Made by a program: the position numbers and the translations under genes. A stretch of 64,000 nt of DNA from Duganella zoogloeoides. Lineage in GTDB: Bacteria; Pseudomonadota; Gammaproteobacteria; Burkholderiales; Burkholderiaceae_D. Of this stretch, positions 1-64,000 are shown piece after piece; positions within the stretch are counted from its first letter, which is position 1; every line of letters starts with the position of its first letter. Below the pieces are notes generated by a model, which searched no databases, was not told the DNA's origin, and saw only the letters and a list, made by a program, of their open reading frames with translations. The DNA lies in NCBI RefSeq assembly GCF_034479515.1, contig NZ_CP140152.1, forward strand, positions 3,162,001 to 3,226,000, in the 5' to 3' direction.

Positions 1-2
1 AC

Positions 3-1298
3 GAAGCGCTGCTGCAGTTCCTGTACATGGCGCCGGTGGGCCTGGTGCAACTCGCCGCCGACGGCGCCATCCAGATGCTCAACCCGGTGTCGGCGCAGCT
101 GCTGATGCCGCTCAGCCGCGACGGCGGGCTGACCAACCTGTTCGAGGCGCTGGCGCCGGTTGCGCCCGACCTGCGCCAGCAGTGCGCCACTTTCGCCGCG
201 CCGCAAGGAACGATCTGCGATGCAGTGCGCCTGTATGTGCACGCGGACGACCGCAGCGGCGGGCCGCAGGTGATGTCGCTCAGCATGCTCAAGCTGAATG
301 CCGACCGGTTGATGGCGGTGCTGGCCGACGTTACCGCGCAAGACCGGCGCGAGCGGCAGCTGCGCAAGACCGATGCCTGGCTCAACGCCATCATGACCAA
401 CATCACCGACTATGCGCTGGTGTGCCTCGACCGCCAGGGCCGGGTGGAGTCGTGGAACGAGAGCATCGAGCGCGTGACCGGCTATGCCTCGGCCGCCATC
501 AAGGGCCAGCACTACGCCCGTTTTTATCCCGACGGCGCCACCACCGAAGCGCAGCAGCTGGACCGCCTGCGCGAGGCCGACGAAAACGGCTGGACTCTCG
601 ATGAAGGCCTGCGCCTGCGCGCCGACGGCACCGAGTTCTGGGGCAGCGCCATGATTTCGCCACTGCCCGTGCGCGACGGCGAGACAGTGCCCCCTGCCCC
701 ACAGGCCGACGACGAACCGGCCTACTGCATGATCATCCGCGATATCTCCGACCGCCGCGACGCCAGCGAAAGCCTGCGCAAGGCCGCCTACAGCGACCAT
801 TTGACCGGATTGTCGAACCGCCGCGCGTTTTTCGAGGCGGCCGACCTGGAACTGGCGCGCCGCAAAAAAGCGCTGCGTCCGGTGGCCCTGATCGTGATCG
901 ACGCGGACCACTTCAAGGCCATCAACGACCGCCATGGCCACCCCGCCGGCGACGCGGTCCTGTCCCACCTGGCCCGCACCATGCGCAGCGTGTGCCGCCA
1001 GGTGGACGTGCTGGCGCGCATCGGCGGCGAGGAATTCGCCATCATCCTGCCGTCGGTGGCGCTGGACGATGCGCTGGCCATTGCCGAGCGCCTGCGCGCC
1101 GAGGTGGAACGCACCCCCGCCAGCTACGAGCAGCAACCGATTACGTATTCGATCAGCATCGGTGTGGCGGTGATGGACGACACGCTCGACGGCTTCGACG
1201 GCCTGATCAAGCGCGCCGACGAGGCCCTGTACGCGGCCAAGCGGCGCGGCCGCAACCAGGTGGCATGCTGGGAACCACCGCCAGCGGAGCAAGCATGA
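3..1298 (+). CDS. PAS-GGDEF diguanylate cyclase, 5' end outside window
   Basis: Probable diguanylate cyclase making c-di-GMP from two GTP. The frame is open from base 3 and the true start lies before the window: residues before the first in-window ATG (EALLQFLY) match the N-terminus of the next gene. The order is an N-terminal sensory region shared with that neighbour, a PAS domain (about residues 120-240, with the WNESIERVTGY segment), then a C-terminal GGDEF domain with an intact GGEEF active-site motif (RIGGEEFA). No signal peptide or membrane segment is seen in the visible part, so it is probably cytoplasmic. Its stop overlaps the next gene's start (ATGA), so the two are co-transcribed and translationally coupled. 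The signal sensed is unknown. Confidence 0.9.
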   Translation, partial: EALLQFLYMAPVGLVQLAADGAIQMLNPVSAQLLMPLSRDGGLTNLFEALAPVAPDLRQQCATFAAPQGTICDAVRLYVHADDRSGGPQVMSLSMLKLNADRLMAVLADVTAQDRRERQLRKTDAWLNAIMTNITDYALVCLDRQGRVESWNESIERVTGYASAAIKGQHYARFYPDGATTEAQQLDRLREADENGWTLDEGLRLRADGTEFWGSAMISPLPVRDGETVPPAPQADDEPAYCMIIRDISDRRDASESLRKAAYSDHLTGLSNRRAFFEAADLELARRKKALRPVALIVIDADHFKAINDRHGHPAGDAVLSHLARTMRSVCRQVDVLARIGGEEFAIILPSVALDDALAIAERLRAEVERTPASYEQQPITYSISIGVAVMDDTLDGFDGLIKRADEALYAAKRRGRNQVACWEPPPAEQA

Positions 1299-3040
1299 GC
1301 GAAGGCGACCTGGCCTACGAGGCATTGATCCAGTTCCTGTACCGGGCGCCGGTGGCGCTGATCCAGCTGCAGAAAGACGGCGCCATCGAGATTCTCAACC
1401 CGATGGCGTCGCGCCTGTTGATGCCGCTGGCGCCGGACGGCGACATGGAGAATTTTTTCCACGTGCTGCGCCGCCATGCGCCCGATCTGCCGCAACTGTG
1501 CGCCGACTTTTCCGACCAGCAGGGCGTGGTGTGCGAAGGCCGCCGCATCAGCGTGGAAGCTACCCACGGCCACGCCGAGGGGCCGAACGTGCTGTCGCTC
1601 GGCCTGCTGAAACTCGATGACAACCGTCTGATGGCGGTACTGCTGGACGCCACCCACGAGGTGGTGCGCGAGCAGCGCATGCTGGCCAGCGCGGCACAGC
1701 TGGACACTCTCACTCAGCTACCGAACCGGGCCGGCACCCTGACGCTGCTGCGCAAGATGGCCACGCGCGAGCGCGCCGCCAGCGGTGACCATTGCGCGGT
1801 GCTGTTGCTTAACCTTGACCGCTTCAAGCAGGTCAACGATACGCTCGGCAACGCGGTAGGCAACCAGGTCATCGCGCTGGTGGCCGAGCGCCTGCGCACC
1901 ACGCTGCGCGCGGGGGGGCGCCCCGGCAGCGGCCTGGCCGTGGAAACCGCCACCCGCGTGGGCGGCGACGAATTTGCTGTACTGCTCGACGGCTTGCCGG
2001 CGCCGGAAGTGGTCGAGCGCATCGCCGGCCGCCTGCTCCAGCGCCTGGGCCGGCCCTATCGCGTGGGCGAGCAGGACCTGTCGCTGACCTTCAGCCTGGG
2101 TCTGGTAGTGCTGAAAACCGGTGTGCAGGACGCCGACGACCTGCTGCGCGACGCCGCCATCGCGATGGCCGTGGCCAAATCGCAGGGCGGCAACCGCATG
2201 GTCGCGTTCGAGCAGGAAATGCGCGAACAGGCGCTGCTGCGCAGCAGCCTGGAAGCGGACTTGCGCCTGGCGATCGAGCGCGCCGAATTGTTCAATGTGT
2301 ACCAGCCGGTGGTGGGCCTGCTGGCCGACGGCCGCATGGACCCGGGCGCCGGCGTGGAGGCCCTGGTACGCTGGCGCCACCCAATACGCGGCCTGGTCGG
2401 CCCGGTCGATTTCATCGGCATTGCCGAATCGACCGGCATGATCAATGCGATCGGCTCGCAGGTGCTGGCCACGGCGTGCCGCGATTTCGTCGCCTGGCAG
2501 CGCGCGCTGGGCGATCGCGCACCACGCCTGCTGGCGGTCAACCTGTCGCGTGCGCAGCTGACCCAGCCCGGCCTGTGCGACCAGGTGGCCGCGATCCTGG
2601 CCGCCAGCGGCATGCCGGCCGCGCAACTGCAACTGGAAATCACCGAGAGCCTGGCCGCGCAAGGGGCGGATATCCAGCAGCAACTGCTGGATCTGAAGCA
2701 ACTCGGTGTAAAACTGGCGCTCGACGATTTCGGTACCGGCTATTCGTCGCTGTCGAGCCTGCACCTGCTGCCGGTGGACACGGTCAAGATCGACCGCTCG
2801 TTCGTGAGCCTGGCGGCCAGCAGCGCCCATCACAAGGTACTGATCGAGGCCACCGTGCTGGTCGCCCGCAGCCTGGGCATGACCACGGTGGCGGAAGGCA
2901 TCGAAACCGTGGAGCAGGCCAATGTGGCGCATGCCCAGGGCTGCGACAAGGGGCAAGGCTACCTGTACAGCCGGCCGCTGGAGAGTGCAGTGTTGCTGGA
3001 GTGGCTCAATCAGCGCCAAGAAGTGTTAAATCCTGCATAA
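1295..3040 (+). CDS. GGDEF-EAL bifunctional c-di-GMP protein
   Basis: Soluble 581-residue protein with three parts: an N-terminal region of about 120 residues paralogous to the preceding gene, a GGDEF domain (LTQLPNRAG, then VGGDEFAVLL) and a C-terminal EAL phosphodiesterase domain. Signature motifs look intact in both catalytic domains: GGDEF in the cyclase, and EALVRW, LEITES, DDFGTGYSSL, KIDRSFV and EGIET in the EAL domain. It could therefore make or break c-di-GMP. I chose the ATG that overlaps the upstream TGA by four bases; a longer open frame runs upstream to base 992 but lies inside the other gene. The tandem pair probably arose by duplication of the sensory region joined to different output domains. 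Confidence 0.92.
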   Translation: MSEGDLAYEALIQFLYRAPVALIQLQKDGAIEILNPMASRLLMPLAPDGDMENFFHVLRRHAPDLPQLCADFSDQQGVVCEGRRISVEATHGHAEGPNVLSLGLLKLDDNRLMAVLLDATHEVVREQRMLASAAQLDTLTQLPNRAGTLTLLRKMATRERAASGDHCAVLLLNLDRFKQVNDTLGNAVGNQVIALVAERLRTTLRAGGRPGSGLAVETATRVGGDEFAVLLDGLPAPEVVERIAGRLLQRLGRPYRVGEQDLSLTFSLGLVVLKTGVQDADDLLRDAAIAMAVAKSQGGNRMVAFEQEMREQALLRSSLEADLRLAIERAELFNVYQPVVGLLADGRMDPGAGVEALVRWRHPIRGLVGPVDFIGIAESTGMINAIGSQVLATACRDFVAWQRALGDRAPRLLAVNLSRAQLTQPGLCDQVAAILAASGMPAAQLQLEITESLAAQGADIQQQLLDLKQLGVKLALDDFGTGYSSLSSLHLLPVDTVKIDRSFVSLAASSAHHKVLIEATVLVARSLGMTTVAEGIETVEQANVAHAQGCDKGQGYLYSRPLESAVLLEWLNQRQEVLNPA

Positions 3041-3112
3041 TTATATTTATTACATGTATTATCCTCGTGCTATCGCCCCGGTCGCCATGTCACCAATGCC
3101 ACGAGGATAAAC

Positions 3113-3757
3113 ATGAAATACCTACTGCCGAAACTGCTGTTCCCCGCCCTGATCGCCACCAGCGCAGGCGTTGCCACCGCAGGCACTGTCCCTGCAAGCC
3201 AGGCCCACACCATTACCTACGATTTTCCTTACAATGCATTGTATTTGCCCACGCCAGCCGGCGCGGGCATGTGGATCGACAAGCGCGTGTTTGAGCTGGA
3301 AGCGCCCACCAACTACGCCCTGACCGGCAAGATGAATGCCATCTTGAGCGCCACGTACGACCTGGGCAATGGGACGGGCAACGCCAACATCGCGCTGTCG
3401 TTCGACGTGCTGGTGCCGCGGTGCCAGCGCTGCGGCATGTTCGACTCCGACCTCGTGGGCACAGGCCACGACGGTGACCTCGCCGACAGCGGCACCACGC
3501 TGACGTACGCGACCAACACCTCGGTCGCCTCGGGACTGTATGGCCGCCTGCTGGTCTATGAAATCATGACCGGGCAGCTTCCTGCTTTCTCCGGCCAGAT
3601 CCAATTCGACGCGATCCGCTTCGATATCGAGGTGGTGCCGCTCAGCGCTGTGCCGGAGCTGCCCCCCGCCGCACAGCTGGGCCTGGGCTTGGGTGTACTC
3701 GGCATGGTTGCCCGGACCAGGCGCCGCCCGGCGCAGCGTGCGCAGGCAATAAGCTAG
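3113..3757 (+). CDS. PEP-CTERM-like exported protein
   Basis: Exported protein of 214 residues and unknown function. It has an N-terminal signal peptide (MKYLLPKLLFPALIATSAG, cleaved near ATAG) and a C-terminal tail that looks like a PEP-CTERM sorting signal: a short PEP-like motif (here VPELP rather than VPEP), a hydrophobic helix and a basic RTRRRP tail. In the established model such tails are cleaved by exosortase in the inner membrane. The mature part has no motif I recognise, apart from a pair of close cysteines (CQRC). The start is supported by GAGGATAAAC just before the ATG. Its stop codon directly abuts the stop codon of the convergent oxidoreductase gene. Confidence 0.8.
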   Translation: MKYLLPKLLFPALIATSAGVATAGTVPASQAHTITYDFPYNALYLPTPAGAGMWIDKRVFELEAPTNYALTGKMNAILSATYDLGNGTGNANIALSFDVLVPRCQRCGMFDSDLVGTGHDGDLADSGTTLTYATNTSVASGLYGRLLVYEIMTGQLPAFSGQIQFDAIRFDIEVVPLSAVPELPPAAQLGLGLGVLGMVARTRRRPAQRAQAIS

Positions 3758-4777
3758 CTACTCGCCGACGCGCACGATCAGCTTGCCGAAGTTGCGCCCT
3801 TCCAGCAGGCCGATAAAGGCCTGCGGTGCAGCCTCCAGGCCATCGACGATATCCTCGCGGTAGCGGACCTGGCCGCAAGCTATCCAGGCCGCCATCTCGC
3901 GCTCGAACGCCGGACGCTGGTCCACGAACTCGCGCTGGATGAATCCGCGTATCAGCAGGCTGCGGCTCAGGATTTCGCGCATCACGCCCGGCAGACGGTC
4001 CGGGCCGGGACGCGGCGCGGTGTCATTGTATTGCGCGATAAGACCGCATACCGGCACGCGTGCAAAGTCGTTCAGCAGCGGGAAGACGGCGTCCCAGACA
4101 TGTCCGCCCACATTTTCGAAATAGACGTCGATCCCTTGCGGACATGCGGCCTCGAGCTGGGCCGCGAAATCCGGCGCGCGATGATCGACCACGGCATCGA
4201 AGCCGAGTTCGTCCCGCAGGAACGCACACTTGTCCGCACCGCCCGCGATACCGACCGCGCGCGCACCCTTGATCTTCGCAATTTGGCCGACGGCCGACCC
4301 CACGGCCCCGCTGGCCGCTGCGACCACCACGGTCTCGCCGCGTTGCGGCTGGCCGATGGTCAGCAGACCGGCGTAGGCGGTAAACCCGGGCATGCCGAGC
4401 ACGCCAAGCGCGGTGCTGACCGGCGCGGCCGACGCATCGATCTTGCGCACGGTGGCGCCATCGGCCACGGCATAGCTTTGCCAGCCCGAATAGGACAGCA
4501 CGACGTCGCCCTCGGCAAAATCAGGATGCCGTGACCGGACCACCCGGGCCACCGTGCCGCCTTCCATGACATCGCCCACCTCTATCGGCTTGGCGTACGA
4601 CTTGCCGGCATTCATCCTGCCGCGCATATAGGGGTCCAGCGACAGGAAGAGAACTTTCAGCAGCACCTGGCCGTCGGCGGGCTCACCGACCGGTACCGAG
4701 TCGAACTTGAAATGCTCGGGGGCAGGCTTGCCGTCCGGGCGGCTGGCAAGCAGGATGCGTTGGTTATGTTCGCTCAA
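3758..4777 (-). CDS. NADP-dependent oxidoreductase, zinc-free MDR family
   Basis: Medium-chain dehydrogenase/reductase of the leukotriene B4 12-hydroxydehydrogenase / CurA type, which reduces activated C=C double bonds with NADPH. Seen: the SLDPYMRGRM segment typical of this subfamily, no zinc-binding cysteine cluster, and a Rossmann motif AASGAVGSAVGQ followed by the KGARAVGIAGG strand. I place the start at a TTG (LSEHNQRILLASRP) because AAAGGATATACC sits just before it; the longer in-frame ATG start adds 16 residues that do not fit the family. The length of 339 residues is normal. It is monocistronic and convergent with the PEP-CTERM-like gene. The substrate cannot be told from sequence. 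Confidence 0.88.
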   Translation of the reverse strand: MSEHNQRILLASRPDGKPAPEHFKFDSVPVGEPADGQVLLKVLFLSLDPYMRGRMNAGKSYAKPIEVGDVMEGGTVARVVRSRHPDFAEGDVVLSYSGWQSYAVADGATVRKIDASAAPVSTALGVLGMPGFTAYAGLLTIGQPQRGETVVVAAASGAVGSAVGQIAKIKGARAVGIAGGADKCAFLRDELGFDAVVDHRAPDFAAQLEAACPQGIDVYFENVGGHVWDAVFPLLNDFARVPVCGLIAQYNDTAPRPGPDRLPGVMREILSRSLLIRGFIQREFVDQRPAFEREMAAWIACGQVRYREDIVDGLEAAPQAFIGLLEGRNFGKLIVRVGE

Positions 4778-4957
4778 GGTATATCCTTTTGACGTGATGT
4801 TCGGGAAAAATGGCGACAGCGGCAAGGCTGGCCACGGTGTAGCAACGATTCTACCGGCCCCGGCATTGAGCGGTTGTCGCGTGGCCGCCCTTGGGCGTGC
4901 GCTGGCGCACTCTGCGCAGACGCCCGCCCAATATTGCTAATTACCAAATGGAATCGA

Positions 4958-6949
4958 CTAGTTCTGCAGCGTCAGGCTGCCGTCGGCCACCGCGCTGAGG
5001 TCGCGCGCGGGGGTAGCCGCGCGCAGCTTGGCTGGCGCGGCGTTGTCGTAATCGACCACGTCGGTATCGGTGGTCGCATCCACGTGCGTGATGCGCACGC
5101 GCAGGCGATCGGTGGCGCCGTTCTGGCTGCCGCCGTCCTGTGCTTCGAGGATAAAGCGATAGCCGGCTCGGCCGTTGAAGCGGCCGGTGCCACTTACACG
5201 GGCCAGTGGGCCTTCACGGCTGACGCTGGTCACTTGCTCGCTGCGAAACTGGAATGGTCCGCTCAGCATCACTCCCGCTGCACCGGCACGCTGACTGGCG
5301 CCGTCCAGCGGCGCCCACAGCGAAAAACGCAGCGGCGCGGCGCTGGTGGTGCGCCCGGTGGCAGCGGTGCCGGCATGCAGCGTGCCGGCGCCGCTCAGCG
5401 ATGCCTGCGCGGGATCTTCCACCGTGACGTCCTGCAGCAACTCGGTGGAACGTCCGCCCGAGTCCGTCACACGCAGGCGCACCGCGTGGAAGCCGGCCGC
5501 GCAGAAGCGATGGCGCAGGGTCACCTGCCCGGTGCCGGCCGCCTCGCGCACGGTGGGCGCCGGCGACGGGCAACCGTCGGTCCACACCACGCTGGCCTTG
5601 TGGGTTTGCGTGACGGAGTTGTCGGCAAAGCCGACCGTGAGCGTGAGGTCCTGGCCCAGTTCCACCGAGCGCGGCAAGGTGGCGAGCGGTCCCAGCACCG
5701 GCGCGTCGGTGCCGCGCGTGCCGGGCCGCAGCATCACCAGGCCCGCGTTCGAATTGGCCAGAATGACGCCAGCGTCGTTGATGGCATGGCCGGAATGCAC
5801 GATCAGGCCGGCTGGCGCGCGGTACAGGCGCGCGTTCAGGTCGATCGGGGTGGTAACGCCGCCCCAGCGCACGGCCCGCGAGGCGGCATAGCCCTGCCCC
5901 ACCGGTAATTGCGCCGATCCCACGATGTCGCCGCCGTTGTTGATAGCGCTGGCCACGGCGTCTCTGAACGACAGGCTGGGCAATTGCGTGAGGCCGCTGG
6001 TGGGCGTCCATTTGTAGGCAACCAGGCGCTCGTCGCTGCGCAAGGTGTAGCCGACCGCCTCGGTACGGTCGTTCAGGTCGGCCACATCGGTGAGCGGGCC
6101 GCCGCCGTCGATCGGCAGCATGCCACCGAGACGGCGCCAGAAAAAGCCAATTTCACGCGTGTTGCCGGTAATGTCGGACCGGCCAGCCACTTCGCTACGC
6201 GCATTGATATGGAAGCCGAACGCCCGGCTGCCGCCCAGCGTGCCCAGGTTGGTCGGCTTGCCGCTGGCGTCCCACAAGGTGGCGTTGATGGTTCCACTGG
6301 CGGAATCGGCAAAACCGGTAGCGACATTGAGCTGGTTGATCGCGCTCGCCTCGGATAGCGACGTGGGCCGGGGCCCCAGCGGCGTGATGGCCCCGCCGGG
6401 ATTCCAGCGCACTGCCCGCGCCGAAATGCCGACTTCCGCATTCAGGCCGGCAATGTAGTTGAGGTCGTTGATGGCTTCCGCGCTGGCCACCGAAGTGCCG
6501 GGCAACGCGCGCATGCCGCCGGCCGCAGTCCAGGTAAAGCCGAGCACGTTGCTGCGTTCGGCGCCATCTTCCGAACTGCCCACCACCACGCCCTGGTTGT
6601 TGAGGGCGGTAATCTCGGTGTAGCTGCCCCCCAGCGTGCCGATCTCGCGTATGCGGTCGCCGTCGAAATAGCCGTTGGTACCACCGTGGTAGTTGAAGGA
6701 ATTGAACGCGGCCTGGCCCCGTTCGTTGAGCAAGGCAGTGCCGCCGCTGTCCGGCCCCAGGTTGATGATGCTGTATACGGTGCCGGCCGGCGTGATGGCC
6801 GGGGCGGCGGATGCGGCCGGCCCGGTGGCGGCGGCCGTGGCCGGCGATGATGAAAACATTGCCGCCAGCGCGCCGGCAGCAGCGCCGGCAACAGCAACCG
6901 CCATGGCGCGTTGTTGCAGAAGGGGTTGGATGGTCCAGGTTTGATGCAT
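4958..6949 (-). CDS. HAF-repeat extracellular protein with Ig-like region
   Basis: Exported protein of 663 residues. After an Ala-rich signal segment (near residues 15-45) it carries a series of HAF-type repeats of about 45-55 residues, recognisable by LGTLGGS, an AxxIN...G.VVG core and a W near the end of each unit, between residues about 60 and 390. Such repeats probably form a beta-propeller-like fold. The C-terminal third looks like an Ig/PKD-like beta domain (SVELGQDLTLTVGF, HRFCAAGFHAVRLRVTDSGG) followed by a beta-rich end. Function is unknown; family members are cell-surface or secreted proteins. It stands alone, with no obvious operon partner. Confidence 0.75.
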   Translation of the reverse strand: MHQTWTIQPLLQQRAMAVAVAGAAAGALAAMFSSSPATAAATGPAASAAPAITPAGTVYSIINLGPDSGGTALLNERGQAAFNSFNYHGGTNGYFDGDRIREIGTLGGSYTEITALNNQGVVVGSSEDGAERSNVLGFTWTAAGGMRALPGTSVASAEAINDLNYIAGLNAEVGISARAVRWNPGGAITPLGPRPTSLSEASAINQLNVATGFADSASGTINATLWDASGKPTNLGTLGGSRAFGFHINARSEVAGRSDITGNTREIGFFWRRLGGMLPIDGGGPLTDVADLNDRTEAVGYTLRSDERLVAYKWTPTSGLTQLPSLSFRDAVASAINNGGDIVGSAQLPVGQGYAASRAVRWGGVTTPIDLNARLYRAPAGLIVHSGHAINDAGVILANSNAGLVMLRPGTRGTDAPVLGPLATLPRSVELGQDLTLTVGFADNSVTQTHKASVVWTDGCPSPAPTVREAAGTGQVTLRHRFCAAGFHAVRLRVTDSGGRSTELLQDVTVEDPAQASLSGAGTLHAGTAATGRTTSAAPLRFSLWAPLDGASQRAGAAGVMLSGPFQFRSEQVTSVSREGPLARVSGTGRFNGRAGYRFILEAQDGGSQNGATDRLRVRITHVDATTDTDVVDYDNAAPAKLRAATPARDLSAVADGSLTLQN

Positions 6950-7180
6950 CGTGAATCTCCCAGGCAGGTTGAACGCAAGCGGACGCTTGCGCTAACGCCG
7001 GGTGACCTGTTGCCACGCGAGGTGAACAGCACGACTCACCCAACGCCACGCACACTGTAGGCAGACAGAAATAGCCGGGAATTGACAACAATCAAACTTG
7101 CTAAAAACAAGCCAGGTGAAAACGCAAGCTCGGCAAGACAAAATCAGGGTACGCGGAGTGGGCTGTACCGCGCATACAGC

Positions 7181-7447
7181 CTACTGGCCGGCATCCGTGG
7201 GCATGCTCGGCGCATACTCGACCAGCTCCCCGCCATCGATGCGGGTGACAGCCAACCCGCTCAGCACACGCTGCACCACGTGCTCCGGGAAGTCATACCG
7301 GGCCATGTAGGCGGCAGCATCCTCCAGCCCGAGCATGTCGCGGAAAACAATTGCAACATCGACACGTTGCGCCATCAGGTGGTCGGTTCTTCGCAGCGGC
7401 TTCATAAACAATGGGGAATAAGATCGGCAAGGCCATGAGGCCGTCAT
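7181..7447 (-). CDS. small hypothetical protein
   Basis: Small open frame of at most 88 codons that I do not recognise. The C-terminal 65 residues (from MAQRVDVAIVFRDMLG) look like real protein, with an amphipathic helical stretch (GLEDAAAYMARYDF) and an acidic end. The first 24 residues look less convincing, and starts at ATG 7405 or 7375 are equally possible because none of the three has a clear ribosome site. It lies alone between the HAF-repeat gene and the oxidase gene. It may be a genuine small cytoplasmic protein or a chance frame. Confidence 0.45.
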   Translation of the reverse strand: MTASWPCRSYSPLFMKPLRRTDHLMAQRVDVAIVFRDMLGLEDAAAYMARYDFPEHVVQRVLSGLAVTRIDGGELVEYAPSMPTDAGQ

Positions 7448-7533
7448 TGTAATATGCCAAGATTAGTTATTCCATGTCTACAAAAAAAATCGCAGTAAAG
7501 CGGTACACACCGCAAATCAGCCGCCTCGGATGC

Positions 7534-7545
7534 ATCATGCATGAT
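7534..7545. promoter_or_regulatory. 12-bp perfect palindrome upstream of oxidase gene
   Basis: ATCATGCATGAT is a perfect 12-bp palindrome in an AT-rich stretch about 90 bases before the alpha-hydroxy-acid oxidase start. It could be a repressor operator, but no matching regulator gene lies nearby. Low confidence. Confidence 0.25.
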
Positions 7546-7635
7546 ATTCATATATCTCTATAATAAATAATTCCTTTTTGCATAATTGTGCACGCCCTAC
7601 AATCGGCGGCATCACGCTCAAAAAGGATACCTTCC

Positions 7636-8862
7636 ATGACCAACAGCACCCGCCGCGACCTGCTCAGGGCCGTCACGTCAACTGCGACGCTGGCCGCGCT
7701 GCCGGCGGTGGCGGCAACGTCGCTGCAAGCGGAGCCGGCCCTGGCCCGCCCCGGTCAGGCCCCGGCTGCCGCCACTTCGCCCGGCGAATTCATCGTCAGC
7801 CGGACCGAAGCGCCGCTCGACCTGATCAATCTGATCGACATCGAGACGCGGGCGTCCAGGGTACTGGCGCCTGGCGCGTTCAGTTACATCGCCGGCGGCG
7901 CGGGCGACGAATGGACGCTGCGTGAAAACCGCAACGCCTTCAATCGCCAGTTGATCGTCCCGCGCGTGCTGTCCGGCAAGACGGCGCCGGATCTGCGCAC
8001 GCAGATACTCGGCACCGCGATCGTCTCGCCCATCATCATCACGCCGGTGGCCGCGCACGGGCTGGCCCACATCACCGCCGAAGCCGGGACCGCGCGCGGC
8101 GCGGCGGCGGCCGGCACCATTCTTGGCGTGAGCACGGTCTCGACGCTCGCGCTGGAGCAGGTGGCGGCGGCAGCGGCCGGTCCCAAGTGGTTCCACCTCT
8201 ACATGCTGCAAGATGTCGCCTACAGCGCCAAACTGTTGCGGCGGGCCAGGGCTGCCGGCTATCGCGCCATCGTGCTCACGGCCGATACCACCGTGGTTGG
8301 CAATCGTGAAGACAGCTTGCGGCAACGGTTCCAGTTCCCGCTCCAGCCGGGCAACCTGCTGGGCGACGATCCGGCCGCCCCGATTCCGCTCGCGCGGAGG
8401 ACATTCGAATCGCGCCTGGACCGCAAGACCATCGAATTTGCCATCCGCGAAAGCGGCCTGCCGGTGATCGTCAAGGGCATCAACCATCCGGACGATGCGC
8501 TGCTGGCAATCGACGCGGGCGCAGCGGCTATCCAGGTGAGCAATCATGGCGGACGCCAGCTTGACGGCGCACCCGGCGCCTTCAGCGTGTTGCCGGCGGT
8601 AGCCAAGGCGGTGAATCAACGTGTGCCGATCATTTTCGATAGTGGTGTGCGGCGCGGCCAGGATGTATTCAAGGCCCTCGCCAGCGGCGCCGACGTGGTG
8701 GCGATCGGCCGGCCCGTCATCTACGGACTGGCGCTGAGCGGCTGGCAGGGCGTGCGGTCGGTGCTGGAATTGCTCAACCGCGAATTGAGCATGACCATGC
8801 AACTGGCCGGCGTGCACACCGTGGCCGACATCCGCGCCACGGCATTGCAGCCGGCCGTCTGA
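7636..8862 (+). CDS. Tat-exported FMN alpha-hydroxy-acid oxidase
   Basis: FMN-dependent alpha-hydroxy-acid oxidase/dehydrogenase family (lactate oxidase, lactate 2-monooxygenase, glycolate oxidase), which oxidises L-2-hydroxy acids to 2-oxo acids. Seen: an N-terminal twin-arginine signal (STRRDLLRAVT followed by an Ala-rich stretch), the FMN-binding YIAGGAGDEWTLREN region, a central lysine in VIVKGI, and the active-site motif VSNHGGRQLD that carries the catalytic His and an Arg. The start at ATG 7636 has AAAAGGATACC upstream and puts the twin-arginine motif at the very N-terminus; a longer frame begins 48 bases earlier. Export by Tat as a folded flavoprotein is the reasonable inference. The gene stands alone and is convergent with the xylanase gene. 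The exact substrate is not determinable. Confidence 0.88.
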   Translation: MTNSTRRDLLRAVTSTATLAALPAVAATSLQAEPALARPGQAPAAATSPGEFIVSRTEAPLDLINLIDIETRASRVLAPGAFSYIAGGAGDEWTLRENRNAFNRQLIVPRVLSGKTAPDLRTQILGTAIVSPIIITPVAAHGLAHITAEAGTARGAAAAGTILGVSTVSTLALEQVAAAAAGPKWFHLYMLQDVAYSAKLLRRARAAGYRAIVLTADTTVVGNREDSLRQRFQFPLQPGNLLGDDPAAPIPLARRTFESRLDRKTIEFAIRESGLPVIVKGINHPDDALLAIDAGAAAIQVSNHGGRQLDGAPGAFSVLPAVAKAVNQRVPIIFDSGVRRGQDVFKALASGADVVAIGRPVIYGLALSGWQGVRSVLELLNRELSMTMQLAGVHTVADIRATALQPAV

Positions 8863-8889
8863 CTTGCTGCGCAGCGACCGTCGCCTCGA

Positions 8890-10050
8890 TCAGGATGTGC
8901 CGTCCGGGCGATAGATCTGCCCCTGCCCCGAATTCAATCTGGGTGGCATGATCTTCAATGCATGGGCAATGGTCTCGCGCAGCGGTTTTGGACGCAGGTC
9001 ACTGTCGTACGGCGTGCACCGCTGCGGCAAGCCGTCGGCGCGCCGTGCGTCATCCCACTGTTGCAGCCAGCTGACATGGTCCGCCATCCCCCACAGCAGA
9101 AAATCGCGGCAGCGCGGATAGCTGAGTGTCAGGTCCAGGTAATCGCGCGCGATCGCGGCCACGCCGGCGTCGCGCGCAGCGACATCGGCCGGCAACTGGC
9201 GGTCGTTGACGTCGAATTCCGTGATCAGCAGGTCGTATCCCATGTCGGACACCTGGTCGAGAAATTTGCGCCAGTCGCTGCCGGCGGCAGTGGCCGCTGC
9301 CGGCAGCGTATTGCCGATATGGCTTTGCAGCCCGAGCGCGTCGATCGGCGTGCCGCGTGCGCGCAGCGCGGCCAGCAGCGCCAGCACGCCGGCGCGGTGC
9401 TTTTCGCTGCCGGCGCCCGGTCCCATGTAATCGTTGTAGACCAGCTGGGCATTGGGCGCGTACTGGCGCGCCAGCACGAACGCCAGGTCGATCTGTTCCA
9501 GCGCGCCCATCTTCTGGTTCAGCACATTGCCGATCAGCTCACCGGTCTTGGGATCGACCGCCTCGTTGACAACGTCGTAACTGAAGATATTGCGGCCAAA
9601 GTGCGTACATACCGCCTTGATGTGCTCGGTCATCAGGCGTTCGGCCACGCGTGCGGGCGCGGCGCCAAAATCGTACTGGTTGACCCAGTCCGGCAGCCAG
9701 CGCCGCGCTTGCCACAACAAGGTATGGCCGCGCACCAGCAGGCGGCGCTCCCTGGCCCACGCGACCATCTGGTCGGCGGCCGCGAAACGGTGCGGCCCCG
9801 GTTGCGGCTGCAAGGCCGGCCACTTGGTGGCATTTTCGGCAACGATCATGCCGCATTCGCGCGCCAGCAGTTGCTCGTATGCGGAGTCGCCGCCCTCGCT
9901 GCGGCGGCCGACGGCGCAACCGAAGCGCATGCCCTTGCGGGCAGCGATATCTTTCAACGACTCGGACGTGGCGGCGAAGGCCGGGGCGGGCATCAGTACG
10001 GCGCCGGCGGCGCCGCCCAGCATGGTTAATACGGATCTGCGATTCGGCAT
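8890..10050 (-). CDS. GH10 endo-1,4-beta-xylanase, Tat-exported
   Basis: Glycoside hydrolase family 10 enzyme that cuts internal beta-1,4-xylosidic bonds of xylan. Seen: a Tat-type signal (MPNRRSVLTMLGGAAG), the GHTLLW segment of the substrate cleft, the general acid/base Glu in DVVNEAVD (about residue 163) and the nucleophile Glu in LLITEFDVND (about residue 278). The length of 386 residues fits a single catalytic domain with no carbohydrate-binding module. The start is chosen at the ATG preceded by AGGGAGAGCC; the open frame extends 24 codons further upstream without a ribosome site. It is probably released to the periplasm or beyond and supplies xylo-oligosaccharides. Confidence 0.93.
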   Translation of the reverse strand: MPNRRSVLTMLGGAAGAVLMPAPAFAATSESLKDIAARKGMRFGCAVGRRSEGGDSAYEQLLARECGMIVAENATKWPALQPQPGPHRFAAADQMVAWARERRLLVRGHTLLWQARRWLPDWVNQYDFGAAPARVAERLMTEHIKAVCTHFGRNIFSYDVVNEAVDPKTGELIGNVLNQKMGALEQIDLAFVLARQYAPNAQLVYNDYMGPGAGSEKHRAGVLALLAALRARGTPIDALGLQSHIGNTLPAAATAAGSDWRKFLDQVSDMGYDLLITEFDVNDRQLPADVAARDAGVAAIARDYLDLTLSYPRCRDFLLWGMADHVSWLQQWDDARRADGLPQRCTPYDSDLRPKPLRETIAHALKIMPPRLNSGQGQIYRPDGTS

Positions 10051-10181
10051 GGCTCTCCCTGGACGAATCGCCATCTTAATGCAACCGGCGCGCGCTGGAC
10101 AGGGGCACGCCAAATGGCTCACTGGACGCCAGATGGCGCCACGGGTATCCTTGGCCGCACACTATTTTGAAAGGACGGACA

Positions 10182-10508
10182 ATGATCGTCGAATTACGGG
10201 TTTACCACTGCCTGCCGGGCCGCCTGCCCGCCCTGCACGAGCGCTTCCAGAACGTCACGCTGCCCTTGTGGGAAAAGCACGGCATCGAACCGGCTGGCTT
10301 TTTCACCACCCTCGTGGGCCCCAGCAACCAGACCCTGACCTACCTGCTCAAGTGGAACAGCCTGGCCGAGCGCGAAACCAGGTGGAACAGTTTCATGGCC
10401 GACCCCGAGTGGATCGCCAAGCGCGCGGCATCGGAAGCCGATGCACCGATCGTGGGCCATATCGACAACTCCTTCCTCTCCCCTACCCCTTACTCGCCAA
10501 TGCGCTGA
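10182..10508 (+). CDS. NIPSNAP family protein
   Basis: Small protein of 108 residues with the NIPSNAP fold (dimeric alpha/beta barrel): it starts MIVELRVYHCLPGRL, has the LPLWEKHGIEPAGFF segment and ends with the WNSFMADPEWIAKRA helix. Family members are small cytoplasmic proteins of largely unknown function, some in stress or aromatic-compound contexts. The start at ATG 10182 has AAAGGACGGACA upstream. Its stop codon forms part of a hairpin (10502-10523). It is divergent from the xylanase, with 131 bases between the two starts. Confidence 0.85.
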   Translation: MIVELRVYHCLPGRLPALHERFQNVTLPLWEKHGIEPAGFFTTLVGPSNQTLTYLLKWNSLAERETRWNSFMADPEWIAKRAASEADAPIVGHIDNSFLSPTPYSPMR

Positions 10509-10919
10509 ACTCACGCTCAGCGCGCCGGGCGGCCTCCCCGCCGCCGTCGCTTACTCATTGCAATAAACTCGCTTTTACCGGAAGCGCAAGCCGACAGTCG
10601 CGGTTGAAATTCGCGGCGACAAAAAATGAGGACGACCGCGCAATGGCCAGCTCGGCGGCCCGTGCCTTGCCTGCGCCGGTCATCGTGGCGGCTTGCGCAT
10701 GCGCGGCTTTGCCCACACGCCGGGCCGGCGCGTCGCTGCGTGACGTCTTCTGATAGACCGAAAAGCGGCCCTGTGATTTTCCGAATGCAAGTATAATTAC
10801 TTCCGGTAAGTATCATTCCTACCAAGTCTACGCGCGGTCCTGATCCCGACCGCGCGAGTCGTGTCGGCCAAACAATCGCCGAATATCTGTGTCCTTCGGC
10901 ACTACAACGATTGTTTATC
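10509..10919. other. intergenic stretch with a candidate promoter
   Basis: About 410 bases without a convincing gene. It begins with a small hairpin that includes the NIPSNAP stop (7-bp arms 10502-10508 and 10517-10523, no T-run). A TATAAT hexamer at 10792-10797 is a candidate -10 box for the response-regulator gene that follows; the -35 side is poor. The rest shows only high-GC sequence without codon structure. Confidence 0.4.
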
Positions 10920-11399
10920 ATGGCCTCATCCACACAACAACCTTTTGTTCTGGTTATCGACGACAACCCTGAATCGGCAGACCTGATGGTCGAACTGCTG
11001 CAGGCGTGCGGTTACAGCAGCGCGGCGGCATATGGCGGCGCCTCCGGGGTGGAGGCGATCAGGAACTTCAGTCCCGACGTGGTGTTGCTCGACTTGCTGA
11101 TGCCGGAAGTTGACGGCTTCCAGGTCGCCAGCCAGATCAGGAAACCCGATTTTCCGCACAAAACCGTGCTGATCGCTTTCAGCGCGTTGAACGACGCGGC
11201 GACCATCAACCTGGCAATGCGCTCGGGATTCGATTACCACCTGCCCAAGCCGGCCACGATCAAACAGGTCATCACGGTGATCTCCAATGCCCGGTCGCGC
11301 AATCAAGATCCGACGCCGGCATTCGCCAACCGGGGCGAGGGGCCAACCCCGGCGGCCGGCGAGGTGGCGCCGGCATTCACCTACAAGTCGGGATTCTAG
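10920..11399 (+). CDS. single-domain response regulator (REC)
   Basis: Receiver-only response regulator of 159 residues. Seen: the acidic pocket in [10 protein letters not shown], the phospho-acceptor Asp in [13 protein letters not shown], the conserved Thr/Ser switch region (LIAFSALND) and the Lys in YHLPKPATI. There is no output domain after the REC domain; the last 35 residues are Pro/Ala-rich and probably disordered. It may act as a phosphate shuttle for a histidine kinase elsewhere; no kinase gene is adjacent, the nearest in the window being the LOV kinase at 16.9 kb. ATG 10920 is the likely start, although the ribosome site is weak. Confidence 0.85.
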
Positions 11400-11479
11400 C
11401 CTCGGGCCATGGACGCCGTGCGCACATCGGATTATCCTGTCAGCTTTACGTAGCGCGTTTACCTGCAAGGAAATCCATC

Positions 11480-12160
11480 ATGATGCTGCATGTCCCCGGC
11501 GTGCTCACGCCGGAGCAAGTCTCCCATATCCGCCAGCGCCTCGACCAGACCGACTGGATCGACGGCCGCGCCTCGGTCGGCGACCAGGGCGCCAAGGTCA
11601 AGCGCAACCGGCAACTACCCGAAGGCTCGCCGCTGGCGCTGGAACTGGGGCAGATCATCGTGGCGGCGCTGGCCAACAATCCGCTGTTCTTTTCGGCCGC
11701 GCTGCCGTACCGCATCCTGCCGCCGCTGTTCAACCGCTATGCCGGCGGCGAACACTACGGCGACCATATCGACGGCGCCATGCGCCGCGTCCCCGGCAGC
11801 GGCCAATGGCTGCGCACCGATGTCTCGTCCACGCTGTTCCTGAGCGATCCCGACGACTACGACGGCGGCGAACTGGTGGTGATTGACGCCTATGGCACCC
11901 ACGAAGTGAAGTTGCCTGCGGGCGACCTGATCCTGTATCCATCCACCAGCGTGCACCACGTGGAGCCGGTCACGCGCGGCGAACGCGTGTGTTCGTTCTT
12001 CTGGAGCCAGAGCATGGTGCGCGACGATGCGCGGCGCGGCATGTTGCTCGAACTCGACCGCAACATCCAGGCGCTGCGCGCGCGGCTCGGCGACTGCCCG
12101 GAACTGGTCTCGCTCACCGGCCATTACCACAACCTGCTGCGCCAGTGGAGCGAAGTCTGA
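11480..12160 (+). CDS. PKHD-type Fe(II)/2-oxoglutarate hydroxylase (PiuC-like)
   Basis: Iron(II)- and 2-oxoglutarate-dependent dioxygenase of the PKHD/PiuC/YbiX type. Seen: the HxD iron ligands in YGDHIDGAM, the distal His in SVHHVEPV with the Arg of RGERV that would bind 2-oxoglutarate, and a family-typical length of 226 residues. The start is ATG 11480 behind AAGGAAATCCATC. In this family the gene is usually next to a siderophore receptor gene, as here, where a receptor lies convergently on the opposite strand. The probable role is modification or processing of a siderophore or its receptor under iron limitation; the substrate is not established. Confidence 0.9.
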
Positions 12161-12164
12161 GTCC

Positions 12165-12192
12165 AAAAAAAACGCCACCCGAAGGTGGCGTT
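12165..12192 (-). terminator. rho-independent terminator of the siderophore receptor gene
   Basis: Nine-bp perfect stem (12171-12179 with 12184-12192) with a CGAA loop, followed on the minus strand by eight Ts (12165-12172, overlapping the stem base). It lies about 80 bases past the receptor stop and may also weakly stop the hydroxylase transcript. Confidence 0.8.
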
Positions 12193-12268
12193 GCGCGCTA
12201 AAAGCTATCGCTCAATATTTGAAGCGTCGTCAGCGAAGCGCTGCGGGCGGCCTTGGCCGCCGCAAAAT

Positions 12269-14395
12269 TTACCAGCGATACGTTGCCGACAGCACCGCGT
12301 TGCGCTTGGCGCCGAACCAGCAGTCACCACGGCTCAGGCAGGTGGCAACGTAGGTCTTGTTGCCCAGGTTGTTGACGTTGAGGGCCACGCGCCAGCTCGG
12401 GCTGTCCCAGGCGAACATGGCGTCCACCAGCGTGACATCAGGCGTGGTGGGCGCGGTGCCGTCGCGGAACGAATTCATGTGGCGCACACCGCCGCCTACC
12501 GACAACCCGGTCACGCCGGCGGCGGCAAAGCTGTACTTGGTCCACAGCGACGTCTGTTGCGACGGAACGCCGTTGAGCTGCTCGTCGAGATCGATGTAGT
12601 TGTAATTGGCGATGACCTCCAGCCCCTTGACGACCTGGCCGCGCGCTTCCAGTTCCACGCCGCGGGCGCTGGTGCTGTCGAGCTGGGCCGACAGTACCGG
12701 GGAGATCGCAACCAGCTGATTTTTTTCCTTCCAGCGATACGCGGCGGCGTTCAGCGACAGGTTGCGGCCGACCGGCTCATACTTGACGCCCGCCTCCCAC
12801 TGCTCGCCGCGCAGCGGCTTGAATACCTGGCCCTGGGTGCTGTTGGCAACCGGGGTGAACGATTCACTGTAGCTGACATACGGCGAGACGCCGCTGTCGG
12901 ACAGGTACATCAGTCCGGCGCGCTTGGTGGTGGCGCTCGACTTCTGGGTATCCGCACCCTCGGTCTCGTTGCGGGCCTTGTCGTGGCGCAGGCCAACCGT
13001 CAGCAACCATTTCGACGTCAGGCTCAGCTGGTCCTGCACATAGAGGCCGGTCTGCTTCTGGGTATTGGCGGCCAGCAGCGACAGGTCGTTGAACGTGAAG
13101 CCGGTATAGACCGGGTTGTAGACGTCGATCGGGGTAGCCGCCGGGTAACCCGCCGAGCCGGTCTGCTTGTAATGCAGGTAGTCCACGCCGAGCAGGAGCT
13201 TGTGCTTGATGGTGCCGGTGACGAGATTGCCTTCCACAGACTGGTCGAGACCGAACACCTTGGTCTGCGCCAGCGAGGCGCCCGCATAGCGGTCCACCAC
13301 GCGCTGGTTGACCGGATCGGCGTTGAAGCCGCCCGGCAACGAGAACGAATCGGCGTACAACGTGCGATAGTCGTTCTTGTTGTACGAGTACCGCATGTTT
13401 TGACGCAATTTCCAGTCGGTGTTCAATGCCGTCTCGAAGGCCCAGCCGATGGTTTTGCGCTTGGTGTCGTAACGGTCGAAACCCGGCTCGCCGATGAAGC
13501 GGTTGGTCGGGATCTTGCCGTTCGGGTTGCTGGTCAACACGCCGGACCATGGGAAGAATTGCGAGGTGGAGCCGGTTTTATCGTCCTGCCACAGCGCTTG
13601 CAGCGTGAGCGTGGTGTCGGCGTTGGGCTTCCACGTCAGCGACGGCGCCACCAGCGCGTGGTCGTCGGGCACGTAATCGACCTGGGTATTGGCGTCGCGC
13701 TTGACCGCTACCAGGCGGTACAGCCACTTGCCGTCCGCGGTCAGCGGGCCGGTGAAGTCGGCCTGCACCTGCTTGCGCTGGTAGCTGCCGTACTGCACGC
13801 CGACTTCATTCTGCGCCACGGCCTGCGGGCGCTTGCTGACCATGTTGACCACGCCGCCGGTACCGCCCTGGCCGTACAGCATGGCGGCCGCGCCGCGCAG
13901 CACTTCGATACGCTCGAGGGTGTACGGATCGGTGCGGGCGGTACTGGTGTAGTAGCTCATCGACTTGCGCACGCCGTCCAGGTATTCGTCGGGCGAGACG
14001 CCGCGCACCAGCATGCCGTCGCTGCGCGAATCGATGCCGTAGGCATCCGAGCGCACGCCGGCCGCGTAGTTGAGCGCGTCCTGCAGGTTGCCGGCGCCCT
14101 GGTCGATGATCTGGTCGCGGGTAACGACGGTAACCGCCTGCGGCGTTTCCGACAGCTTGGTATCGGTCTTGGTGGCGGTGGCGCTGCGCTTGGCCAGGTA
14201 GCCGGCTACTGCACTGGTGGCGGTTTCACCCTGGCCCGTCACCAGCACCTGCGGCAGTACGGCGATGTCGCTATCGGCAGGCGCGGCGGCGCCGGTCTGC
14301 GCCAGCGCGGGCACGGCGACACCCACCGCCAGTTCGGCCAGCAATGCTGCGAGCACCAGACGGCGTGGTTGAAACGGGGTTACACGGTGCGACAT
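12269..14395 (-). CDS. TonB-dependent siderophore receptor
   Basis: Outer-membrane TonB-dependent receptor of 708 residues. Seen: a signal peptide ending near PALAQ, a TonB-box-like segment (LPQVLVTG), a plug domain (SETPQAVTVVTRDQI, LNYAAGVRSDAYG, IEVLRGAAAMLYGQGGTGG), a 22-strand-type barrel and a terminal aromatic (ATYRW). The layout is that of hydroxamate/catecholate siderophore receptors such as Fiu/PiuA, which fits the neighbouring PiuC-like hydroxylase. A Fur-box-like dyad lies 31 bases upstream of the start codon, so iron repression is likely. A strong terminator follows. The ligand is unknown. Confidence 0.93.
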   Translation of the reverse strand: MSHRVTPFQPRRLVLAALLAELAVGVAVPALAQTGAAAPADSDIAVLPQVLVTGQGETATSAVAGYLAKRSATATKTDTKLSETPQAVTVVTRDQIIDQGAGNLQDALNYAAGVRSDAYGIDSRSDGMLVRGVSPDEYLDGVRKSMSYYTSTARTDPYTLERIEVLRGAAAMLYGQGGTGGVVNMVSKRPQAVAQNEVGVQYGSYQRKQVQADFTGPLTADGKWLYRLVAVKRDANTQVDYVPDDHALVAPSLTWKPNADTTLTLQALWQDDKTGSTSQFFPWSGVLTSNPNGKIPTNRFIGEPGFDRYDTKRKTIGWAFETALNTDWKLRQNMRYSYNKNDYRTLYADSFSLPGGFNADPVNQRVVDRYAGASLAQTKVFGLDQSVEGNLVTGTIKHKLLLGVDYLHYKQTGSAGYPAATPIDVYNPVYTGFTFNDLSLLAANTQKQTGLYVQDQLSLTSKWLLTVGLRHDKARNETEGADTQKSSATTKRAGLMYLSDSGVSPYVSYSESFTPVANSTQGQVFKPLRGEQWEAGVKYEPVGRNLSLNAAAYRWKEKNQLVAISPVLSAQLDSTSARGVELEARGQVVKGLEVIANYNYIDLDEQLNGVPSQQTSLWTKYSFAAAGVTGLSVGGGVRHMNSFRDGTAPTTPDVTLVDAMFAWDSPSWRVALNVNNLGNKTYVATCLSRGDCWFGAKRNAVLSATYRW

Positions 14396-14425
14396 GAGGG
14401 ACGTCCTTTATTATTTGAATGATGT

Positions 14426-14446
14426 TGAGAATGATAACTGTTCTCA
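14426..14446 (-). promoter_or_regulatory. Fur-box-like site before the siderophore receptor
   Basis: A 21-bp interrupted palindrome (arms TGAGAA and TTCTCA) around the core ATGATAACTG, in AT-rich sequence 31 bases upstream of the receptor start. It matches the GATAATGAT-type repeats of Fur boxes well. Confidence 0.7.
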
Positions 14447-14500
14447 TTCTACAAAAAGGGAGAGGAATCGGCAAGCGCACACCGTTGCCAGGATGGCGGC

Positions 14501-14519
14501 TATAATGATAATCATTCCT
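14501..14519 (+). promoter_or_regulatory. Fur-box-like site before the second receptor
   Basis: TATAATGATAATCATTCCT matches the classical 19-bp Fur consensus at most positions, including a perfect AATGATAATCATT core. It lies about 60 bases upstream of the receptor start at 14582 and, together with the site at 14426, sits between the two divergent receptor genes. Confidence 0.8.
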
Positions 14520-14581
14520 ATTACCCAGCCTGAACACGTCGGCTCGTTTTCAGGTCACCGCCTTCAATCATTTGTCAAATC

Positions 14582-16762
14582 ATGCACAACTCTACGTTCA
14601 AGATGTCGCCACTGGCTTTTGCCGCCGTTCTGATGACCACCGCTGCCGCGCAAGCCCAGAGCGGCGCGGCCCCGGCTGCCGCCGAGCCTGAAACACTGCA
14701 AACAGTCACCATTACCGCGTCGGCGGACGCCTCCAAGGATGGCCTGTCGAAACAATATGCTGGCGGCCAGGTTGCGCGCGGCGGCCGCATGGGGATATTG
14801 GGCAACGTGGACATGATGAGCGCCCCATTCAACTCCACCAATTACACGTCGCAATTTGTCGCCGACCAGCAAGCTTCCAGCATCGGCGACGTGCTGGCAG
14901 CCGATCCCGGCGTGCGGGTCAGCCGTGGCTTCGGCAACTTCCAGGAGTCGTACGTGATCCATGGCTTCGAGCTGGCCTCGGACGATGTCGGCTACAACGG
15001 CTTGTACGGCATCTTGCCGCGCCAGTATGTCTCGCCGGAATTGCTCGAGCGCGTCGAAGTATTCAAAGGCGCCAGCAGTTTCCTGAACGGCGCTGCGCCC
15101 GGCGGCAGCGGCCTGGGCGGCGCGATCAACCTGGTGCCCAAGCGCGCCGGCAACGCGCCGCTGACCCAGCTCACGGCGGGCATTGCGTCCGGCGGCAACG
15201 GCTACGGCGCGGTTGACATCGGCCGGCGCTTTGGCGAAAACCAGCAGTTCGGCGTGCGCGTGAATGCCGCCAAGCGCAAGGGCGAAACCAGCGTTGACAA
15301 CCAGCGCAGCGAAGTGAGCCTATTTACGGTGGGCCTCGATTACCGCGCCGGCAACCTGCGCGTGTCCGCCGACCTCGGCTACCAGGACTTCGACCTGACC
15401 GCACCACGCCCCAGCGTCACCGTGGGTGGCACGGCGGTACCGGCCGCTCCCGATGCATCGAAGAATTTTGCCCAGCCATGGTCGTTCTCCAAGGAGCGCG
15501 ACACCTTCGGCACCGTCCGCGCCGAATATGACCTCAACCAGAACATCACCGCCTGGGCAGCCTTCGGCGGCCGCGCCGGCGTCGAAAGCAATAGCCTGGC
15601 GAACCTGACATCGTCGTCGGCCGATGGGGCCGCCAGCTTCTACCGCTTCGACAATGCCGGCAAACGCACTACCCGTACCGGTGAAACGGGCGTACGGGGC
15701 AAGCTTGCCACCGGTGCGGTCACGCACACGCTGGTGGCTTCCGCTTCGGGCTTCTGGCTCGATTCGCGCAATGCCTACGGCTTCGGCGGCTTCGGCCTCG
15801 GCAATACCAACCTGAACGCGCCGACGACCACCTACATTCCCACTTCCGCCCTCGCCTACGGCAACGATATCGACGATCCGCGCACCACGCAGAAGTCGAT
15901 TTTGTCGAGCTATGCGATTGCCGACACGCTGGGCTTCAACGGCGACACCGTCCTGGTGACGATCGGCGCGCGTCGCCAGACCATCAAGGACCAGGGCTAC
16001 GCCTATAACACCGGCCTGGCCACCGACACCCACTACGACGAGAGCGCCACGACCCCGGTTGCTGCGGTGGTGTACAAGGTGCGCAGCGACCTGTCGCTGT
16101 ATGCCAACTACAGCGAAGGCCTGGTGCAAGGCGGCATCGTCGGCAGCGATTATTCGAATCGCGGCGCCGTGCTGTCGCCCTATAAAACCAAGCAAAAGGA
16201 AATCGGCGTCAAGTACGATAGCGGCAAGCTGGGCATGACTGCGGCGCTGTACACCGCCGCCAAGCCGATCGGCACCGGCGAGCTGAACGGCGTGTACGCG
16301 CTCGGTGGCGAACAGCGCAACCGGGGCCTGGACCTCAGCGTGTTCGGCGTGCCGACCCAGGGCCTGCGCCTGCTGGGCGGCTTGTCGCTGCTCGATGCCG
16401 AACAGCGTGGCACCGCGTTCTCGGGCAAGGATGCCCTTGGCGCACCGAAGACGCAGCTGAACCTCGGCACCGAATGGGATGTGCCGGGCGCCCCCGGCCT
16501 GGCCCTGACCGCCCGCGCGGTGTACACCTCGAAGCAGTACATCAACCCGGCCAATACGCTGGAAATCGGTGCGTGGACCCGCTTCGACCTCGGTGCGCGC
16601 TACCTCACCCGTATTGCCGACCGCGACGTCACCTTCCGCGCCCGCGTCGACAACGTGGCAGACCGCAACTACTGGGCGTCGGCGGTCACGTCGTTCGACT
16701 CGGGCGCGCTGGTGCTGGCGGCGCCGCGCAGCTTCACGGTGTCGGCCACGGTGGACTTCTAG
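14582..16762 (+). CDS. TonB-dependent siderophore receptor
   Basis: Outer-membrane receptor of 726 residues: signal peptide (cleavage near AAQAQS), TonB box region (LQTVTITA), plug domain (SSIGDVLAADPGVRVSRGFGNF, ELLERVEVFKGASSFLNGAAPGGSG) and a beta barrel ending in aromatic Phe (VSATVDF). It belongs to the ferric-siderophore class rather than the large sugar-receptor class seen later in the window: shorter, and next to a Fur-box-like site. It is divergent from the other receptor, so the pair probably shares iron control. The ligand is unknown. The ribosome site is weak; ATG 14603 is an alternative start seven codons in. Confidence 0.93.
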   Translation: MHNSTFKMSPLAFAAVLMTTAAAQAQSGAAPAAAEPETLQTVTITASADASKDGLSKQYAGGQVARGGRMGILGNVDMMSAPFNSTNYTSQFVADQQASSIGDVLAADPGVRVSRGFGNFQESYVIHGFELASDDVGYNGLYGILPRQYVSPELLERVEVFKGASSFLNGAAPGGSGLGGAINLVPKRAGNAPLTQLTAGIASGGNGYGAVDIGRRFGENQQFGVRVNAAKRKGETSVDNQRSEVSLFTVGLDYRAGNLRVSADLGYQDFDLTAPRPSVTVGGTAVPAAPDASKNFAQPWSFSKERDTFGTVRAEYDLNQNITAWAAFGGRAGVESNSLANLTSSSADGAASFYRFDNAGKRTTRTGETGVRGKLATGAVTHTLVASASGFWLDSRNAYGFGGFGLGNTNLNAPTTTYIPTSALAYGNDIDDPRTTQKSILSSYAIADTLGFNGDTVLVTIGARRQTIKDQGYAYNTGLATDTHYDESATTPVAAVVYKVRSDLSLYANYSEGLVQGGIVGSDYSNRGAVLSPYKTKQKEIGVKYDSGKLGMTAALYTAAKPIGTGELNGVYALGGEQRNRGLDLSVFGVPTQGLRLLGGLSLLDAEQRGTAFSGKDALGAPKTQLNLGTEWDVPGAPGLALTARAVYTSKQYINPANTLEIGAWTRFDLGARYLTRIADRDVTFRARVDNVADRNYWASAVTSFDSGALVLAAPRSFTVSATVDF

Positions 16763-16797
16763 GCTGCGAAGATGCCACCGTGACCTGGCCGGATCGA

Positions 16798-16820
16798 GGG
16801 CCGTGATCGCATCGCGGCCC
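16798..16820. terminator. hairpin between convergent receptor and kinase genes
   Basis: GGGCCG pairs with CGGCCC, with an inner GAT/ATC pairing, in the 98 bases between two convergent genes. There is no T-run, so it is only a candidate bidirectional terminator. Confidence 0.4.
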
Positions 16821-16860
16821 GTCCTGCCGCCCGCGTCGTTTCGCGGTTTACCCTGCGCAA

Positions 16861-18543
16861 TCAGAGCAACTGCCTGATCTTTTGCTCGAGCATATCGAAA
16901 CGGAACGGCTTGGGGATGATGTCCAGCGGTGCGCCAAGGTCCGCCTGCTCCGGCAGCTGGTCCATGTAACCGGTCGCTGCAAGAAGTTTCACATGCGGGT
17001 AATCGCGCGCGACCGCCTGCGCCAGGGCGATGCCATTCATCCCGCCCGGCATCACGATATCGGTAAACATCAGGTCGATCCGCTCGCCCCTGGCCAGGTA
17101 CTCGAGCGCGGCGGTCGCGCTGTCGACCGCCGCCACCTCGTACCCCAACGCTTGCAGAAACTCGGTGGTCAGCATCAGGATATCGGCATTGTCGTCCACC
17201 ACCAGCAGGCGCCTGGCGCGCCACCTGCTGTGATCAACCCCGGCCGGAACCGCGGCAGCCGGCTCCTCGAGGGGCGCCGCAGGCGGCGCTGCTTGCACCG
17301 CCGGAAACCTCAAGGTGACGGTGGTGCCCTTGCCCAGGGTGCTGGCAATGTGCAGCTTGCCTTGGGACTGCTCAGCAAATCCGTGCACCATCGCCAGGCC
17401 CAGGCCGGTACCAGGCCCCTTGGTGGTAAAAAACGGCTCCGTGGCCCGTTGCACCACTTCCTCGGCCATGCCCGGCCCGCTGTCCTGTATCGCCACCTCC
17501 ACGCATGCATGGGCGCCACGCGGCAGCGACCTGGAAGGCGCCGTGGCAGTGGCCAGCCGGGTGGCAACCGTGATCGCGCCCCCGTCGGGCATCGCTTCGC
17601 GGGCGTTTTTAATCAGGTTGAGCAAGGCAGAATCAAGATGGTCGGCATCCACCTGGCACTGCGGCAGATTGGTGCCGAGATCGAGGCGCAGGGTAATGGA
17701 CTTGGGCAAGGTTGGCGCCAGCATGTCGGCCAGGCCCAGCACCACCTGATTCAGGGACACCAGCTTCGGGTGGAGATTTTGCTTGCGGGCGAACGTCAGC
17801 AGCTTCTGGGTCAGGCGGGTCGCCTTGTCGAGCGCCCCCCGGCTGCGCTCGAGTGCATCGATGGCCGAGTTCGACCCCTGCAGCTGGCGGGTGGCCAGTT
17901 CCAGGTTGCCGGTGGCAACGTGCAGGAGATTGTTGAAGTCGTGCGCCAACCCCGCGGTGAGGGCACCGATGGCTTCCATCTTCTGGGCCTGGATCGACGA
18001 CTGGTACTGGTTGAACTTGTCCGTAATGTCGAGCTGGGACGCAAAATAGTAGAGCAGTTCGCTGTTGCGATCGAACACCGGGCCCATGTACAGCCCGTTC
18101 CAGAACGGCGTGCCATCGGCCTTGTAGTTGAGGATATCGACCGCCACGGCGCGCTGCTCCTCGATACCGTGACGGATCTCGGCCACGGTGTCGCGGTTGG
18201 TGTCCGCGCCCTGCAAAAAGCGGCAATTGCGCCCCAGGATCTGGCTCTCGCTGTAGCCGGTCAAATCCATGAACGCACCGTTGGCAAACACGATCGGGTT
18301 ATCGGGCTGACGCGGGTCGGTAATAATCATCGGCATGCGCGTCATCTCGACCGCAGCAAAGAACACATCGCCGCGATCCCCGAGCCCGTCCTTGCTGACA
18401 TAGGTCGCTTGCCAGTGCTCCACGCCCGGATTGCCCAGCGGATTGTAACTACTGCCTTCCATCTGGCCGTCAGCCTTGATGCCGGTTGCTCCGTCCCCAG
18501 ATGCGTCGCCACCCTGGTCGCGCACCGATTTTCCGATCGTCAT
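16861..18543 (-). CDS. LOV-domain hybrid histidine kinase with receiver
   Basis: Blue-light-type sensor kinase of 560 residues. Order: a short disordered N-terminus; a LOV/PAS domain (about 60-175) with the photoactive motif GRNCRFLQ, in which Cys107 would form the FMN adduct; a HisKA-type dimerisation helix with phospho-acceptor His201 in AGLAHDFNNLL; a HATPase domain (NLIKNAREAM, DSGPGM, GTGLGLAMVHGF); and a C-terminal receiver (LLVVDDNAD, phospho-Asp in FTDIVMPGGMNG, Lys in IPKPF). No membrane segment is seen. The start at ATG 18543 is set by a perfect AGGAGG five bases upstream; the open frame runs 15 codons further. It is divergent from the ABC transporter gene. The partner regulator is unknown. 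Confidence 0.93.
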   Translation of the reverse strand: MTIGKSVRDQGGDASGDGATGIKADGQMEGSSYNPLGNPGVEHWQATYVSKDGLGDRGDVFFAAVEMTRMPMIITDPRQPDNPIVFANGAFMDLTGYSESQILGRNCRFLQGADTNRDTVAEIRHGIEEQRAVAVDILNYKADGTPFWNGLYMGPVFDRNSELLYYFASQLDITDKFNQYQSSIQAQKMEAIGALTAGLAHDFNNLLHVATGNLELATRQLQGSNSAIDALERSRGALDKATRLTQKLLTFARKQNLHPKLVSLNQVVLGLADMLAPTLPKSITLRLDLGTNLPQCQVDADHLDSALLNLIKNAREAMPDGGAITVATRLATATAPSRSLPRGAHACVEVAIQDSGPGMAEEVVQRATEPFFTTKGPGTGLGLAMVHGFAEQSQGKLHIASTLGKGTTVTLRFPAVQAAPPAAPLEEPAAAVPAGVDHSRWRARRLLVVDDNADILMLTTEFLQALGYEVAAVDSATAALEYLARGERIDLMFTDIVMPGGMNGIALAQAVARDYPHVKLLAATGYMDQLPEQADLGAPLDIIPKPFRFDMLEQKIRQLL

Positions 18544-18667
18544 ATTCCCTCCTGTAGAGCACGCAAAATAACATCGCCGTGCAACCAACTGTGTGAGATC
18601 GCTAACTTGTCATCCGAGTAAAACTGGATTAATGCGCACTGTTGTACTGTTTCTTTGCAAACATTTT

Positions 18668-18685
18668 CATAATAACGTTATGATG
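18668..18685. promoter_or_regulatory. 18-bp near-perfect palindrome in a divergent promoter region
   Basis: CATAATAACGTTATGATG has arms matching at 8 of 9 positions around a central CG. It sits in the 280-base region between the divergent LOV kinase and ABC transporter genes, so it could be an operator acting on either. No candidate binding protein is adjacent. Confidence 0.4.
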
Positions 18686-18823
18686 CAGTGCAACAGTCGA
18701 TATCCATGCACCCAGCTCACATTCATAGGCGCATCCCATGTCATGTTTATTCCTTTTTAATTCGCTCCACTTACTTGCGCGCCCTGCCGGTCACCGCCAT
18801 GGGCTGGCACAGCCACTGAAACC

Positions 18824-20572
18824 GTGCATCACTTGTCAACCACTTCTGCCGTGAACGCCGCACCCGCACACTCTTCCCCCGATGCCGCCCACCGGCCCGG
18901 CATGCTGCACCTGTTTGCGCCGTACTGGGGTGCGCGCAAGCGCTGGCGCGCCTGGCTGCTGGTGGTGCTGTGGCTGGCGATCACGCTGGGCTCCGCCTGG
19001 CTGTACGTCCGGGCCAACGAGCTGACCGGCGAATTGACCGACGCCCTGCTGGCCCGCAACTGGGACCTGCTGAAAAAAGTGGTCTGGATGACGATCGGCG
19101 TCGGCTTGCTGGTCGGTGCGCTCGGCGTGGTGCGCACTGCCATCATCGACCTGATCGACCTCGACTGGCGCACCTGGCTCAGCAACCACTACCTGGAACA
19201 GTGGTTCAGCTCGCATGCTTATTACGCCATGGATCCCGATGGCGCCCTTTCCAATGCCGACCAGCACATCGCCGAAGACGTCCGGCTGTTTGCCAACAGC
19301 AGCGTAGTCAACATCTCCAACATGATCAACGTGCTGGTCAACATCGTGGCTTTCACTGCGGTCTTATGGGCGCTCTCGGGAACCCTCACCATCCCGATCG
19401 GTGACTGGAGCATTAAAATCCCCGGCTACATGGTCTATGTCGCCCTGCTGTACAACCTTGCCTATTTGCTGCTGGTCCACTGGGTGGGAAAGCGCCTGAT
19501 CGTGCTGGGCATGAAACGCCAGACCGTCGAGGCCGACTACCGCTACGGCGCCATGCAGGTGCGCGAAAACGCCGTGCAGATCGCGTTTTATGGCGGCGCC
19601 GCCAACGAATTGCAGCGCCTGCGCCGCCGCTTTGCGAAAATCCGCGACAACGTGCTGGCCACGGTCGTGCGCAACGCCAAGCTCGAGATGACCAGGACGG
19701 TCTATGGCCACCTGTTTGCCGTGCTGCCCACGTTGACCGCCCTGCCGCGCTATTTTGCCGGCGAGATCACGATGGGCGGCGTTACCCAGGCCGTCGGCGC
19801 CTTCGGCCAGCTGAGCGCGTCGCTCGGTTATTTCCAGGAGTCGTACAAGAGCTTTGCGATGTGGCTGGCACTGGCCAACCGCTTGCGCGATTTTTCGTGG
19901 GCGATCAACAAGGCCCACGCCCGGCCGAACGGTTTTACCGTGGTGCGCGGCAACCAGTCCGACATCCACAGCAGTGTGCTCGCCCTGCGCACGCCGGAAG
20001 GTGAGCCGCTGGCCGATGTGGCGCCGCTGAAACTGGCGGCCGGCAGCCGCACGCTGGTGCGCGGGCCGTCCGGCACCGGCAAGAGCACGCTGCTGCGCAC
20101 CCTGGCCGGCATCTGGATGCACGGCGCCGGCACCGTCACGCTGCCGGCCAAGGCGCGCATCATGTTTCTGCCGCAGCGCAGCTACCTGCCGAGCGGCACC
20201 TTCAAGGCCGCCATGTGCTACCCGCTGATGCCCGACCAGTTCGACGACGCCACCTGCCGGCGCGTGCTGGAAATCTGCGGCCTGGGCGGGCGCATCACGT
20301 CACTTAACACGCGCGACAACTGGCAGCAGTTGCTGTCCGGCGGCGAACAGCAGCGCGTCGCCTTTGCCCGGGTGCTGCTGCAACGGCCCGACTTCGTGTT
20401 TCTCGATGAAGCGACCAGCGCGCTGGACCCGGCCACCGAAGCGAGCCTGTACCAGGCCCTGCTGAAAGAACTGCCCGACAGCGCCATCATCAGCGTGGCG
20501 CACCGCACCGCCGTAGCCGACTACCACGACGACATCATCGAGCTGGTGCCGAGCGCGGCGCAGGCGGCATAG
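18824..20572 (+). CDS. SbmA/BacA-like ABC transporter, fused permease and ATPase
   Basis: Half-transporter of 582 residues. The N-terminal two thirds is a six-helix membrane domain of the ABC_membrane_2 / SbmA-BacA type (WLAITLGSAWLYVRANELTGEL, the LDWRTWLSNHYL and YYAMDPDGALSNADQHIAEDV segments are typical). The C-terminal third is the nucleotide-binding domain with Walker A GPSGTGKST, signature LSGGEQQRV, Walker B FVFLDEATSALD and a switch His (SVAHR). It resembles YddA and Rv1819c, which move peptides or cobalamin-like compounds; the substrate here is unknown. The start is taken at GTG 18824, with no strong ribosome site; the conserved domain begins about 25 residues later. Confidence 0.88.
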   Translation: MHHLSTTSAVNAAPAHSSPDAAHRPGMLHLFAPYWGARKRWRAWLLVVLWLAITLGSAWLYVRANELTGELTDALLARNWDLLKKVVWMTIGVGLLVGALGVVRTAIIDLIDLDWRTWLSNHYLEQWFSSHAYYAMDPDGALSNADQHIAEDVRLFANSSVVNISNMINVLVNIVAFTAVLWALSGTLTIPIGDWSIKIPGYMVYVALLYNLAYLLLVHWVGKRLIVLGMKRQTVEADYRYGAMQVRENAVQIAFYGGAANELQRLRRRFAKIRDNVLATVVRNAKLEMTRTVYGHLFAVLPTLTALPRYFAGEITMGGVTQAVGAFGQLSASLGYFQESYKSFAMWLALANRLRDFSWAINKAHARPNGFTVVRGNQSDIHSSVLALRTPEGEPLADVAPLKLAAGSRTLVRGPSGTGKSTLLRTLAGIWMHGAGTVTLPAKARIMFLPQRSYLPSGTFKAAMCYPLMPDQFDDATCRRVLEICGLGGRITSLNTRDNWQQLLSGGEQQRVAFARVLLQRPDFVFLDEATSALDPATEASLYQALLKELPDSAIISVAHRTAVADYHDDIIELVPSAAQAA

Positions 20573-20618
20573 CCGCGCAAGCCGGGTGGCGCTGGCGGCC
20601 TAGCCGCGCAAGCCGGGT
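20563..20618. repeat. 31-bp tandem duplication over a stop codon
   Basis: A unit of 31 bases starting GGCGGC at 20563 is repeated from 20594; 24 of the first 25 positions match (18 identical in a row, TAGCCGCGCAAGCCGGGT at 20570 and 20601). The first copy contains the stop codon of the ABC transporter gene. Confidence 0.85.
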
Positions 20619-20619
20619 T

Positions 20620-21585
20620 TTAGTAACCGTAGATCATCTTGTAGGCCAAGTCCGGCGAGAACGTTCCAGCCGGCGCCGCGCAGCCGTCCGACTCTCCGGG
20701 CGACTTGATCCACAAGACCATTTCCGGCGTACTGCCGGCCGGATTGACGCGCGGCGAAACGCCCAGCTTGCGGCCAGCCGGATCGCACCACTGGGTGCCG
20801 TTCGGTCCATTACCATTGCGGCTGGTATCGACCACGAAGGTTTTTTCCAGGCCACGCTGGCGCAAGGCGTTGGCCACCGCCACGCCATACGGATTGCTCT
20901 CGGCATCGGTACGGTAGTTCGAGACGTTGAGCGCAAAGCCACGCGCACCGGCCACGCCCGCATTGACCAGCCGCGTGGCCGCTTCCGCCGGGGTCAGCCA
21001 GGCACTGTTGCCGATGTCGAGATACAGGTAAGCGCCGGGCGCCAGCGCGGCAAATTGCGCCACTGCGTAGCGCAGCAGTTCCAGCCGTGCGCTTTTGCCG
21101 GCTGCGTCCAGGCAGTCCAGTTGCGGCAAGGCGTCGGGCTCGAGCACGACGATGGCCGGCCGACTGCCGACGGCAGTGGCAAACGCGCGGATCCAGTCGC
21201 GGTAAGCCTGCAGCGAGCCGGCGCCACCTGCGCTGTACTGGCCGCAGTCGCGCGCCGGGATGTTGTACGCCACCAGCACCGGGGTGCGCCCGTAGTACCA
21301 CGCGGTGCCGACGAAATGGCCGACGGCGGCACCGATCTCGCCGCTCCAGCCACCGAACCAGCGTGCGCCAGGCTGGTTGGCGATGCGATTGCGGATATCG
21401 GTTACGCGCCCGTCGCTGGGGTGGTTGCCGGCCCAGATGGCAGCGGTCGATTGCGGATCGACGTACAGTGGCGGCAGCGCAGCGGCAGCCCCCGTGCAAG
21501 CGAGCAGCGACAGCGACGGCAGCAGCCGTTTCGCCAGGGTGGCCAGGTGCGGCCGTTTTGCATGTTGCGGGTGTTTCATCGTCAT
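20620..21585 (-). CDS. GH6 glucanase (first copy)
   Basis: Glycoside hydrolase family 6 enzyme of 321 residues, an inverting endo- or exo-glucanase for beta-1,4-glucan. Seen: catalytic-centre Asp113 in NIPARDCGQYSAGGA, the general acid Asp151 in VVLEPDALPQLDC, and a third Asp at about 300 in IKSPGESDGC, which correspond to the three conserved acidic residues known in fungal Cel6A. There is no carbohydrate-binding module. The N-terminus (LLPSLSLLAC) fits either a lipoprotein or a normal signal peptide. The start is ATG 21585 with AAGGAGACCAGC upstream; the open frame extends much further only because the frame happens to be open across the permease gene. It is the last gene of a four-gene operon. 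The paralogue two genes upstream is closely similar. Confidence 0.92.
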   Translation of the reverse strand: MTMKHPQHAKRPHLATLAKRLLPSLSLLACTGAAAALPPLYVDPQSTAAIWAGNHPSDGRVTDIRNRIANQPGARWFGGWSGEIGAAVGHFVGTAWYYGRTPVLVAYNIPARDCGQYSAGGAGSLQAYRDWIRAFATAVGSRPAIVVLEPDALPQLDCLDAAGKSARLELLRYAVAQFAALAPGAYLYLDIGNSAWLTPAEAATRLVNAGVAGARGFALNVSNYRTDAESNPYGVAVANALRQRGLEKTFVVDTSRNGNGPNGTQWCDPAGRKLGVSPRVNPAGSTPEMVLWIKSPGESDGCAAPAGTFSPDLAYKMIYGY

Positions 21586-21632
21586 GCTGGTCTCCTTTTT
21601 TGGATTTATCGATACAACGTCAGCCGCCAGGC

Positions 21633-22889
21633 TTATGCGGCAGCCTGGCGGTAAATGCCGGCATACTTGATGCCGAACCACAGGATCGGCAAATAGCACG
21701 CGGCGGGCAGCAGGAACGACGCTTGCACGCCCACCAGGTCGGCCAGCACGCCCTGCCCCACCGGCACCACGGCGCCGCCCACGATGGCCATGCACAGCAG
21801 GCCGGCGGCCTGGCCGGTGCCGGCGCCCAGCTGGTGCAAGCCCATGCTGAAGATGGTGGGGAACATGATGGCGTTGCACAGGCCCACGGCCAGGACGGCC
21901 CACATGGCGACGCTGCCGCTGCCGAACACGGCCACCAGGATCAGCACCACGGCCAGGGCCGCGCTGAACGCCAGCGCCTTGCCGGCGCTGACGCGGCGCA
22001 TCACCAGCGCGCCGACAAAGCGCCCCACCATCGCCCCGCCCCAGTACAGGCTGACGTAATGGGCGGCGTTTGCCACGCTCAAGCCGGCGATATGGCGCTC
22101 GGTCAGGAAATTGACGATGAAGCTGCCGATTGCCACTTCGGCGCCCACGTACAGGAAGATCGCCAGCACCGCGAACACCAGGCGCGGATGCTGGCGCAGC
22201 ACCAGCGGCGTGCGGTCGTCGGCAGTTGCCGCCACTTGCGGCAGCCTGGCCAGCGCAAAGCCCATGCTCAGGGCCAGCAGCGTGAACGCCAGCATCAGGT
22301 ACGGTCCCTGCACGGCGTGCGCACCGTCGGCGGCGCCGTCCGACAGGATCAGCCAGGCGCCCACCAGCGGGCCGACCGTGGTACCCAGCGAGTTGAAACC
22401 CTGGGTCAGCGTGAGCCGACCGGAGGCAGTGGCCGCCGGCCCGAGGATGGTGACGTAAGGATTGGCCGCCACTTGCAGCATGGTGATGCCGCTGGCCAGC
22501 ACGAACAGCGCGGCCAGGAACAGACCGAAGCCGGCTTGCGCGGCCGGATAAAACATCAGGCAGCCGACACCGGCCGTGGCCAGCCCGGCCACCACGCCGC
22601 GCTGGTAGCCGATGCGCCGCACCAGCGCGCCGGCCGGCAGCGAGACCAGGAAGTACGCGCCGAAAAAGCACGACTGCACCAGCATCGCCTGCACATAGCT
22701 CAAGGTGTACACCGCGCGCAAGTGCGGAATCAGCACGTCGTTCAGCGCCGTGATCAGGCCCCACATGAAAAACAGCATGGTGACCATGGTCAGTGCGCCG
22801 CCCTGGGTGGGCTGCGGCGGCAGGCCTTTGTGCGCGCCAGGCGGTTCGGATGGTTCGGGCCGGGTCTGGACCGGTTGAATGATTGCCAC
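21633..22889 (-). CDS. MFS sugar permease, FucP/GluP type
   Basis: Inner-membrane major facilitator of 418 residues with about 12 transmembrane helices. It resembles the fucose/glucose/galactose:H+ symporter group: FFMWGLITALNDVLIPHLR and SCFFGAYFLVSLPAG near the N-terminus and QVAANPYVTILGP in the first half. The start is GTG 22889 behind AAAGGAATAAC; the longer frame upstream is a shadow of the neighbouring GH6. It lies between two GH6 genes on the same strand, with gaps of 23 and 47 bases, so it is part of the operon and probably imports glucose or a short glucan product made by those enzymes. Confidence 0.9.
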   Translation of the reverse strand: MAIIQPVQTRPEPSEPPGAHKGLPPQPTQGGALTMVTMLFFMWGLITALNDVLIPHLRAVYTLSYVQAMLVQSCFFGAYFLVSLPAGALVRRIGYQRGVVAGLATAGVGCLMFYPAAQAGFGLFLAALFVLASGITMLQVAANPYVTILGPAATASGRLTLTQGFNSLGTTVGPLVGAWLILSDGAADGAHAVQGPYLMLAFTLLALSMGFALARLPQVAATADDRTPLVLRQHPRLVFAVLAIFLYVGAEVAIGSFIVNFLTERHIAGLSVANAAHYVSLYWGGAMVGRFVGALVMRRVSAGKALAFSAALAVVLILVAVFGSGSVAMWAVLAVGLCNAIMFPTIFSMGLHQLGAGTGQAAGLLCMAIVGGAVVPVGQGVLADLVGVQASFLLPAACYLPILWFGIKYAGIYRQAAA

Positions 22890-22912
22890 GTTATTCCTTT
22901 GTGTGAGATGGT

Positions 22913-23836
22913 TTAGCGGCCGTCGATCATCTTGTGCGCGAGGTCGGGCACGAAGGTGCCGGCGGCGGCGGCGCAACCGTCGGCTTCGCCCGGGGACTTG
23001 ATCCACAATGTCATGGCCGGCTGGCTGCCGGCGGCATGGATGCGCGGCGCAGCGCCGAGGCGGCGGCCGGCCGGGTCGCACCATTCCTTGCCGAGCGGGC
23101 CGGCGCCGTTGCGGCTGGTATCGACCACGAAGCTTTTTGTCAGCCGGTACTTGTCGCGCAGCGCATCGGCCACGGCGATGCCGTACGGGTTGCTCTCGGC
23201 ATCGGTGCGGTAGTTCGAGACGTTGAGCGCGAACCCTGCCGCCCCGGCCACGCCGGCGTCCACCAGCCGCCTGGCGGCTTCCGGCGGCGCCAGCCAGTCG
23301 CTGTTGCCGATGTCGATATACACCTGGGCGTTCGGCGCCAGCGTTGCCAGCTGGCCGGTGGCGTACTGGAACAGTTGCAAGCGGTTCGCCTTGCCCGCCG
23401 CATCGAGGCAGTCGAGCTGCGGCAAGGCATCCGGTTCCAGCACCACCACGGCGGCGCGGCTGCCGATGCCGCCGGCAAATGCGCGGATCCAGTCGCGGTA
23501 GCCATTCATGGAACCGGCGCCGCCGGCGCTGTGCTGGCCGCAATCGCGCGCGGGGATGTTATAGGCCACCAACACCGGCAGGCGGCTGGCAGCAGCCGCT
23601 GCCGCAACGTACTGGTCCACGGCGGGGCCGATGTCGCCGCTCCAGCCGCCGAACCAGCGCGCGCCGGGCTGGCTGGCGATGTGCGCGCCGATGGCGGCTG
23701 CGCGCGGGTCGTCCGGGTGGGCGCGCACCCAGGCGGCGGCGCTCGACTGTGGATCGGCATAGAGTTCGGTGGCGGTGGCAGTCGTGGCAACGGCCAGCAG
23801 GCAGGCCAGCGCCAGCCCAGGCAATGTGTGCGTCAT
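22913..23836 (-). CDS. GH6 glucanase (second copy)
   Basis: GH6 family glucanase of 307 residues, paralogous to the enzyme at 20620. The same three catalytic segments are present: NIPARDCGQHSAGGA, VVLEPDALPQLDC and IKSPGEADGC; in the last the Asp is kept although the preceding Ser is Ala. The signal peptide (MTHTLPGLALACLLAVATT, cleaved near TATA) predicts export, and there is no binding module or linker. The start is ATG 23836 with AAGGACC just upstream; a longer in-frame start 14 codons earlier lacks a ribosome site. It follows the TonB receptor gene by 70 bases and precedes the MFS permease. Confidence 0.92.
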   Translation of the reverse strand: MTHTLPGLALACLLAVATTATATELYADPQSSAAAWVRAHPDDPRAAAIGAHIASQPGARWFGGWSGDIGPAVDQYVAAAAAASRLPVLVAYNIPARDCGQHSAGGAGSMNGYRDWIRAFAGGIGSRAAVVVLEPDALPQLDCLDAAGKANRLQLFQYATGQLATLAPNAQVYIDIGNSDWLAPPEAARRLVDAGVAGAAGFALNVSNYRTDAESNPYGIAVADALRDKYRLTKSFVVDTSRNGAGPLGKEWCDPAGRRLGAAPRIHAAGSQPAMTLWIKSPGEADGCAAAAGTFVPDLAHKMIDGR

Positions 23837-23906
23837 ATGGTCCTTGTCGGGTGGAGGGGTCACGGCCAGGACCGGCATTGCCGGCCCTGGCTGCTGGCGG
23901 AGATGC

Positions 23907-26900
23907 CTAGAACGTGTAGTGCAGCTGCGCCGTGTAGCGCGGACCGGTCTTGAACCAGGTGTGGTTCATATTGCCGATATGCTGGTCCATGGTCTGGCGG
24001 AACTGGACATCGTTGAGGTTTTGCGCCTCCAGGCCGATCGACAGCTTCTCGGTGATCTTGTAGAAGATCGACGCATCGACCTGGCCGTAGGCTTCCGCCC
24101 ACAGCGGCAGGCCCCAGGCCAGGTTCTCGGCGCCGTAGGTCGGGCTGGCCGGGTTGGTGTCCTTGCCATCGGTGCCGCGCGCGCCATAGGTGTTGACGGC
24201 CTGCAGGCTGCGCGAACGCCAGTTGTAGGCCACCCGTGCAGAAACCGGGCCGCGGTCGTACATCAGCGCCAGGTTGCCGCTGCGGCGCGACAGCCCCTGC
24301 AACGGCAGGTCGCCGAACACGCGGCCGTCGGTATCGCAGCCGTTGATGTTGAGGTTCAGGTTGACCGCGCCGTCGGCGTTACCGCTGCAATACGCCGAAT
24401 ACACGGGGTTGTACAGGTCGCGCTTGCTGTCCACGAAGGTGAAGCTGGCCTGCACGCCGATGCCCTTGAGCCAGTCCGGCACACTGTCGTAATACTGCTG
24501 GTAAGCCAGTTCGAAGCCGCGCGCACGGCCCTTGGCGCCGTTGACCGGCGACGTGACGGCAAAGTTGTGCATGGTGCCGGCCGTGTCGGGCAGCTGCACG
24601 TTGACCAGCTGGTCCACCACGATATCTTTCAGGCGCTTGTTGAACAGCGCCAGCGTCAGCGAGCCGCCTGGCTTGAAGTACCACTCCGCCGTCAGGTCCA
24701 GCTGGGTGGACGTGGTGGGCCGCAGCATCGGATTGCCTGCCGCCTCGCCGGTGAGGCTGACGTTGCTGACGTTGACCGCACCGGTCACCGGATCGACGCT
24801 GCTGTTGACCACTTGCGACAGCGAGTTATAGGCCTGCAGCTTGTTGAAGTCCGGCCGCGAGATCGCCTTGGCCAGCGCCAGGCGGAACTGCCAGCCGTCG
24901 TTGCCTTTCAGGCGCAGGTTCAGGCTTGGCAGCACGTTGTTGTAGGTGTTCTGGAAGTCGCCGGGACTCGAGAACGCGCGGATATCGGGAATCGGCACGC
25001 CGACCACGGCCGCGCCGGGCGGAATCACCGTGGTGTTGGGCGACAGTACCGTGTAGCCGGCGGCCTTCATGTCAGTCCTCACATAACGCACGCCGATATT
25101 GCCGTCCACCGGGTACTTCAGGTCGTCGAAGCCGAAGCGCAGCTGGGTGTAGAACGCCTTGGTTTTTTCCGACACATTGTTGGTTTCAGCCGGATCGGTA
25201 CCGAACGTGGCGCGCTTCCACGGTTCGCACTCGCCCCAGCCCTGGATGGCGGCCTGCTCCTGGCACAGCACCGTATGGTAGCTGTGCAGGGTTTCGTAGC
25301 TGGTGGGGTAGCCGCGCGCCACCGAGTCGGCCGGGAATACCGCTGCCGGCACCGACGCGCTGCCGTTGAAGAAGTTATTGAACTGGTGCACGCGCGCCTC
25401 GCTGGCAAAGCGTGGATCGCCCAGGTAAGCGAGCGTGGGGATGTTCCAGCCCAGCATCCACGGCTGCGTGATCGGCTGCCAGTTGTAGCTGGGGTTGGAG
25501 TTTTGCGTGTCCGACCGGCGGTCGGTAAAACGCACGCCGAACCGCACGTCGCGCAGCACGGCGTGGTCGAAGTTGCGCTGGAAGTCGGTCTTCCACACGT
25601 TGTTGCTGGCCGTGGAGCGGTCGAGGTGCTCCATGGTGTAGCCCCAATAGTAATTGTTGGGGTTGGCGATGTAGGCGCGGTCGGCGTCGTCGAAGGTCAG
25701 CGTCGGCAGGCCGCCGGTCAGGTCCAGGCCCTGCTTTTGCAGGCGCAAGCCGGTGGCCACGTCGGAATCGAGCGAACTGGTCTTGGCGCGGATGCGCTGG
25801 AAGTCGTTGCGGATGGTCCAGTCCTGGTTCACGCGCCATTGCACGTTCAGGGCGATGTCGGTGGTGGACGAATCGCGGGCCGACACGCGGCGGTCCGGGT
25901 TCAGGTTGATGCCGCCATTGTCGGGATCGGACAGGGTGCCGGACAGCAAGGCGCCGTTGGCGCCATACACGCCATTGGCCACCTGGATCGCGTACGGGGT
26001 GGCGTGCGACATCAGCATGGCCTGTTCGCTCCAGCTGTTCTGGTAGCTGGACTTGAAATACGTGAGCGAAGCGGTCAGGTCGCGGTTCGGGCGCCATTGG
26101 GCGGCGGCATACTGGCCCTTGCGCTCGCGTTCGAATTCCATGGTGCGCCAGGTCACGCCCTTCGGCACCCAAACGGTTTTGCCCGGCACCAAGTTGTCGC
26201 GCGGATAGTACGGTTCGATCTGGAAGTTGTCGGTGCGGGTGTCGCTTTGCGACTTGGCAAAGTCCACCAGCAGGCCGAATTCGCCGAACGGCGTCTGCCA
26301 GCGGTCCGACAGCAGCAGCGAGGTCGATGGCGTGGCCTTGCCCTCGCGCAGCGTCGAGTACGACATCTGGCCCGAGATCGCGCCGCGGAAGCCCTTGTAA
26401 TCGAACGGCATGGCGGTGCGCAGGTTGACCAGGCCGCTGATGGCGCCTTCGATCTGCTCGGCGGACGGATTCTTGTACACGTCCACGCCGGCCATCAGTT
26501 CGGGCGGCACGTCCTCGAAGCTGAGCGAGCGCGAGCCGTTGGCGGAAAACGAATCGCGGCCGTTCAGTTCCGAGCGCACGTAGTTCAGGCCGCGAATCGC
26601 GACGCCGGAACCCTCGACCGCGTAGTGCTGCGGGTCGCCTGCCATGCTGCGGTCGATGGTCACGCCCACCACCCGTTGCAGCACCTCGGTCACGGAGCGG
26701 TCCGGCAGTTTGCCGATGTCGTCGGCATTGATGGAATCGACGATCTCGTCGGCGTTCTGCTTGATTTTTTGCGCGGACTGCAAGGCTGCGCGCTGGCCGG
26801 ACACCACTACCACGCTGGTTTCGGCAGGTGCGGCCGGTTGCGGCTCGGCGGGCATGGTCTGGGCCCAGGCGCTGGCGCCGGACATCACGCCAATGTGCGC

Positions 26901-26939
26901 CACGGCAATCGCCATGGCCGTCTTGTTCAGGTGTTTCAT
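23907..26939 (-). CDS. TonB-dependent receptor for oligosaccharides
   Basis: Large outer-membrane receptor of 1,010 residues in the Xanthomonas/Caulobacter-type TonB group that commonly takes up oligosaccharides. Seen: signal peptide (cleaved near SAWAQ), the typical DEIVDSINADDIGKLPDRSV segment before the plug, LQRVVGVTIDR, the long barrel and a terminal Phe (QLHYTF). It heads the operon receptor-GH6-MFS-GH6, so the likely ligand is a cello- or mixed-linkage gluco-oligosaccharide; this is inferred from context. GGAGACAGA precedes the start. A LacI-type operator lies 50 bases upstream of the start codon and three more lie further into the divergent region. Confidence 0.93.
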   Translation of the reverse strand: MKHLNKTAMAIAVAHIGVMSGASAWAQTMPAEPQPAAPAETSVVVVSGQRAALQSAQKIKQNADEIVDSINADDIGKLPDRSVTEVLQRVVGVTIDRSMAGDPQHYAVEGSGVAIRGLNYVRSELNGRDSFSANGSRSLSFEDVPPELMAGVDVYKNPSAEQIEGAISGLVNLRTAMPFDYKGFRGAISGQMSYSTLREGKATPSTSLLLSDRWQTPFGEFGLLVDFAKSQSDTRTDNFQIEPYYPRDNLVPGKTVWVPKGVTWRTMEFERERKGQYAAAQWRPNRDLTASLTYFKSSYQNSWSEQAMLMSHATPYAIQVANGVYGANGALLSGTLSDPDNGGINLNPDRRVSARDSSTTDIALNVQWRVNQDWTIRNDFQRIRAKTSSLDSDVATGLRLQKQGLDLTGGLPTLTFDDADRAYIANPNNYYWGYTMEHLDRSTASNNVWKTDFQRNFDHAVLRDVRFGVRFTDRRSDTQNSNPSYNWQPITQPWMLGWNIPTLAYLGDPRFASEARVHQFNNFFNGSASVPAAVFPADSVARGYPTSYETLHSYHTVLCQEQAAIQGWGECEPWKRATFGTDPAETNNVSEKTKAFYTQLRFGFDDLKYPVDGNIGVRYVRTDMKAAGYTVLSPNTTVIPPGAAVVGVPIPDIRAFSSPGDFQNTYNNVLPSLNLRLKGNDGWQFRLALAKAISRPDFNKLQAYNSLSQVVNSSVDPVTGAVNVSNVSLTGEAAGNPMLRPTTSTQLDLTAEWYFKPGGSLTLALFNKRLKDIVVDQLVNVQLPDTAGTMHNFAVTSPVNGAKGRARGFELAYQQYYDSVPDWLKGIGVQASFTFVDSKRDLYNPVYSAYCSGNADGAVNLNLNINGCDTDGRVFGDLPLQGLSRRSGNLALMYDRGPVSARVAYNWRSRSLQAVNTYGARGTDGKDTNPASPTYGAENLAWGLPLWAEAYGQVDASIFYKITEKLSIGLEAQNLNDVQFRQTMDQHIGNMNHTWFKTGPRYTAQLHYTF

Positions 26940-26988
26940 TCTGTCTCCGATGCGGATTGTTGCATTATTTTGGTCGCTACCGTTGCTA

Positions 26989-27002
26989 TGAAATCGTTGT
27001 CA
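26989..27002. promoter_or_regulatory. LacI-type operator 1
   Basis: TGAAATCGTTGTCA fits a LacI-family half-site pair around a central CG. It is 50 bases upstream of the TonB receptor start. The surrounding 18 bases, ATGAAATCGTTGTCAAAC, recur exactly at 56432. Confidence 0.65.
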
Positions 27003-27094
27003 AACGTGGTTAAAAAAACTTGAACAATGCAACCGAGAATCCGCCTAGCAAAAAATACCGGCAGTTGCATTGCGATTTTCACCAACCAAGATTA

Positions 27095-27108
27095 TGAAAT
27101 CGCTTTCA
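27095..27108. promoter_or_regulatory. LacI-type operator 2
   Basis: TGAAATCGCTTTCA has TGAAA and TTTCA arms around a central CG. It lies in the middle of the 426-base region between the TonB receptor and the GH3 gene, which otherwise contains only AT-rich sequence. Confidence 0.7.
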
Positions 27109-27257
27109 GGTGGCAAAGTTACCCGAATTACAAATCGAGCGTCAAGAATTTGTTTAGCTGTACTCACTAAACGTAGTAAAAATACCTAAAATTTTCTATT
27201 TTGAGTACCTGAACTACAAAGCGCTTGACTTCCGAAGCCGATCTGCCGAAGATGCCG

Positions 27258-27271
27258 TGAAATCGTTTTCA
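27258..27271. promoter_or_regulatory. LacI-type operator 3
   Basis: TGAAATCGTTTTCA, the copy closest to a perfect palindrome together with operator 2. It ends 94 bases before the GH3 start codon. Confidence 0.7.
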
Positions 27272-27306
27272 GTCAAAAGCAATGATGCTTCTCGACCTAA
27301 AAAGCA

Positions 27307-27320
27307 TGAAATCATTGCCA
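27307..27320. promoter_or_regulatory. LacI-type operator 4 (degenerate)
   Basis: TGAAATCATTGCCA keeps the left arm but has CA instead of CG at the centre. It lies 45 bases before the GH3 start codon and 49 bases centre-to-centre from operator 3, a spacing that could allow cooperative binding or a small loop. Confidence 0.5.
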
Positions 27321-27365
27321 AAATCCGTTAAGCCGCAGCTTTATCACTACAACCAGAGGTAATAG

Positions 27366-29564
27366 ATGAGACAAATTTCCACCATCATGCGGCCCCTGCC
27401 GCTGCTGATGACATTGATGTTCGGAACGGGCCATGCCGCGGCGGCCACCCCCGCCCAGCTCGACACCCGCGCCCGCACCGCTGTGGCGGAAATGACACTC
27501 GCCGAGAAGATCCAGACCGTTTTCGGTTACTTCTCGACCGATTACAAGGGCACGGCCAAGCCCGAGAAAGGCGTGCCCTTCAGCGCCGGCTACCTGCCCG
27601 GCGTGCCGCGCCTGGGCATCCCGGACCAGCAACTGACCGACGCCGGCACCGGCGTGGCCTCGCAGCCGAACCCCGCCCCGCGCCAGCGTACGGCCCTGCC
27701 GGCGGGCATTGCCACCGCCGCCAGCTGGAACCCGGCGCTCAGTTACGCGGGCGGCGCCATGATCGGCAAGGAAGCGCGCCTGTCGGGCCACAACGTCATG
27801 CTGGCCGGGGGCGTCAACTTGCAGCGCGAACCCCGCGCGGGCCGCAATTTCGAGTACGCGGGTGAAGATCCGCTCCTGGCGGGCGTCATCGCCGGCGAAC
27901 AGATCCGGGGCATCCAGTCCAACCACCTGGTGGCCACCGTCAAGCACTTCGCCTACAACGACCAGGAAACCGGCCGCTTCAAGGTCGATGTCAGGATCGA
28001 CGACGCAGCCGGCCGCATGTCGGACCTGCTGGCATTCCAGATCGCCATCGAACGGGGCGACCCCGGCTCGGTCATGTGCAGCTACAACCGCGTCAACGGC
28101 GCCTACGCGTGCGAAAACGACTACCTGCTGAACCAGGTTCTCAAGCGCGACTGGGGCTACAAGGGCTATGTGATGTCCGACTGGGGCGCGGTGCATTCGA
28201 CCATACCAGCCGCGCTGGCTGGCCTGGACCAGCAGTCGGGCTGGCCGTTCGACCAGTCGCCGTACTTCAACGGCGCGCTCAAGGAGGCGGTGGAAAACGG
28301 CCACGTGCCGCCGGCGCGTCTCGACGACATGGCCTACCGCATCGTGCGCGCCATGATGGCCAATGGCCTGACGGAACACCCGGTGCGGGTGGAGCCCGAA
28401 AACATCGACTACGCGCGGCATGCCGAGATTGCGCAGGCGGTGGCCGAAGAAGGCATCGTGCTGCTGAAGAATCGCAACGGCGTATTGCCGCTGACCGGCC
28501 GGCAGCAGACGATTGCCGTGATCGGCGGCCATGCGGACGTGGGCGTGCTGTCGGGCGGCGGCTCGTCCCAGGTCTATCCGGTCGGCGGCTCGCCGGTGCC
28601 CAACGAGGGGCCTGCCGCCTTCCCCGGACCGATCATCTACGCGCCCTCCTCGCCGCTGGCGGCGCTGGCCGCGCGCCTGCAGGCAAAACTGGTCTATCAC
28701 GACGGCAAGGACGCGGCGGCGGCTGCCAGGCTGGCGGCAACGAGCGACCTGGCCATTGTCTTCGCCACCCAGTGGACCGCCGAGAGCATCGACCAGCCCG
28801 ACCTGTCGCTGCCTGGCAGGCAGGACGTTCTGATCGCCGCCGTGGCGGCCGCCGGCAAGTCCACCGTGGTGGTGCTGGAGACCGGATCGCCGGTGACCAT
28901 GCCGTGGCTGGCCAACGTGGATGCCGTGGTGCAGGCCTGGTACCCGGGCAGCCGCGGTGGCGATGCGATCGCCCGCGTGCTGACCGGCGAGGTGGACGCG
29001 TCCGGGCGCCTGCCCGCGACGTTCCCGCTGTCGGTGGCGCAGTTGCCGCGTCCCGTGGTCGATGGCGTGGGTCTGGCGGAAGATGCGCGCTTTGCCACCG
29101 ACTACTACATCGAAGGCGCAGCGGTGGGCTACAAGTGGTTCGACAAGCACGGCCACAAACCGCTGTTCGCCTTCGGCCACGGCTTGTCGTACACGTCGTT
29201 CAGCTATTCGGCGGTGAAGGCGCAGGCGCAGGCCGGCGCGTTAATGGTCTCGTTCAAGGTAACCAACACCGGCCAGCGTGCCGGCAAGGCCGTGCCGCAG
29301 GTATACGTAAGCAAGAAAGGATCGGGCTGGGAAGCGCCGAAGCGCCTGGGCGGCTGGGACAAGCTCACCCTGGCGGCGGGCGCTGCCGGCGAAACCCGCA
29401 TCGAGATCGACCCGCGCACGCTGGCCGTGTTCGACTCGGCCAGGGGCCGCTGGAAAATCGCTGCCGGCGAGTACGAGGTGATCCTTGCCGAAGCGGCGGA
29501 TGCGCCGGTGGCGACAGTCAAGGTCCGGCTGCCGGCCCGGGAGTTTGCCGCCGGCGCGCGCTGA
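27366..29564 (+). CDS. GH3 beta-glucosidase (first copy)
   Basis: Exported glycoside hydrolase family 3 enzyme of 732 residues that removes glucose from the non-reducing end of beta-glucosides. Seen: signal peptide (MRPLPLLMTLMFGTGHAAAA), N-terminal barrel with the KHFAYNDQE substrate-binding motif and the nucleophile Asp272 in VMSDWGAVHS, a middle alpha/beta sandwich domain, and a C-terminal fibronectin-III-like domain (RAGKAVPQVYVS). It is divergent from the GH6 operon and shares its operator region, so it probably finishes the digestion of oligosaccharides brought into the periplasm. AGAGGT precedes the ATG; ATG 27387 is an alternative start. The GH3 gene at 56581 is a close paralogue. Confidence 0.93.
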   Translation: MRQISTIMRPLPLLMTLMFGTGHAAAATPAQLDTRARTAVAEMTLAEKIQTVFGYFSTDYKGTAKPEKGVPFSAGYLPGVPRLGIPDQQLTDAGTGVASQPNPAPRQRTALPAGIATAASWNPALSYAGGAMIGKEARLSGHNVMLAGGVNLQREPRAGRNFEYAGEDPLLAGVIAGEQIRGIQSNHLVATVKHFAYNDQETGRFKVDVRIDDAAGRMSDLLAFQIAIERGDPGSVMCSYNRVNGAYACENDYLLNQVLKRDWGYKGYVMSDWGAVHSTIPAALAGLDQQSGWPFDQSPYFNGALKEAVENGHVPPARLDDMAYRIVRAMMANGLTEHPVRVEPENIDYARHAEIAQAVAEEGIVLLKNRNGVLPLTGRQQTIAVIGGHADVGVLSGGGSSQVYPVGGSPVPNEGPAAFPGPIIYAPSSPLAALAARLQAKLVYHDGKDAAAAARLAATSDLAIVFATQWTAESIDQPDLSLPGRQDVLIAAVAAAGKSTVVVLETGSPVTMPWLANVDAVVQAWYPGSRGGDAIARVLTGEVDASGRLPATFPLSVAQLPRPVVDGVGLAEDARFATDYYIEGAAVGYKWFDKHGHKPLFAFGHGLSYTSFSYSAVKAQAQAGALMVSFKVTNTGQRAGKAVPQVYVSKKGSGWEAPKRLGGWDKLTLAAGAAGETRIEIDPRTLAVFDSARGRWKIAAGEYEVILAEAADAPVATVKVRLPAREFAAGAR

Positions 29565-29706
29565 ACGCCGGGTCTCCGACATCTCGGCCGCTGTCAGCGC
29601 GGAACTTTTCGATCAAGCATAGCCAGCGCGCCCAGCATCAGGCCGCGCATGCCTCACGCCATTTCAGCTTTTTCCACCGCGCGGTTGGCCGGCGACAGAG
29701 TACACC

Positions 29707-29832
29707 ATGTCGGACACCGCGATGCAGTGGAACCCCGCGGTTGACAGCAGTCAGGGCAATCCCACCATGAAAACGCTGCTGGCAGTCCTCGAAGGAGTAG
29801 GTTTGAAGCTGGGCATATATCGAGCAATCTGA
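29707..29832 (+). pseudogene. fragment resembling the end of a HigA-like antitoxin
   Basis: A 41-codon frame whose last half (NPTMKTLLAVLEGVGLKLG) reads like the C-terminal helix of small helix-turn-helix addiction-module antidotes, whose usual ending is of the form NPTLxTLLxVLxALGLKL. The helix-turn-helix part that should precede it is missing, and no toxin gene is seen. It lies in the 312-base gap between the GH3 gene and the STAND gene and is probably a remnant. The identification rests on one short motif. Confidence 0.35.
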
Positions 29833-29876
29833 TGTGGGCGATGATTGGATTAGAATCAGCCCTAATACGTTCGCTA

Positions 29877-31769
29877 TTACTCGAACCGTTGCTCGCGCCG
29901 CTCATCCTCCTCCTGTTCACGCAACCTTTCGCGCTCGATCCTGTTCGCAATTTTTTCAGATATCGACTTTGCTGCAGCAGAGATTGCCGCGTTCTTATGT
30001 GTAACCAGCACGGCGATTGCAGCAGCTCTAGGCTGCATGGCGCTAGCCATGCTACCAGCCCAACTTGAAGGCGATACGCGCTCGGCATATGCATCCAGAA
30101 CAGCTTCTGGATTTGTAGACGCCTCCAGCAGCCTGACTGCTGATTCGGATAGTGTCACTTCCGCCAGATCCTCCTCACTGGACCAGACACGGATCGCCGC
30201 AGCGACAAACGGCCAAACGCTGCTGTTGCTCCTGGCACCACACCAATCAATCAAAACTTGAATATCGACTTCCGCAAGAGGTGGGCTATCCATGCCACCA
30301 TGGCTCATAAACATCAATCGTCGATTTCGTTGTTTTTCCGTACCCTCAAAAACGCGATCAAGAAACACTTTTGGCAACAACGCGACGGTCGTCTGGATGA
30401 CTTTTTCAAAAGCGTGAACGTAGCCGTAGCTCTCATCAATTACATCGAAGATCGTGTCGAGCCACTCGAGCTTTTCGGCTTCGTTGCCAGCGAAGCGCAA
30501 TGCTGCACCGACGACGGTATCCATCGCGTGGTCTCCCCGTCCACCACGATAAGTATCGTTCTTCCGGAGCCGTTGGATCGCTGCTCTCAGACCCACCAGT
30601 CGCAGTTCGGCGCCGAGAGTATCGACTGCGTCATCTTTGTTATGTAGCCGCATATCCAGTGCGTCCAGAACTACGTCATCACCGTTCGGCTTAGTCAGTA
30701 GCCGCTGAGCTAGAGCAAGCAAACGGTGCACTGGGAGATGTGCATAGTCGTCCCTCCATAGGATAGGCCCAAACGTTCCCAAGTAAGTGGCAGGATCATC
30801 CAGAAGGGTCTCACAGCGACTCAGGTCCGCCTCTGTAAAAATGCCCTGTGGGTGCAAGAGGACCAGCACATTTCGAAGTTCTGGCTGCTGCGCACACTGA
30901 TCGAGCAACTCCTGCGCCAACACGATATCGACCGCGTTCGTCTCCTCGATGAAACCGCCGAAGACTATAAAGTTCGACTTGTCCCCCGTCTGCTGGACCA
31001 TGTGTGCAACAAGTTTCCGCCATCCAGCATGCACATCATGCGCCCCTCTCGCCAGCCCTCTTCCAAACGCTGCACGATACGGCATCCAATCCCTGGAAAA
31101 CAGCTTGGATCCCAAGTCATCAAGCTCATGGCCTGATGCAGCAAAGTTCTCTCCCAATTGGAGCGCCCTGGCTTGGAGTCGTTTTTCAGCGTCTCCATAA
31201 TTATCGTGATCCTTGTGGAAGTCGGCGTCCAGCGCCCAGTAGTCACCACTGCTCAGCACATAAGTCATTATCGTCGGAACCAGGTCGCGGGGTTCCAACT
31301 CATTCGCAAGCATGGCAAGCGCTTCCGGTAGAGGCTGGAAATTTTCTTCATCCTGACGCTTGATATAGTCGAAATAAATTGTTGATCGAACGGCTTTCCA
31401 ACCCTCACCAAACGGGTAGTACGCGTTTAGCTCGCGAAAAGCATCGACAAGTTTCTCCTTCATCGGTTCGTGATGCCAAATCCCTCTGAACGCGTTTGCC
31501 AAAGTCATCCTTGCGGGTCCCTCAAGTTCAGAGTCGCCCGAGGACGCCAATTTCACGGCAACGTCGATGAAGGCGCTACGCCACACAACCAATTCATTAT
31601 GGTTTGGTTGAGATCCATAGTTTCTGGGGCGAGCGCCAAACTCGCTTATCTCAATTCCGGTCCACGACGGTCCCGACAAAGCGGATGAGAGCATCTTAAA
31701 ACCTAGCGATTTCCGTCCTACATCGTCAGAAGAGAAGCACTCATTCATGACCGCAATTCGCTGCGCCAA
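29877..31769 (-). CDS. C-terminal half of a split nuclease-STAND protein (helical sensor region)
   Basis: Open frame of 630 codons from an internal ATG, with no catalytic motif. It looks all-helical throughout (repeated amphipathic helices such as EPMKEKLVDAFRELNAYY) and ends in a charged tail (IERERLREQEEDERREQRFE). It is in the same reading frame as the 631-codon gene upstream. Between them the frame is broken only by one TAG at 31827-31829, and the 19 codons before this ATG still read as good protein (VRAKVTKFFQPYLSGTHASL). The natural reading is therefore one protein of about 1,281 residues, of which this is the helical-repeat C-terminus that would serve as sensor in STAND proteins. No ribosome site is seen for independent translation. 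Base composition is lower in GC than flanking genes. Confidence 0.75.
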   Translation of the reverse strand: MAQRIAVMNECFSSDDVGRKSLGFKMLSSALSGPSWTGIEISEFGARPRNYGSQPNHNELVVWRSAFIDVAVKLASSGDSELEGPARMTLANAFRGIWHHEPMKEKLVDAFRELNAYYPFGEGWKAVRSTIYFDYIKRQDEENFQPLPEALAMLANELEPRDLVPTIMTYVLSSGDYWALDADFHKDHDNYGDAEKRLQARALQLGENFAASGHELDDLGSKLFSRDWMPYRAAFGRGLARGAHDVHAGWRKLVAHMVQQTGDKSNFIVFGGFIEETNAVDIVLAQELLDQCAQQPELRNVLVLLHPQGIFTEADLSRCETLLDDPATYLGTFGPILWRDDYAHLPVHRLLALAQRLLTKPNGDDVVLDALDMRLHNKDDAVDTLGAELRLVGLRAAIQRLRKNDTYRGGRGDHAMDTVVGAALRFAGNEAEKLEWLDTIFDVIDESYGYVHAFEKVIQTTVALLPKVFLDRVFEGTEKQRNRRLMFMSHGGMDSPPLAEVDIQVLIDWCGARSNSSVWPFVAAAIRVWSSEEDLAEVTLSESAVRLLEASTNPEAVLDAYAERVSPSSWAGSMASAMQPRAAAIAVLVTHKNAAISAAAKSISEKIANRIERERLREQEEDERREQRFE

Positions 31770-31826
31770 AGAGGCATGCGTGCCGGATAAATAGGGTTGG
31801 AAAAACTTGGTGACCTTGGCTCGAAC

Positions 31827-33722
31827 CTAGTTGGAATTATTGTTCTCTTCTTCATCATCCGTAGCGCGAATCAGGAGCCTGACGCAGCGGTCAAAAGCAA
31901 TCGGTTCGTATGCTAGTGATCGCAATAAATTGAAAATGGTCGAGCGCTGAGAAGTGTAACGTGGATGCGTACCGTTAAATTCAGGTGAAGTGAGTTCTGC
32001 TTCGATCCTGTCAAGCAGTGCTTCAGGTGCGACCGGAGCGATATAGTCGAGAATTCGCAACGACATCTCGTCCAAGTCAGATAGCCGCCCCAATAGTCCG
32101 TCCGGATGAAGCCACACCTCAACGATCTCTCTTGCGACAGGGTGATCATGCAAAAGACCCAACCTATGCGCAAACGACATCAGTAGGCGTTGACGACCGG
32201 CACCTTCAAAGACCGCTCTCAGTTGATCGACCCGAATATTACTGAGTGCCGATGCTGCGAGCTTGTTAGCAATAGCATGAGGCAGAATAGCTCTCCAACG
32301 CCCGCGCATTTGTACAATATGGCGTTCAGCCAGCTTATTGACCGATTTAAACAGCTGCGCATGGGAATGCCCAGCGATCGAACCAAGTAATTCCAGCTCA
32401 TGATCGCCAACTTCCGGGGTAGAAATCGAGAACGAATATACCAAGGACAGTATTTCAGCCTGCTCCCGCAAATCGTTGTCTGCCTGATTGCGCTGTTCGA
32501 ACAAGCGGCTGAACAACTGGGCATCCGAAAGCTGTCCCAAGCTCTCGCCTACCTCTACCCTCTCCGCAATAGCCAAAGATACTCTCGCGTTGCCATCGGC
32601 AAACTCCGCAATGCGACGTGCGTTGCTCTGACCGATGCCCGGGAAGCGGCGTAGCAAAAGTCGCTCGGCAATCTCTGGCCCGACGGCTTCAATATGAACT
32701 ACTTCTGTGGTCTGTGGTTTATCATCCCTGATGTCATACTCAACCGTGATAAGCCTTACATTACCATCTTCGGCAGATACCCTGCGAGCGAGTGAAGAGT
32801 GCAATTCCGACGGGCAGTTATCCAGTATGAGAACGGCGCGCCGCCGCTCTGCGATAAGCCTGTCCAGCATCGCAGTAGCCGAAAGCGTGGGATCTGCACC
32901 GGTATCAACATAGACCGCCAATGTTCGGTCCAGCGCATTCTGACCGAGTGTTTCGTCAAACAGTGCCTGAACAATCCTGGTTTTTCCTACACCTGATAAC
33001 CCGGTGATTCGAACAGCTTTTCCAGTAGCCCGGATGAGCTCTCTCATCGGCTCAATAGCGTTTTCCAAACTAAGTTTTTGATGCTTTTGCGACGGCAAAG
33101 TGACTAATACGCCTGAGTCCAATATCAGCGTATCGTCAGCACCTCGAGGCGGATTACTCCAGGCTCCGTATGCCTGCCACCCCGAGTATCCCTGGCCCAG
33201 CTTTTGCTTCAACCACAGCATAACCGAAGGGTGCTGCCGTACCCACTGCACCAGCTTGGAGCGGTCGTAAAAGTCCAAGTGGATATTGGCTTTATTGGGG
33301 TCGTCCTCCATTGCACGGCACATCGCTGACAAGCGTTCATTTTTCATGAGGGGAGAGCAATCATCAGCCAAACTGACGATAATATAACTCCCACCGTTCG
33401 CAGCCTGCTCACTGATCGTTGGTGACAACGCTCCAGCTGCCACCATTTCCTTCATCACCTCACCCTTCGGCATTGAATACTTCTTAGACTGTAAGATCGT
33501 ATCTGGCCTTTCAAGAAAACCGGTGCTGAATTCATCTTCAAGAACATGAACGCGAATATCAATTCCACCATCGGGAGCACTGATCGAACCTGACCAACTT
33601 ACCCTGGCAGGACTATGCCCCTTCGCCGCCACTTCTGCCTCAGCAAGCCGGGCTATAAATTCTTCCAACAGCTCATCCGACAATCCCGTCAGTTGATCTT
33701 TTTCGATGTCGAAGATTGCCAC
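31827..33722 (-). CDS. N-terminal half of a nuclease-STAND NTPase (Avs-like), ends at in-frame TAG
   Basis: Residues 1-180 contain a restriction-endonuclease-like fold signature: DGGID at 51-55 followed by QSKKY at 78-82, fitting a PD-(D/E)xK / Mrr-type nuclease. Residues 235-460 are a STAND/AP-ATPase domain with Walker A GLSGVGKT (241-248) and Walker B AVLILDN (296-302), then winged-helix-like and helical sequence. Effector-NTPase-helical sensor is the architecture of Avs anti-phage proteins, in which sensing of a phage protein triggers nuclease activity. The start is GTG 33722 behind GAGGTGAAGTT. Translation would stop at the TAG at codon 632, cutting off the sensor half. The gene is AT-richer than its neighbours and was probably acquired by transfer. 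Assignment to a named Avs type is not possible here. Confidence 0.8.
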   Translation of the reverse strand: MAIFDIEKDQLTGLSDELLEEFIARLAEAEVAAKGHSPARVSWSGSISAPDGGIDIRVHVLEDEFSTGFLERPDTILQSKKYSMPKGEVMKEMVAAGALSPTISEQAANGGSYIIVSLADDCSPLMKNERLSAMCRAMEDDPNKANIHLDFYDRSKLVQWVRQHPSVMLWLKQKLGQGYSGWQAYGAWSNPPRGADDTLILDSGVLVTLPSQKHQKLSLENAIEPMRELIRATGKAVRITGLSGVGKTRIVQALFDETLGQNALDRTLAVYVDTGADPTLSATAMLDRLIAERRRAVLILDNCPSELHSSLARRVSAEDGNVRLITVEYDIRDDKPQTTEVVHIEAVGPEIAERLLLRRFPGIGQSNARRIAEFADGNARVSLAIAERVEVGESLGQLSDAQLFSRLFEQRNQADNDLREQAEILSLVYSFSISTPEVGDHELELLGSIAGHSHAQLFKSVNKLAERHIVQMRGRWRAILPHAIANKLAASALSNIRVDQLRAVFEGAGRQRLLMSFAHRLGLLHDHPVAREIVEVWLHPDGLLGRLSDLDEMSLRILDYIAPVAPEALLDRIEAELTSPEFNGTHPRYTSQRSTIFNLLRSLAYEPIAFDRCVRLLIRATDDEEENNNSN

Positions 33723-33839
33723 AACTTCACCTCAGTAAAATGATTGGTATGAACAAATGGTGGCCCATGATTTCAGGAAATAGTACTGGAAAGCTGTAGC
33801 CCACGGGACAGTTATCGCAAAGCGCTGCGAGCAGCAGAT

Positions 33840-33874
33840 ATTTAAAATAAATTAAGCCCGCGATTGGCGGGCTT
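33840..33874 (-). terminator. terminator of the M28 peptidase gene
   Basis: AAGCCCGC pairs with GCGGGCTT (33854-33861 with 33867-33874, 5-base loop), followed on the minus strand by T-rich AATTTATTTTAAA. It lies 90 bases past the peptidase stop and marks the edge of native sequence next to the AT-rich islet. Confidence 0.75.
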
Positions 33875-33964
33875 GGCATGGTTCTAGTTCTTAACAGTTG
33901 CGATCATGGCGGCAGAAAGGGGCAGTTCCAAAACCAGTTTTAACTCTTGCTGCGACGGCTCGTA

Positions 33965-35503
33965 TTACTGGCTCGACTGCCGCTTCCACGCCTCGACATA
34001 CGGCCTGGTCAACGGATTGGCCGTATTCCATTTAGGCGCGACGGGGTCATTTGCAATCATCAGCACGCCCAGCGCCACCATCCGGTTGACCTTGGCCATG
34101 TTGGCATAGTCGACCTTTTGCCAATGGTCGCCGGGCGCGTGGTAGTCGGGGTATTGAAAGGCCACGCACAGCGTATGCGCGGGCACGCCCTGGTCGGCCA
34201 GAGCCTGGTTGTCGCTCAGCCCGAAATACAAGTCGCTGTTGGCTTCATTCTTGTACACGTCGATGCCGGTGAGCTTGCCGGCCTTCCGGAATACCGTGCC
34301 GACATCGGAGAAATCGAAGCCCGTCATCGACGCGTTGTTCAGTTGCGGGCCCTCCGAGCTGTCGGTGCGCCCCACTTGCTCCAGGTTGACGTTGGCCACC
34401 GTCTGCCTGATCGGCAGGATCGGATGGCGGCCATAGTAGCGCGAACCGAACAGGCCAAGCTCTTCGCCGAACACCGTCATGAAAACGATGCTGCGCGCGG
34501 GCCGCTGCTTCATGCCAGACAGTGCGCTGGCAATTTCCATGACCGACACGGTGCCGCTGCCGTCGTCATTGGCGCCGTTGTGTATCACGCCGTCCTTGAT
34601 GCCGAGGTGGTCGTAATGCGCCGTTACCATCACATAGGTATTTTTCAGTTCCGGATCCGAGCCGCGCAGCACGCCGATCACGTTGCGCAGTTTGACCGCA
34701 CGTTCGACCGGCGCCGCCACGTTGACGCTGACGCGCGCGCGGCCGCCCGTGCGCGACGCATCGAGCGCCCGTATCGCCTGTACCGAATGAAGCGTGATGC
34801 GCGGGATGGGGGACACGGTCTCGCCGCTGTTCTCGGGATCGATCAGGCGGCCTTTGCCGCCGGCATTGCCTTTCGGGTGCGCGCGGTCGACCAGCAGCAC
34901 CAGCGCCGGCCGCAGCTTCGCCAGTTGCGCGTTAAAGAACTGCCAGCCCCCGTAGGCAGTCCTGGCCTGCTCGGGCGGCATGGCTTCAAAGTCCGGCAGA
35001 TTGATGACGACGACTTTGCCGGCCAGCGTGGCGGTGCTGTGTGCGTTGAGCGCAGCGGCGTCGCTGGCGTCGATGTTGACGATAGCGGACGGCGCCAGCG
35101 CCAGGGCCTGCGCGAGGCTGAAACTGAGCTCGCTGGCAGGGATATCGAGTTGCTCTTTACCGGAATCGATCCTGAACGAAAAATCCTTCAGGTTCGTTTC
35201 AGCGAAGGCCCAGTTCGCGGTCTGGAAATAACCGTCGTCGCCAACCGCTTCGAGTCCCGCGCGGCGGAACTGGGCGGCGATGTATTCGGCCGCCAGGTCC
35301 TGGCCGCGCGACGGCGTGCCGCGCCCCTCCAGCAGGTCGGAGGCAATGAACGACAGGTGGCCGCGCAGGGAATGCTCTGAAATGCGCTCGAGGGCGGCGC
35401 TGGTGTCGGGCGTCAGGTGCGGGTCGGCGGCGGCGCTGGCGCCTGCATGGATACCGGCGATGCCGATGACGGCAGCGAAGGCGTAAGCGAATAATCTCTG
35501 CAT
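33965..35503 (-). CDS. M28 family zinc aminopeptidase, exported
   Basis: Exported metallopeptidase of 512 residues. Seen: signal peptide (MQRLFAYAFAAVIGIAGIHAG), a protease-associated (PA)-like insertion in the first half, and the M28 active-site set: HYDHLG, the bridging Asp in NGANDDGSG, the general base and zinc-ligand pair in GEELGLFGS, and a later His in PDYHAPGDHWQ. The probable role is removal of N-terminal residues from peptides in the periplasm or medium. The start is ATG 35503, preceded by AGGATCACAC; the open frame extends 17 codons upstream without support. It is monocistronic, with a clear terminator. Confidence 0.9.
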   Translation of the reverse strand: MQRLFAYAFAAVIGIAGIHAGASAAADPHLTPDTSAALERISEHSLRGHLSFIASDLLEGRGTPSRGQDLAAEYIAAQFRRAGLEAVGDDGYFQTANWAFAETNLKDFSFRIDSGKEQLDIPASELSFSLAQALALAPSAIVNIDASDAAALNAHSTATLAGKVVVINLPDFEAMPPEQARTAYGGWQFFNAQLAKLRPALVLLVDRAHPKGNAGGKGRLIDPENSGETVSPIPRITLHSVQAIRALDASRTGGRARVSVNVAAPVERAVKLRNVIGVLRGSDPELKNTYVMVTAHYDHLGIKDGVIHNGANDDGSGTVSVMEIASALSGMKQRPARSIVFMTVFGEELGLFGSRYYGRHPILPIRQTVANVNLEQVGRTDSSEGPQLNNASMTGFDFSDVGTVFRKAGKLTGIDVYKNEANSDLYFGLSDNQALADQGVPAHTLCVAFQYPDYHAPGDHWQKVDYANMAKVNRMVALGVLMIANDPVAPKWNTANPLTRPYVEAWKRQSSQ

Positions 35504-35593
35504 GTGTGATCCTGTGTAAAGCCGGAGGTGGATGTCGGCTTGTTTGTTGTGCAACGGATCATATCAGAGTTCACTGTACGCCAGCAGGGCTGG

Positions 35594-35632
35594 CCGGTGC
35601 GCATGCCGTAGGGCGACCATATTGCGCACCGG
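35594..35632. repeat. 10-bp inverted repeat downstream of the DUF4142 gene
   Basis: CCGGTGCGCA (35594-35603) and TGCGCACCGG (35623-35632) are perfect inverted copies separated by 19 bases, in the short region after the DUF4142 stop and before the peptidase start. There is no T-run, so this may be a weak terminator or a protein-binding dyad. Confidence 0.5.
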
Positions 35633-35646
35633 TGATACAGGCCGGA

Positions 35647-36207
35647 TTATTTGACCGCAGAGGCCAGCTTCTTGGCCATTGCGAGGTGATGCGCCACGGT
35701 GGGTTCGAGCTTGGTGGCCAGCGCCTTGACATCAGGGTCTTCGACGGCCGAAATATCTTTTTTCAGCGATGCGTGAACGTTGGCATGGCCCGCCACGCCG
35801 GCCCGCTTGGCATAGGCTTCGTCAAACCTGGCACCGGACAGCGCATCGAGTTCGGCCGCCAGCTTTTGATGCGCGATATCAGGCTCGGTCGGCAAGGTCA
35901 CCTGCTTGGCGGCAGCGACTTTTTTGGTCTCTTCCAGGCCCTTGGTATGATCGTCGATCATCAGCTGGGCAAAGGCCTTCACGTCCGCGTTACTGCTTTT
36001 TTTCAGCGCCATTTTGCCCGTCTCGATTTCTGCCATATTGGCCTGCGCGATACCGATCAGCCGTGCCGAGTCGTCCTTGCTGATGGTGGTTGCCGAGCCG
36101 GTTTTGGCGCTGACGCTGTTCTTGGCGGTGACGCTGGTTTGGGCGTGCGCAACAGCGGAGAGCGAGGCGGCAATCGATAAGGCGATAAACAGTTTTGCTG
36201 GTTTCAT
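35647..36207 (-). CDS. DUF4142 exported protein
   Basis: Secreted or periplasmic protein of 186 residues. It has a signal peptide (MKPAKLFIALSIAASLSAVAHA) and a DUF4142 domain: long helices with His residues (QANMAEIETGKMALKKS, AQLMIDDHTKGLEE, VAHHLAMAKKL), a fold predicted to be a ferritin-like four-helix bundle. The function of the family is unknown, with stress and envelope roles proposed. It is preceded by a 332-base non-coding region and is transcribed towards the peptidase gene, possibly as an independent unit. Confidence 0.88.
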   Translation of the reverse strand: MKPAKLFIALSIAASLSAVAHAQTSVTAKNSVSAKTGSATTISKDDSARLIGIAQANMAEIETGKMALKKSSNADVKAFAQLMIDDHTKGLEETKKVAAAKQVTLPTEPDIAHQKLAAELDALSGARFDEAYAKRAGVAGHANVHASLKKDISAVEDPDVKALATKLEPTVAHHLAMAKKLASAVK

Positions 36208-36539
36208 GATGATCTTCCGTAGTGCAGGTTAAGACTGGCTGTCTGGAACTTTAAGTTTGAAGCAAGAACTGCAATGTCTCTGTACGCAAGGTTACAGAGA
36301 CCAGCTTGCCATGCAACGGTGCGCCAAGAAATTGCCGATGCTGCACACCGCGCCAGCGCCAACTTCGTGTCGATCTATTTATCCGCGCTCCCGCCTGGCG
36401 CCCGCGGCGTTGCGCAGCTGCGATACTGAAACCAATATCAGATGGCAAAAATAAACGATTGGATCGCAAGTTGCGGTCTCCATAAGATGATTTACGCAGT
36501 GCAAAAACTGCATTAAAAAAATTACATAAAGGAGACATC
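36208..36539. other. divergent promoter region
   Basis: 332 bases without a gene between the DUF4142 gene and the TonB receptor. The half nearer the receptor is AT-rich, with a small inverted repeat (GCAGT / ACTGC near 36497-36512) and a good ribosome site (AAAGGAGACATC) directly before ATG 36540. No copy of the LacI-type motif of the glucan loci was seen here. Confidence 0.5.
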
Positions 36540-39419
36540 ATGGACAACCAATGCGGACGCATCGGGGCTGTCATCGCACGCCCACTCTACTTGAAGCTGT
36601 CGGTCGCTACCCTGCTGGGCGCAGGCGTGCTGAGCAGCGCTTCGGTATGGGCACAAACAGTCACCGAGACGACCGAGACGCCTGAAAACACGGTGGTGGT
36701 CACCGGGGTCAAGGCATCGCTGATCAAGAGTTTGTCGATCAAACGCAACAGTGATCAGGTCGTCGAATCGGTCGTTGCCGAAGATATCGGCAAGCTGCCA
36801 GATAACAATGTTGTAGAAGCGCTACAGCGAGTGACGGGCATTCAGGTCACCAATCGCGCCGGCGGCGAAGTCGGCACCTTGTCGATTCGCGGCCTGCCCG
36901 ATGTCCAGACCACCTGGAACGGCCGCAGTATTTTCACGGCGTCCGGTACCCAGGTCGCGCTGCAAGACATTCCCTCCACCCTGGTGCGCCAGATCGACGT
37001 CTACAAGACCCGCGACGCCAGCCAGCTCGACACCGGCATCGCCGGCCAGGTGGACGTCAAGTCGCTGCGGCCTTTCGATTTCAAGGAGGCCAAAGTGTCG
37101 GTCCTGGCGCGTGAGACCTATCTCGACCCCGCCAAAAAGGCGAACCCGCAGCTCAGCGCCATGTTGAGCAACCGCTGGGAAACCGGCATCGGTGAAGTCG
37201 GCGCTTTGGTCAACCTGTCGGCCAGCCGGACCAAGTACCGCAACGAAAGTGTGACGCCGGGCGCCATGGTGCCGTTTACCAGCCCCAATGCCGCCGAGGT
37301 CCCTCCCGGCTATACGCCCTTGCAGCGCATTACCGACACCAATATCTGGACGCCCGGCACCCATGCCGGCTTGCCGTCCGCAGCGGGTTCTACGCTCGAT
37401 TTCAACGGCAAGGCGTATCCCTATTACCTGGCGCGCGACGCCGTGTTCCAAAGCGACGTTGAAGGCGAACGTGAGCGCCCTGCCGCCAATATCGCCTTGC
37501 AGTGGAAGCCGAACAGCGATTCGGTGTACACCTTCGAATCGATGTACAACGGTTACCGTGACAAGTCCTTCAACCGCTTGCTGTTCAGTTTTGTCGACTG
37601 GTGGGGCGATCTGGGCAGCAATCCTGCCTCGACCATTACCACGTTCCCCGGAACGAACATCATCAAGAGCCGCACTGTCAATAATGTCTATGGCTTCAAC
37701 AGCGGCGACTACACCACGTCGGCCACCGACTCCCGTATTTATGCCCTGAACGGCAAGTGGAATGTTGGCGACCGCCTGCGGCTCGAAGGTGATGTGGCCT
37801 ATCAGTCCAGCACCTATCATACGGAATTTACCGCCACCCGCATCGATCGCGTGGCGCCCTCCATCAACGTCGACTTCAATGCCGGCGGCGGCAACACGGC
37901 ATTCGGCTTCAACGACAATGCCGACCTGACCAACGCGTCCAAGTGGAACGTCGCACAATTCTACGATAATGCCAACCGCAACAAGGGCAGCGCCGCGACC
38001 GCCAATCTGTCCGGTGTCTTCGACGCCGACTGGGGCGCGCTGGAGACGATCCACTTTGGCGCCCGCTTCGACGACCGCAAGGCGTCGGAGGCCAACCGCA
38101 CCCAGTCGGGCACCTTGAACCGCAACCTGGCTTCGCTGGGACCCGAGTACTCCTCGACCAACTCGAACTTCGGCACGGACATCTCGAACGTGCCCCGCTC
38201 CTGGGTGGAGCCCAATGCGTACTACATCCGCGACCATATCGATGACTGGCGCAAGATGTTCAACGCGACCGATCCGAACTTCCTGACCACCGACAAACTC
38301 AGCCTGCAAAAGACGTTCGAGGTCGAAGAAAAGACCAGCAACCTGTTCTTGATGGGAAATACCCAAACCGAACTGTTCGGCAATCGCCTGCGCGGTAATT
38401 TCGGCGTGCGTTACGTCAAGGTCAAGACCGACATGACGTTCTACAAGGTCGATGCCACCACCAAGTCGGTGACCCCGTCCAGCGCCAGCAAGTCGACCAG
38501 CAAGTTCCTGCCCAGCCTGACCCTGATGTACGATCCGGCCAAGGACGTCGTGATGCGCGCGAACTACGGCGAAACCTTGCGCCGCCCGAACTTCGGTGAT
38601 CTCAACCCGGTCCTGCAGCTCGGCGACGACGTCTCGAAGGTGGGCTATGGCTCGGGCAGCGGTGGCAACCCGGACCTGAAACCGACACGCTCCAAGAACC
38701 TCGACCTGACAGCCGAGTGGTATTTCCAGAAGGACAGCGCATTGTATGGCACAGTGTTCAAGCGCAAGATCGACGGCCTGGTCGTGGGCTTGCGCCGCAA
38801 GGTGCACGTCGATCCGGCGAACGACCCGTTCCGTAACTCGACCTCGGGTGGCGACCACACGAATGGTTACGACTACGTGATCAACTCGCCGGTCAACGCC
38901 TCGGACGGCACGATCAAGGGCGTCGAGCTGGGCTTGATCTACTTCCCGAAAGGATTGCCGAGCCTGCTCGATGGCCTGGGATTCCAGGGCAGCTTCACGC
39001 GACTGAGCTCGTCGCAGAACGTGCCGGATGCTAACGACGCCGGCGAGATCGTCGCCCAGCTCGAGACGCCGTTCTTCGGCGTGTCCAACCGGTCCTACAA
39101 CGCCACCATGGCTTACGAAAAAGGCCCGGTCAGCGCGCGCCTGTCCTATGTATGGCGCTCCGGCTTCCTGGCCGCCAACGAAGCCGCCCTGTTCGCGAAT
39201 CCGATCGGTATCTGGCGTCATCCGGAAAAGAGCGTGGATATGCAGGTGTCCTACAAAATCAACGACAACATGTCGGTCGATATCAGCGGCGTCAACCTGA
39301 CCAACGAAATGCAGCAGCAGTACTATCACTTCGGTAATGCGGGTAACGCCCAGACCACCAACTTCGGTACGCTCCAGATCGGACGTTCGGTGTCGGTTGG
39401 TTTGCGCTGGAAGATGTAG
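36540..39419 (+). CDS. TonB-dependent receptor, sugar-receptor type
   Basis: Outer-membrane receptor of 959 residues in the same Xanthomonas/Caulobacter-type group as the receptor at 23907: signal peptide (cleaved near VWAQT), a SDQVVESVVAEDIGKLPDNNVVEAL segment around the plug start, LQRVTGIQVTNRAGGEVGTLSIRG, and a long barrel. AAAGGAGACATC precedes the ATG. No enzyme or permease gene follows in the same direction, so the ligand is open; an oligosaccharide is the usual guess for this group. A strong terminator follows. The gene's base composition is native. Confidence 0.9.
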   Translation: MDNQCGRIGAVIARPLYLKLSVATLLGAGVLSSASVWAQTVTETTETPENTVVVTGVKASLIKSLSIKRNSDQVVESVVAEDIGKLPDNNVVEALQRVTGIQVTNRAGGEVGTLSIRGLPDVQTTWNGRSIFTASGTQVALQDIPSTLVRQIDVYKTRDASQLDTGIAGQVDVKSLRPFDFKEAKVSVLARETYLDPAKKANPQLSAMLSNRWETGIGEVGALVNLSASRTKYRNESVTPGAMVPFTSPNAAEVPPGYTPLQRITDTNIWTPGTHAGLPSAAGSTLDFNGKAYPYYLARDAVFQSDVEGERERPAANIALQWKPNSDSVYTFESMYNGYRDKSFNRLLFSFVDWWGDLGSNPASTITTFPGTNIIKSRTVNNVYGFNSGDYTTSATDSRIYALNGKWNVGDRLRLEGDVAYQSSTYHTEFTATRIDRVAPSINVDFNAGGGNTAFGFNDNADLTNASKWNVAQFYDNANRNKGSAATANLSGVFDADWGALETIHFGARFDDRKASEANRTQSGTLNRNLASLGPEYSSTNSNFGTDISNVPRSWVEPNAYYIRDHIDDWRKMFNATDPNFLTTDKLSLQKTFEVEEKTSNLFLMGNTQTELFGNRLRGNFGVRYVKVKTDMTFYKVDATTKSVTPSSASKSTSKFLPSLTLMYDPAKDVVMRANYGETLRRPNFGDLNPVLQLGDDVSKVGYGSGSGGNPDLKPTRSKNLDLTAEWYFQKDSALYGTVFKRKIDGLVVGLRRKVHVDPANDPFRNSTSGGDHTNGYDYVINSPVNASDGTIKGVELGLIYFPKGLPSLLDGLGFQGSFTRLSSSQNVPDANDAGEIVAQLETPFFGVSNRSYNATMAYEKGPVSARLSYVWRSGFLAANEAALFANPIGIWRHPEKSVDMQVSYKINDNMSVDISGVNLTNEMQQQYYHFGNAGNAQTTNFGTLQIGRSVSVGLRWKM

Positions 39420-39470
39420 TCCGGCGCCAGGCCCCTGCGCACCGGGCCTGTTGAATGCGTAGCAATAGCG

Positions 39471-39499
39471 GCGGCACGTCAACGTGCCGCTGTTTTTTT
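39471..39499 (+). terminator. terminator of the TonB receptor gene
   Basis: Eight-bp perfect stem (39471-39478 with 39483-39490, TCAA loop) followed by TG and seven Ts. A second hairpin (AGGCCC/GGGCCT, 39429-39449) lies just upstream. Confidence 0.85.
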
Positions 39500-39556
39500 G
39501 CGCCGTATCGCCAGGTGGTCATTTCCCCCATTTTCTGGGGCGCCGGGCCTGCGTGT

Positions 39557-40699
39557 TCACGCCACCTCACTGCGGTCGCGGCCAGCCGCCTTGGCGCGGT
39601 AGAGCGCGGCGTCTGCACGCGCCAGCAGCGCTTCCAGGCTCTCGTCCGGCGCCAGCTGGCTGGCGACGCCAATGCTGACCGTGTAATCCGGCACGTTGCC
39701 GCCGCGCGCGGCGAACAGCGACGCCTGGATGCGATGCGCCATCGCTTTCGCGCGCTCGGCCGTGGTGCCCGATAGCAGCACGATGAATTCCTCTCCGCCA
39801 AAGCGCGCCACGTGATCGATCTCGCGCAAGGCCGAGACCGTGGTGCGCGCCGCATGCACCAGCACCTGGTCGCCGACTGCGTGGCCGTGCTGGTCGTTGA
39901 TGGCCTTGAAGTAGTCGAGGTCGATGCTGAGCAGGGTCATCGGCTGGCCATGACGTTTCATCAACGCGACCTCGCGCCGGTAAGCGGCGGCGAAACCGCG
40001 CCGGTTCAACACCCCGGTCAGTGGGTCCGAGTTGGAGCTTTGCTCCATGACCACCTGCAGGCGCCGCGTGGCGACGGCCATGAAGCCGACCGCCATCATC
40101 AGCGTCATGAAATTGGCGGTCAACAGGAAAATGCCCTGTACCGCGCCGTTGCTGGCATTGCTGGTACCGACCGCGCCACTGAGCGCCGCGAACAAGCGCA
40201 ACAGCAGCACCAACGACTGCACCAGCAACAGCGCGCCGAAGAACCAGCTCGAAAAATGGCGTTCGCCATGGCGTACCAGCAGCACCAGTTGCGCCACGTA
40301 GAACGACAGCGTCAACGATGAAAACACCGCCACCCGCAATGCGTAGTCCTGGGTGATCACATACCAGCCGACCAGACAGACCATGCCGGCCACCCACGCC
40401 AGCGCCAGCCACCACCAGCTCGGCTTGCGGCCGTAGAATAACTGGGTGCCGATCAGCATCAGCCCGGCGGCGCCGAGCATGGTGCTGTTGGCCACAAACA
40501 GCAATACCGCTTCCGGCATCAATGGCGCTGCGCAGAACAGCAAGCCGCTCGCGGTCAGTGACAACATGCCGAGCGACTGATGGCCCAACCCGCGCACTTC
40601 GGCAGGGAAGCTGCGGTAGGCGGAATACAATACGATGGACATTGCCGCCGCCATCAGGGTCGACGTCAGAACGATGGTGGTAGGATCGAGCAATATCAC
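39557..40699 (-). CDS. membrane GGDEF diguanylate cyclase
   Basis: Membrane-anchored diguanylate cyclase of about 380 residues. The N-terminal 200 residues hold about six hydrophobic helices (TIVLTSTLMAAAMSIVLYSA to FLLTANFMTLMMAVGFMAV). The C-terminal GGDEF domain has DPLTGVLNRRGF, a metal-binding Asp in SIDLDYFKAIND and the active-site FGGEEFIVLL. The start is uncertain: GTG 40699 or TTG 40693 fit the start of the hydrophobic part, while the longer frame to 41530 lies over the flavoprotein gene on the other strand. The signal is unknown. It is convergent with the TonB receptor gene. Confidence 0.85.
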   Translation of the reverse strand: MILLDPTTIVLTSTLMAAAMSIVLYSAYRSFPAEVRGLGHQSLGMLSLTASGLLFCAAPLMPEAVLLFVANSTMLGAAGLMLIGTQLFYGRKPSWWWLALAWVAGMVCLVGWYVITQDYALRVAVFSSLTLSFYVAQLVLLVRHGERHFSSWFFGALLLVQSLVLLLRLFAALSGAVGTSNASNGAVQGIFLLTANFMTLMMAVGFMAVATRRLQVVMEQSSNSDPLTGVLNRRGFAAAYRREVALMKRHGQPMTLLSIDLDYFKAINDQHGHAVGDQVLVHAARTTVSALREIDHVARFGGEEFIVLLSGTTAERAKAMAHRIQASLFAARGGNVPDYTVSIGVASQLAPDESLEALLARADAALYRAKAAGRDRSEVA

Positions 40700-40948
40700 A
40701 ATGGCAAGTCGGGGGATGTCGTAATCCTTAAGGATACCAGCAACTTCTACGATGCCGTGACGTTCAGCGATTTTGCGCTGGGGGCGGCTTCGGGGGCCGT
40801 ACACCCCGTTACCAGAGGTACCAGAATGTGCGGCAACGTCGCAAGCGGGCGGTGTGCTTGAACATCGAACACCTGCCCCCTCACATTTCAGCATTCCACG
40901 CCGTGACGTGTGCGAAAATGCAGGCCCCGTTCCAACTTCCCGCACAAG

Positions 40949-42049
40949 ATGAATGATGACACCACCGCGTCCGTGCAGGGCGAACACGCCACGCAAAGCA
41001 TCGCCGAACACGCCGCCAGCGCCGAAGCGGCAGGCTTCCTGCACCCGGCCCAGCAGGCCTTGTTGCACGAGCGGGGCTGGCTGACGATGTTGGCGCCGCG
41101 CGCGTGCGGCGGCAGCGAACTGCCATTGCCGCAGGTGGTGCGCCTGGAAGAGGCAGTGGCGGCTGCCGATGGCAGCACGGGATGGGTACTGACGCTGTGC
41201 GCCGGCGCGGGCTGGTTTGCCGGCTTCCTGGCACCCGAGGTAGCGCGCGAGGTGCTCGCCACGCCGCGCGTGTGCATCGGCGGCAGCGGCGCCGCTACCG
41301 GCCACGCTGACCGGGAGGGCGCCGGTTTCCGCATCACCGGCAGCTGGGACTACGCCAGCGGTGCCCCCATGGCCACCCATTTCACGGTCAACGCGGTGCT
41401 GCGGGCTGACGGCAAACCGCTGCTGGACGCCGATGGCGCACCGCAGGTCCGCGCATTCCTGGTCCCCGCCTCGCAGGTCAGGACAGTGCAGTCGTGGCGC
41501 ACCATCGGCCTGCGGGCCAGCGCATCGCACGGGTATCGCATCGATGACCAGTGGGTGCCGGAAACCTATGGATTCAGGATCAGCCCCGCAGCCGCGACGT
41601 CCGACGGCCCGCTCTACCGCTACCCGTTTTATTCACTGGCCTACGTGACGCTGGCGGCCAATATTGCGGGCATGGCGGGGCACTTCATCCGGCTCGCGCG
41701 CGCGTGCCTGGGTCACCGGCGACACGGCGGCTCCGGACTGCCGCTGCTCGATGTGCCGGACGTGATAGCGCTGCTGCGCCAACAGCAGCAGGCATTTGAC
41801 GATACCCGCGCACGATTTTATGAAGTGCTGGACGACAGCTGGGCGCAGGTGGCCGGCGGCGCCGCGCTCGATGATTCCTCGATGCGCGCGGTGCAGACCG
41901 CATCGCTGGCCTTGGTGGCCACAGCGCGCAGGGCGGTGGACGAGCTCTACCCTTATTGCGGACTGTATGCAGCCCGCGAAGACAGCACCATCAACCGCGT
42001 GTGGCGCGACCTGCACACGGCCAGCCAGCATGCGCTGCTGATACCGTAG
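40949..42049 (+). CDS. acyl-CoA dehydrogenase-like flavoprotein
   Basis: Protein of 366 residues with the acyl-CoA dehydrogenase fold: N-terminal helical region (LLHERGWLTMLAPRACGGSEL), middle beta domain (FRITGSWDYASGAPMATHFTVNA), and a C-terminal four-helix domain. The sequence is closer to the HsaA/DszC-type flavin-dependent hydroxylases than to true dehydrogenases: the SWDYASGA motif fits, and no catalytic Glu for acyl-CoA oxidation is evident. Such enzymes use reduced flavin from a separate reductase, which is not seen nearby. ATG 40949 is the probable start; 13 further codons are open upstream. It is the last chromosomal-type gene before the island. Confidence 0.75.
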   Translation: MNDDTTASVQGEHATQSIAEHAASAEAAGFLHPAQQALLHERGWLTMLAPRACGGSELPLPQVVRLEEAVAAADGSTGWVLTLCAGAGWFAGFLAPEVAREVLATPRVCIGGSGAATGHADREGAGFRITGSWDYASGAPMATHFTVNAVLRADGKPLLDADGAPQVRAFLVPASQVRTVQSWRTIGLRASASHGYRIDDQWVPETYGFRISPAAATSDGPLYRYPFYSLAYVTLAANIAGMAGHFIRLARACLGHRRHGGSGLPLLDVPDVIALLRQQQQAFDDTRARFYEVLDDSWAQVAGGAALDDSSMRAVQTASLALVATARRAVDELYPYCGLYAAREDSTINRVWRDLHTASQHALLIP

Positions 42050-42598
42050 CGGCAACGCCGGCCGGCCACCGTTCATCGATTCTTGATGGATTCCAGACAG
42101 AGTCTGGGGCGCCAACATCGCCGTCTGCGTGGCGCTAAAGCATTCACATGGCTACAACGATCTTGAATTCTTTCTTACATCTGTTTTCGCTCCTCCCTGG
42201 CCTTCCCTATGACTCAAGAGCATCGACATAACTCTTGGCGGGCACGCCCGTATTCGTTGCATTCCAGATAGGCCGCGAAAGTTCTTAACTCCAACAACTC
42301 TCTGTCGGTCGGTTTGGCCGCTGGACGGTGTGTGGCCAGCACGATCCTAGCTCGATCGAGCGAGTCCCCCGTTGCGGAACCGTGTAATCAGTTCAATTTG
42401 GTCCTTACTTCATTCGCCCAATGCTATCGTGGTCATTTTCCGTCCTACGCTGCAATACGTTCAATGGCGGGTCTCTTGACCTTGCCAGCTTGGTGAAGAT
42501 CGTATTGGAGCTGCATACCAGCCCAAAGCTCCGGGCTAGTACCAACAGCAGCGCCCAGGCGATAGGCCCATGTCAGGAGATACACCAGAGGCGCCCGT
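42050..42598. other. gene-poor island edge with decayed sequence
   Basis: About 550 bases with no intact gene. It holds a CCAGAC/GTCTGG hairpin (42093-42107, no T-run) just after the flavoprotein gene. On the minus strand a frame open from about 42381 to the stop at 42214 reads like protein (RIVLATHRPAAKPTDRELL) but has no start and no recognisable family; it is probably a gene remnant. No copy of the guaA 3' end was found here. Confidence 0.45.
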
Positions 42599-42808
42599 TA
42601 CGACACGCTGGAGAGTGACCCGGCCTACTCCGAGCCGGGCGGCCGCATCGGTTACGGTATCGTTCCCCAGGTACTGGCGCAATTGGGCGGCAAGACGCTA
42701 AGCTCGATCGGTTTGGCGCGTGCAACGCTGCATCTGAACTGGAAAGCGGCAACTTACAATTTGCGCCGCTTTGTCTATCTGAAGGAGGCCGGGGTCGTGG
42801 CGTTCTGA
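42599..42808 (+). pseudogene. transposase C-terminal remnant, IS5-like
   Basis: A 69-codon open frame ending in TGA whose translation (LAQLGGKTLSSIGLARATL, then WKAATYNLRRFVYLKEAG) matches the usual C-terminus of IS5-type DDE transposases. There is no start codon and the catalytic core is missing, so only the 3' end of an insertion sequence remains. Family assignment within IS5 is tentative. Confidence 0.6.
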
Positions 42809-42983
42809 CGCCAGAGGTCCGTCTGGACTGTCGAAAACGGCAGATCCGGCCCGCAAAACATCACCAGTTCAACATGATTTGGCGGCGCCGCCGCTATTCG
42901 GACAGCTACATGCTCAGTGCATGGCCGAGATCAGTGGTAATTCGAGGTTCCCATAGGTCTCGGACGAACTAATTTATTAATTC

Positions 42984-43038
42984 AAAAAATGGGGGTGCCC
43001 AGTCACTTAAATTTAAGATAAGCAAGCAAGCGCCCCCA
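42984..43038 (-). terminator. candidate terminator of the orphan AT-rich gene
   Basis: On the minus strand TGGGGGCGC and GCACCCCCA (43030-43038 with 42990-42998, one G-U-type mismatch) can pair around a 31-base AT-rich loop and are followed by six Ts (42984-42989). The long loop makes it less certain. Confidence 0.45.
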
Positions 43039-43056
43039 AGAAAACATCGACAAATG

Positions 43057-43464
43057 TTATTTATTCAATTTTAAAAAAAACTCTTTTATAGATTTTGAGG
43101 AACTGGCTGTTTCGCGAAGAAAATCAGGGTGCGCGCCCCAGTGTGATTTTTTAGCAGCCGTTTTCACCAAGTTAATAACTTCCTCAAAAGAAATTACATC
43201 GATTTTTGAGAATTGAAAGCTAACAAAAATCTGTCTTTTTCTCAACAATCGAAAGCCAAGAAATGGAGGAACATATCCGACCTTTCTCACAGAAATAGTC
43301 TTAAATTGAGTACCGCTTGAATCTATAAAAATAGCATCATTATAGATTCCGTTTTCTAGCACAGAAACGGAAGACTTAATTATCCGACTTGATTCCAAGA
43401 ATATTGAGAAATAGTTTCGGCCAATCAGTATTGCCGGATACTCTAAATCACTTTGATTCAACAT
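43057..43464 (-). CDS. orphan AT-rich hypothetical protein, possibly immunity-like
   Basis: Protein of 135 residues I do not recognise. It is markedly AT-rich and full of Ile, Lys, Ser and Phe, unlike its neighbours, so it was recently acquired. It has no signal peptide or membrane segment; the secondary structure appears to be beta-rich at the N-terminus and helical at the end (SFEEVINLVKTAAKKS, SSKSIKEFFLKLNK). Small, AT-rich, single genes of this type on islands are often immunity proteins of polymorphic toxins, but no toxin gene is present: the upstream side is cut by an IS6-type remnant. A good ribosome site (GAGGGAAATT) supports the start. The immunity idea is inference only. Confidence 0.65.
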   Translation of the reverse strand: MLNQSDLEYPAILIGRNYFSIFLESSRIIKSSVSVLENGIYNDAIFIDSSGTQFKTISVRKVGYVPPFLGFRLLRKRQIFVSFQFSKIDVISFEEVINLVKTAAKKSHWGAHPDFLRETASSSKSIKEFFLKLNK

Positions 43465-43517
43465 AATTTCCCTCGAAGTTCAATTGTTACCAACGGCATT
43501 TGCAGCCTTTCCAGCGA

Positions 43518-43701
43518 GGTTCTGTCGCATTATCATACCGTCGATGGCCGATCAGGTAAGCTACGGCGCCCGAACCTTGGATGAATCGCCATGCTCAACT
43601 TCAAAGGGACGCGCTTTCCGATCGATGTGATCCTAGTCTGCATTCGCTGGTACGTAGCATACCCGCTGAGCGCCCAGTCGGTGGCAGCTGGCGAATGGAT
43701 G
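43518..43701 (+). pseudogene. IS6-family transposase remnant, left part
   Basis: From ATG 43591 the translation MLNFKGTRFPIDVILVCI followed by RWYVAYPLS is the standard N-terminus of IS6-family transposases. A probable left end (GGTTCTGTCGCA) begins at 43518. After YPLS the frame jumps: the following bases read RPVGGSWRMD in another frame, which is the family's central region, so about 50 codons were lost with a frameshift before the later insertion. The sequence is then cut at 43701 by the IS256-family element and resumes at 45102. Confidence 0.75.
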
Positions 43702-45093
43702 GATGGTGCCCCACGACGTGGTGTATGAAGACTTCGCCAGAGATGGCGTTTAGGAAGGCCGCGAGAAGGTGGTCATTGTGATTCTTGAGGTAATGTTGGG
43801 TTTACGAAGACCTTAACAAAACCACTTTGAGGAACCACAATGACCGACACCACTATCGCATTATCTGAGCTTGCCGAAAAGGGGGCAGATGCAGATTTCA
43901 TCCGCCAGACGCTGCAGCACGCTCTGCAGCGACTCATGGAAATGGACGTCGAGGCGCTTTGCCAGGCAGCTTACGGCGAGCGCAGCGACGAACGTATCAA
44001 CAGCCGCAACGGTTATCGGGACCGCGGCTACGAAACCCGGGCCGGCAAAGTCGACTTAAAGATTCCAAAGCTCCGTACAGGCAGCTATTTCCCCGGATTT
44101 CTCGAGCCGCGCAGGACGGCCGAGAAGGCTCTCACGGCAGTGATCCAGGAAGCCTATATTCAGGGAATCTCGACCCGCTCGGTCGATGACCTGGTCAAAG
44201 CCATGGGCATGACCGGGGTCTCGAAAAGTCAGGTATCACGGCTATGCGAGGAGATCGATGAGCGCGTGCAGACCTTCTTGAATCGACCGATCGAAGGCGA
44301 TTGGCCTTATCTCTGGATCGACGCCACCTATGTGAAATCACGCCAGGCCGGCCGTGTGGTCTCGGTGGCCGTGATAATCGCTGTAGCAGTCAATACCGAT
44401 GGCGTGCGCGAAATTCTCGGAGTAGCGACCGGCCCTTCGGAAGCGGAGCCGTTCTGGACCGACTTCCTGCGCGGTCTGACCCGCCGTGGTCTGCGTGGGG
44501 TGAAACTGGTGATCTCCGATGCGCATGAAGGCCTCAAAGCGGCAGCGAGCAAAGTGCTCAAAACGAGCTGGCAGCGCTGCCGGGTCCATTTCATCCGTAA
44601 CGCGCTGGCCCATGCCGGTAAAGGTCAGCGGCAAGCCGTGCTCGCCATGATCAATACCATCTTCGTGCAGGACACTGCGGAGGCGGCCAGCGTGCAATGG
44701 CGCAGCGTCGCCGATCAGCTACGGCCAAAGTTCCCCAGGCTCGCTGCCATGATGGACGATGCTGAACATGAAGTGCTGACATTTATGACGTTCCCAAAAG
44801 CGCATCGGACGCAGATCCACAGTACCAATCCGCTTGAGCGGCTCAATGCCGAGGTCAAACGAAGGACCAACGTCATCGGCATTTTTCCCAACGATGGCGC
44901 CATCATCCGCCTAGTAGGCGCCATGATGCTCGAGCAAAACGACGAGTGGTCATTACAGCGCCGTTACATGCAGCTTGAAGGATTGCAGTCCTTGAGCGAC
45001 AATCAGCCTGCACGGCTATCCGCTGTGATTAACTGATCGGGAACCCAGCCCCTCGAGAATTACTTCTCATACACCACTTCTGGGGACACCATC
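43702..45093 (+). mobile_element. IS256-family insertion sequence, complete
   Basis: 1,392-base element with imperfect terminal inverted repeats (22 of 27 positions match, both ends beginning GATGGTG and sharing GTGGTGTATGA) and one intact transposase gene. It is flanked by an exact 8-bp direct repeat, AATGGATG (43694-43701 and 45094-45101), the expected target duplication for this family. Removing the element and one copy restores the IS6 transposase motif GSWRMDETYIKV across the junction, which proves the insertion site. Confidence 0.9.
43840..45036 (+). CDS. IS256-family transposase
   Basis: DDE-type transposase of 398 residues, the usual family length. It appears complete: N-terminal region with [22 protein letters not shown] typical of the family, first Asp in [10 protein letters not shown], second Asp in [11 protein letters not shown], the CRVHF segment, and the Glu in [13 protein letters not shown]. 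The element's left end lies 138 bases upstream and the right end 57 bases downstream. The ribosome site TTGAGGAACCACA precedes the ATG. With intact ends and target duplication it may still be active. Confidence 0.95.
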
Positions 45094-45101
45094 AATGGAT
45101 G

Positions 45102-45203
45102 AGACGTACATCAAAGTCTAGGGCGTCTGGAAATACCTATACCGCGCCGTCGACAAGCAGGGCAAAACCGTCTACTTCCTGCTCACGGCCAAGCGCGAAC
45201 CAG
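45102..45203 (+). pseudogene. IS6-family transposase remnant, right part
   Basis: Continuation of the remnant after the IS256 element: it reads ETYIKV, then a TAG (45119-45121), then GVWKYLYRAVDKQGKTVYFL and LLTAKREP, all in the frame of the IS6 transposase core. It ends abruptly before the third catalytic residue, where AlpA-like sequence begins. The gene is therefore disabled by a deletion, a nonsense codon, an insertion and a 3' truncation. Confidence 0.75.
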
Positions 45204-45204
45204 G

Positions 45205-45306
45205 GTGGCATGGGATCTGGCGGAAGTTGATGCATGGATCGAAATGCGGCAGGCCGGCCAGGGCCAATCAAGCGCTCCGACGCGCACAGTGGAACAATCT
45301 TCATAG
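45205..45306 (+). pseudogene. AlpA-like excisionase/regulator remnant
   Basis: Thirty-three codons plus stop that read VAWDLAEVDAWIEMRQAG, matching the C-terminal helix of AlpA-family phage/island regulators (of the form VAWxxxEVDAWI). The N-terminal winged-helix part is missing and replaced by the IS6 remnant. It lies at the 3' side of the integrase gene, overlapping its stop, the neighbourhood where AlpA genes are often found in P4-like islands. Confidence 0.6.
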
Positions 45307-46512
45307 CGACGCTCGGTTTTCATCCCCATTCGTCCAGCGATCAATCATATCTGCCCAGTCTTGCAGCATCGCGCGTCGCTGCTCTGCATACTCGACCCTG
45401 TTGTACACCGCCCTCACGTTTCTTTGCTCGTGCGCCAGACATTTCTCTATCCAGTCGGTGTTGTAACCGGCCTCATGCAGCAGCGTCGAGCCTGTACGCC
45501 GCAAGTCGTGTGGAGAAAAATGGTCCAGCGTGATGCCGGAACTTTTGGCATTCTCCACGACAGCCGACAGCACGCCATTCAAGCTGACACCGCTCATCGG
45601 CCTATCGATGTCGTACCTGTTTGGTAAGATAAAGCGCGAGCCACCTGCACACGTTTTGAACGCGATGAAGATGTCCATTGCTTGTCGGGATAAATATACG
45701 TTGTGTGGGTTGCGCCGCTTCATCCGCGTTCCCGGGATGGTCCAGAGCGCCTGTTCAAAATCAACCTCGTCCCACGTAGCGTCGGTCAGCTCGGACTTTC
45801 GCACCAGTGTCAGCAACAACACCTTGCAGGCCAGCTTGATGGTTGCAGCACTGTTGATACGCTCCAGGTGGCGATAGAACAGCGCGATCTCTTTCGGCGA
45901 TAGAGCTCGGTCACGCGGCGTGAACGTGGCGATCGATGAAGGCCTAACCGATTCAGCCGGATTCGCGTGATGCTCCCCGTTCGCATCCGCGTACCTGAAG
46001 ACCTGCAACACGATCTCGCGTACGTGAACTGCTACCGCTGGCGCATTACGCGCGACAATACGCTCGCACACCCGGCGAAGCGCTTCCTCCGTGATTTCGG
46101 CCAACAGCAAGGACCCGATTGTCTTTTGGAGATCCCGTTCGTAAGTAAAGCGGCGCATGGCGCGCGTTGATTCGGCCATGCGATAGCTGTCCAGCCAGCG
46201 CTCCGCCCAATAATTGAAATTATTGGCTGCTTTTTTTCTTAGCTGACGCTGTGTCTTGCTGCGGGCGGGCGACACTCCTTCCCTTAGCGCGCCACGTGCG
46301 TCAGCAAGCGCCTCACGCGCATGCGCCAGGGTCATCCCACCAGCGCCGTACCGCCCAAGCGTCAGCGTTTCCTGCCTGCCGTTGACACGATAGTTGTAGC
46401 GGAACGAGATTCCTCCAGAGGGACTGACCAGCACATATAGTCCGTCACGGTCCGCTACCTTGTACGGCACCTCTCTTCCCTTCAAATTTTTCAGCTTTGC
46501 GTCTGTCAGCAT
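45301..46512 (-). CDS. P4-type tyrosine recombinase (island integrase)
   Basis: Integrase of 403 residues with the P4-family N-terminal domain (MLTDAKLKNLKGREVPYKVADRDGL begins typically), a SAM-like core-binding domain and a catalytic domain. The catalytic set is complete: Arg in LTLVRKSELT, HDLRR, the His in CLAHEQ and the nucleophile Tyr in RAVYNRVEY. It would integrate and excise the island. Its start faces the 3' end of guaA about 400 bases away, an established preferred target of such elements. Five copies of a 9-bp repeat lie between its start and guaA. The gene seems intact although the island cargo is decayed. Confidence 0.93.
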   Translation of the reverse strand: MLTDAKLKNLKGREVPYKVADRDGLYVLVSPSGGISFRYNYRVNGRQETLTLGRYGAGGMTLAHAREALADARGALREGVSPARSKTQRQLRKKAANNFNYWAERWLDSYRMAESTRAMRRFTYERDLQKTIGSLLLAEITEEALRRVCERIVARNAPAVAVHVREIVLQVFRYADANGEHHANPAESVRPSSIATFTPRDRALSPKEIALFYRHLERINSAATIKLACKVLLLTLVRKSELTDATWDEVDFEQALWTIPGTRMKRRNPHNVYLSRQAMDIFIAFKTCAGGSRFILPNRYDIDRPMSGVSLNGVLSAVVENAKSSGITLDHFSPHDLRRTGSTLLHEAGYNTDWIEKCLAHEQRNVRAVYNRVEYAEQRRAMLQDWADMIDRWTNGDENRASL

Positions 46513-46528
46513 ATAGCCTCCAAAATGT

Positions 46529-46780
46529 ATACCATCAGGGTGACAAAATAGCTTTTATATTCAGACGCTTATAGCGATAAAAAATTCGGGGAAAACTGAC
46601 TTTTATCATCAAAATCCGTGAAAAATACCATCACGGACTCATTAACGTTTTCTCATTTGAAAAATCAAGTTAAATCAGAGACTTAGGTGTAGGTATACCA
46701 TCAAACATACCATCACGAGCTCAGCAGGACTGATGGAATACGCTGCCCTCAAGCAAATGAACCAAATACCAATACCATCA
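46529..46780 (+). repeat. five direct repeats ATACCATCA next to the integrase
   Basis: Exact copies at 46529-46537, 46625-46633, 46695-46703, 46707-46715 and 46772-46780, all on the same strand, plus a near copy (ATGCCATCA, 46784-46792). They sit in AT-rich sequence between the integrase start and the guaA terminator. The pattern suggests arm-type recombinase or excisionase binding sites; replication iterons are an alternative. Confidence 0.75.
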
Positions 46781-46839
46781 TGAATGCCATCAAACCGCGC
46801 TGCTCACGCATGCCTGTGTTTGCCAGCCATCGCTGCCCA

Positions 46840-46871
46840 AAAATAAAAAAGCCCCTGAAAATCAGGGGCTT
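46840..46871 (-). terminator. guaA terminator
   Basis: Ten-bp perfect stem (46849-46858 with 46862-46871) with a short loop; on the minus strand it is followed by a T-run interrupted by one A. It lies 48 bases past the guaA stop. Confidence 0.9.
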
Positions 46872-46918
46872 AAAAGGATCAGTTTGCCAGCGCTTGCCGG
46901 CCTGTGCCGACTAGCAAA

Positions 46919-48529
46919 TCATTCCCACTCGATGGTCGCCGGCGGCTTGCCGCTGATGTCATACACCACGCGATTGATACCACGCACTTCGTTGATGATA
47001 CGGTTCGACACCTTGCCCAGCAACGCATGCGGCAAATGCGCCCAGTGCGCCGTCATGAAGTCCTGCGTCTGCACCGCACGCAGTGCCACCACGTATTCAT
47101 AGGTGCGGCCATCGCCCATCACTCCCACCGACTTGACCGGCAGGAACACCGCAAACGCCTGCGACGTCGCTTCGTACCAGTTCTTCGGCAGGTTATCGCT
47201 ATCGACCGCCTGGCCGGCGATGAACTCGTATGGCGTGTTGCGCAATTCTTCGATGAAGATCGCGTCGGCGCGGCGCAGCAGGTCGGCAAACTCTTTCTTC
47301 ACTTCGCCGAGGATGCGCACGCCGAGGCCCGGGCCGGGGAACGGGTGACGGTAGACCATGTCGTGCGGCAGGCCGAGGGCCACGCCCAGCTTGCGCACTT
47401 CGTCCTTGAACAGTTCGCGCAGCGGTTCGAGCAACGACAGCTTCATGTGTTCCGGCAGCCCGCCCACGTTGTGGTGGCTCTTGATGGTCTGGCCCTTCTT
47501 GCCCTTGCCGGCGGACTCGATCACGTCCGGGTAAATCGTGCCTTGCGCGAGCCACTTGGCGTTGACCAGCTTGCCCGATTCGGCATTGAACACTTCGACG
47601 AACTCGCGGCCGATGATCTTGCGCTTCTGCTCGGGGTCGGCCACGCCGGCCAGGTGGCCCATGAACTGGTCTTCGGCATCGATGCGGATGACTTTGACGC
47701 CCAGGTTCTTGGCGAACATGTCCATGACCATCTTGCCTTCGTCCAGGCGCAGCAGGCCGTGGTCGACGAAGACGCAGGTCAGCTGGTCGCCGATGGCGCG
47801 GTGAATCAGCGCGGCAGCGACGGACGAATCGACGCCGCCGGACAGGCCGAGAATGACTTCATCGCTGCCGACTTGGGCGCGGATTTTTTCGACCGCTTCG
47901 GTGATGTAGTCGGGCATGTTCCAGTCAGCCTTGCAGCCGCAGATCTCGTGCACGAAGCGGCCCAGCATGGCCTTGCCCTGCACCGTGTGCGTCACTTCCG
48001 GGTGCCATTGCACGCCGTAGAATTGCTTTTCTTCGTTGGCCATGGCGGCGATCGGGCAGCTTGGGGTGTTGCCCATCAGGACGAAGCCGGGCGGCATTTC
48101 CAGCACTTTGTCGCCGTGGCTCATCCAGACCTTGAGCATGCCGTGGCCTTCGTCGGTGACGAAGTCGTTGATGCCGTCGAGCAGCTTGGTGTGGCTGCGG
48201 GCGCGCACTTCGGCGTAGCCGAATTCACGCACCAGGCCGTTTTCGACCTTGCCGCCCAGTTGCGCGGCCATGGTTTGCATGCCGTAGCAGATGCCCAGTA
48301 CCGGCACGCCCAGTTCGAACACGGCGGCAGGTGCCTGCGGGGCGTCGCCTTCCAGGGTGGAGCTGTGGCTGCCCGACAGGATCACGCCGGCGGCGCCGTA
48401 GTTGCGGACGAATTCGTCGCTGACGTCATACGGGAACACTTCCGAGAACACGCCGGAATCGCGCACGCGGCGCGCGATCAACTGGGTTACCTGGGAGCCG
48501 AAATCGAGAATGAGGATTTTTGAGTGCAT
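46919..48529 (-). CDS. guaA: GMP synthase (glutamine-hydrolysing)
   Basis: Cytoplasmic enzyme of 536 residues converting XMP, ATP and glutamine to GMP, the last step of guanine nucleotide synthesis. Seen: N-terminal class-I glutamine amidotransferase domain ([20 protein letters not shown], nucleophile Cys in GICYGMQ, His and Glu in GVQWHPEV), ATP-pyrophosphatase domain with the P-loop LSGGVDSSV, and the C-terminal dimerisation domain ([12 protein letters not shown], ending TIEWE). It is complete and of normal length. It follows guaB on the same strand with a terminator between them. Its 3' end appears to be the attachment site of the neighbouring island. Confidence 0.98.
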
Positions 48530-48561
48530 AGGGTAGGTACTGAGCAGTATGAAGACTATAG

Positions 48562-48588
48562 AAAAACGCCGGCATCATGCCGGCGTTT
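48562..48588 (-). terminator. guaB terminator between guaB and guaA
   Basis: Eleven-bp perfect stem (48564-48574 with 48578-48588, loop TCA); on the minus strand the Ts at the end of the stem form the U-tract. It would separate guaB from guaA at least partly. Confidence 0.8.
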
Positions 48589-48596
48589 GCAAGGAC

Positions 48597-50111
<1,515 letters not shown>

Positions 50112-50161
50112 TCAGGCATAGCTTGCGATCGGCCGCTGTCACTTTCACCATAGCTGCCGTA

Positions 50162-50175
50162 TGATATCGCTATCA
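50162..50175. promoter_or_regulatory. LacI-type operator before the regulator gene
   Basis: TGATATCGCTATCA has TGATA/TATCA arms and a central CG, the same layout as the sites at 26989-27320. It ends 20 bases before the regulator's start codon, so autoregulation is likely. Confidence 0.6.
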
Positions 50176-50195
50176 ATGTTCATGAGCCATAGTCG

Positions 50196-51224
50196 ATGAC
50201 GAAATCACAAGCGGTCCGCAGCCGCGCCAGCGGGCGCATTACCCTGGCCATGGTGGCGCAACATGCCGGCGTGGCGACTATGACGGCGTCGCGCGCCATC
50301 ACCCAGCCCGAGATGGTGTCGCAAGCGCTGCGCGACCGCGTGGACAAGGCCGTGCTGGAACTGGGCTATGTACCGAATCGCGCTGCGCGCGCGCTGGCTT
50401 CGTCGCAATCGAAGGTGATCGCGGTACTGGTGCCGTCGCTCTCGAACGCGGTATTTACGGAGGTGCTGGCCGGCATCCAGGATGCGCTCGATACCGACGG
50501 CTACCAGATCCTGATCGGCAACACGCGCTACTCGGACCGCGAAGAAGAAAAACTGATCAACACCTACCTGCAATCGAACCCGGACGGCATGCTGCTGTCG
50601 GGCCTGTCGCACAGCGACCGCGTGCAGCAAATCCTGACCACCTCGCGCGTGCCGGTGGTGTCGATGATGGACATGTCCACCGACCCGGACAAGCTCACCG
50701 TCGGCTTTTCCCAATTCCAGGCCGGCCACGCGATGACCCGGTACCTGCTCGACAAGGGTCACAAACGCATCGGCTTCATCGGCGCGCAGCTCGACGAGCG
50801 CACGCTGCGCCGCGCCGAAGGCTACCGCAAGGCCATGCAGGAAGCCGGCCTGCTTGACCCCCGGCTCGAAGTGATGGTGCCCGATCCGTCCACCCTGGCC
50901 CTGGGCGCCGAGCTGGTGGGCCGCATGCTGGCGCAGGCCCCCGACTGCGACGCCATCTTCTGCTGCAACGACGACCTGGCCCACGGCGCCATCTACCAGT
51001 GCCAGCGGCGCGGGATCGCGGTGCCGGCCCAGCTGGCCATCTGCGGCTTCAACGACCTGCCGGCGTCGGCCTGGATGAATCCGTCGCTGACGACGATCGG
51101 CACCCCGCGCTACCGCATCGGCTTCGAAGCTGCCACCTTGCTGCGGTCGGTAATCAAGGGGGATGCGCCGGCGGTGCGGCAGATCGATTTGGGATTTACG
51201 TTGATGGCGCGCGAAAGTGCCTGA
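50196..51224 (+). CDS. LacI-family transcriptional regulator, GntR-like
   Basis: Repressor-type regulator of 342 residues. Order: N-terminal helix-turn-helix (ITLAMVAQHAGVATMTASRAI), hinge helix (LGYVPNRAARALASS), and a periplasmic-binding-protein-like effector domain (VIAVLVPSLSNAVFTEVLAGI; KRIGFIGAQ; DAIFCCNDDLAHGAI). The sequence style matches the gluconate-repressor (GntR) branch of the LacI family. It lies beside a GH94 phosphorylase gene that may yield gluconate, so gluconate or a cellobionate-type sugar acid is a reasonable effector guess. A LacI-type operator directly upstream suggests autoregulation, and matching sites occur at the 27-kb glucan locus and near the second GH3. Confidence 0.9.
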   Translation: MTKSQAVRSRASGRITLAMVAQHAGVATMTASRAITQPEMVSQALRDRVDKAVLELGYVPNRAARALASSQSKVIAVLVPSLSNAVFTEVLAGIQDALDTDGYQILIGNTRYSDREEEKLINTYLQSNPDGMLLSGLSHSDRVQQILTTSRVPVVSMMDMSTDPDKLTVGFSQFQAGHAMTRYLLDKGHKRIGFIGAQLDERTLRRAEGYRKAMQEAGLLDPRLEVMVPDPSTLALGAELVGRMLAQAPDCDAIFCCNDDLAHGAIYQCQRRGIAVPAQLAICGFNDLPASAWMNPSLTTIGTPRYRIGFEAATLLRSVIKGDAPAVRQIDLGFTLMARESA

Positions 51225-51442
51225 GTGAGCGAAGAAATATGTTCTTGAATTTACGGATTTTAAATTCCACCAGACTGAAGTACTGCGTGCCGACAACTGG
51301 CGCATGTCAAGCCCATCCGGCATGGCATTCTCGACAGTGGCGTAGACCTGCGAAAGCTAGCGCAGGGCGGTGAAGATAGCGTGCCGGTGGAGACACTGGT
51401 TGGGCGATTGTCCTCCCCGATACCACCAGGCCACAGTGTGCG

Positions 51443-51916
51443 CTAGCCCCGATGATCGTAGACGAAATGCCGGACGCGGGCAGTCGTGATCGAGGCCGCG
51501 TCGGGATGGGCCGGGTTGATCAACACATTGTCTTCCTCGTTGATGATTACCGACGGCACCACCAGCAGTGCCGAGGCACCGCCCGCCAACCAGGCCGAGC
51601 CAACGGAACGAGAAACCATGCCTTCGGGTACGACATTCCAGCCGACGGGCAAAGGACTGGGTGTGACGATGCGCGCTGCCCACACCTCGTCCGGCACATC
51701 GATGCGCACCAGGATACGGTTCCATGGCAGCATTGTTCCTTTGGCGAAATGGGCGCGTGTTTCCCAAGCTGCCAGCGAAATCGACGTCGCAGCATAGGTC
51801 ACATGCTCGCCGGCATTGTTCCATCGCGCCCCGCCGCTGGCGGCTCCTTTGCCAGCCATGTCGTCCGCCGTATAGCTGGGGGTGTCCGAGGCAATGCGCC
51901 ACAAACGGACCGTCAT
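51443..51916 (-). CDS. RES-domain toxin (NAD+-degrading family)
   Basis: Toxin of 157 residues with the RES domain: conserved Arg near the start (VRLWRIA), ARWNNAGEHVTYAATS, the Glu in SLAAWETRAH and the Asn-containing NVLINPAHPD segment. Characterised RES toxins break down NAD+ and stop growth. Its start codon overlaps the stop of the antitoxin gene (ATGA-type overlap), the standard order of antitoxin first. It is of normal length with catalytic residues present, so probably functional. It is placed between the LacI regulator and the sugar permease, pointing away from the latter. Confidence 0.88.
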   Translation of the reverse strand: MTVRLWRIASDTPSYTADDMAGKGAASGGARWNNAGEHVTYAATSISLAAWETRAHFAKGTMLPWNRILVRIDVPDEVWAARIVTPSPLPVGWNVVPEGMVSRSVGSAWLAGGASALLVVPSVIINEEDNVLINPAHPDAASITTARVRHFVYDHRG

Positions 51917-52524
51917 GCCGCCAATCCGCCGCGCATACGCTCCAGCACTTGCTCGACCGCGCGCTGCCCCTCGGGATTGCGTAACATGTCGGCCGGGGTC
52001 TTGTCCCCCAGTTCAGGCAGCTTTTCATGGACCCAGCGCGCAAACCAACCTTCCAGGTCGAAGGTTTTCATCTGCTCCGGGTCGCCGCTCTCATCGAGCA
52101 TCCTGCGCAAGGTGGCCAGCAGGCGCAAATAGGCCATGATGCGATGCCCGGCAACGTCAGGCAGCGGCTTGTTGGCAGCTTCGTTGCGCACAAACGTCGT
52201 CTGCGACACACCAGCCAGTCCCATGATGACGGACGCCGGTTCGCCCGTGGCCCTGGCAATCATCTTGACCACGTCGGTTGGCACCCCCGCTTCTACCGCG
52301 TCGTACAGCTGAACGCCTGGCGCCTCGCGCACTCGTTCCACCAGCGCCCTGAGTTGCAGCAGCGGGGTCTTCCCGGTACTGCCTGACTGCCCCAATTTTT
52401 TGCCCCACAGAACATGGATCTTGCGGACAGCAGGTTGCGGACGTTCCGCTACGCTCTTGGTTCCCAATTTCTCCGCGCCTCCCCCGCTGCGGTGCGCAAC
52501 AATTATTTCGTCCGTTGCAGCCAT
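51913..52524 (-). CDS. Xre/MbcA/ParS-type antitoxin of the RES pair (DUF2384)
   Basis: Antitoxin of about 203 residues. It has a disordered N-terminus, a helix-turn-helix-like central part (DVVKMIARATGEPASVIMGLAG; FVRNEAANKPL) and the C-terminal toxin-binding DUF2384 domain (AYLRLLATLRRMLDESG; WFARWVHEKLPELGDKTPADML). It should neutralise the RES toxin and repress the pair. I chose ATG 52524, preceded by GGAGGGCGGT, over an ATG four codons earlier. The promoter region is shared with the divergent sugar permease gene. Confidence 0.88.
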   Translation of the reverse strand: MAATDEIIVAHRSGGGAEKLGTKSVAERPQPAVRKIHVLWGKKLGQSGSTGKTPLLQLRALVERVREAPGVQLYDAVEAGVPTDVVKMIARATGEPASVIMGLAGVSQTTFVRNEAANKPLPDVAGHRIMAYLRLLATLRRMLDESGDPEQMKTFDLEGWFARWVHEKLPELGDKTPADMLRNPEGQRAVEQVLERMRGGLAA

Positions 52525-52667
52525 ACCGCCCTCCATTTGGTTAGATTATGACAGTCAAATGGTAATCCACAATCGTGCAACACTCAATGGCGCATATAAG
52601 TTCGCTGCGCCGCAACATGAAATTCTGTTTACAAATCTTGGCAAAGCCTTACACTGCGTAACATCAC

Positions 52668-52681
52668 TGTTAGCGCTAACA
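52668..52681. promoter_or_regulatory. perfect LacI-type palindrome before the sugar symporter
   Basis: TGTTAGCGCTAACA is a perfect 14-bp palindrome with the central CG typical of LacI-family operators, 101 bases before the symporter start. The sequence differs from the TGAAATCG-type sites, so a second LacI-family regulator outside the window may bind it. An ATG inside the site opens a longer frame but has no ribosome site. Confidence 0.7.
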
Positions 52682-52782
52682 TGATTTTTGTTATTGGGCT
52701 CTCTCAGGGTAGCGTCCACCGGCGTGATCCCTGTTCCGGGCAGTGGGGCGAGCGCTCCGCTGCCTTCTTTTTGAAGGCGATT

Positions 52783-54135
52783 GTGATTCCAACCCAGACT
52801 GCGCCGCTTACCTGGCGCGAAAAATTCAGCTACGGCGTGGCCGACATGGGGTTCAATTTTTATTGGACCAATATCGCCACCTTCCTGCTGATCTTTTATA
52901 CCGACGTGTTCGGCATCTCGGCTGCGGCAGCCGCGTCGATGATGTTTTCGGTGAAGATCATCAATGCCTTCACCGACCCCATGATCGGCGCTGCCGCCGA
53001 CCGCACCACCACCCGCTTCGGCAAGTTCCGCCCGTACTTGCTGTGGGTGCCGATTCCGCTCGGCTGCGCCGCCATCCTCACCTACACCACGCCCGACCTG
53101 TCGTACGACGGCAAACTGGTCTGGGCCTACGGCACCTACCTGCTGATGATGGTCTGCTACACCTGCATCAATATTCCGTACAACGCGCTGTCCGGCGTGC
53201 TGTCGGCCGATCCGCAGGAGCGCTCCACCGTCAATGGCCTGCGCTTCATCTTTGCGTTTGCCGGCGGCACCCTGGTCACCGCCGCCACGCCGGCCATGGT
53301 GGGCTGGTTCGGCCATGGCAACGACAAGCTGGGCTGGCAACTGACCATGCTGGTCTGGAGCATTTTCGCTTCGCTGCTGTTCGTGCTCACCTTCTTCAAC
53401 ACGCGTGAACGGATCGCCCCGCCCCTGTCGCAAAAGTCGAACGTGATGCAGGATATCCGCGACCTGTCGCAGAACCGGCCGTGGGTGGTGCTGTTCTTCC
53501 TGGCCTTGATCATCATGATCACCATCACCCTGCGCACCACCAGCGCCGCCTACTACTTCAAGTACGTGGTGGGCCGCCCGGAACTGATGCAGGGCTTCGT
53601 GCCGGCGTACATGATCTCGGCCGCCATCGGCGCCTCGCTCACGCCGTTGATGACGCGCTTCGTGGACAAGAAAAAGCTCATGATTATCCTGATGAGCATT
53701 ACCGCCGTGCTGTCGTCGGCATTCTTCTTCGTGCCCAGCGACCAGGTCACATTGATGTTCGCGCTGCAGATCGGCATGGGCCTCGCGCTCGGCCCCAAGT
53801 CGCCGCTGGCGTTCTCGATGTATGCCGACACTGCCGACTACAACGAATGGCGCACCGGCCGCCGCGCCACCGCCATGACGTTTGCCGCCGCCACCTTCTC
53901 GCAAAAGCTCGGTACCGCCATCGCGGTGGCGGTGATCGGCTGGCTGTTCACGGTGCTCGGCTACGTGGCCAATTCGGCCCAGAACAGCGGCTCGCAGGCC
54001 GGCATCGTGTGGCTGATGTCGTTCATCCCCGCAGTGTTTGCGGTGCTGGCCGTGGCCATCATGTTTTTCTATAACCTCGACAACCGCAAGCTGGTGCAGA
54101 TCCAGGCCGACCTGCAAGCGCGCAAAATTCAATAA
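52783..54135 (+). CDS. GPH-family (MelB-like) sugar:cation symporter
   Basis: Inner-membrane transporter of 450 residues with about 12 helices of the glycoside-pentoside-hexuronide family. Seen: KFSYGVADMGFNFYW, the DPMIGAAADRTTTRFGKFRPYLLW loop motif typical of MelB-type symporters, and DTADYNEWRTGRRATAM after the tenth helix. The start is taken at GTG 52783, which puts WREKFSYG at the usual distance from the N-terminus; GAAGGCG lies just before it. The stop is 15 bases before the GH94 start, so both are in one transcript with the GH3. The probable cargo is a cello-oligosaccharide or cellobionate imported for the phosphorylase; that is inference from context. Confidence 0.9.
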   Translation: MIPTQTAPLTWREKFSYGVADMGFNFYWTNIATFLLIFYTDVFGISAAAAASMMFSVKIINAFTDPMIGAAADRTTTRFGKFRPYLLWVPIPLGCAAILTYTTPDLSYDGKLVWAYGTYLLMMVCYTCINIPYNALSGVLSADPQERSTVNGLRFIFAFAGGTLVTAATPAMVGWFGHGNDKLGWQLTMLVWSIFASLLFVLTFFNTRERIAPPLSQKSNVMQDIRDLSQNRPWVVLFFLALIIMITITLRTTSAAYYFKYVVGRPELMQGFVPAYMISAAIGASLTPLMTRFVDKKKLMIILMSITAVLSSAFFFVPSDQVTLMFALQIGMGLALGPKSPLAFSMYADTADYNEWRTGRRATAMTFAAATFSQKLGTAIAVAVIGWLFTVLGYVANSAQNSGSQAGIVWLMSFIPAVFAVLAVAIMFFYNLDNRKLVQIQADLQARKIQ

Positions 54136-54150
54136 ATGGAGACCCGTTTC

Positions 54151-56535
54151 ATGTCACGCCCGATGTTAAGCCCAGCCGATGATGGCAACCGCTACGAACT
54201 GACCAGCCCCACGGCCATGCCGCGCGCGGGCGGCTTCCTGTGGAACCAGAAGATGATGATCCAGGTGACCTGCCGCGGTTACGCGGTGGCCCAGTTCATG
54301 CAGCCGGAACCGGCCAAGTATGCGCACGCGCCCAACCTCGAGGCCAAGACCTTCATGCAGCCGGAGCAGAATTACTACGCGCACCATCCGGGCCGCTTCT
54401 TCTACATCAAGGACGAGGAAACCGGCGAACTGTTTTCCGCGCCGTACGAGCCGGTGCGCGCGCCGGTCGACCGTTTCGCTTTCTCGGTCGGCAAGAACGA
54501 CCTGGCCTGGACTGTCGAACACCTGGGCGTGCGGGTGGAACTCACCCTCTCCATTCCAACGGCGGACGTGGTGGAACTGTGGTCGCTGCGCGTGTCCGAC
54601 CTGTCGGGCCGCGCACGCAAGCTCAGTGTGTACCCGTACTTCCCGATCGGCTACATGTCGTGGATGAACCAGTCGGGCGAGTACCGACCCGACCTCGGCG
54701 GCGTGGTGGCCAGCAGCGTGGCGCCGTACCAGAAGGTGGCCGACTACTTCAAGCAAAAAGACTTCAAGGACAAGACCTACTTCCTGTGCGAAGAAGCGCC
54801 CGACGCCTGGGAAGTACAGCAGCAGGCGTTCGAAGGCGAAGGCGGCCTGCATCGCCCCACCGCCATCGAGCTTGATCTGCTGGCCAACGGCGACGCCCGT
54901 TACGAAACCCCGGCCGCCGTGGTCCAGTACCGCCTGGCGCTGGACGCGAACGCCTCGCACGATTACCGCTTCGTCTTCGGCCCTGCCTTCGATGACGCCG
55001 AAATCGCCGCCGTGCGTGCGCGCTACCTGCACGCCGAAGGTTTCGACCGGGCCCGCGCCGACTACGCCGCCTACATCGCCAGCGGCACCGGCTGCCTGCG
55101 CATCGACACACCTGACAAGGAACTCGACAACTTCGTCAACCACTGGCTGCCGCGCCAGGTGTTCTACCACGGCGACGTCAATCGCCTGTCCACCGACCCG
55201 CAAACCCGCAACTACCTGCAAGACAATATGGGCATGAGCTTCATCAAGCCCGCCGTGATGCGGGCGGCGCTGCTGCATGCGCTGGCGCAGCAGGAAGCCA
55301 GCGGCGCGATGCCGGACGGGATCTTGCTGGTCGATGGGGCGGAACTCAAATACATCAACCAGGTGCCGCACACCGACCACTGCGTGTGGCTGCCGATCGC
55401 ACTCAAGGTCTATCTCGACGAGACGGGCGACTACGACGTGCTGGCCGCCGCAGTGACCGGCAAGGACAGCGGCGTCACGCTGACCGTGGCCGAACGCATG
55501 CACGCCGCCATGGACTGGCTGCTGCAGGCGCGCGATGCACGCGGCCTCAGTTACATCGCCCAGGGCGACTGGTGCGACCCGATGAACATGGTGGGCTACA
55601 AGGGCAAAGGCGTGTCCGGCTGGCTGACGGTGGCCACCGCCTACGCACTCAACCTGTGGGCCGGGATGTGCGAGCAAGGCACTCACATCGACGGTGCATT
55701 GGCCGACAGGTCCAGGCACTTCCGCAGCGGCGCGCAAGCGGTCAATCGCGCCGCCAATGAGCACCTGTGGGACGGCGACTGGTACGCGCGCGGCATCACC
55801 GATGACAACGTGGTCTTCGGCGTCTCGAAAGATGTCGAAGGCCGCATCTACCTGAACCCGCAGGCCTGGGCCATGCTGGGCGGCGCGGCCAATGCGGGCC
55901 AGCGCGCATCGATCTTCGAGCAGGTGAAGCAGCAGTTGCACACGCCCTATGGGGTGGCCATGTTCGCGCCGCCGTACAGCGCCATGCGCGACGACGTGGG
56001 CCGCGTCACGCAAAAGCACCCGGGTTCGGCGGAGAATGGCGCGGTGTACAACCACGCGTCGATCTTCTACATCTACAGCCTGTACTCGGTGGGCGAAGGC
56101 GACCGCGCTTACGAACTGCTGCGCCAGATGATCCCCGGCCCCACCGAGGCAGACTACCTCCAGCGCGGCCAGCTGCCGGTGTTCATCCCCAACTACTATC
56201 GCGGCGCTTACCACCAGTACCCGCGCACGGCAGGCCGCTCGAGCCAGTTGTTCAATACCGGCACCGTGTCCTGGGTGTACCGCTGTTTCATCGAAGGCTT
56301 GTGCGGCTTGCAGGGCGAAATCGACGGCTTGCGCGTGGCGCCCCAACTGCCGAAACACTGGGATGGCATACGCGTCGTGCGCCAATTCCGGGATGCGACA
56401 TTCCATGTAGTTATACAACGCGACGATATTCATGAAATCGTTGTCAAACTCGACGGAAAACGATTGCCTGATACGAAAGTGACAGGTATCGTTGCGGGTG
56501 GAGTACACGCGCTGGAAGTGACGATTCCGCGTTAA
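54151..56535 (+). CDS. GH94 phosphorylase, probably cellobionate phosphorylase
   Basis: Cytoplasmic enzyme of 794 residues in the GH94 family: N-terminal beta-sandwich ([17 protein letters not shown]), linker helices, (alpha/alpha)6 catalytic domain and a C-terminal beta part. The catalytic motif is [16 protein letters not shown], with the probable general acid at Asp476. This form, instead of the DWNDCL of cellobiose or chitobiose phosphorylases, fits cellobionic acid phosphorylases, which give glucose 1-phosphate and gluconate. It has no signal peptide, as expected for a cytoplasmic phosphorylase. ATG 54151 has GGAGA at the right distance; ATG 54136, abutting the previous stop, does not. 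Cellobiose or laminaribiose as substrate cannot be excluded. Confidence 0.85.
56433..56446. promoter_or_regulatory. LacI-type operator copy inside the GH94 gene
   Basis: TGAAATCGTTGTCA lies within the last 105 bases of the GH94 coding sequence, 134 bases before the GH3 start codon. It is identical to operator 1 at 26989, with four further flanking bases also identical (18 in total). It could control a promoter for the GH3 gene, or act as a roadblock. Confidence 0.5.
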
Positions 56536-56580
56536 GGACAGCGCGTTTAAGACTGAAACTACACTACAAGGATAAACAAA

Positions 56581-58830
56581 TTGAAGAAGCGTCTCTGGTT
56601 GTCGCTGGCCCTGGCCTACCCCCTCATGATGACTGGCGCGGCCCATGCCGCCCCCGAAACCAACCGCCCCTGGCTCGACGCCGCGCAGTCGCCGGACGCG
56701 CGTGCCGACCAGCTGGTCAAGGCGATGACGCTGGATGAAAAAATCCAGACCGTGTTCGGGTACTTCTCCACCGATTTCGAATCCAAGCAGTACCTGGCCC
56801 CGAAAGACGGCCGCAAGGACTCGGCCGGCTTCGTGCCCGGCATCGAGCGCCTCGGTTTGCCATCGCAATGGCAGGCCGATGCCGGCATGGGCGTGGCCAC
56901 GCAAGCCGCTTCCAAGAACCCGGTCGAACGCACTTCCCTGCCCTCGGGCCTGTCCACCACCGCCACCTGGGATCGCAAGCTGGCGTTTGCCGGCGGCCAC
57001 ATGATCGGCAGCGAAGCGCGCATGAGCGGCTTTAACATCATGCTGGCCGGGAGCGTGAACCTGATGCGCGAACCGCGCAACGGCCGCAATTTCGAATACG
57101 GCGGCGAAGACCCGCTGCTGGCCGGCGTGATGGTCGGCGAGCAGATCCGCGGCATCCAGTCGAACCACATGGTCTCCACGCTCAAGCACTTCGCGTTCAA
57201 CGACCAGGAAACCAACCGCAATCACATCAACGTCAAGATCGAAGACGCGGCCGGCCGCATGTCCGACCTGCTGGCCTTGCAGATCGCGATGGAAGTGGGC
57301 GATCCCGGCTCCGTCATGTGCGCGTACAACCGCGTGAACGGCCCGTACGCTTGCGAGAGCGATTACCTGCTCAATGAAGTACTGAAGAAAGACTGGGGCT
57401 TCAAGGGCTATGTGATGTCCGACTGGGGCGCCACCCATTCCACCATTCCGGCTGCCATGGCGGGCCTGGACCAGCAGTCGGGCCATCCGTTCGACAAGTC
57501 GGCGTACTTCAACGAGGCGCTCAAGGAGGCGGTGGTCAACGGCCACGTGCCGCAGTCGCGCCTTGACGACATGGTCAAGCGCATCACGCGCACCATGTTC
57601 GCCCACGGCCTGACCGAGCATCCGGTGAAAGCTGCCACCACCAAGGACGCCGGCATCGACTTTGCCGCCAACGGCAAGATCTCGCAGACCGGCGCCGAAG
57701 AAGGCATGGTCCTGCTCAAGAACAGCCGTGACATCCTGCCGCTGGCGGCCACCGTGCGTACCATCGCCATCATCGGCGGCCATGCCAACGTGGGCGTAAT
57801 GTCTGGCGGCGGTTCGGCCCAGGTGTATCCGATCGGCCTGTCGCCGGTTCCGAACGAAGGTCCGCAATTCTTCCCGGGCCCGATGGTCTATCACCGCTCG
57901 TCGCCGATGCAGGAACTGGCGTCGCGCACCAAGGCCAAGATCAGCTACGCCGACGGCAAGGACCTCAAGGCGGCCGCCAAGCTGGCAGCAGCGTCCGACC
58001 TGGTGATCGTGTTCGGCAACCAGTGGACCGCCGAGAGCATCGACGCGCCGGACCTGAACCTTCCCAACAAGCAGGACGACCTGATCGCCGCCGTGGCCAA
58101 GGCCAACAGCAAGACCGTGGTGGTGCTGCAAACCGGTGGTCCAGTGGTGATGCCGTGGCTGAACAACGTGGCGGCCGTGCTGGAAGCCTGGTACCCGGGC
58201 ACCAATGGCGGCGCCGCGATCGCGCGCGTGCTGACCGGCGAAGTCAATCCGAGCGGCCGCCTGCCGGCGACCTTCCCTGCCTCGGTGGCGCAGCTGCCGC
58301 GTCCCGTGATCGACGGCGACGCCGTGACCAAGGACGAGGACATCCTCAACAAGACCACCACCAACTACAACATCGAAGGCGCGGCGGTCGGCTACAAGTG
58401 GTTCGACCTGAAGGGGCACAAGCCGCTGTTCCCGTTCGGTTACGGCCTGTCGTACACCACGTTCGCCCTGTCCGACCTGGCGGCGAACAAGGCCGGCAAG
58501 GGCATCGAAGTGACCTTCAGCGTGAAAAACACCGGCAAGCGTGACGGCAAGGCGGTGGGACAGGTGTATATCGCGCCGGCAAAGGGCGGCTGGGAAGCGC
58601 CGAAGCGCCTGGGCGGCTGGGACAAGGTGGAAGTCAAAGCCGGTGAAACCGGCAAGGCCACCGTCAAGGTCGATCCGCGCCTGCTGGCCATGTACGACAG
58701 CGCCAGCAAGACCTGGAAGATCGCCCCGGGCGAGTACGTGGTAACGCTGGCCGACTCGGCAGGCGCCAAGCCGGCCGCCACGGTCAAGGTCAGCCTCGAC
58801 GCGCAGACCGTGGATATCCACGGCAAGTAG
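56581..58830 (+). CDS. GH3 beta-glucosidase (second copy)
   Basis: Exported GH3 enzyme of 749 residues, a close paralogue of the gene at 27366 (shared AEKIQTVFGYFSTD-type start, GRNFEYGGEDPLLAG, KHFAFNDQE). Seen: signal peptide (MKKRLWLSLALAYPLMMTGAAHA), nucleophile Asp281 in VMSDWGATHS, a middle alpha/beta domain and a C-terminal fibronectin-III-like domain. It starts at TTG 56581 with AAGGATAAACAAA immediately upstream; no nearby ATG fits the signal peptide. It is the third gene of symporter-GH94-GH3, 45 bases after the GH94 stop. Having an exported hydrolase and a cytoplasmic phosphorylase together suggests two routes for the same disaccharides. Confidence 0.93.
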   Translation: MKKRLWLSLALAYPLMMTGAAHAAPETNRPWLDAAQSPDARADQLVKAMTLDEKIQTVFGYFSTDFESKQYLAPKDGRKDSAGFVPGIERLGLPSQWQADAGMGVATQAASKNPVERTSLPSGLSTTATWDRKLAFAGGHMIGSEARMSGFNIMLAGSVNLMREPRNGRNFEYGGEDPLLAGVMVGEQIRGIQSNHMVSTLKHFAFNDQETNRNHINVKIEDAAGRMSDLLALQIAMEVGDPGSVMCAYNRVNGPYACESDYLLNEVLKKDWGFKGYVMSDWGATHSTIPAAMAGLDQQSGHPFDKSAYFNEALKEAVVNGHVPQSRLDDMVKRITRTMFAHGLTEHPVKAATTKDAGIDFAANGKISQTGAEEGMVLLKNSRDILPLAATVRTIAIIGGHANVGVMSGGGSAQVYPIGLSPVPNEGPQFFPGPMVYHRSSPMQELASRTKAKISYADGKDLKAAAKLAAASDLVIVFGNQWTAESIDAPDLNLPNKQDDLIAAVAKANSKTVVVLQTGGPVVMPWLNNVAAVLEAWYPGTNGGAAIARVLTGEVNPSGRLPATFPASVAQLPRPVIDGDAVTKDEDILNKTTTNYNIEGAAVGYKWFDLKGHKPLFPFGYGLSYTTFALSDLAANKAGKGIEVTFSVKNTGKRDGKAVGQVYIAPAKGGWEAPKRLGGWDKVEVKAGETGKATVKVDPRLLAMYDSASKTWKIAPGEYVVTLADSAGAKPAATVKVSLDAQTVDIHGK

Positions 58831-58847
58831 GGACACTGGCTAGCAGC

Positions 58848-58876
58848 GCCAGACCGTTCGTCCACGACGGTCTGGC
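58848..58876. terminator. hairpin between convergent genes
   Basis: GCCAGACCGT (58848-58857) pairs perfectly with ACGGTCTGGC (58867-58876) across a 9-base loop, in the 51-base gap between the GH3 gene and the convergent membrane-protein gene. There is no T-run; it is a candidate bidirectional terminator. Confidence 0.5.
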
Positions 58877-58881
58877 TGGCC

Positions 58882-59748
58882 CTACTCCTTGGGTGCCTGC
58901 CAGTTCACCGTGGTGTAGCCGACGCCATCGCGGTTCCAGACCTGGACCGTTGCATGGTACCTGGTGCCGGAAGGGCCGCTCATGAAATTAAGCTGGACCA
59001 CACGATAGTTGTAGTCGCCCGCCACCTGCGCAGCTGCCAGTTGCTCGGCATATTGCGCGTCCGGCCCGTTGAGGGCCTTGAACAACCATACCTGTATCAG
59101 GATCGATCCCACCACGCCGACCGCGAGCGGAATGCGCATGTCCCAAGCGCGCCGGCCTTCGAACGCGCGCGCCGCTGCGATCCTCGGACTCCCCAGCTGG
59201 CACACCACCCATGCCGCGACAGCAATGGGAAACACCGTGATCAGCACCCCGCCGGCAAACTGCCACGGCGCCAACCGCAATTCCACCTCCAGCAAGTCGG
59301 GCGGTATAGCATACGCAGCCAACGCCGCAGCAACCATGCCGGGCAACGTCAGCCAGCCCAGCCAGCGCATCACCACCGCCACCCGCAGACTGCCGGTCAA
59401 CAGCAGCAGGCCGAGAACGATGGTGGCGCCGAAATTGAACGAGAATGCGCCCGCCTGCGCCGGTACCTGCCAGATTCCGTAGGCTAGTTGGAGCAGCCCG
59501 GCGGCCACCAGTACCAGTGCAACACGCCGCATGACTGGCACATGGCCTGCAGGATCGGCCTTCGGCGCCCTCGCGGCGGCAGCGTTATCCGCATTGATTG
59601 CGCCAGCGCGCTCACGCTCCACCAGCAGGGCCTCGACCGCAGCGGCGCGTTCGGGAAAACGTTCGCGGTCGAGGCGCCCCAGCACCTGGCGCAACTGCGC
59701 CGCATCATACTTCGAGAAATCCGGCTCCTGCGCAAACTCGGTGCTCAT
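58882..59748 (-). CDS. membrane protein of unknown function
   Basis: Protein of 288 residues I do not recognise. The N-terminal 70 residues are soluble and helical (AQLRQVLGRLDRERFPERAAAVEALL), followed by four or five hydrophobic helices (RVALVLVAAGLLQLAYGIW; FGATIVLGLLLLTGSL; PGMVAAALAAYAI; LITVFPIAVAAWVVC; IPLAVGVVGSILIQVWLF) and a soluble C-terminal domain of about 70 residues (YNYRVVQLNFMSGPSGTRY). The C-terminal domain resembles in layout that of the gene before it, so the two may be distant paralogues. The ATG 59748 start lies four bases after that gene's stop, so they are coupled. Probably inner-membrane, with the C-terminus outside. Confidence 0.7.
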   Translation of the reverse strand: MSTEFAQEPDFSKYDAAQLRQVLGRLDRERFPERAAAVEALLVERERAGAINADNAAAARAPKADPAGHVPVMRRVALVLVAAGLLQLAYGIWQVPAQAGAFSFNFGATIVLGLLLLTGSLRVAVVMRWLGWLTLPGMVAAALAAYAIPPDLLEVELRLAPWQFAGGVLITVFPIAVAAWVVCQLGSPRIAAARAFEGRRAWDMRIPLAVGVVGSILIQVWLFKALNGPDAQYAEQLAAAQVAGDYNYRVVQLNFMSGPSGTRYHATVQVWNRDGVGYTTVNWQAPKE

Positions 59749-59751
59749 CAC

Positions 59752-60426
59752 TTACTTCTCTTTCCAGAAAACGTCCACGGTGTCGATCCGGTCCGCACGC
59801 CAGGCCTGCACCTTCGCTTCGACAAACGTGCCTTCCATATCGTCGCGCGGGGTGATCTTGGTGGCGTAGTAGTGGTATTCCTCGCCGTGCTTTTCTTTGG
59901 CCAGGAATTCGGCCTTGCGTACCAGGTCGGCATCGCGGCCCAGCTGGTGGCCGCCCAGCGCCAGCAATGCCAGCACCACGCCCACGCCCAGCGCCAGGTG
60001 GGCCGACGGCTCGCGCCGGCCGCTCGACAGGATGGCCGTGCGCACCGGCTGGCGCAGCAGTTCGGTGCGCAGCCAGTGCAGCACGGCGCAAAACAGCAGC
60101 AGCGGCAGCAGCACCGCCAGTTGCGCGCCGGGGTCGAGCTGCCATTGCGTGAGGGTCAGGTCGAACGGCTGCAGCAGCGTGAGCACAATCATCGCCAGCG
60201 CCAGCGGCAACAGCACGCTGGCGATCCAGACCAGGAAGAAGGCGGCGCGCAGGCTGCCGCGCACCAGGTAGATGCCGCCGACCAGGGCCGGGATGATCAT
60301 GCTGTACGAGTAGTCGGCGCCGGTGGCGATGCGCCAGGCCATCCAGGCCAGTTCGAACGCGCACAGCGCAAGGAGGACCACGCCGGCGCGGCGCAGGATG
60401 GCAGGAGCAGGTTGTGTATCGGGCAT
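59752..60426 (-). CDS. membrane protein of unknown function
   Basis: Protein of 224 residues with five to six probable transmembrane helices (AGVVLLALCAFELAWMAW; LVRGSLRAAFFLVWIASVLLPLALAM; LAVLLPLLLFCAVLHWL; LALGVGVVLALLALGG) and a soluble end (YHYYATKITPRDDMEGTFVEAKVQAW) resembling in layout that of its downstream neighbour. The family is not recognised. Its start codon shares one base with the rnfH stop (TGATG), which ties it to the ratA-rnfH transcript. Confidence 0.7.
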   Translation of the reverse strand: MPDTQPAPAILRRAGVVLLALCAFELAWMAWRIATGADYSYSMIIPALVGGIYLVRGSLRAAFFLVWIASVLLPLALAMIVLTLLQPFDLTLTQWQLDPGAQLAVLLPLLLFCAVLHWLRTELLRQPVRTAILSSGRREPSAHLALGVGVVLALLALGGHQLGRDADLVRKAEFLAKEKHGEEYHYYATKITPRDDMEGTFVEAKVQAWRADRIDTVDVFWKEK

Positions 60427-60749
60427 CAGGAAGCGTTAGTGACGGGGGGATTCTTGCGGCGGCGCCGCGCGTTCTTGGGATCGGCGATCAGGGGCCGGTA
60501 GAGTTCCACCCGGTCGTGGGGCCGTAAAGGTGTATCGGGCGGCTTTTTCTTGCCGTAAATGCCGGTCTGCAGGGTCGCCAAGTCGATGCCGGGTACCTCG
60601 ACGGCCACGCCGGACAGGGCCAGCGCCTGCTCGATGGTGGTACCGGGCGCCACCTGCAACGCGCGCAGGAACTGCACGGTGTCGCTGGCATAGCAGACTT
60701 CGACGGTAAAGGTGGCAGCCGTATCAACCACCGATGGGAGCGTTGCCAT
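60426..60749 (-). CDS. rnfH: RnfH family protein
   Basis: Small cytoplasmic protein of 107 residues with the beta-grasp (ubiquitin-like) RnfH fold: FTVEVCYASDTVQFL, GTTIEQALALSG, and the YGKKKPPDTPLRPHDRVELYRPL core, then a basic tail (RRRRK). The molecular role is not settled; it is commonly encoded with ratA. It overlaps the end of ratA by 26 bases, indicating co-translation. Confidence 0.92.
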   Translation of the reverse strand: MATLPSVVDTAATFTVEVCYASDTVQFLRALQVAPGTTIEQALALSGVAVEVPGIDLATLQTGIYGKKKPPDTPLRPHDRVELYRPLIADPKNARRRRKNPPVTNAS

Positions 60750-61173
60750 AAACCGTCTCCGCGCGCTTGCAGAAGGAATCGACCATGCTGTTGGCGATCA
60801 TGCCAAATACCGGGCCCACCAGCTTGTCGAGGATGGTGCTGGAAAATTCGTAGCGCAGGTCGAGCTCGATCTTGCAGGCGTCTTCGCGCAGGGCCTTGAA
60901 CGTCCACACGCCGTCGAGGCATTTGAATGGACCATCGACGAGCTTCATGCGGATCGACTCGAACGGCACGTTGTCGTTGGCGGTGGTAAAACTCTGCTTG
61001 ACGCCGTGGTAGTTGATGCCGACGCTGGCTACCGTGCGGTTTTCAGTGCGCTCGCGGATATCGACGCCACCGCACCACGGCAGGAATTTGGGATAGTCTT
61101 CGATGCGTGCCACCAGTTCGAACATCTGCTGGGCGCTATAACCGAGGAAAACTGATTTGTGCACTACTGCCAT
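60724..61173 (-). CDS. ratA: RatA family START-domain protein
   Basis: Protein of 149 residues of the COQ10/START-like family, called RatA in Escherichia coli, where it was reported to block 70S ribosome association; other work points to a role in ubiquinone function. Seen: VHKSVFLGYSAQQMFELVARIEDYPKFLPWCGG at the N-terminus, typical for this family, then the long C-terminal helix (LVGPVFGMIANSMVDSFCKRAE). It is first in a four-gene run ratA-rnfH-two membrane proteins, and divergent from smpB, the usual arrangement in betaproteobacteria. Confidence 0.93.
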   Translation of the reverse strand: MAVVHKSVFLGYSAQQMFELVARIEDYPKFLPWCGGVDIRERTENRTVASVGINYHGVKQSFTTANDNVPFESIRMKLVDGPFKCLDGVWTFKALREDACKIELDLRYEFSSTILDKLVGPVFGMIANSMVDSFCKRAETVYGNAPIGG

Positions 61174-61284
61174 TGTCTAACCATTTGCTATGATGTGGAA
61201 ATAAGATGCTTCAAGCCGTAATTTTATACGCGAAACCGAAATTTAACCGACCCGGTACGGGTTTATCGTTGATTTACCGAATTC

Positions 61285-61734
61285 ATGACCATAGCAGATA
61301 ATAAAAAAGCATTTTTTGACTACTTCATCGAGGACCGTTTCGAAGCCGGCATCGTGCTCGAAGGTTGGGAAGTCAAAGCCATCCGCGACGCCCGCGTGCA
61401 GATCAAGGAAGCTTACGTCACCATCCGAGGAGACGAGCTGTTCCTGTTCGGCGCCCACATCAGCGCCCTGCCCACCGCCTCCACCCACATCAGCCCCGAA
61501 GCCGTGCGCACCCGCAAGCTGCTGCTGCACCGCGCCCAGATCGACAAGCTGATCGGCAAAGTGGAGCGCTCCGGCTACACGCTGGTGCCGCTCAACCTGC
61601 ACTACAAGGAAGGCCGCGTGAAATGCGAAATCGGCCTGGCCAAGGGCAAGAAGCAGCACGACAAGCGCGCCACCGAGAAAGATCGCGATGGCAAACGCGA
61701 AGTGGCGGCCGCCATGAAGACCCACAATCGTTAA
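61285..61734 (+). CDS. smpB: SsrA-binding protein SmpB
   Basis: Trans-translation factor of 149 residues that binds tmRNA and brings it to stalled ribosomes. Seen: [28 protein letters not shown] at the N-terminus, the [16 protein letters not shown] basic segment and a C-terminal tail that would become helical in the mRNA channel. Complete and of family length. It is followed by a strong terminator, so it is monocistronic. Confidence 0.97.
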
Positions 61735-61777
61735 ACAGTTGCAATGTTGACGCGCCATTGTTGCGCGCCCATGACAG

Positions 61778-61802
61778 AACCCGGCCACGCGCCGGGTTTT
61801 TT
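61778..61802 (+). terminator. smpB terminator
   Basis: AACCCGGC (61778-61785) pairs with GCCGGGTT (61791-61798) over a 5-base loop, followed by a run of six Ts in total. It is 44 bases past the smpB stop. Confidence 0.9.
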
Positions 61803-61929
61803 ATAGCCCTGGTAATTTCCAACAAGAAACATCCATGTTACACTTGGCGCAGATGATTTGTCATTCATGGCCTGCGCTCGTGCGGCGTGGAGACGTGACA
61901 AAAGCTACTTTTTGACAATGAGGCAACAA

Positions 61930-62601
61930 ATGGCGCTGAAACTCGCAATGGCTGTCGCAGCCGGTTTGATCCTGTCGGGATGCGCGACCCGCTACACGCC
62001 CGCGCCGCTGGCGGCCAACTTCCCGTCCACCAAGCAGGCCAAGCTGCAAGCAACCTACCATTGGGGCATCGTCGCCAACGCGGTCGAACGGCAACTGGCG
62101 GTGGAACTGAAAAAAACGCCTACGCGCCCGGTGTTCATCAATATCCCCGCCGAACCTAACCCGTTCCAGCGCGCGCTGGCTACCCAGCTGATCACGGCGC
62201 TGGTGAACGACGGCTTCACGGTGGCGCGCGCGCCGGCCGGCGCCCTCAAGATCGACCTCGACGTGCAAGCACTGACCTTTGCCGCCAACCGTCCACAGTA
62301 CCGGCGCAACTTCGGCCAGCGCTTCCCGCTGGCGGGCGGCGTCTGGATGGCGCAGGAGCTGACCGCGCCGCATGTGGAAAACGAACCGATCGATCCGCTC
62401 GATTCCGAATTTGCGCCCGGCGCCACGCCGCGCACCGAGATCATCGTCACCATTTCGGTGTCGGACCAGTACCGCTACCTGGCGCGCAGCACGTCAGCCT
62501 ATTACGTGGCCGATGCCGACTACGCGCTGTACGGCGTGACCGAGCCGGAACCTGAAAACACCAAACTGACGCGCGTATTCAAAGTACGCGGCGACCTGTA
62601 A
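61930..62601 (+). CDS. lipoprotein of unknown function
   Basis: Exported lipoprotein of 223 residues. A signal peptide ends in the lipobox LILSGC (Cys about residue 18), so it is lipid-anchored, most likely in the outer membrane. The mature part has no family I recognise, with a VFINIPAEPNPFQRALATQLIT region and a conserved-looking DYALYGVTEPEPEN end. ATG 61930 is chosen because GAGG lies six bases upstream and the signal peptide begins there; ATG 61918 and 61858 are open but less fitting. It directly abuts the FlgO-like gene and is surely co-transcribed with it. Confidence 0.8.
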   Translation: MALKLAMAVAAGLILSGCATRYTPAPLAANFPSTKQAKLQATYHWGIVANAVERQLAVELKKTPTRPVFINIPAEPNPFQRALATQLITALVNDGFTVARAPAGALKIDLDVQALTFAANRPQYRRNFGQRFPLAGGVWMAQELTAPHVENEPIDPLDSEFAPGATPRTEIIVTISVSDQYRYLARSTSAYYVADADYALYGVTEPEPENTKLTRVFKVRGDL

Positions 62602-63156
62602 ATGCCGATGACCAAACTGGCTAGCGCCCTCCTGCTCACCCTGCCGCTGCTGCTGTCGGCATGCGCCACCAACAAGGACAAGCAACAGCGCGATTACACC
62701 ACCGTCTCGTCCAACCAGTTCATCGAGGCCAACTATAAGGCGGCCGATTCGCTGATGCGCCAGCTGACCGGCAAGCTGGCCAGCGACAAGCCGCTGATCA
62801 TGGCCACCCTGGTCAATATCGACGAGCTGGAACAGACCACCACGCTGGGCCGGCTGGTATCGGAACAGCTGTCCACGCGCCTGGCGCAGGGCGGCCTGTC
62901 GATGGTGGAAATGAAATTGCGCAGCAATGTCTATCTGAAGCGCAACCAGGGCGAACTGATGCTCACCCGCGAAATCGGCGAAGTGGCCACGGCCCACAAT
63001 GCGCAAGCGATCGTGGTGGGCTCGTATGCCGAGACCAGCGACATGGTGTTCATCAACGTCAAGGTGATTCAGCCGAATACCAATTTCGTGCTGGCCGGGC
63101 AGGACTATGTGCTGGCCAAGGAAGCGGTCGTCCGCTCCATGCTTCAGCGTAATTAA
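62602..63156 (+). CDS. FlgO-like lipoprotein
   Basis: Lipoprotein of 184 residues: the signal ends in a lipobox LLLSAC (Cys near 16) and the mature part carries a FlgO-type domain (LASDKPLIMATLVNIDELEQTTTLGRLVSEQL; VGSYAETSDMVFINVKVIQPNTNFVLAGQDY). In Vibrio, FlgO and FlgP are outer-membrane proteins important for flagellar stability, but no flagellar genes are in the window. It starts immediately after the stop of the previous gene (TAAATG), so the two lipoproteins probably work together in the envelope. Confidence 0.85.
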   Translation: MPMTKLASALLLTLPLLLSACATNKDKQQRDYTTVSSNQFIEANYKAADSLMRQLTGKLASDKPLIMATLVNIDELEQTTTLGRLVSEQLSTRLAQGGLSMVEMKLRSNVYLKRNQGELMLTREIGEVATAHNAQAIVVGSYAETSDMVFINVKVIQPNTNFVLAGQDYVLAKEAVVRSMLQRN

Positions 63157-63196
63157 AGTCAACCCGGATTCCCGCCTGCGCGGCGGTCCAATATTA

Positions 63197-64000
63197 TTAC
63201 AGCAGCAACGGCAATACCTCGACTGCGGACGCTTCCACCTTCAGGCCGATCAGCTCATCGGCCCGCGTCTTGCCCAGGTTGATGGCCGCGATCGGCTTGC
63301 CGGCAGCAGCCGCCAGCTTGCAGAACCGGTAGCCCGAAAACACCATCAGCGACGATCCCACCACCAGCAAGGCATCGGCCTGGTCGGCCAGCGCCAGCGC
63401 GCGCGCCGTGCGCTCTGCGGGAATATTGTCTCCAAAGAAAATAACATCGGGTTGCAGTGCGCCGCCGCACTGCGCGCAGACCGGCATGTGAAAATCCTGG
63501 CCGTTCAGTTCCAGCTCGGCGTCGCCGTCGGGCCGTGCTTCCGGCACCACGCCATCGACCGGTCCGGTGTGGACCATGTGCGGATTCTCGCGCGCCAGCC
63601 AGGCCTGGATTGCATCGCGCGGATGGACCGTGCGGCAATCGAGGCACACCACGCCGTGGATATTGCCATGCAGTTCGATAACCTTCTGGCTGCCGGCGCG
63701 GTAATGCAGGCCATCGACGTTCTGGGTGATGACGGCGTCGATGCGCCCCGCCGCTTCCAGTTCGGCCAGCGCGTAGTGGCCGATATTGGGCGCCGCCTTC
63801 GACATCACCGGCCAGCCGGCCATGCTGCGCGCCCAGTAGCGGCGCTGCACGGCCACGTCGCGGCGGAAGTCTGGCCCCTGGATCGGCGCCCGGCCACGCC
63901 GCACGCCGTCCTTGTCGCGATAATCGGGTATGCCGGACGCTGTGGACAGGCCGGCGCCGGTCAGCACCAGCACGCGGCGGTGCTGGTGTAAAAAGGTCTG
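63197..64000 (-). CDS. sirtuin NAD-dependent deacetylase, 5' end outside window
   Basis: Sir2-family NAD+-dependent protein deacylase. The frame is open to the window end, nine codons beyond the first in-window GTG, so the N-terminus is missing. Seen: NAD-binding GAGLSTASGIPDYRD, the QNVDGLH loop, the catalytic His in LHGNIHG, and a zinc ribbon of two CxxC pairs (CLDC; CAQCG). The insert between the pairs is longer than in the smallest bacterial sirtuins. The RPDGDAELELNGQDFHMP stretch suggests a class II-type sirtuin. Convergent with the FlgO-like gene, 40 bases apart. Confidence 0.92.
   Translation of the reverse strand, partial: QTFLHQHRRVLVLTGAGLSTASGIPDYRDKDGVRRGRAPIQGPDFRRDVAVQRRYWARSMAGWPVMSKAAPNIGHYALAELEAAGRIDAVITQNVDGLHYRAGSQKVIELHGNIHGVVCLDCRTVHPRDAIQAWLARENPHMVHTGPVDGVVPEARPDGDAELELNGQDFHMPVCAQCGGALQPDVIFFGDNIPAERTARALALADQADALLVVGSSLMVFSGYRFCKLAAAAGKPIAAINLGKTRADELIGLKVEASAVEVLPLLL

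Follow-up and report, generated by a model that had tools for sequence, protein, structure and literature searches.

What does a single stop codon mean in the middle of an otherwise open frame for a putative anti-phage protein: recent inactivation, an error of sequencing, or a device of expression? In the window (the whole stretch of 64,000 nucleotides that was analysed), the gene in question occupies positions 29877..33722 of the minus strand, comprising 1,281 codons plus stop. ORF 1 (31827..33722, minus strand, 631 aa) starts with GTG at 33722, ends with TAG and covers a nuclease-type region, a STAND NTPase and the first helical repeats, and ORF 2 (29877..31769, minus strand, 630 aa) starts with TTG and covers the C-terminal half, presumed to be the sensor. 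The TAG, codon 632 (31827..31829, minus strand, read from 31829 to 31827), is the sole internal stop of the joined frame. These results bear out the coordinates, shared frame and TAG position given in an earlier note on this DNA, and add the strand, which was not given there. The ATG proposed there for ORF 2 gives way to TTG, since the first ATG comes later, at 31748 (codon 659 of the joined frame). The codons 3' of the TAG, VRAKVTKFFQPYLSGTHASL, can be aligned to uninterrupted homologues, in agreement with their earlier description as protein-like. Since the frame remains the same across the break, a programmed frameshift is unnecessary and was rejected.

Both halves match one and the same PADLOC profile, PD-Lambda-4_A (PDLC03991, 1,283 positions), ORF 1 at positions 1-631 (E=0, 1096 bits) and ORF 2 at positions 634-1283 (E=1.2e-272, 906 bits); against the same profile, two full-length relatives reach 2068 and 2219 bits. 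Chance is excluded as the source of this double match. The gene therefore belongs to the PD-lambda-4 large-subunit family, a known defence family, rather than to any named Avs type, and the proposal of a single gene broken by a lone in-frame stop is upheld. Passages of PMC9519451 describe the PD-lambda-4 system in E. coli. The whole-length profile match of both halves likens the gene to subunit A of that system, from which it differs by its one in-frame stop (TAG, codon 632) in place of an uninterrupted frame. PADLOC includes Avs models, and no model of a name other than PD-Lambda-4_A matched either half at E<=1; nor were Avs chains recovered in PDB sequence searches or among the best 50 of 1,066 fold matches. 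The Avs label attached earlier to the gene is thus replaced by PD-lambda-4_A. In the parts of PMC12931631 that concern their architecture, Avs1-4 (AVAST) proteins are arranged in the order effector (nuclease-type), NTPase and C-terminal region; the studied protein shares this order and differs in having no Avs match in PADLOC or PDB, and the comparison extends to the likely way of working only. Protection against phages by the gene is putative. The query protein had no match in PHROGs, and the PD-lambda-4_A family did not appear among the matches listed in a search of the literature on defence gene inactivation.

Subunit B (PDLC03992) had no matches in the same genome at E<=0.001 and, among 14 control genomes, was matched in E. 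coli only. Of 50 subunit A loci, only 7 gave an adjacent match to a subunit B query, a count that distant B proteins, or B genes past a contig end, would escape. The low number indicates that subunit A commonly occurs without a recognisable subunit B alongside.

The N-terminal half is predicted to hold nuclease-type motifs followed by a STAND NTPase resembling Apaf-1, a TPR-STAND protein, NOD2 and NLRC4. The PD-(D/E)xK-like region (residues 16-117; 33372..33677, minus strand) displays the order helix (16-33), three strands (41-43, 56-59, 74-80), helix (86-93) and strand (112-117), and D51, D55, Q78 and K80 are invariant in 77 aligned rows, but no Pfam nuclease family matched at E<=1, and a single viral restriction-endonuclease model appeared, at rank 32, among weak fold matches. 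The Walker A motif GLSGVGKT (residues 241-248; 32979..33002, minus strand) is identical at all eight residues in 119 homologues, G241, L242, S243, G244, G246 and K247 remaining invariant in the 77 more diverse rows, and the Walker B region AVLILDN (residues 296-302; 32817..32837, minus strand) contains the invariant pair D301 and N302. Foldseek searches with the N-half model (pLDDT 85.3) returned, in order, Apaf-1 (E 2.2e-7), the STAND protein 6mfv (4.0e-7), RuvB, NOD2, RuvB and NLRC4, with low TM-scores (<=0.26 by query length) at which RuvB and clamp loaders score alike. The conserved GLSGVGKT, the D301-N302 pair and these fold matches place the protein among the STAND NTPases; the Pfam AAA_16 match falls below its cut-off. 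Apart from the Avs label, then, the layout proposed in the earlier note (nuclease-type motifs, STAND NTPase, long C-terminal region) is retained. Exchange of the effector on a common NTPase-sensor body was seen in one case, a STAND protein (L157) from a genome of the same genus, which matches residues 235-682 and 1157-1271 of the studied protein and PDLC03991 at 201 bits. Its N-terminus is alpha/beta hydrolase-like instead of nuclease-like (LmuA, E 2e-10; of two Pfam families, Abhydrolase_1 falls just under its cut-off and DUF676 just over).

In order to place the stop among relatives, the joined protein was used as a query with the stop entered as X. This search recovered 675 homologues, 120 of which were listed (1,193-1,336 residues, query coverage 92-100%), and all 120, once aligned, carry a residue in the column of the TAG. 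One near copy is uninterrupted and 99% identical, with 10 other residue differences, and near relatives have the same length as the joined frame (1,281). At columns conserved to at least 95%, the studied protein deviates eight times, and the near copy is identical to it at 8/8. No decay is visible 3' of the stop, and the stop is therefore regarded as recent. Fourteen further homologues at E<=1e-100 (12 long, 2 partial), drawn from samples at the level of genus, family, class, phylum and order, contain no internal stop. At the DNA level, 39 of 50 loci carry one uninterrupted frame; of the 11 that remain, seven are truncated close to the end of a contig or locus. The start and end points of partial relatives are scattered, and a conserved two-gene form with a shared stop, which the earlier note had named as the finding that would overturn it, was rejected. 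A break hot spot at codon 632 is at most weak: four N-side ends lie within 10 codons of it, where the average for all positions is 1.29 and the maximum 8, and one C-side start, where the average is 1.15 and the maximum 5. The N-side count, being somewhat above average, is an observation that runs against a recent nonsense allele.

The locus is thus probably a PD-lambda-4_A defence gene obtained by horizontal transfer and recently hit by a nonsense mutation, and the recent inactivation offered earlier as one option among several becomes the leading one, the stop being private to this copy and unaccompanied by other decay. By analogy with relatives, the intact protein would probably be a STAND (NLR-like) sensor-effector, in which the C-terminal half may recognise a phage component, the NTPase would switch and oligomerise, and the N-terminal nuclease would cut DNA. 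In the studied gene translation would end after codon 631, with loss of the C-terminal half, so that phage should go unsensed by the nuclease-NTPase that is left; translation of the C half itself is probably poor or absent. All motifs of the N half are preserved, and it could work on its own, which speaks against loss of function.

Acquisition is suggested by a GC content lower than that of both adjacent genes, together with the borders of DNA similarity to relatives of the same genus, which coincide with the stop codons of the adjacent genes or lie no more than 25 bases from them. An empty site with both flanks was not found in six relatives, in which the GH3 or the M28 orthologue is present, each without the other. 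Plasmids yielded no close copy: by DNA, the only matches were to two Enterobacter plasmids, at about 66% identity and across under half of the gene, and by protein 42 plasmid records were found, the best 64% identical. A defence island was considered and rejected: 31 ORFs, chosen from 89 of at least 180 aa, yielded three PADLOC families only (mad3, mad8 and 2OG, each in one ORF), and these matches are read as generic. A terminator-like hairpin (33854..33874, minus strand) separates the studied gene from the M28 peptidase gene upstream of it, so that the studied gene probably has its own promoter; such sites number 6 in the region against 4.4 expected by chance, and no sigma-70 promoter was recognised on the minus strand.

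There is some chance, though a small one, that the TAG is a base-call or assembly error and that the living strain carries an unbroken gene, given that a 99% identical uninterrupted protein exists, that no decay is visible in the rest of the gene and that the locus is known from one sequence. Against this, the genome is a single contig scored 100% complete, and the equal length of near relatives implies that the lesion is not an indel, indels being the commoner kind of assembly error. The 10 other differences further imply that the near copy most likely comes from a different strain, as opposed to being an improved reading of the same one.

An amber gate or a working split is unlikely. There is only a slight probability that the main product is a sensorless nuclease-NTPase accompanied by little full-length protein or by a separate sensor; if so, the cell would keep the dose of a costly immune protein very low or put the protein together in trans. 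Translation of ORF 1 and ORF 2 as two proteins acting in trans is very improbable: both halves are open, ORF 2 offers TTG and ATG starts and the ends of four partial homologues fall at residues 622-626, but inspection by eye showed no Shine-Dalgarno-like run ahead of either the TTG or the first ATG (31748), and the scattered truncations and predominantly uninterrupted loci described above argue against such a split. Readthrough of the stop, by which some full-length protein would be made and the costly nuclease mostly kept apart from its sensor, as the earlier note had also proposed, is equally improbable, in that the open frame and kept motifs that favour it are set against a stop that is not conserved, the lack of a CUA anticodon at any of the genome's 84 detected tRNA sites, on which amber suppression was rejected, and the use of TAG to terminate two of five nearby genes checked, both TonB-receptor genes in the window. 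Were the stop a gate, it would represent a novel way of controlling nuclease immunity, a reading that the evidence disfavours. The genome also has one selenocysteine tRNA (UCA), irrelevant to TAG.

Broken copies of the family occur elsewhere. Matches were found in 151 E. coli genomes, and among the 60 listed, 15 look IS-split, stop-split or incomplete; the sequences of three of these were fetched. IS-broken copies are present, and in strain WY517-2 one nucleotide separates the gene from an intact copy and creates a stop at codon 457. The WY517-2 allele resembles the studied one in family, in its single in-frame stop and in its two same-frame ORFs, both annotated as CDSs, and differs in the stop, TGA, and its position. 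Together, the single-base nonsense allele and the IS insertions form a parallel to the studied stop, itself a further clear example of one codon disrupting a STAND defence gene, and these losses fit the idea that such systems are readily gained and readily silenced. In WY517-2 a hypothetical gene about 45 bases downstream occupies the place of subunit B.

The PD-lambda-4_A-family gene runs on the minus strand from a GTG at 33722 to a stop ending at 29877, a single frame of 1,281 codons whose sole interruption is an in-frame TAG at codon 632 (31829-31827), bearing out the earlier note's claim of two same-frame halves parted by one TAG. The window covers bases 3,162,001-3,226,000 of a 6.32 Mb genome in one contig, in which the N half as query detects the gene once. 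The ATG start proposed there for ORF 2 has to be replaced by a TTG at 31769, the first ATG being codon 659 of the joined frame, and no Shine-Dalgarno-like run was seen by eye before either codon. Both halves match the PADLOC profile PD-Lambda-4_A (PDLC03991), ORF 1 over positions 1-631 of 1283 (1096 bits) and the C half over positions 634-1283 (906 bits), and Pfam yielded exclusively sub-threshold AAA matches and NCBIfam nothing of weight. PD-lambda-4 derives from functional selection in E. coli (PMC9519451), and a review places it among P-loop NTPases (PMC10952713).

With X standing in for the stop, a protein search recovered 675 homologues; the best 120 span 1,193-1,336 residues, and when aligned all 120 carry a residue in the stop column. 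The stop at codon 632 is thus not conserved. One homologue (P0002) is 99% identical and of equal length, with 10 other residue differences, 3 before the stop and 7 after. Within the genus, 7 of 74 genomes gave any match at E<=0.001, the window's own included, and its frame is the only one with an internal stop. A further 14 matches with E<=1e-100, drawn from samples of the genus, family (245 genomes), class (369), phylum (398) and order (399), are likewise free of internal stops; two of them are partial (G398, at a contig end, and G703). Among 50 fetched DNA loci (44 genome and 6 viral contigs), 39 have an uninterrupted match across residues 30-1240; seven of the other 11 break off close to the end of a contig or locus (L030, L041, L042, L046, L048, L050, L056), and four show apparent real lesions, namely a frameshift near 461 (L040), a stop and truncation (L044), several lesions (L045) and a truncation (L047). 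Half-length searches (70 hits in one, the best 120 of 653 in the other) gave partial relatives with at least 50% identity, 48 on the N side and 43 on the C side. Their breaks are scattered along the protein; no more than 10 residues from 632 lie 4 N-side ends, compared with a mean of 1.29 and a maximum of 8 over all positions, and 1 C-side start, compared with a mean of 1.15 and a maximum of 5.

Most likely the window carries a PD-lambda-4_A gene that was acquired and has recently suffered a genuine nonsense mutation. At 8 columns conserved at 95% or more its protein deviates, and P0002 shares every one of these 8 residues, so the gene shows no visible decay since its divergence from P0002. 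Comparison with the intact Janthinobacterium copy (L007; identity 73.5% without gaps) gives a dN/dS of about 0.10 before the stop (0.111/1.113) and about 0.17 after it (0.209/1.238), values which, with dS near saturation, show long-term purifying selection only. The gene stands alone between a GH3 glycosidase gene (27366-29564, plus strand) and an M28 peptidase gene (33965-35554, minus strand), a terminator-like hairpin separating it from the latter. In six same-genus stretches DNA similarity stops at the GH3 and M28 stop codons or no more than 25 bases from them. GC content in 1-kb windows is 0.50-0.56 over the gene versus 0.64-0.70 over the two adjacent genes, although it also drops to 0.55 farther out. 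Some 10 kb away, a Mutator-family transposase (43840-45036) and a tyrosine integrase (45301-46512) lie beside a GMP synthase gene, in what is likely an integration site (43840-48529). The 31 other ORFs of the window matched three PADLOC families, none looking like a defence system.

The main rival to a nonsense allele is a sequence error at the TAG. A functional role for the stop, as an amber gate or as a working split, is unlikely and has no positive support. Among 84 tRNA places (Rfam RF00005, all read with ARAGORN) none has a CUA anticodon, and TAG terminates two of five nearby genes checked, both encoding TonB receptors (23907-26939 and 36540-39419); no sign of amber recoding is seen. A selenocysteine tRNA gene with anticodon UCA occurs in the same genome at C1:4056258-4056348.

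In the N half, D51, G53, D55, Q78 and K80, as well as most of the Walker A motif (G241, L242, S243, G244, G246 and K247), are invariant in 77 aligned relatives. An AlphaFold2 model of residues 1-631 (mean pLDDT 85.3, pTM 0.67) arranges residues 16-117 as helix, three strands, helix and strand, the order expected for a PD-(D/E)xK nuclease. Since no Pfam nuclease model matched the protein, its assignment as a nuclease is based on motifs and fold order. In a Foldseek comparison with the PDB (best 50 of 1,066 matches), Apaf-1 came top (E 2.2e-7), followed by a TPR-containing STAND protein (6mfv, 4.0e-7) and, shortly after, NOD2 and NLRC4, interleaved with RuvB and clamp loaders; TM-scores were low, so the predicted fold supports the superfamily and no finer placement. 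Helices run from 482 to 622 in the C-terminal part of the model, the TAG falling directly after the loop that trails helix 607-622. A 1,380-aa STAND protein of the same genus (L157:1375-5514) aligns over residues 235-682 and 1157-1271 and has the NTPase and C-terminal region in common with PD-lambda-4_A, but carries an alpha/beta-hydrolase-like (LmuA-like) N-terminus where the nuclease would sit; this effector swap supports a division into effector and NTPase-sensor.

An intact PD-lambda-4_A would act like other STAND immune receptors, sensing phage through its C-terminal half, whereupon the NTPase would switch and the nuclease fire. In Avs5, related in layout, deletion of C-terminal helices is described as abolishing immunity (PMC12931631), and the present protein, lacking its entire C half, should therefore be inactive.

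Comparable losses occur in E. coli, where 151 of 5,426 genomes hold a close form of the gene, which in 131 of them is at least 80% present at a single place. Fifteen of the best 60 rows look broken: six contain IS elements inside the matched stretch (H33, H61, H62, H63, H73, H86), one is split but has no insert (H68), and eight cover 2-83% of the query (H84, H85, H87-H92). DNA was fetched for three of the 15 (H33, H68, H73), and for H79 and H81, which are 4 bases shorter and retain a full-length CDS. Strain WY517-2 (H68) differs from the intact H54 by one nucleotide in 3,852 and has an in-frame TGA at codon 457 with two annotated CDSs in one frame, a lesion like the window's in kind and unlike it in position.

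Subunit B (PD-lambda-4_B) was not found in the D. zoogloeoides genome, and its query matched in only 7 of the 50 loci, two of them without a reverse transcriptase (L022, L053). In eight Enterobacterales loci of the 50 a reverse transcriptase lies immediately upstream of PD-lambda-4_A (L014, L019, L023, L035, and, with partial or split copies, L012, L013, L017, L045); that of L023 best matches type VI retrons. Five of the eight also encode an HTH_VI-like protein and five have PD-lambda-4_B immediately downstream (L012, L014, L023, L035, L045), an operon-like HTH-RT-A-B arrangement. Finally, the gene for a PifA-like KAP-family NTPase lies upstream of PD-lambda-4_A, its end some 110 bases away, in loci L015, L018, L026 and L031 (~3.7-5.9 kb), that of L015 scoring 377 bits against PADLOC PDLC02361.
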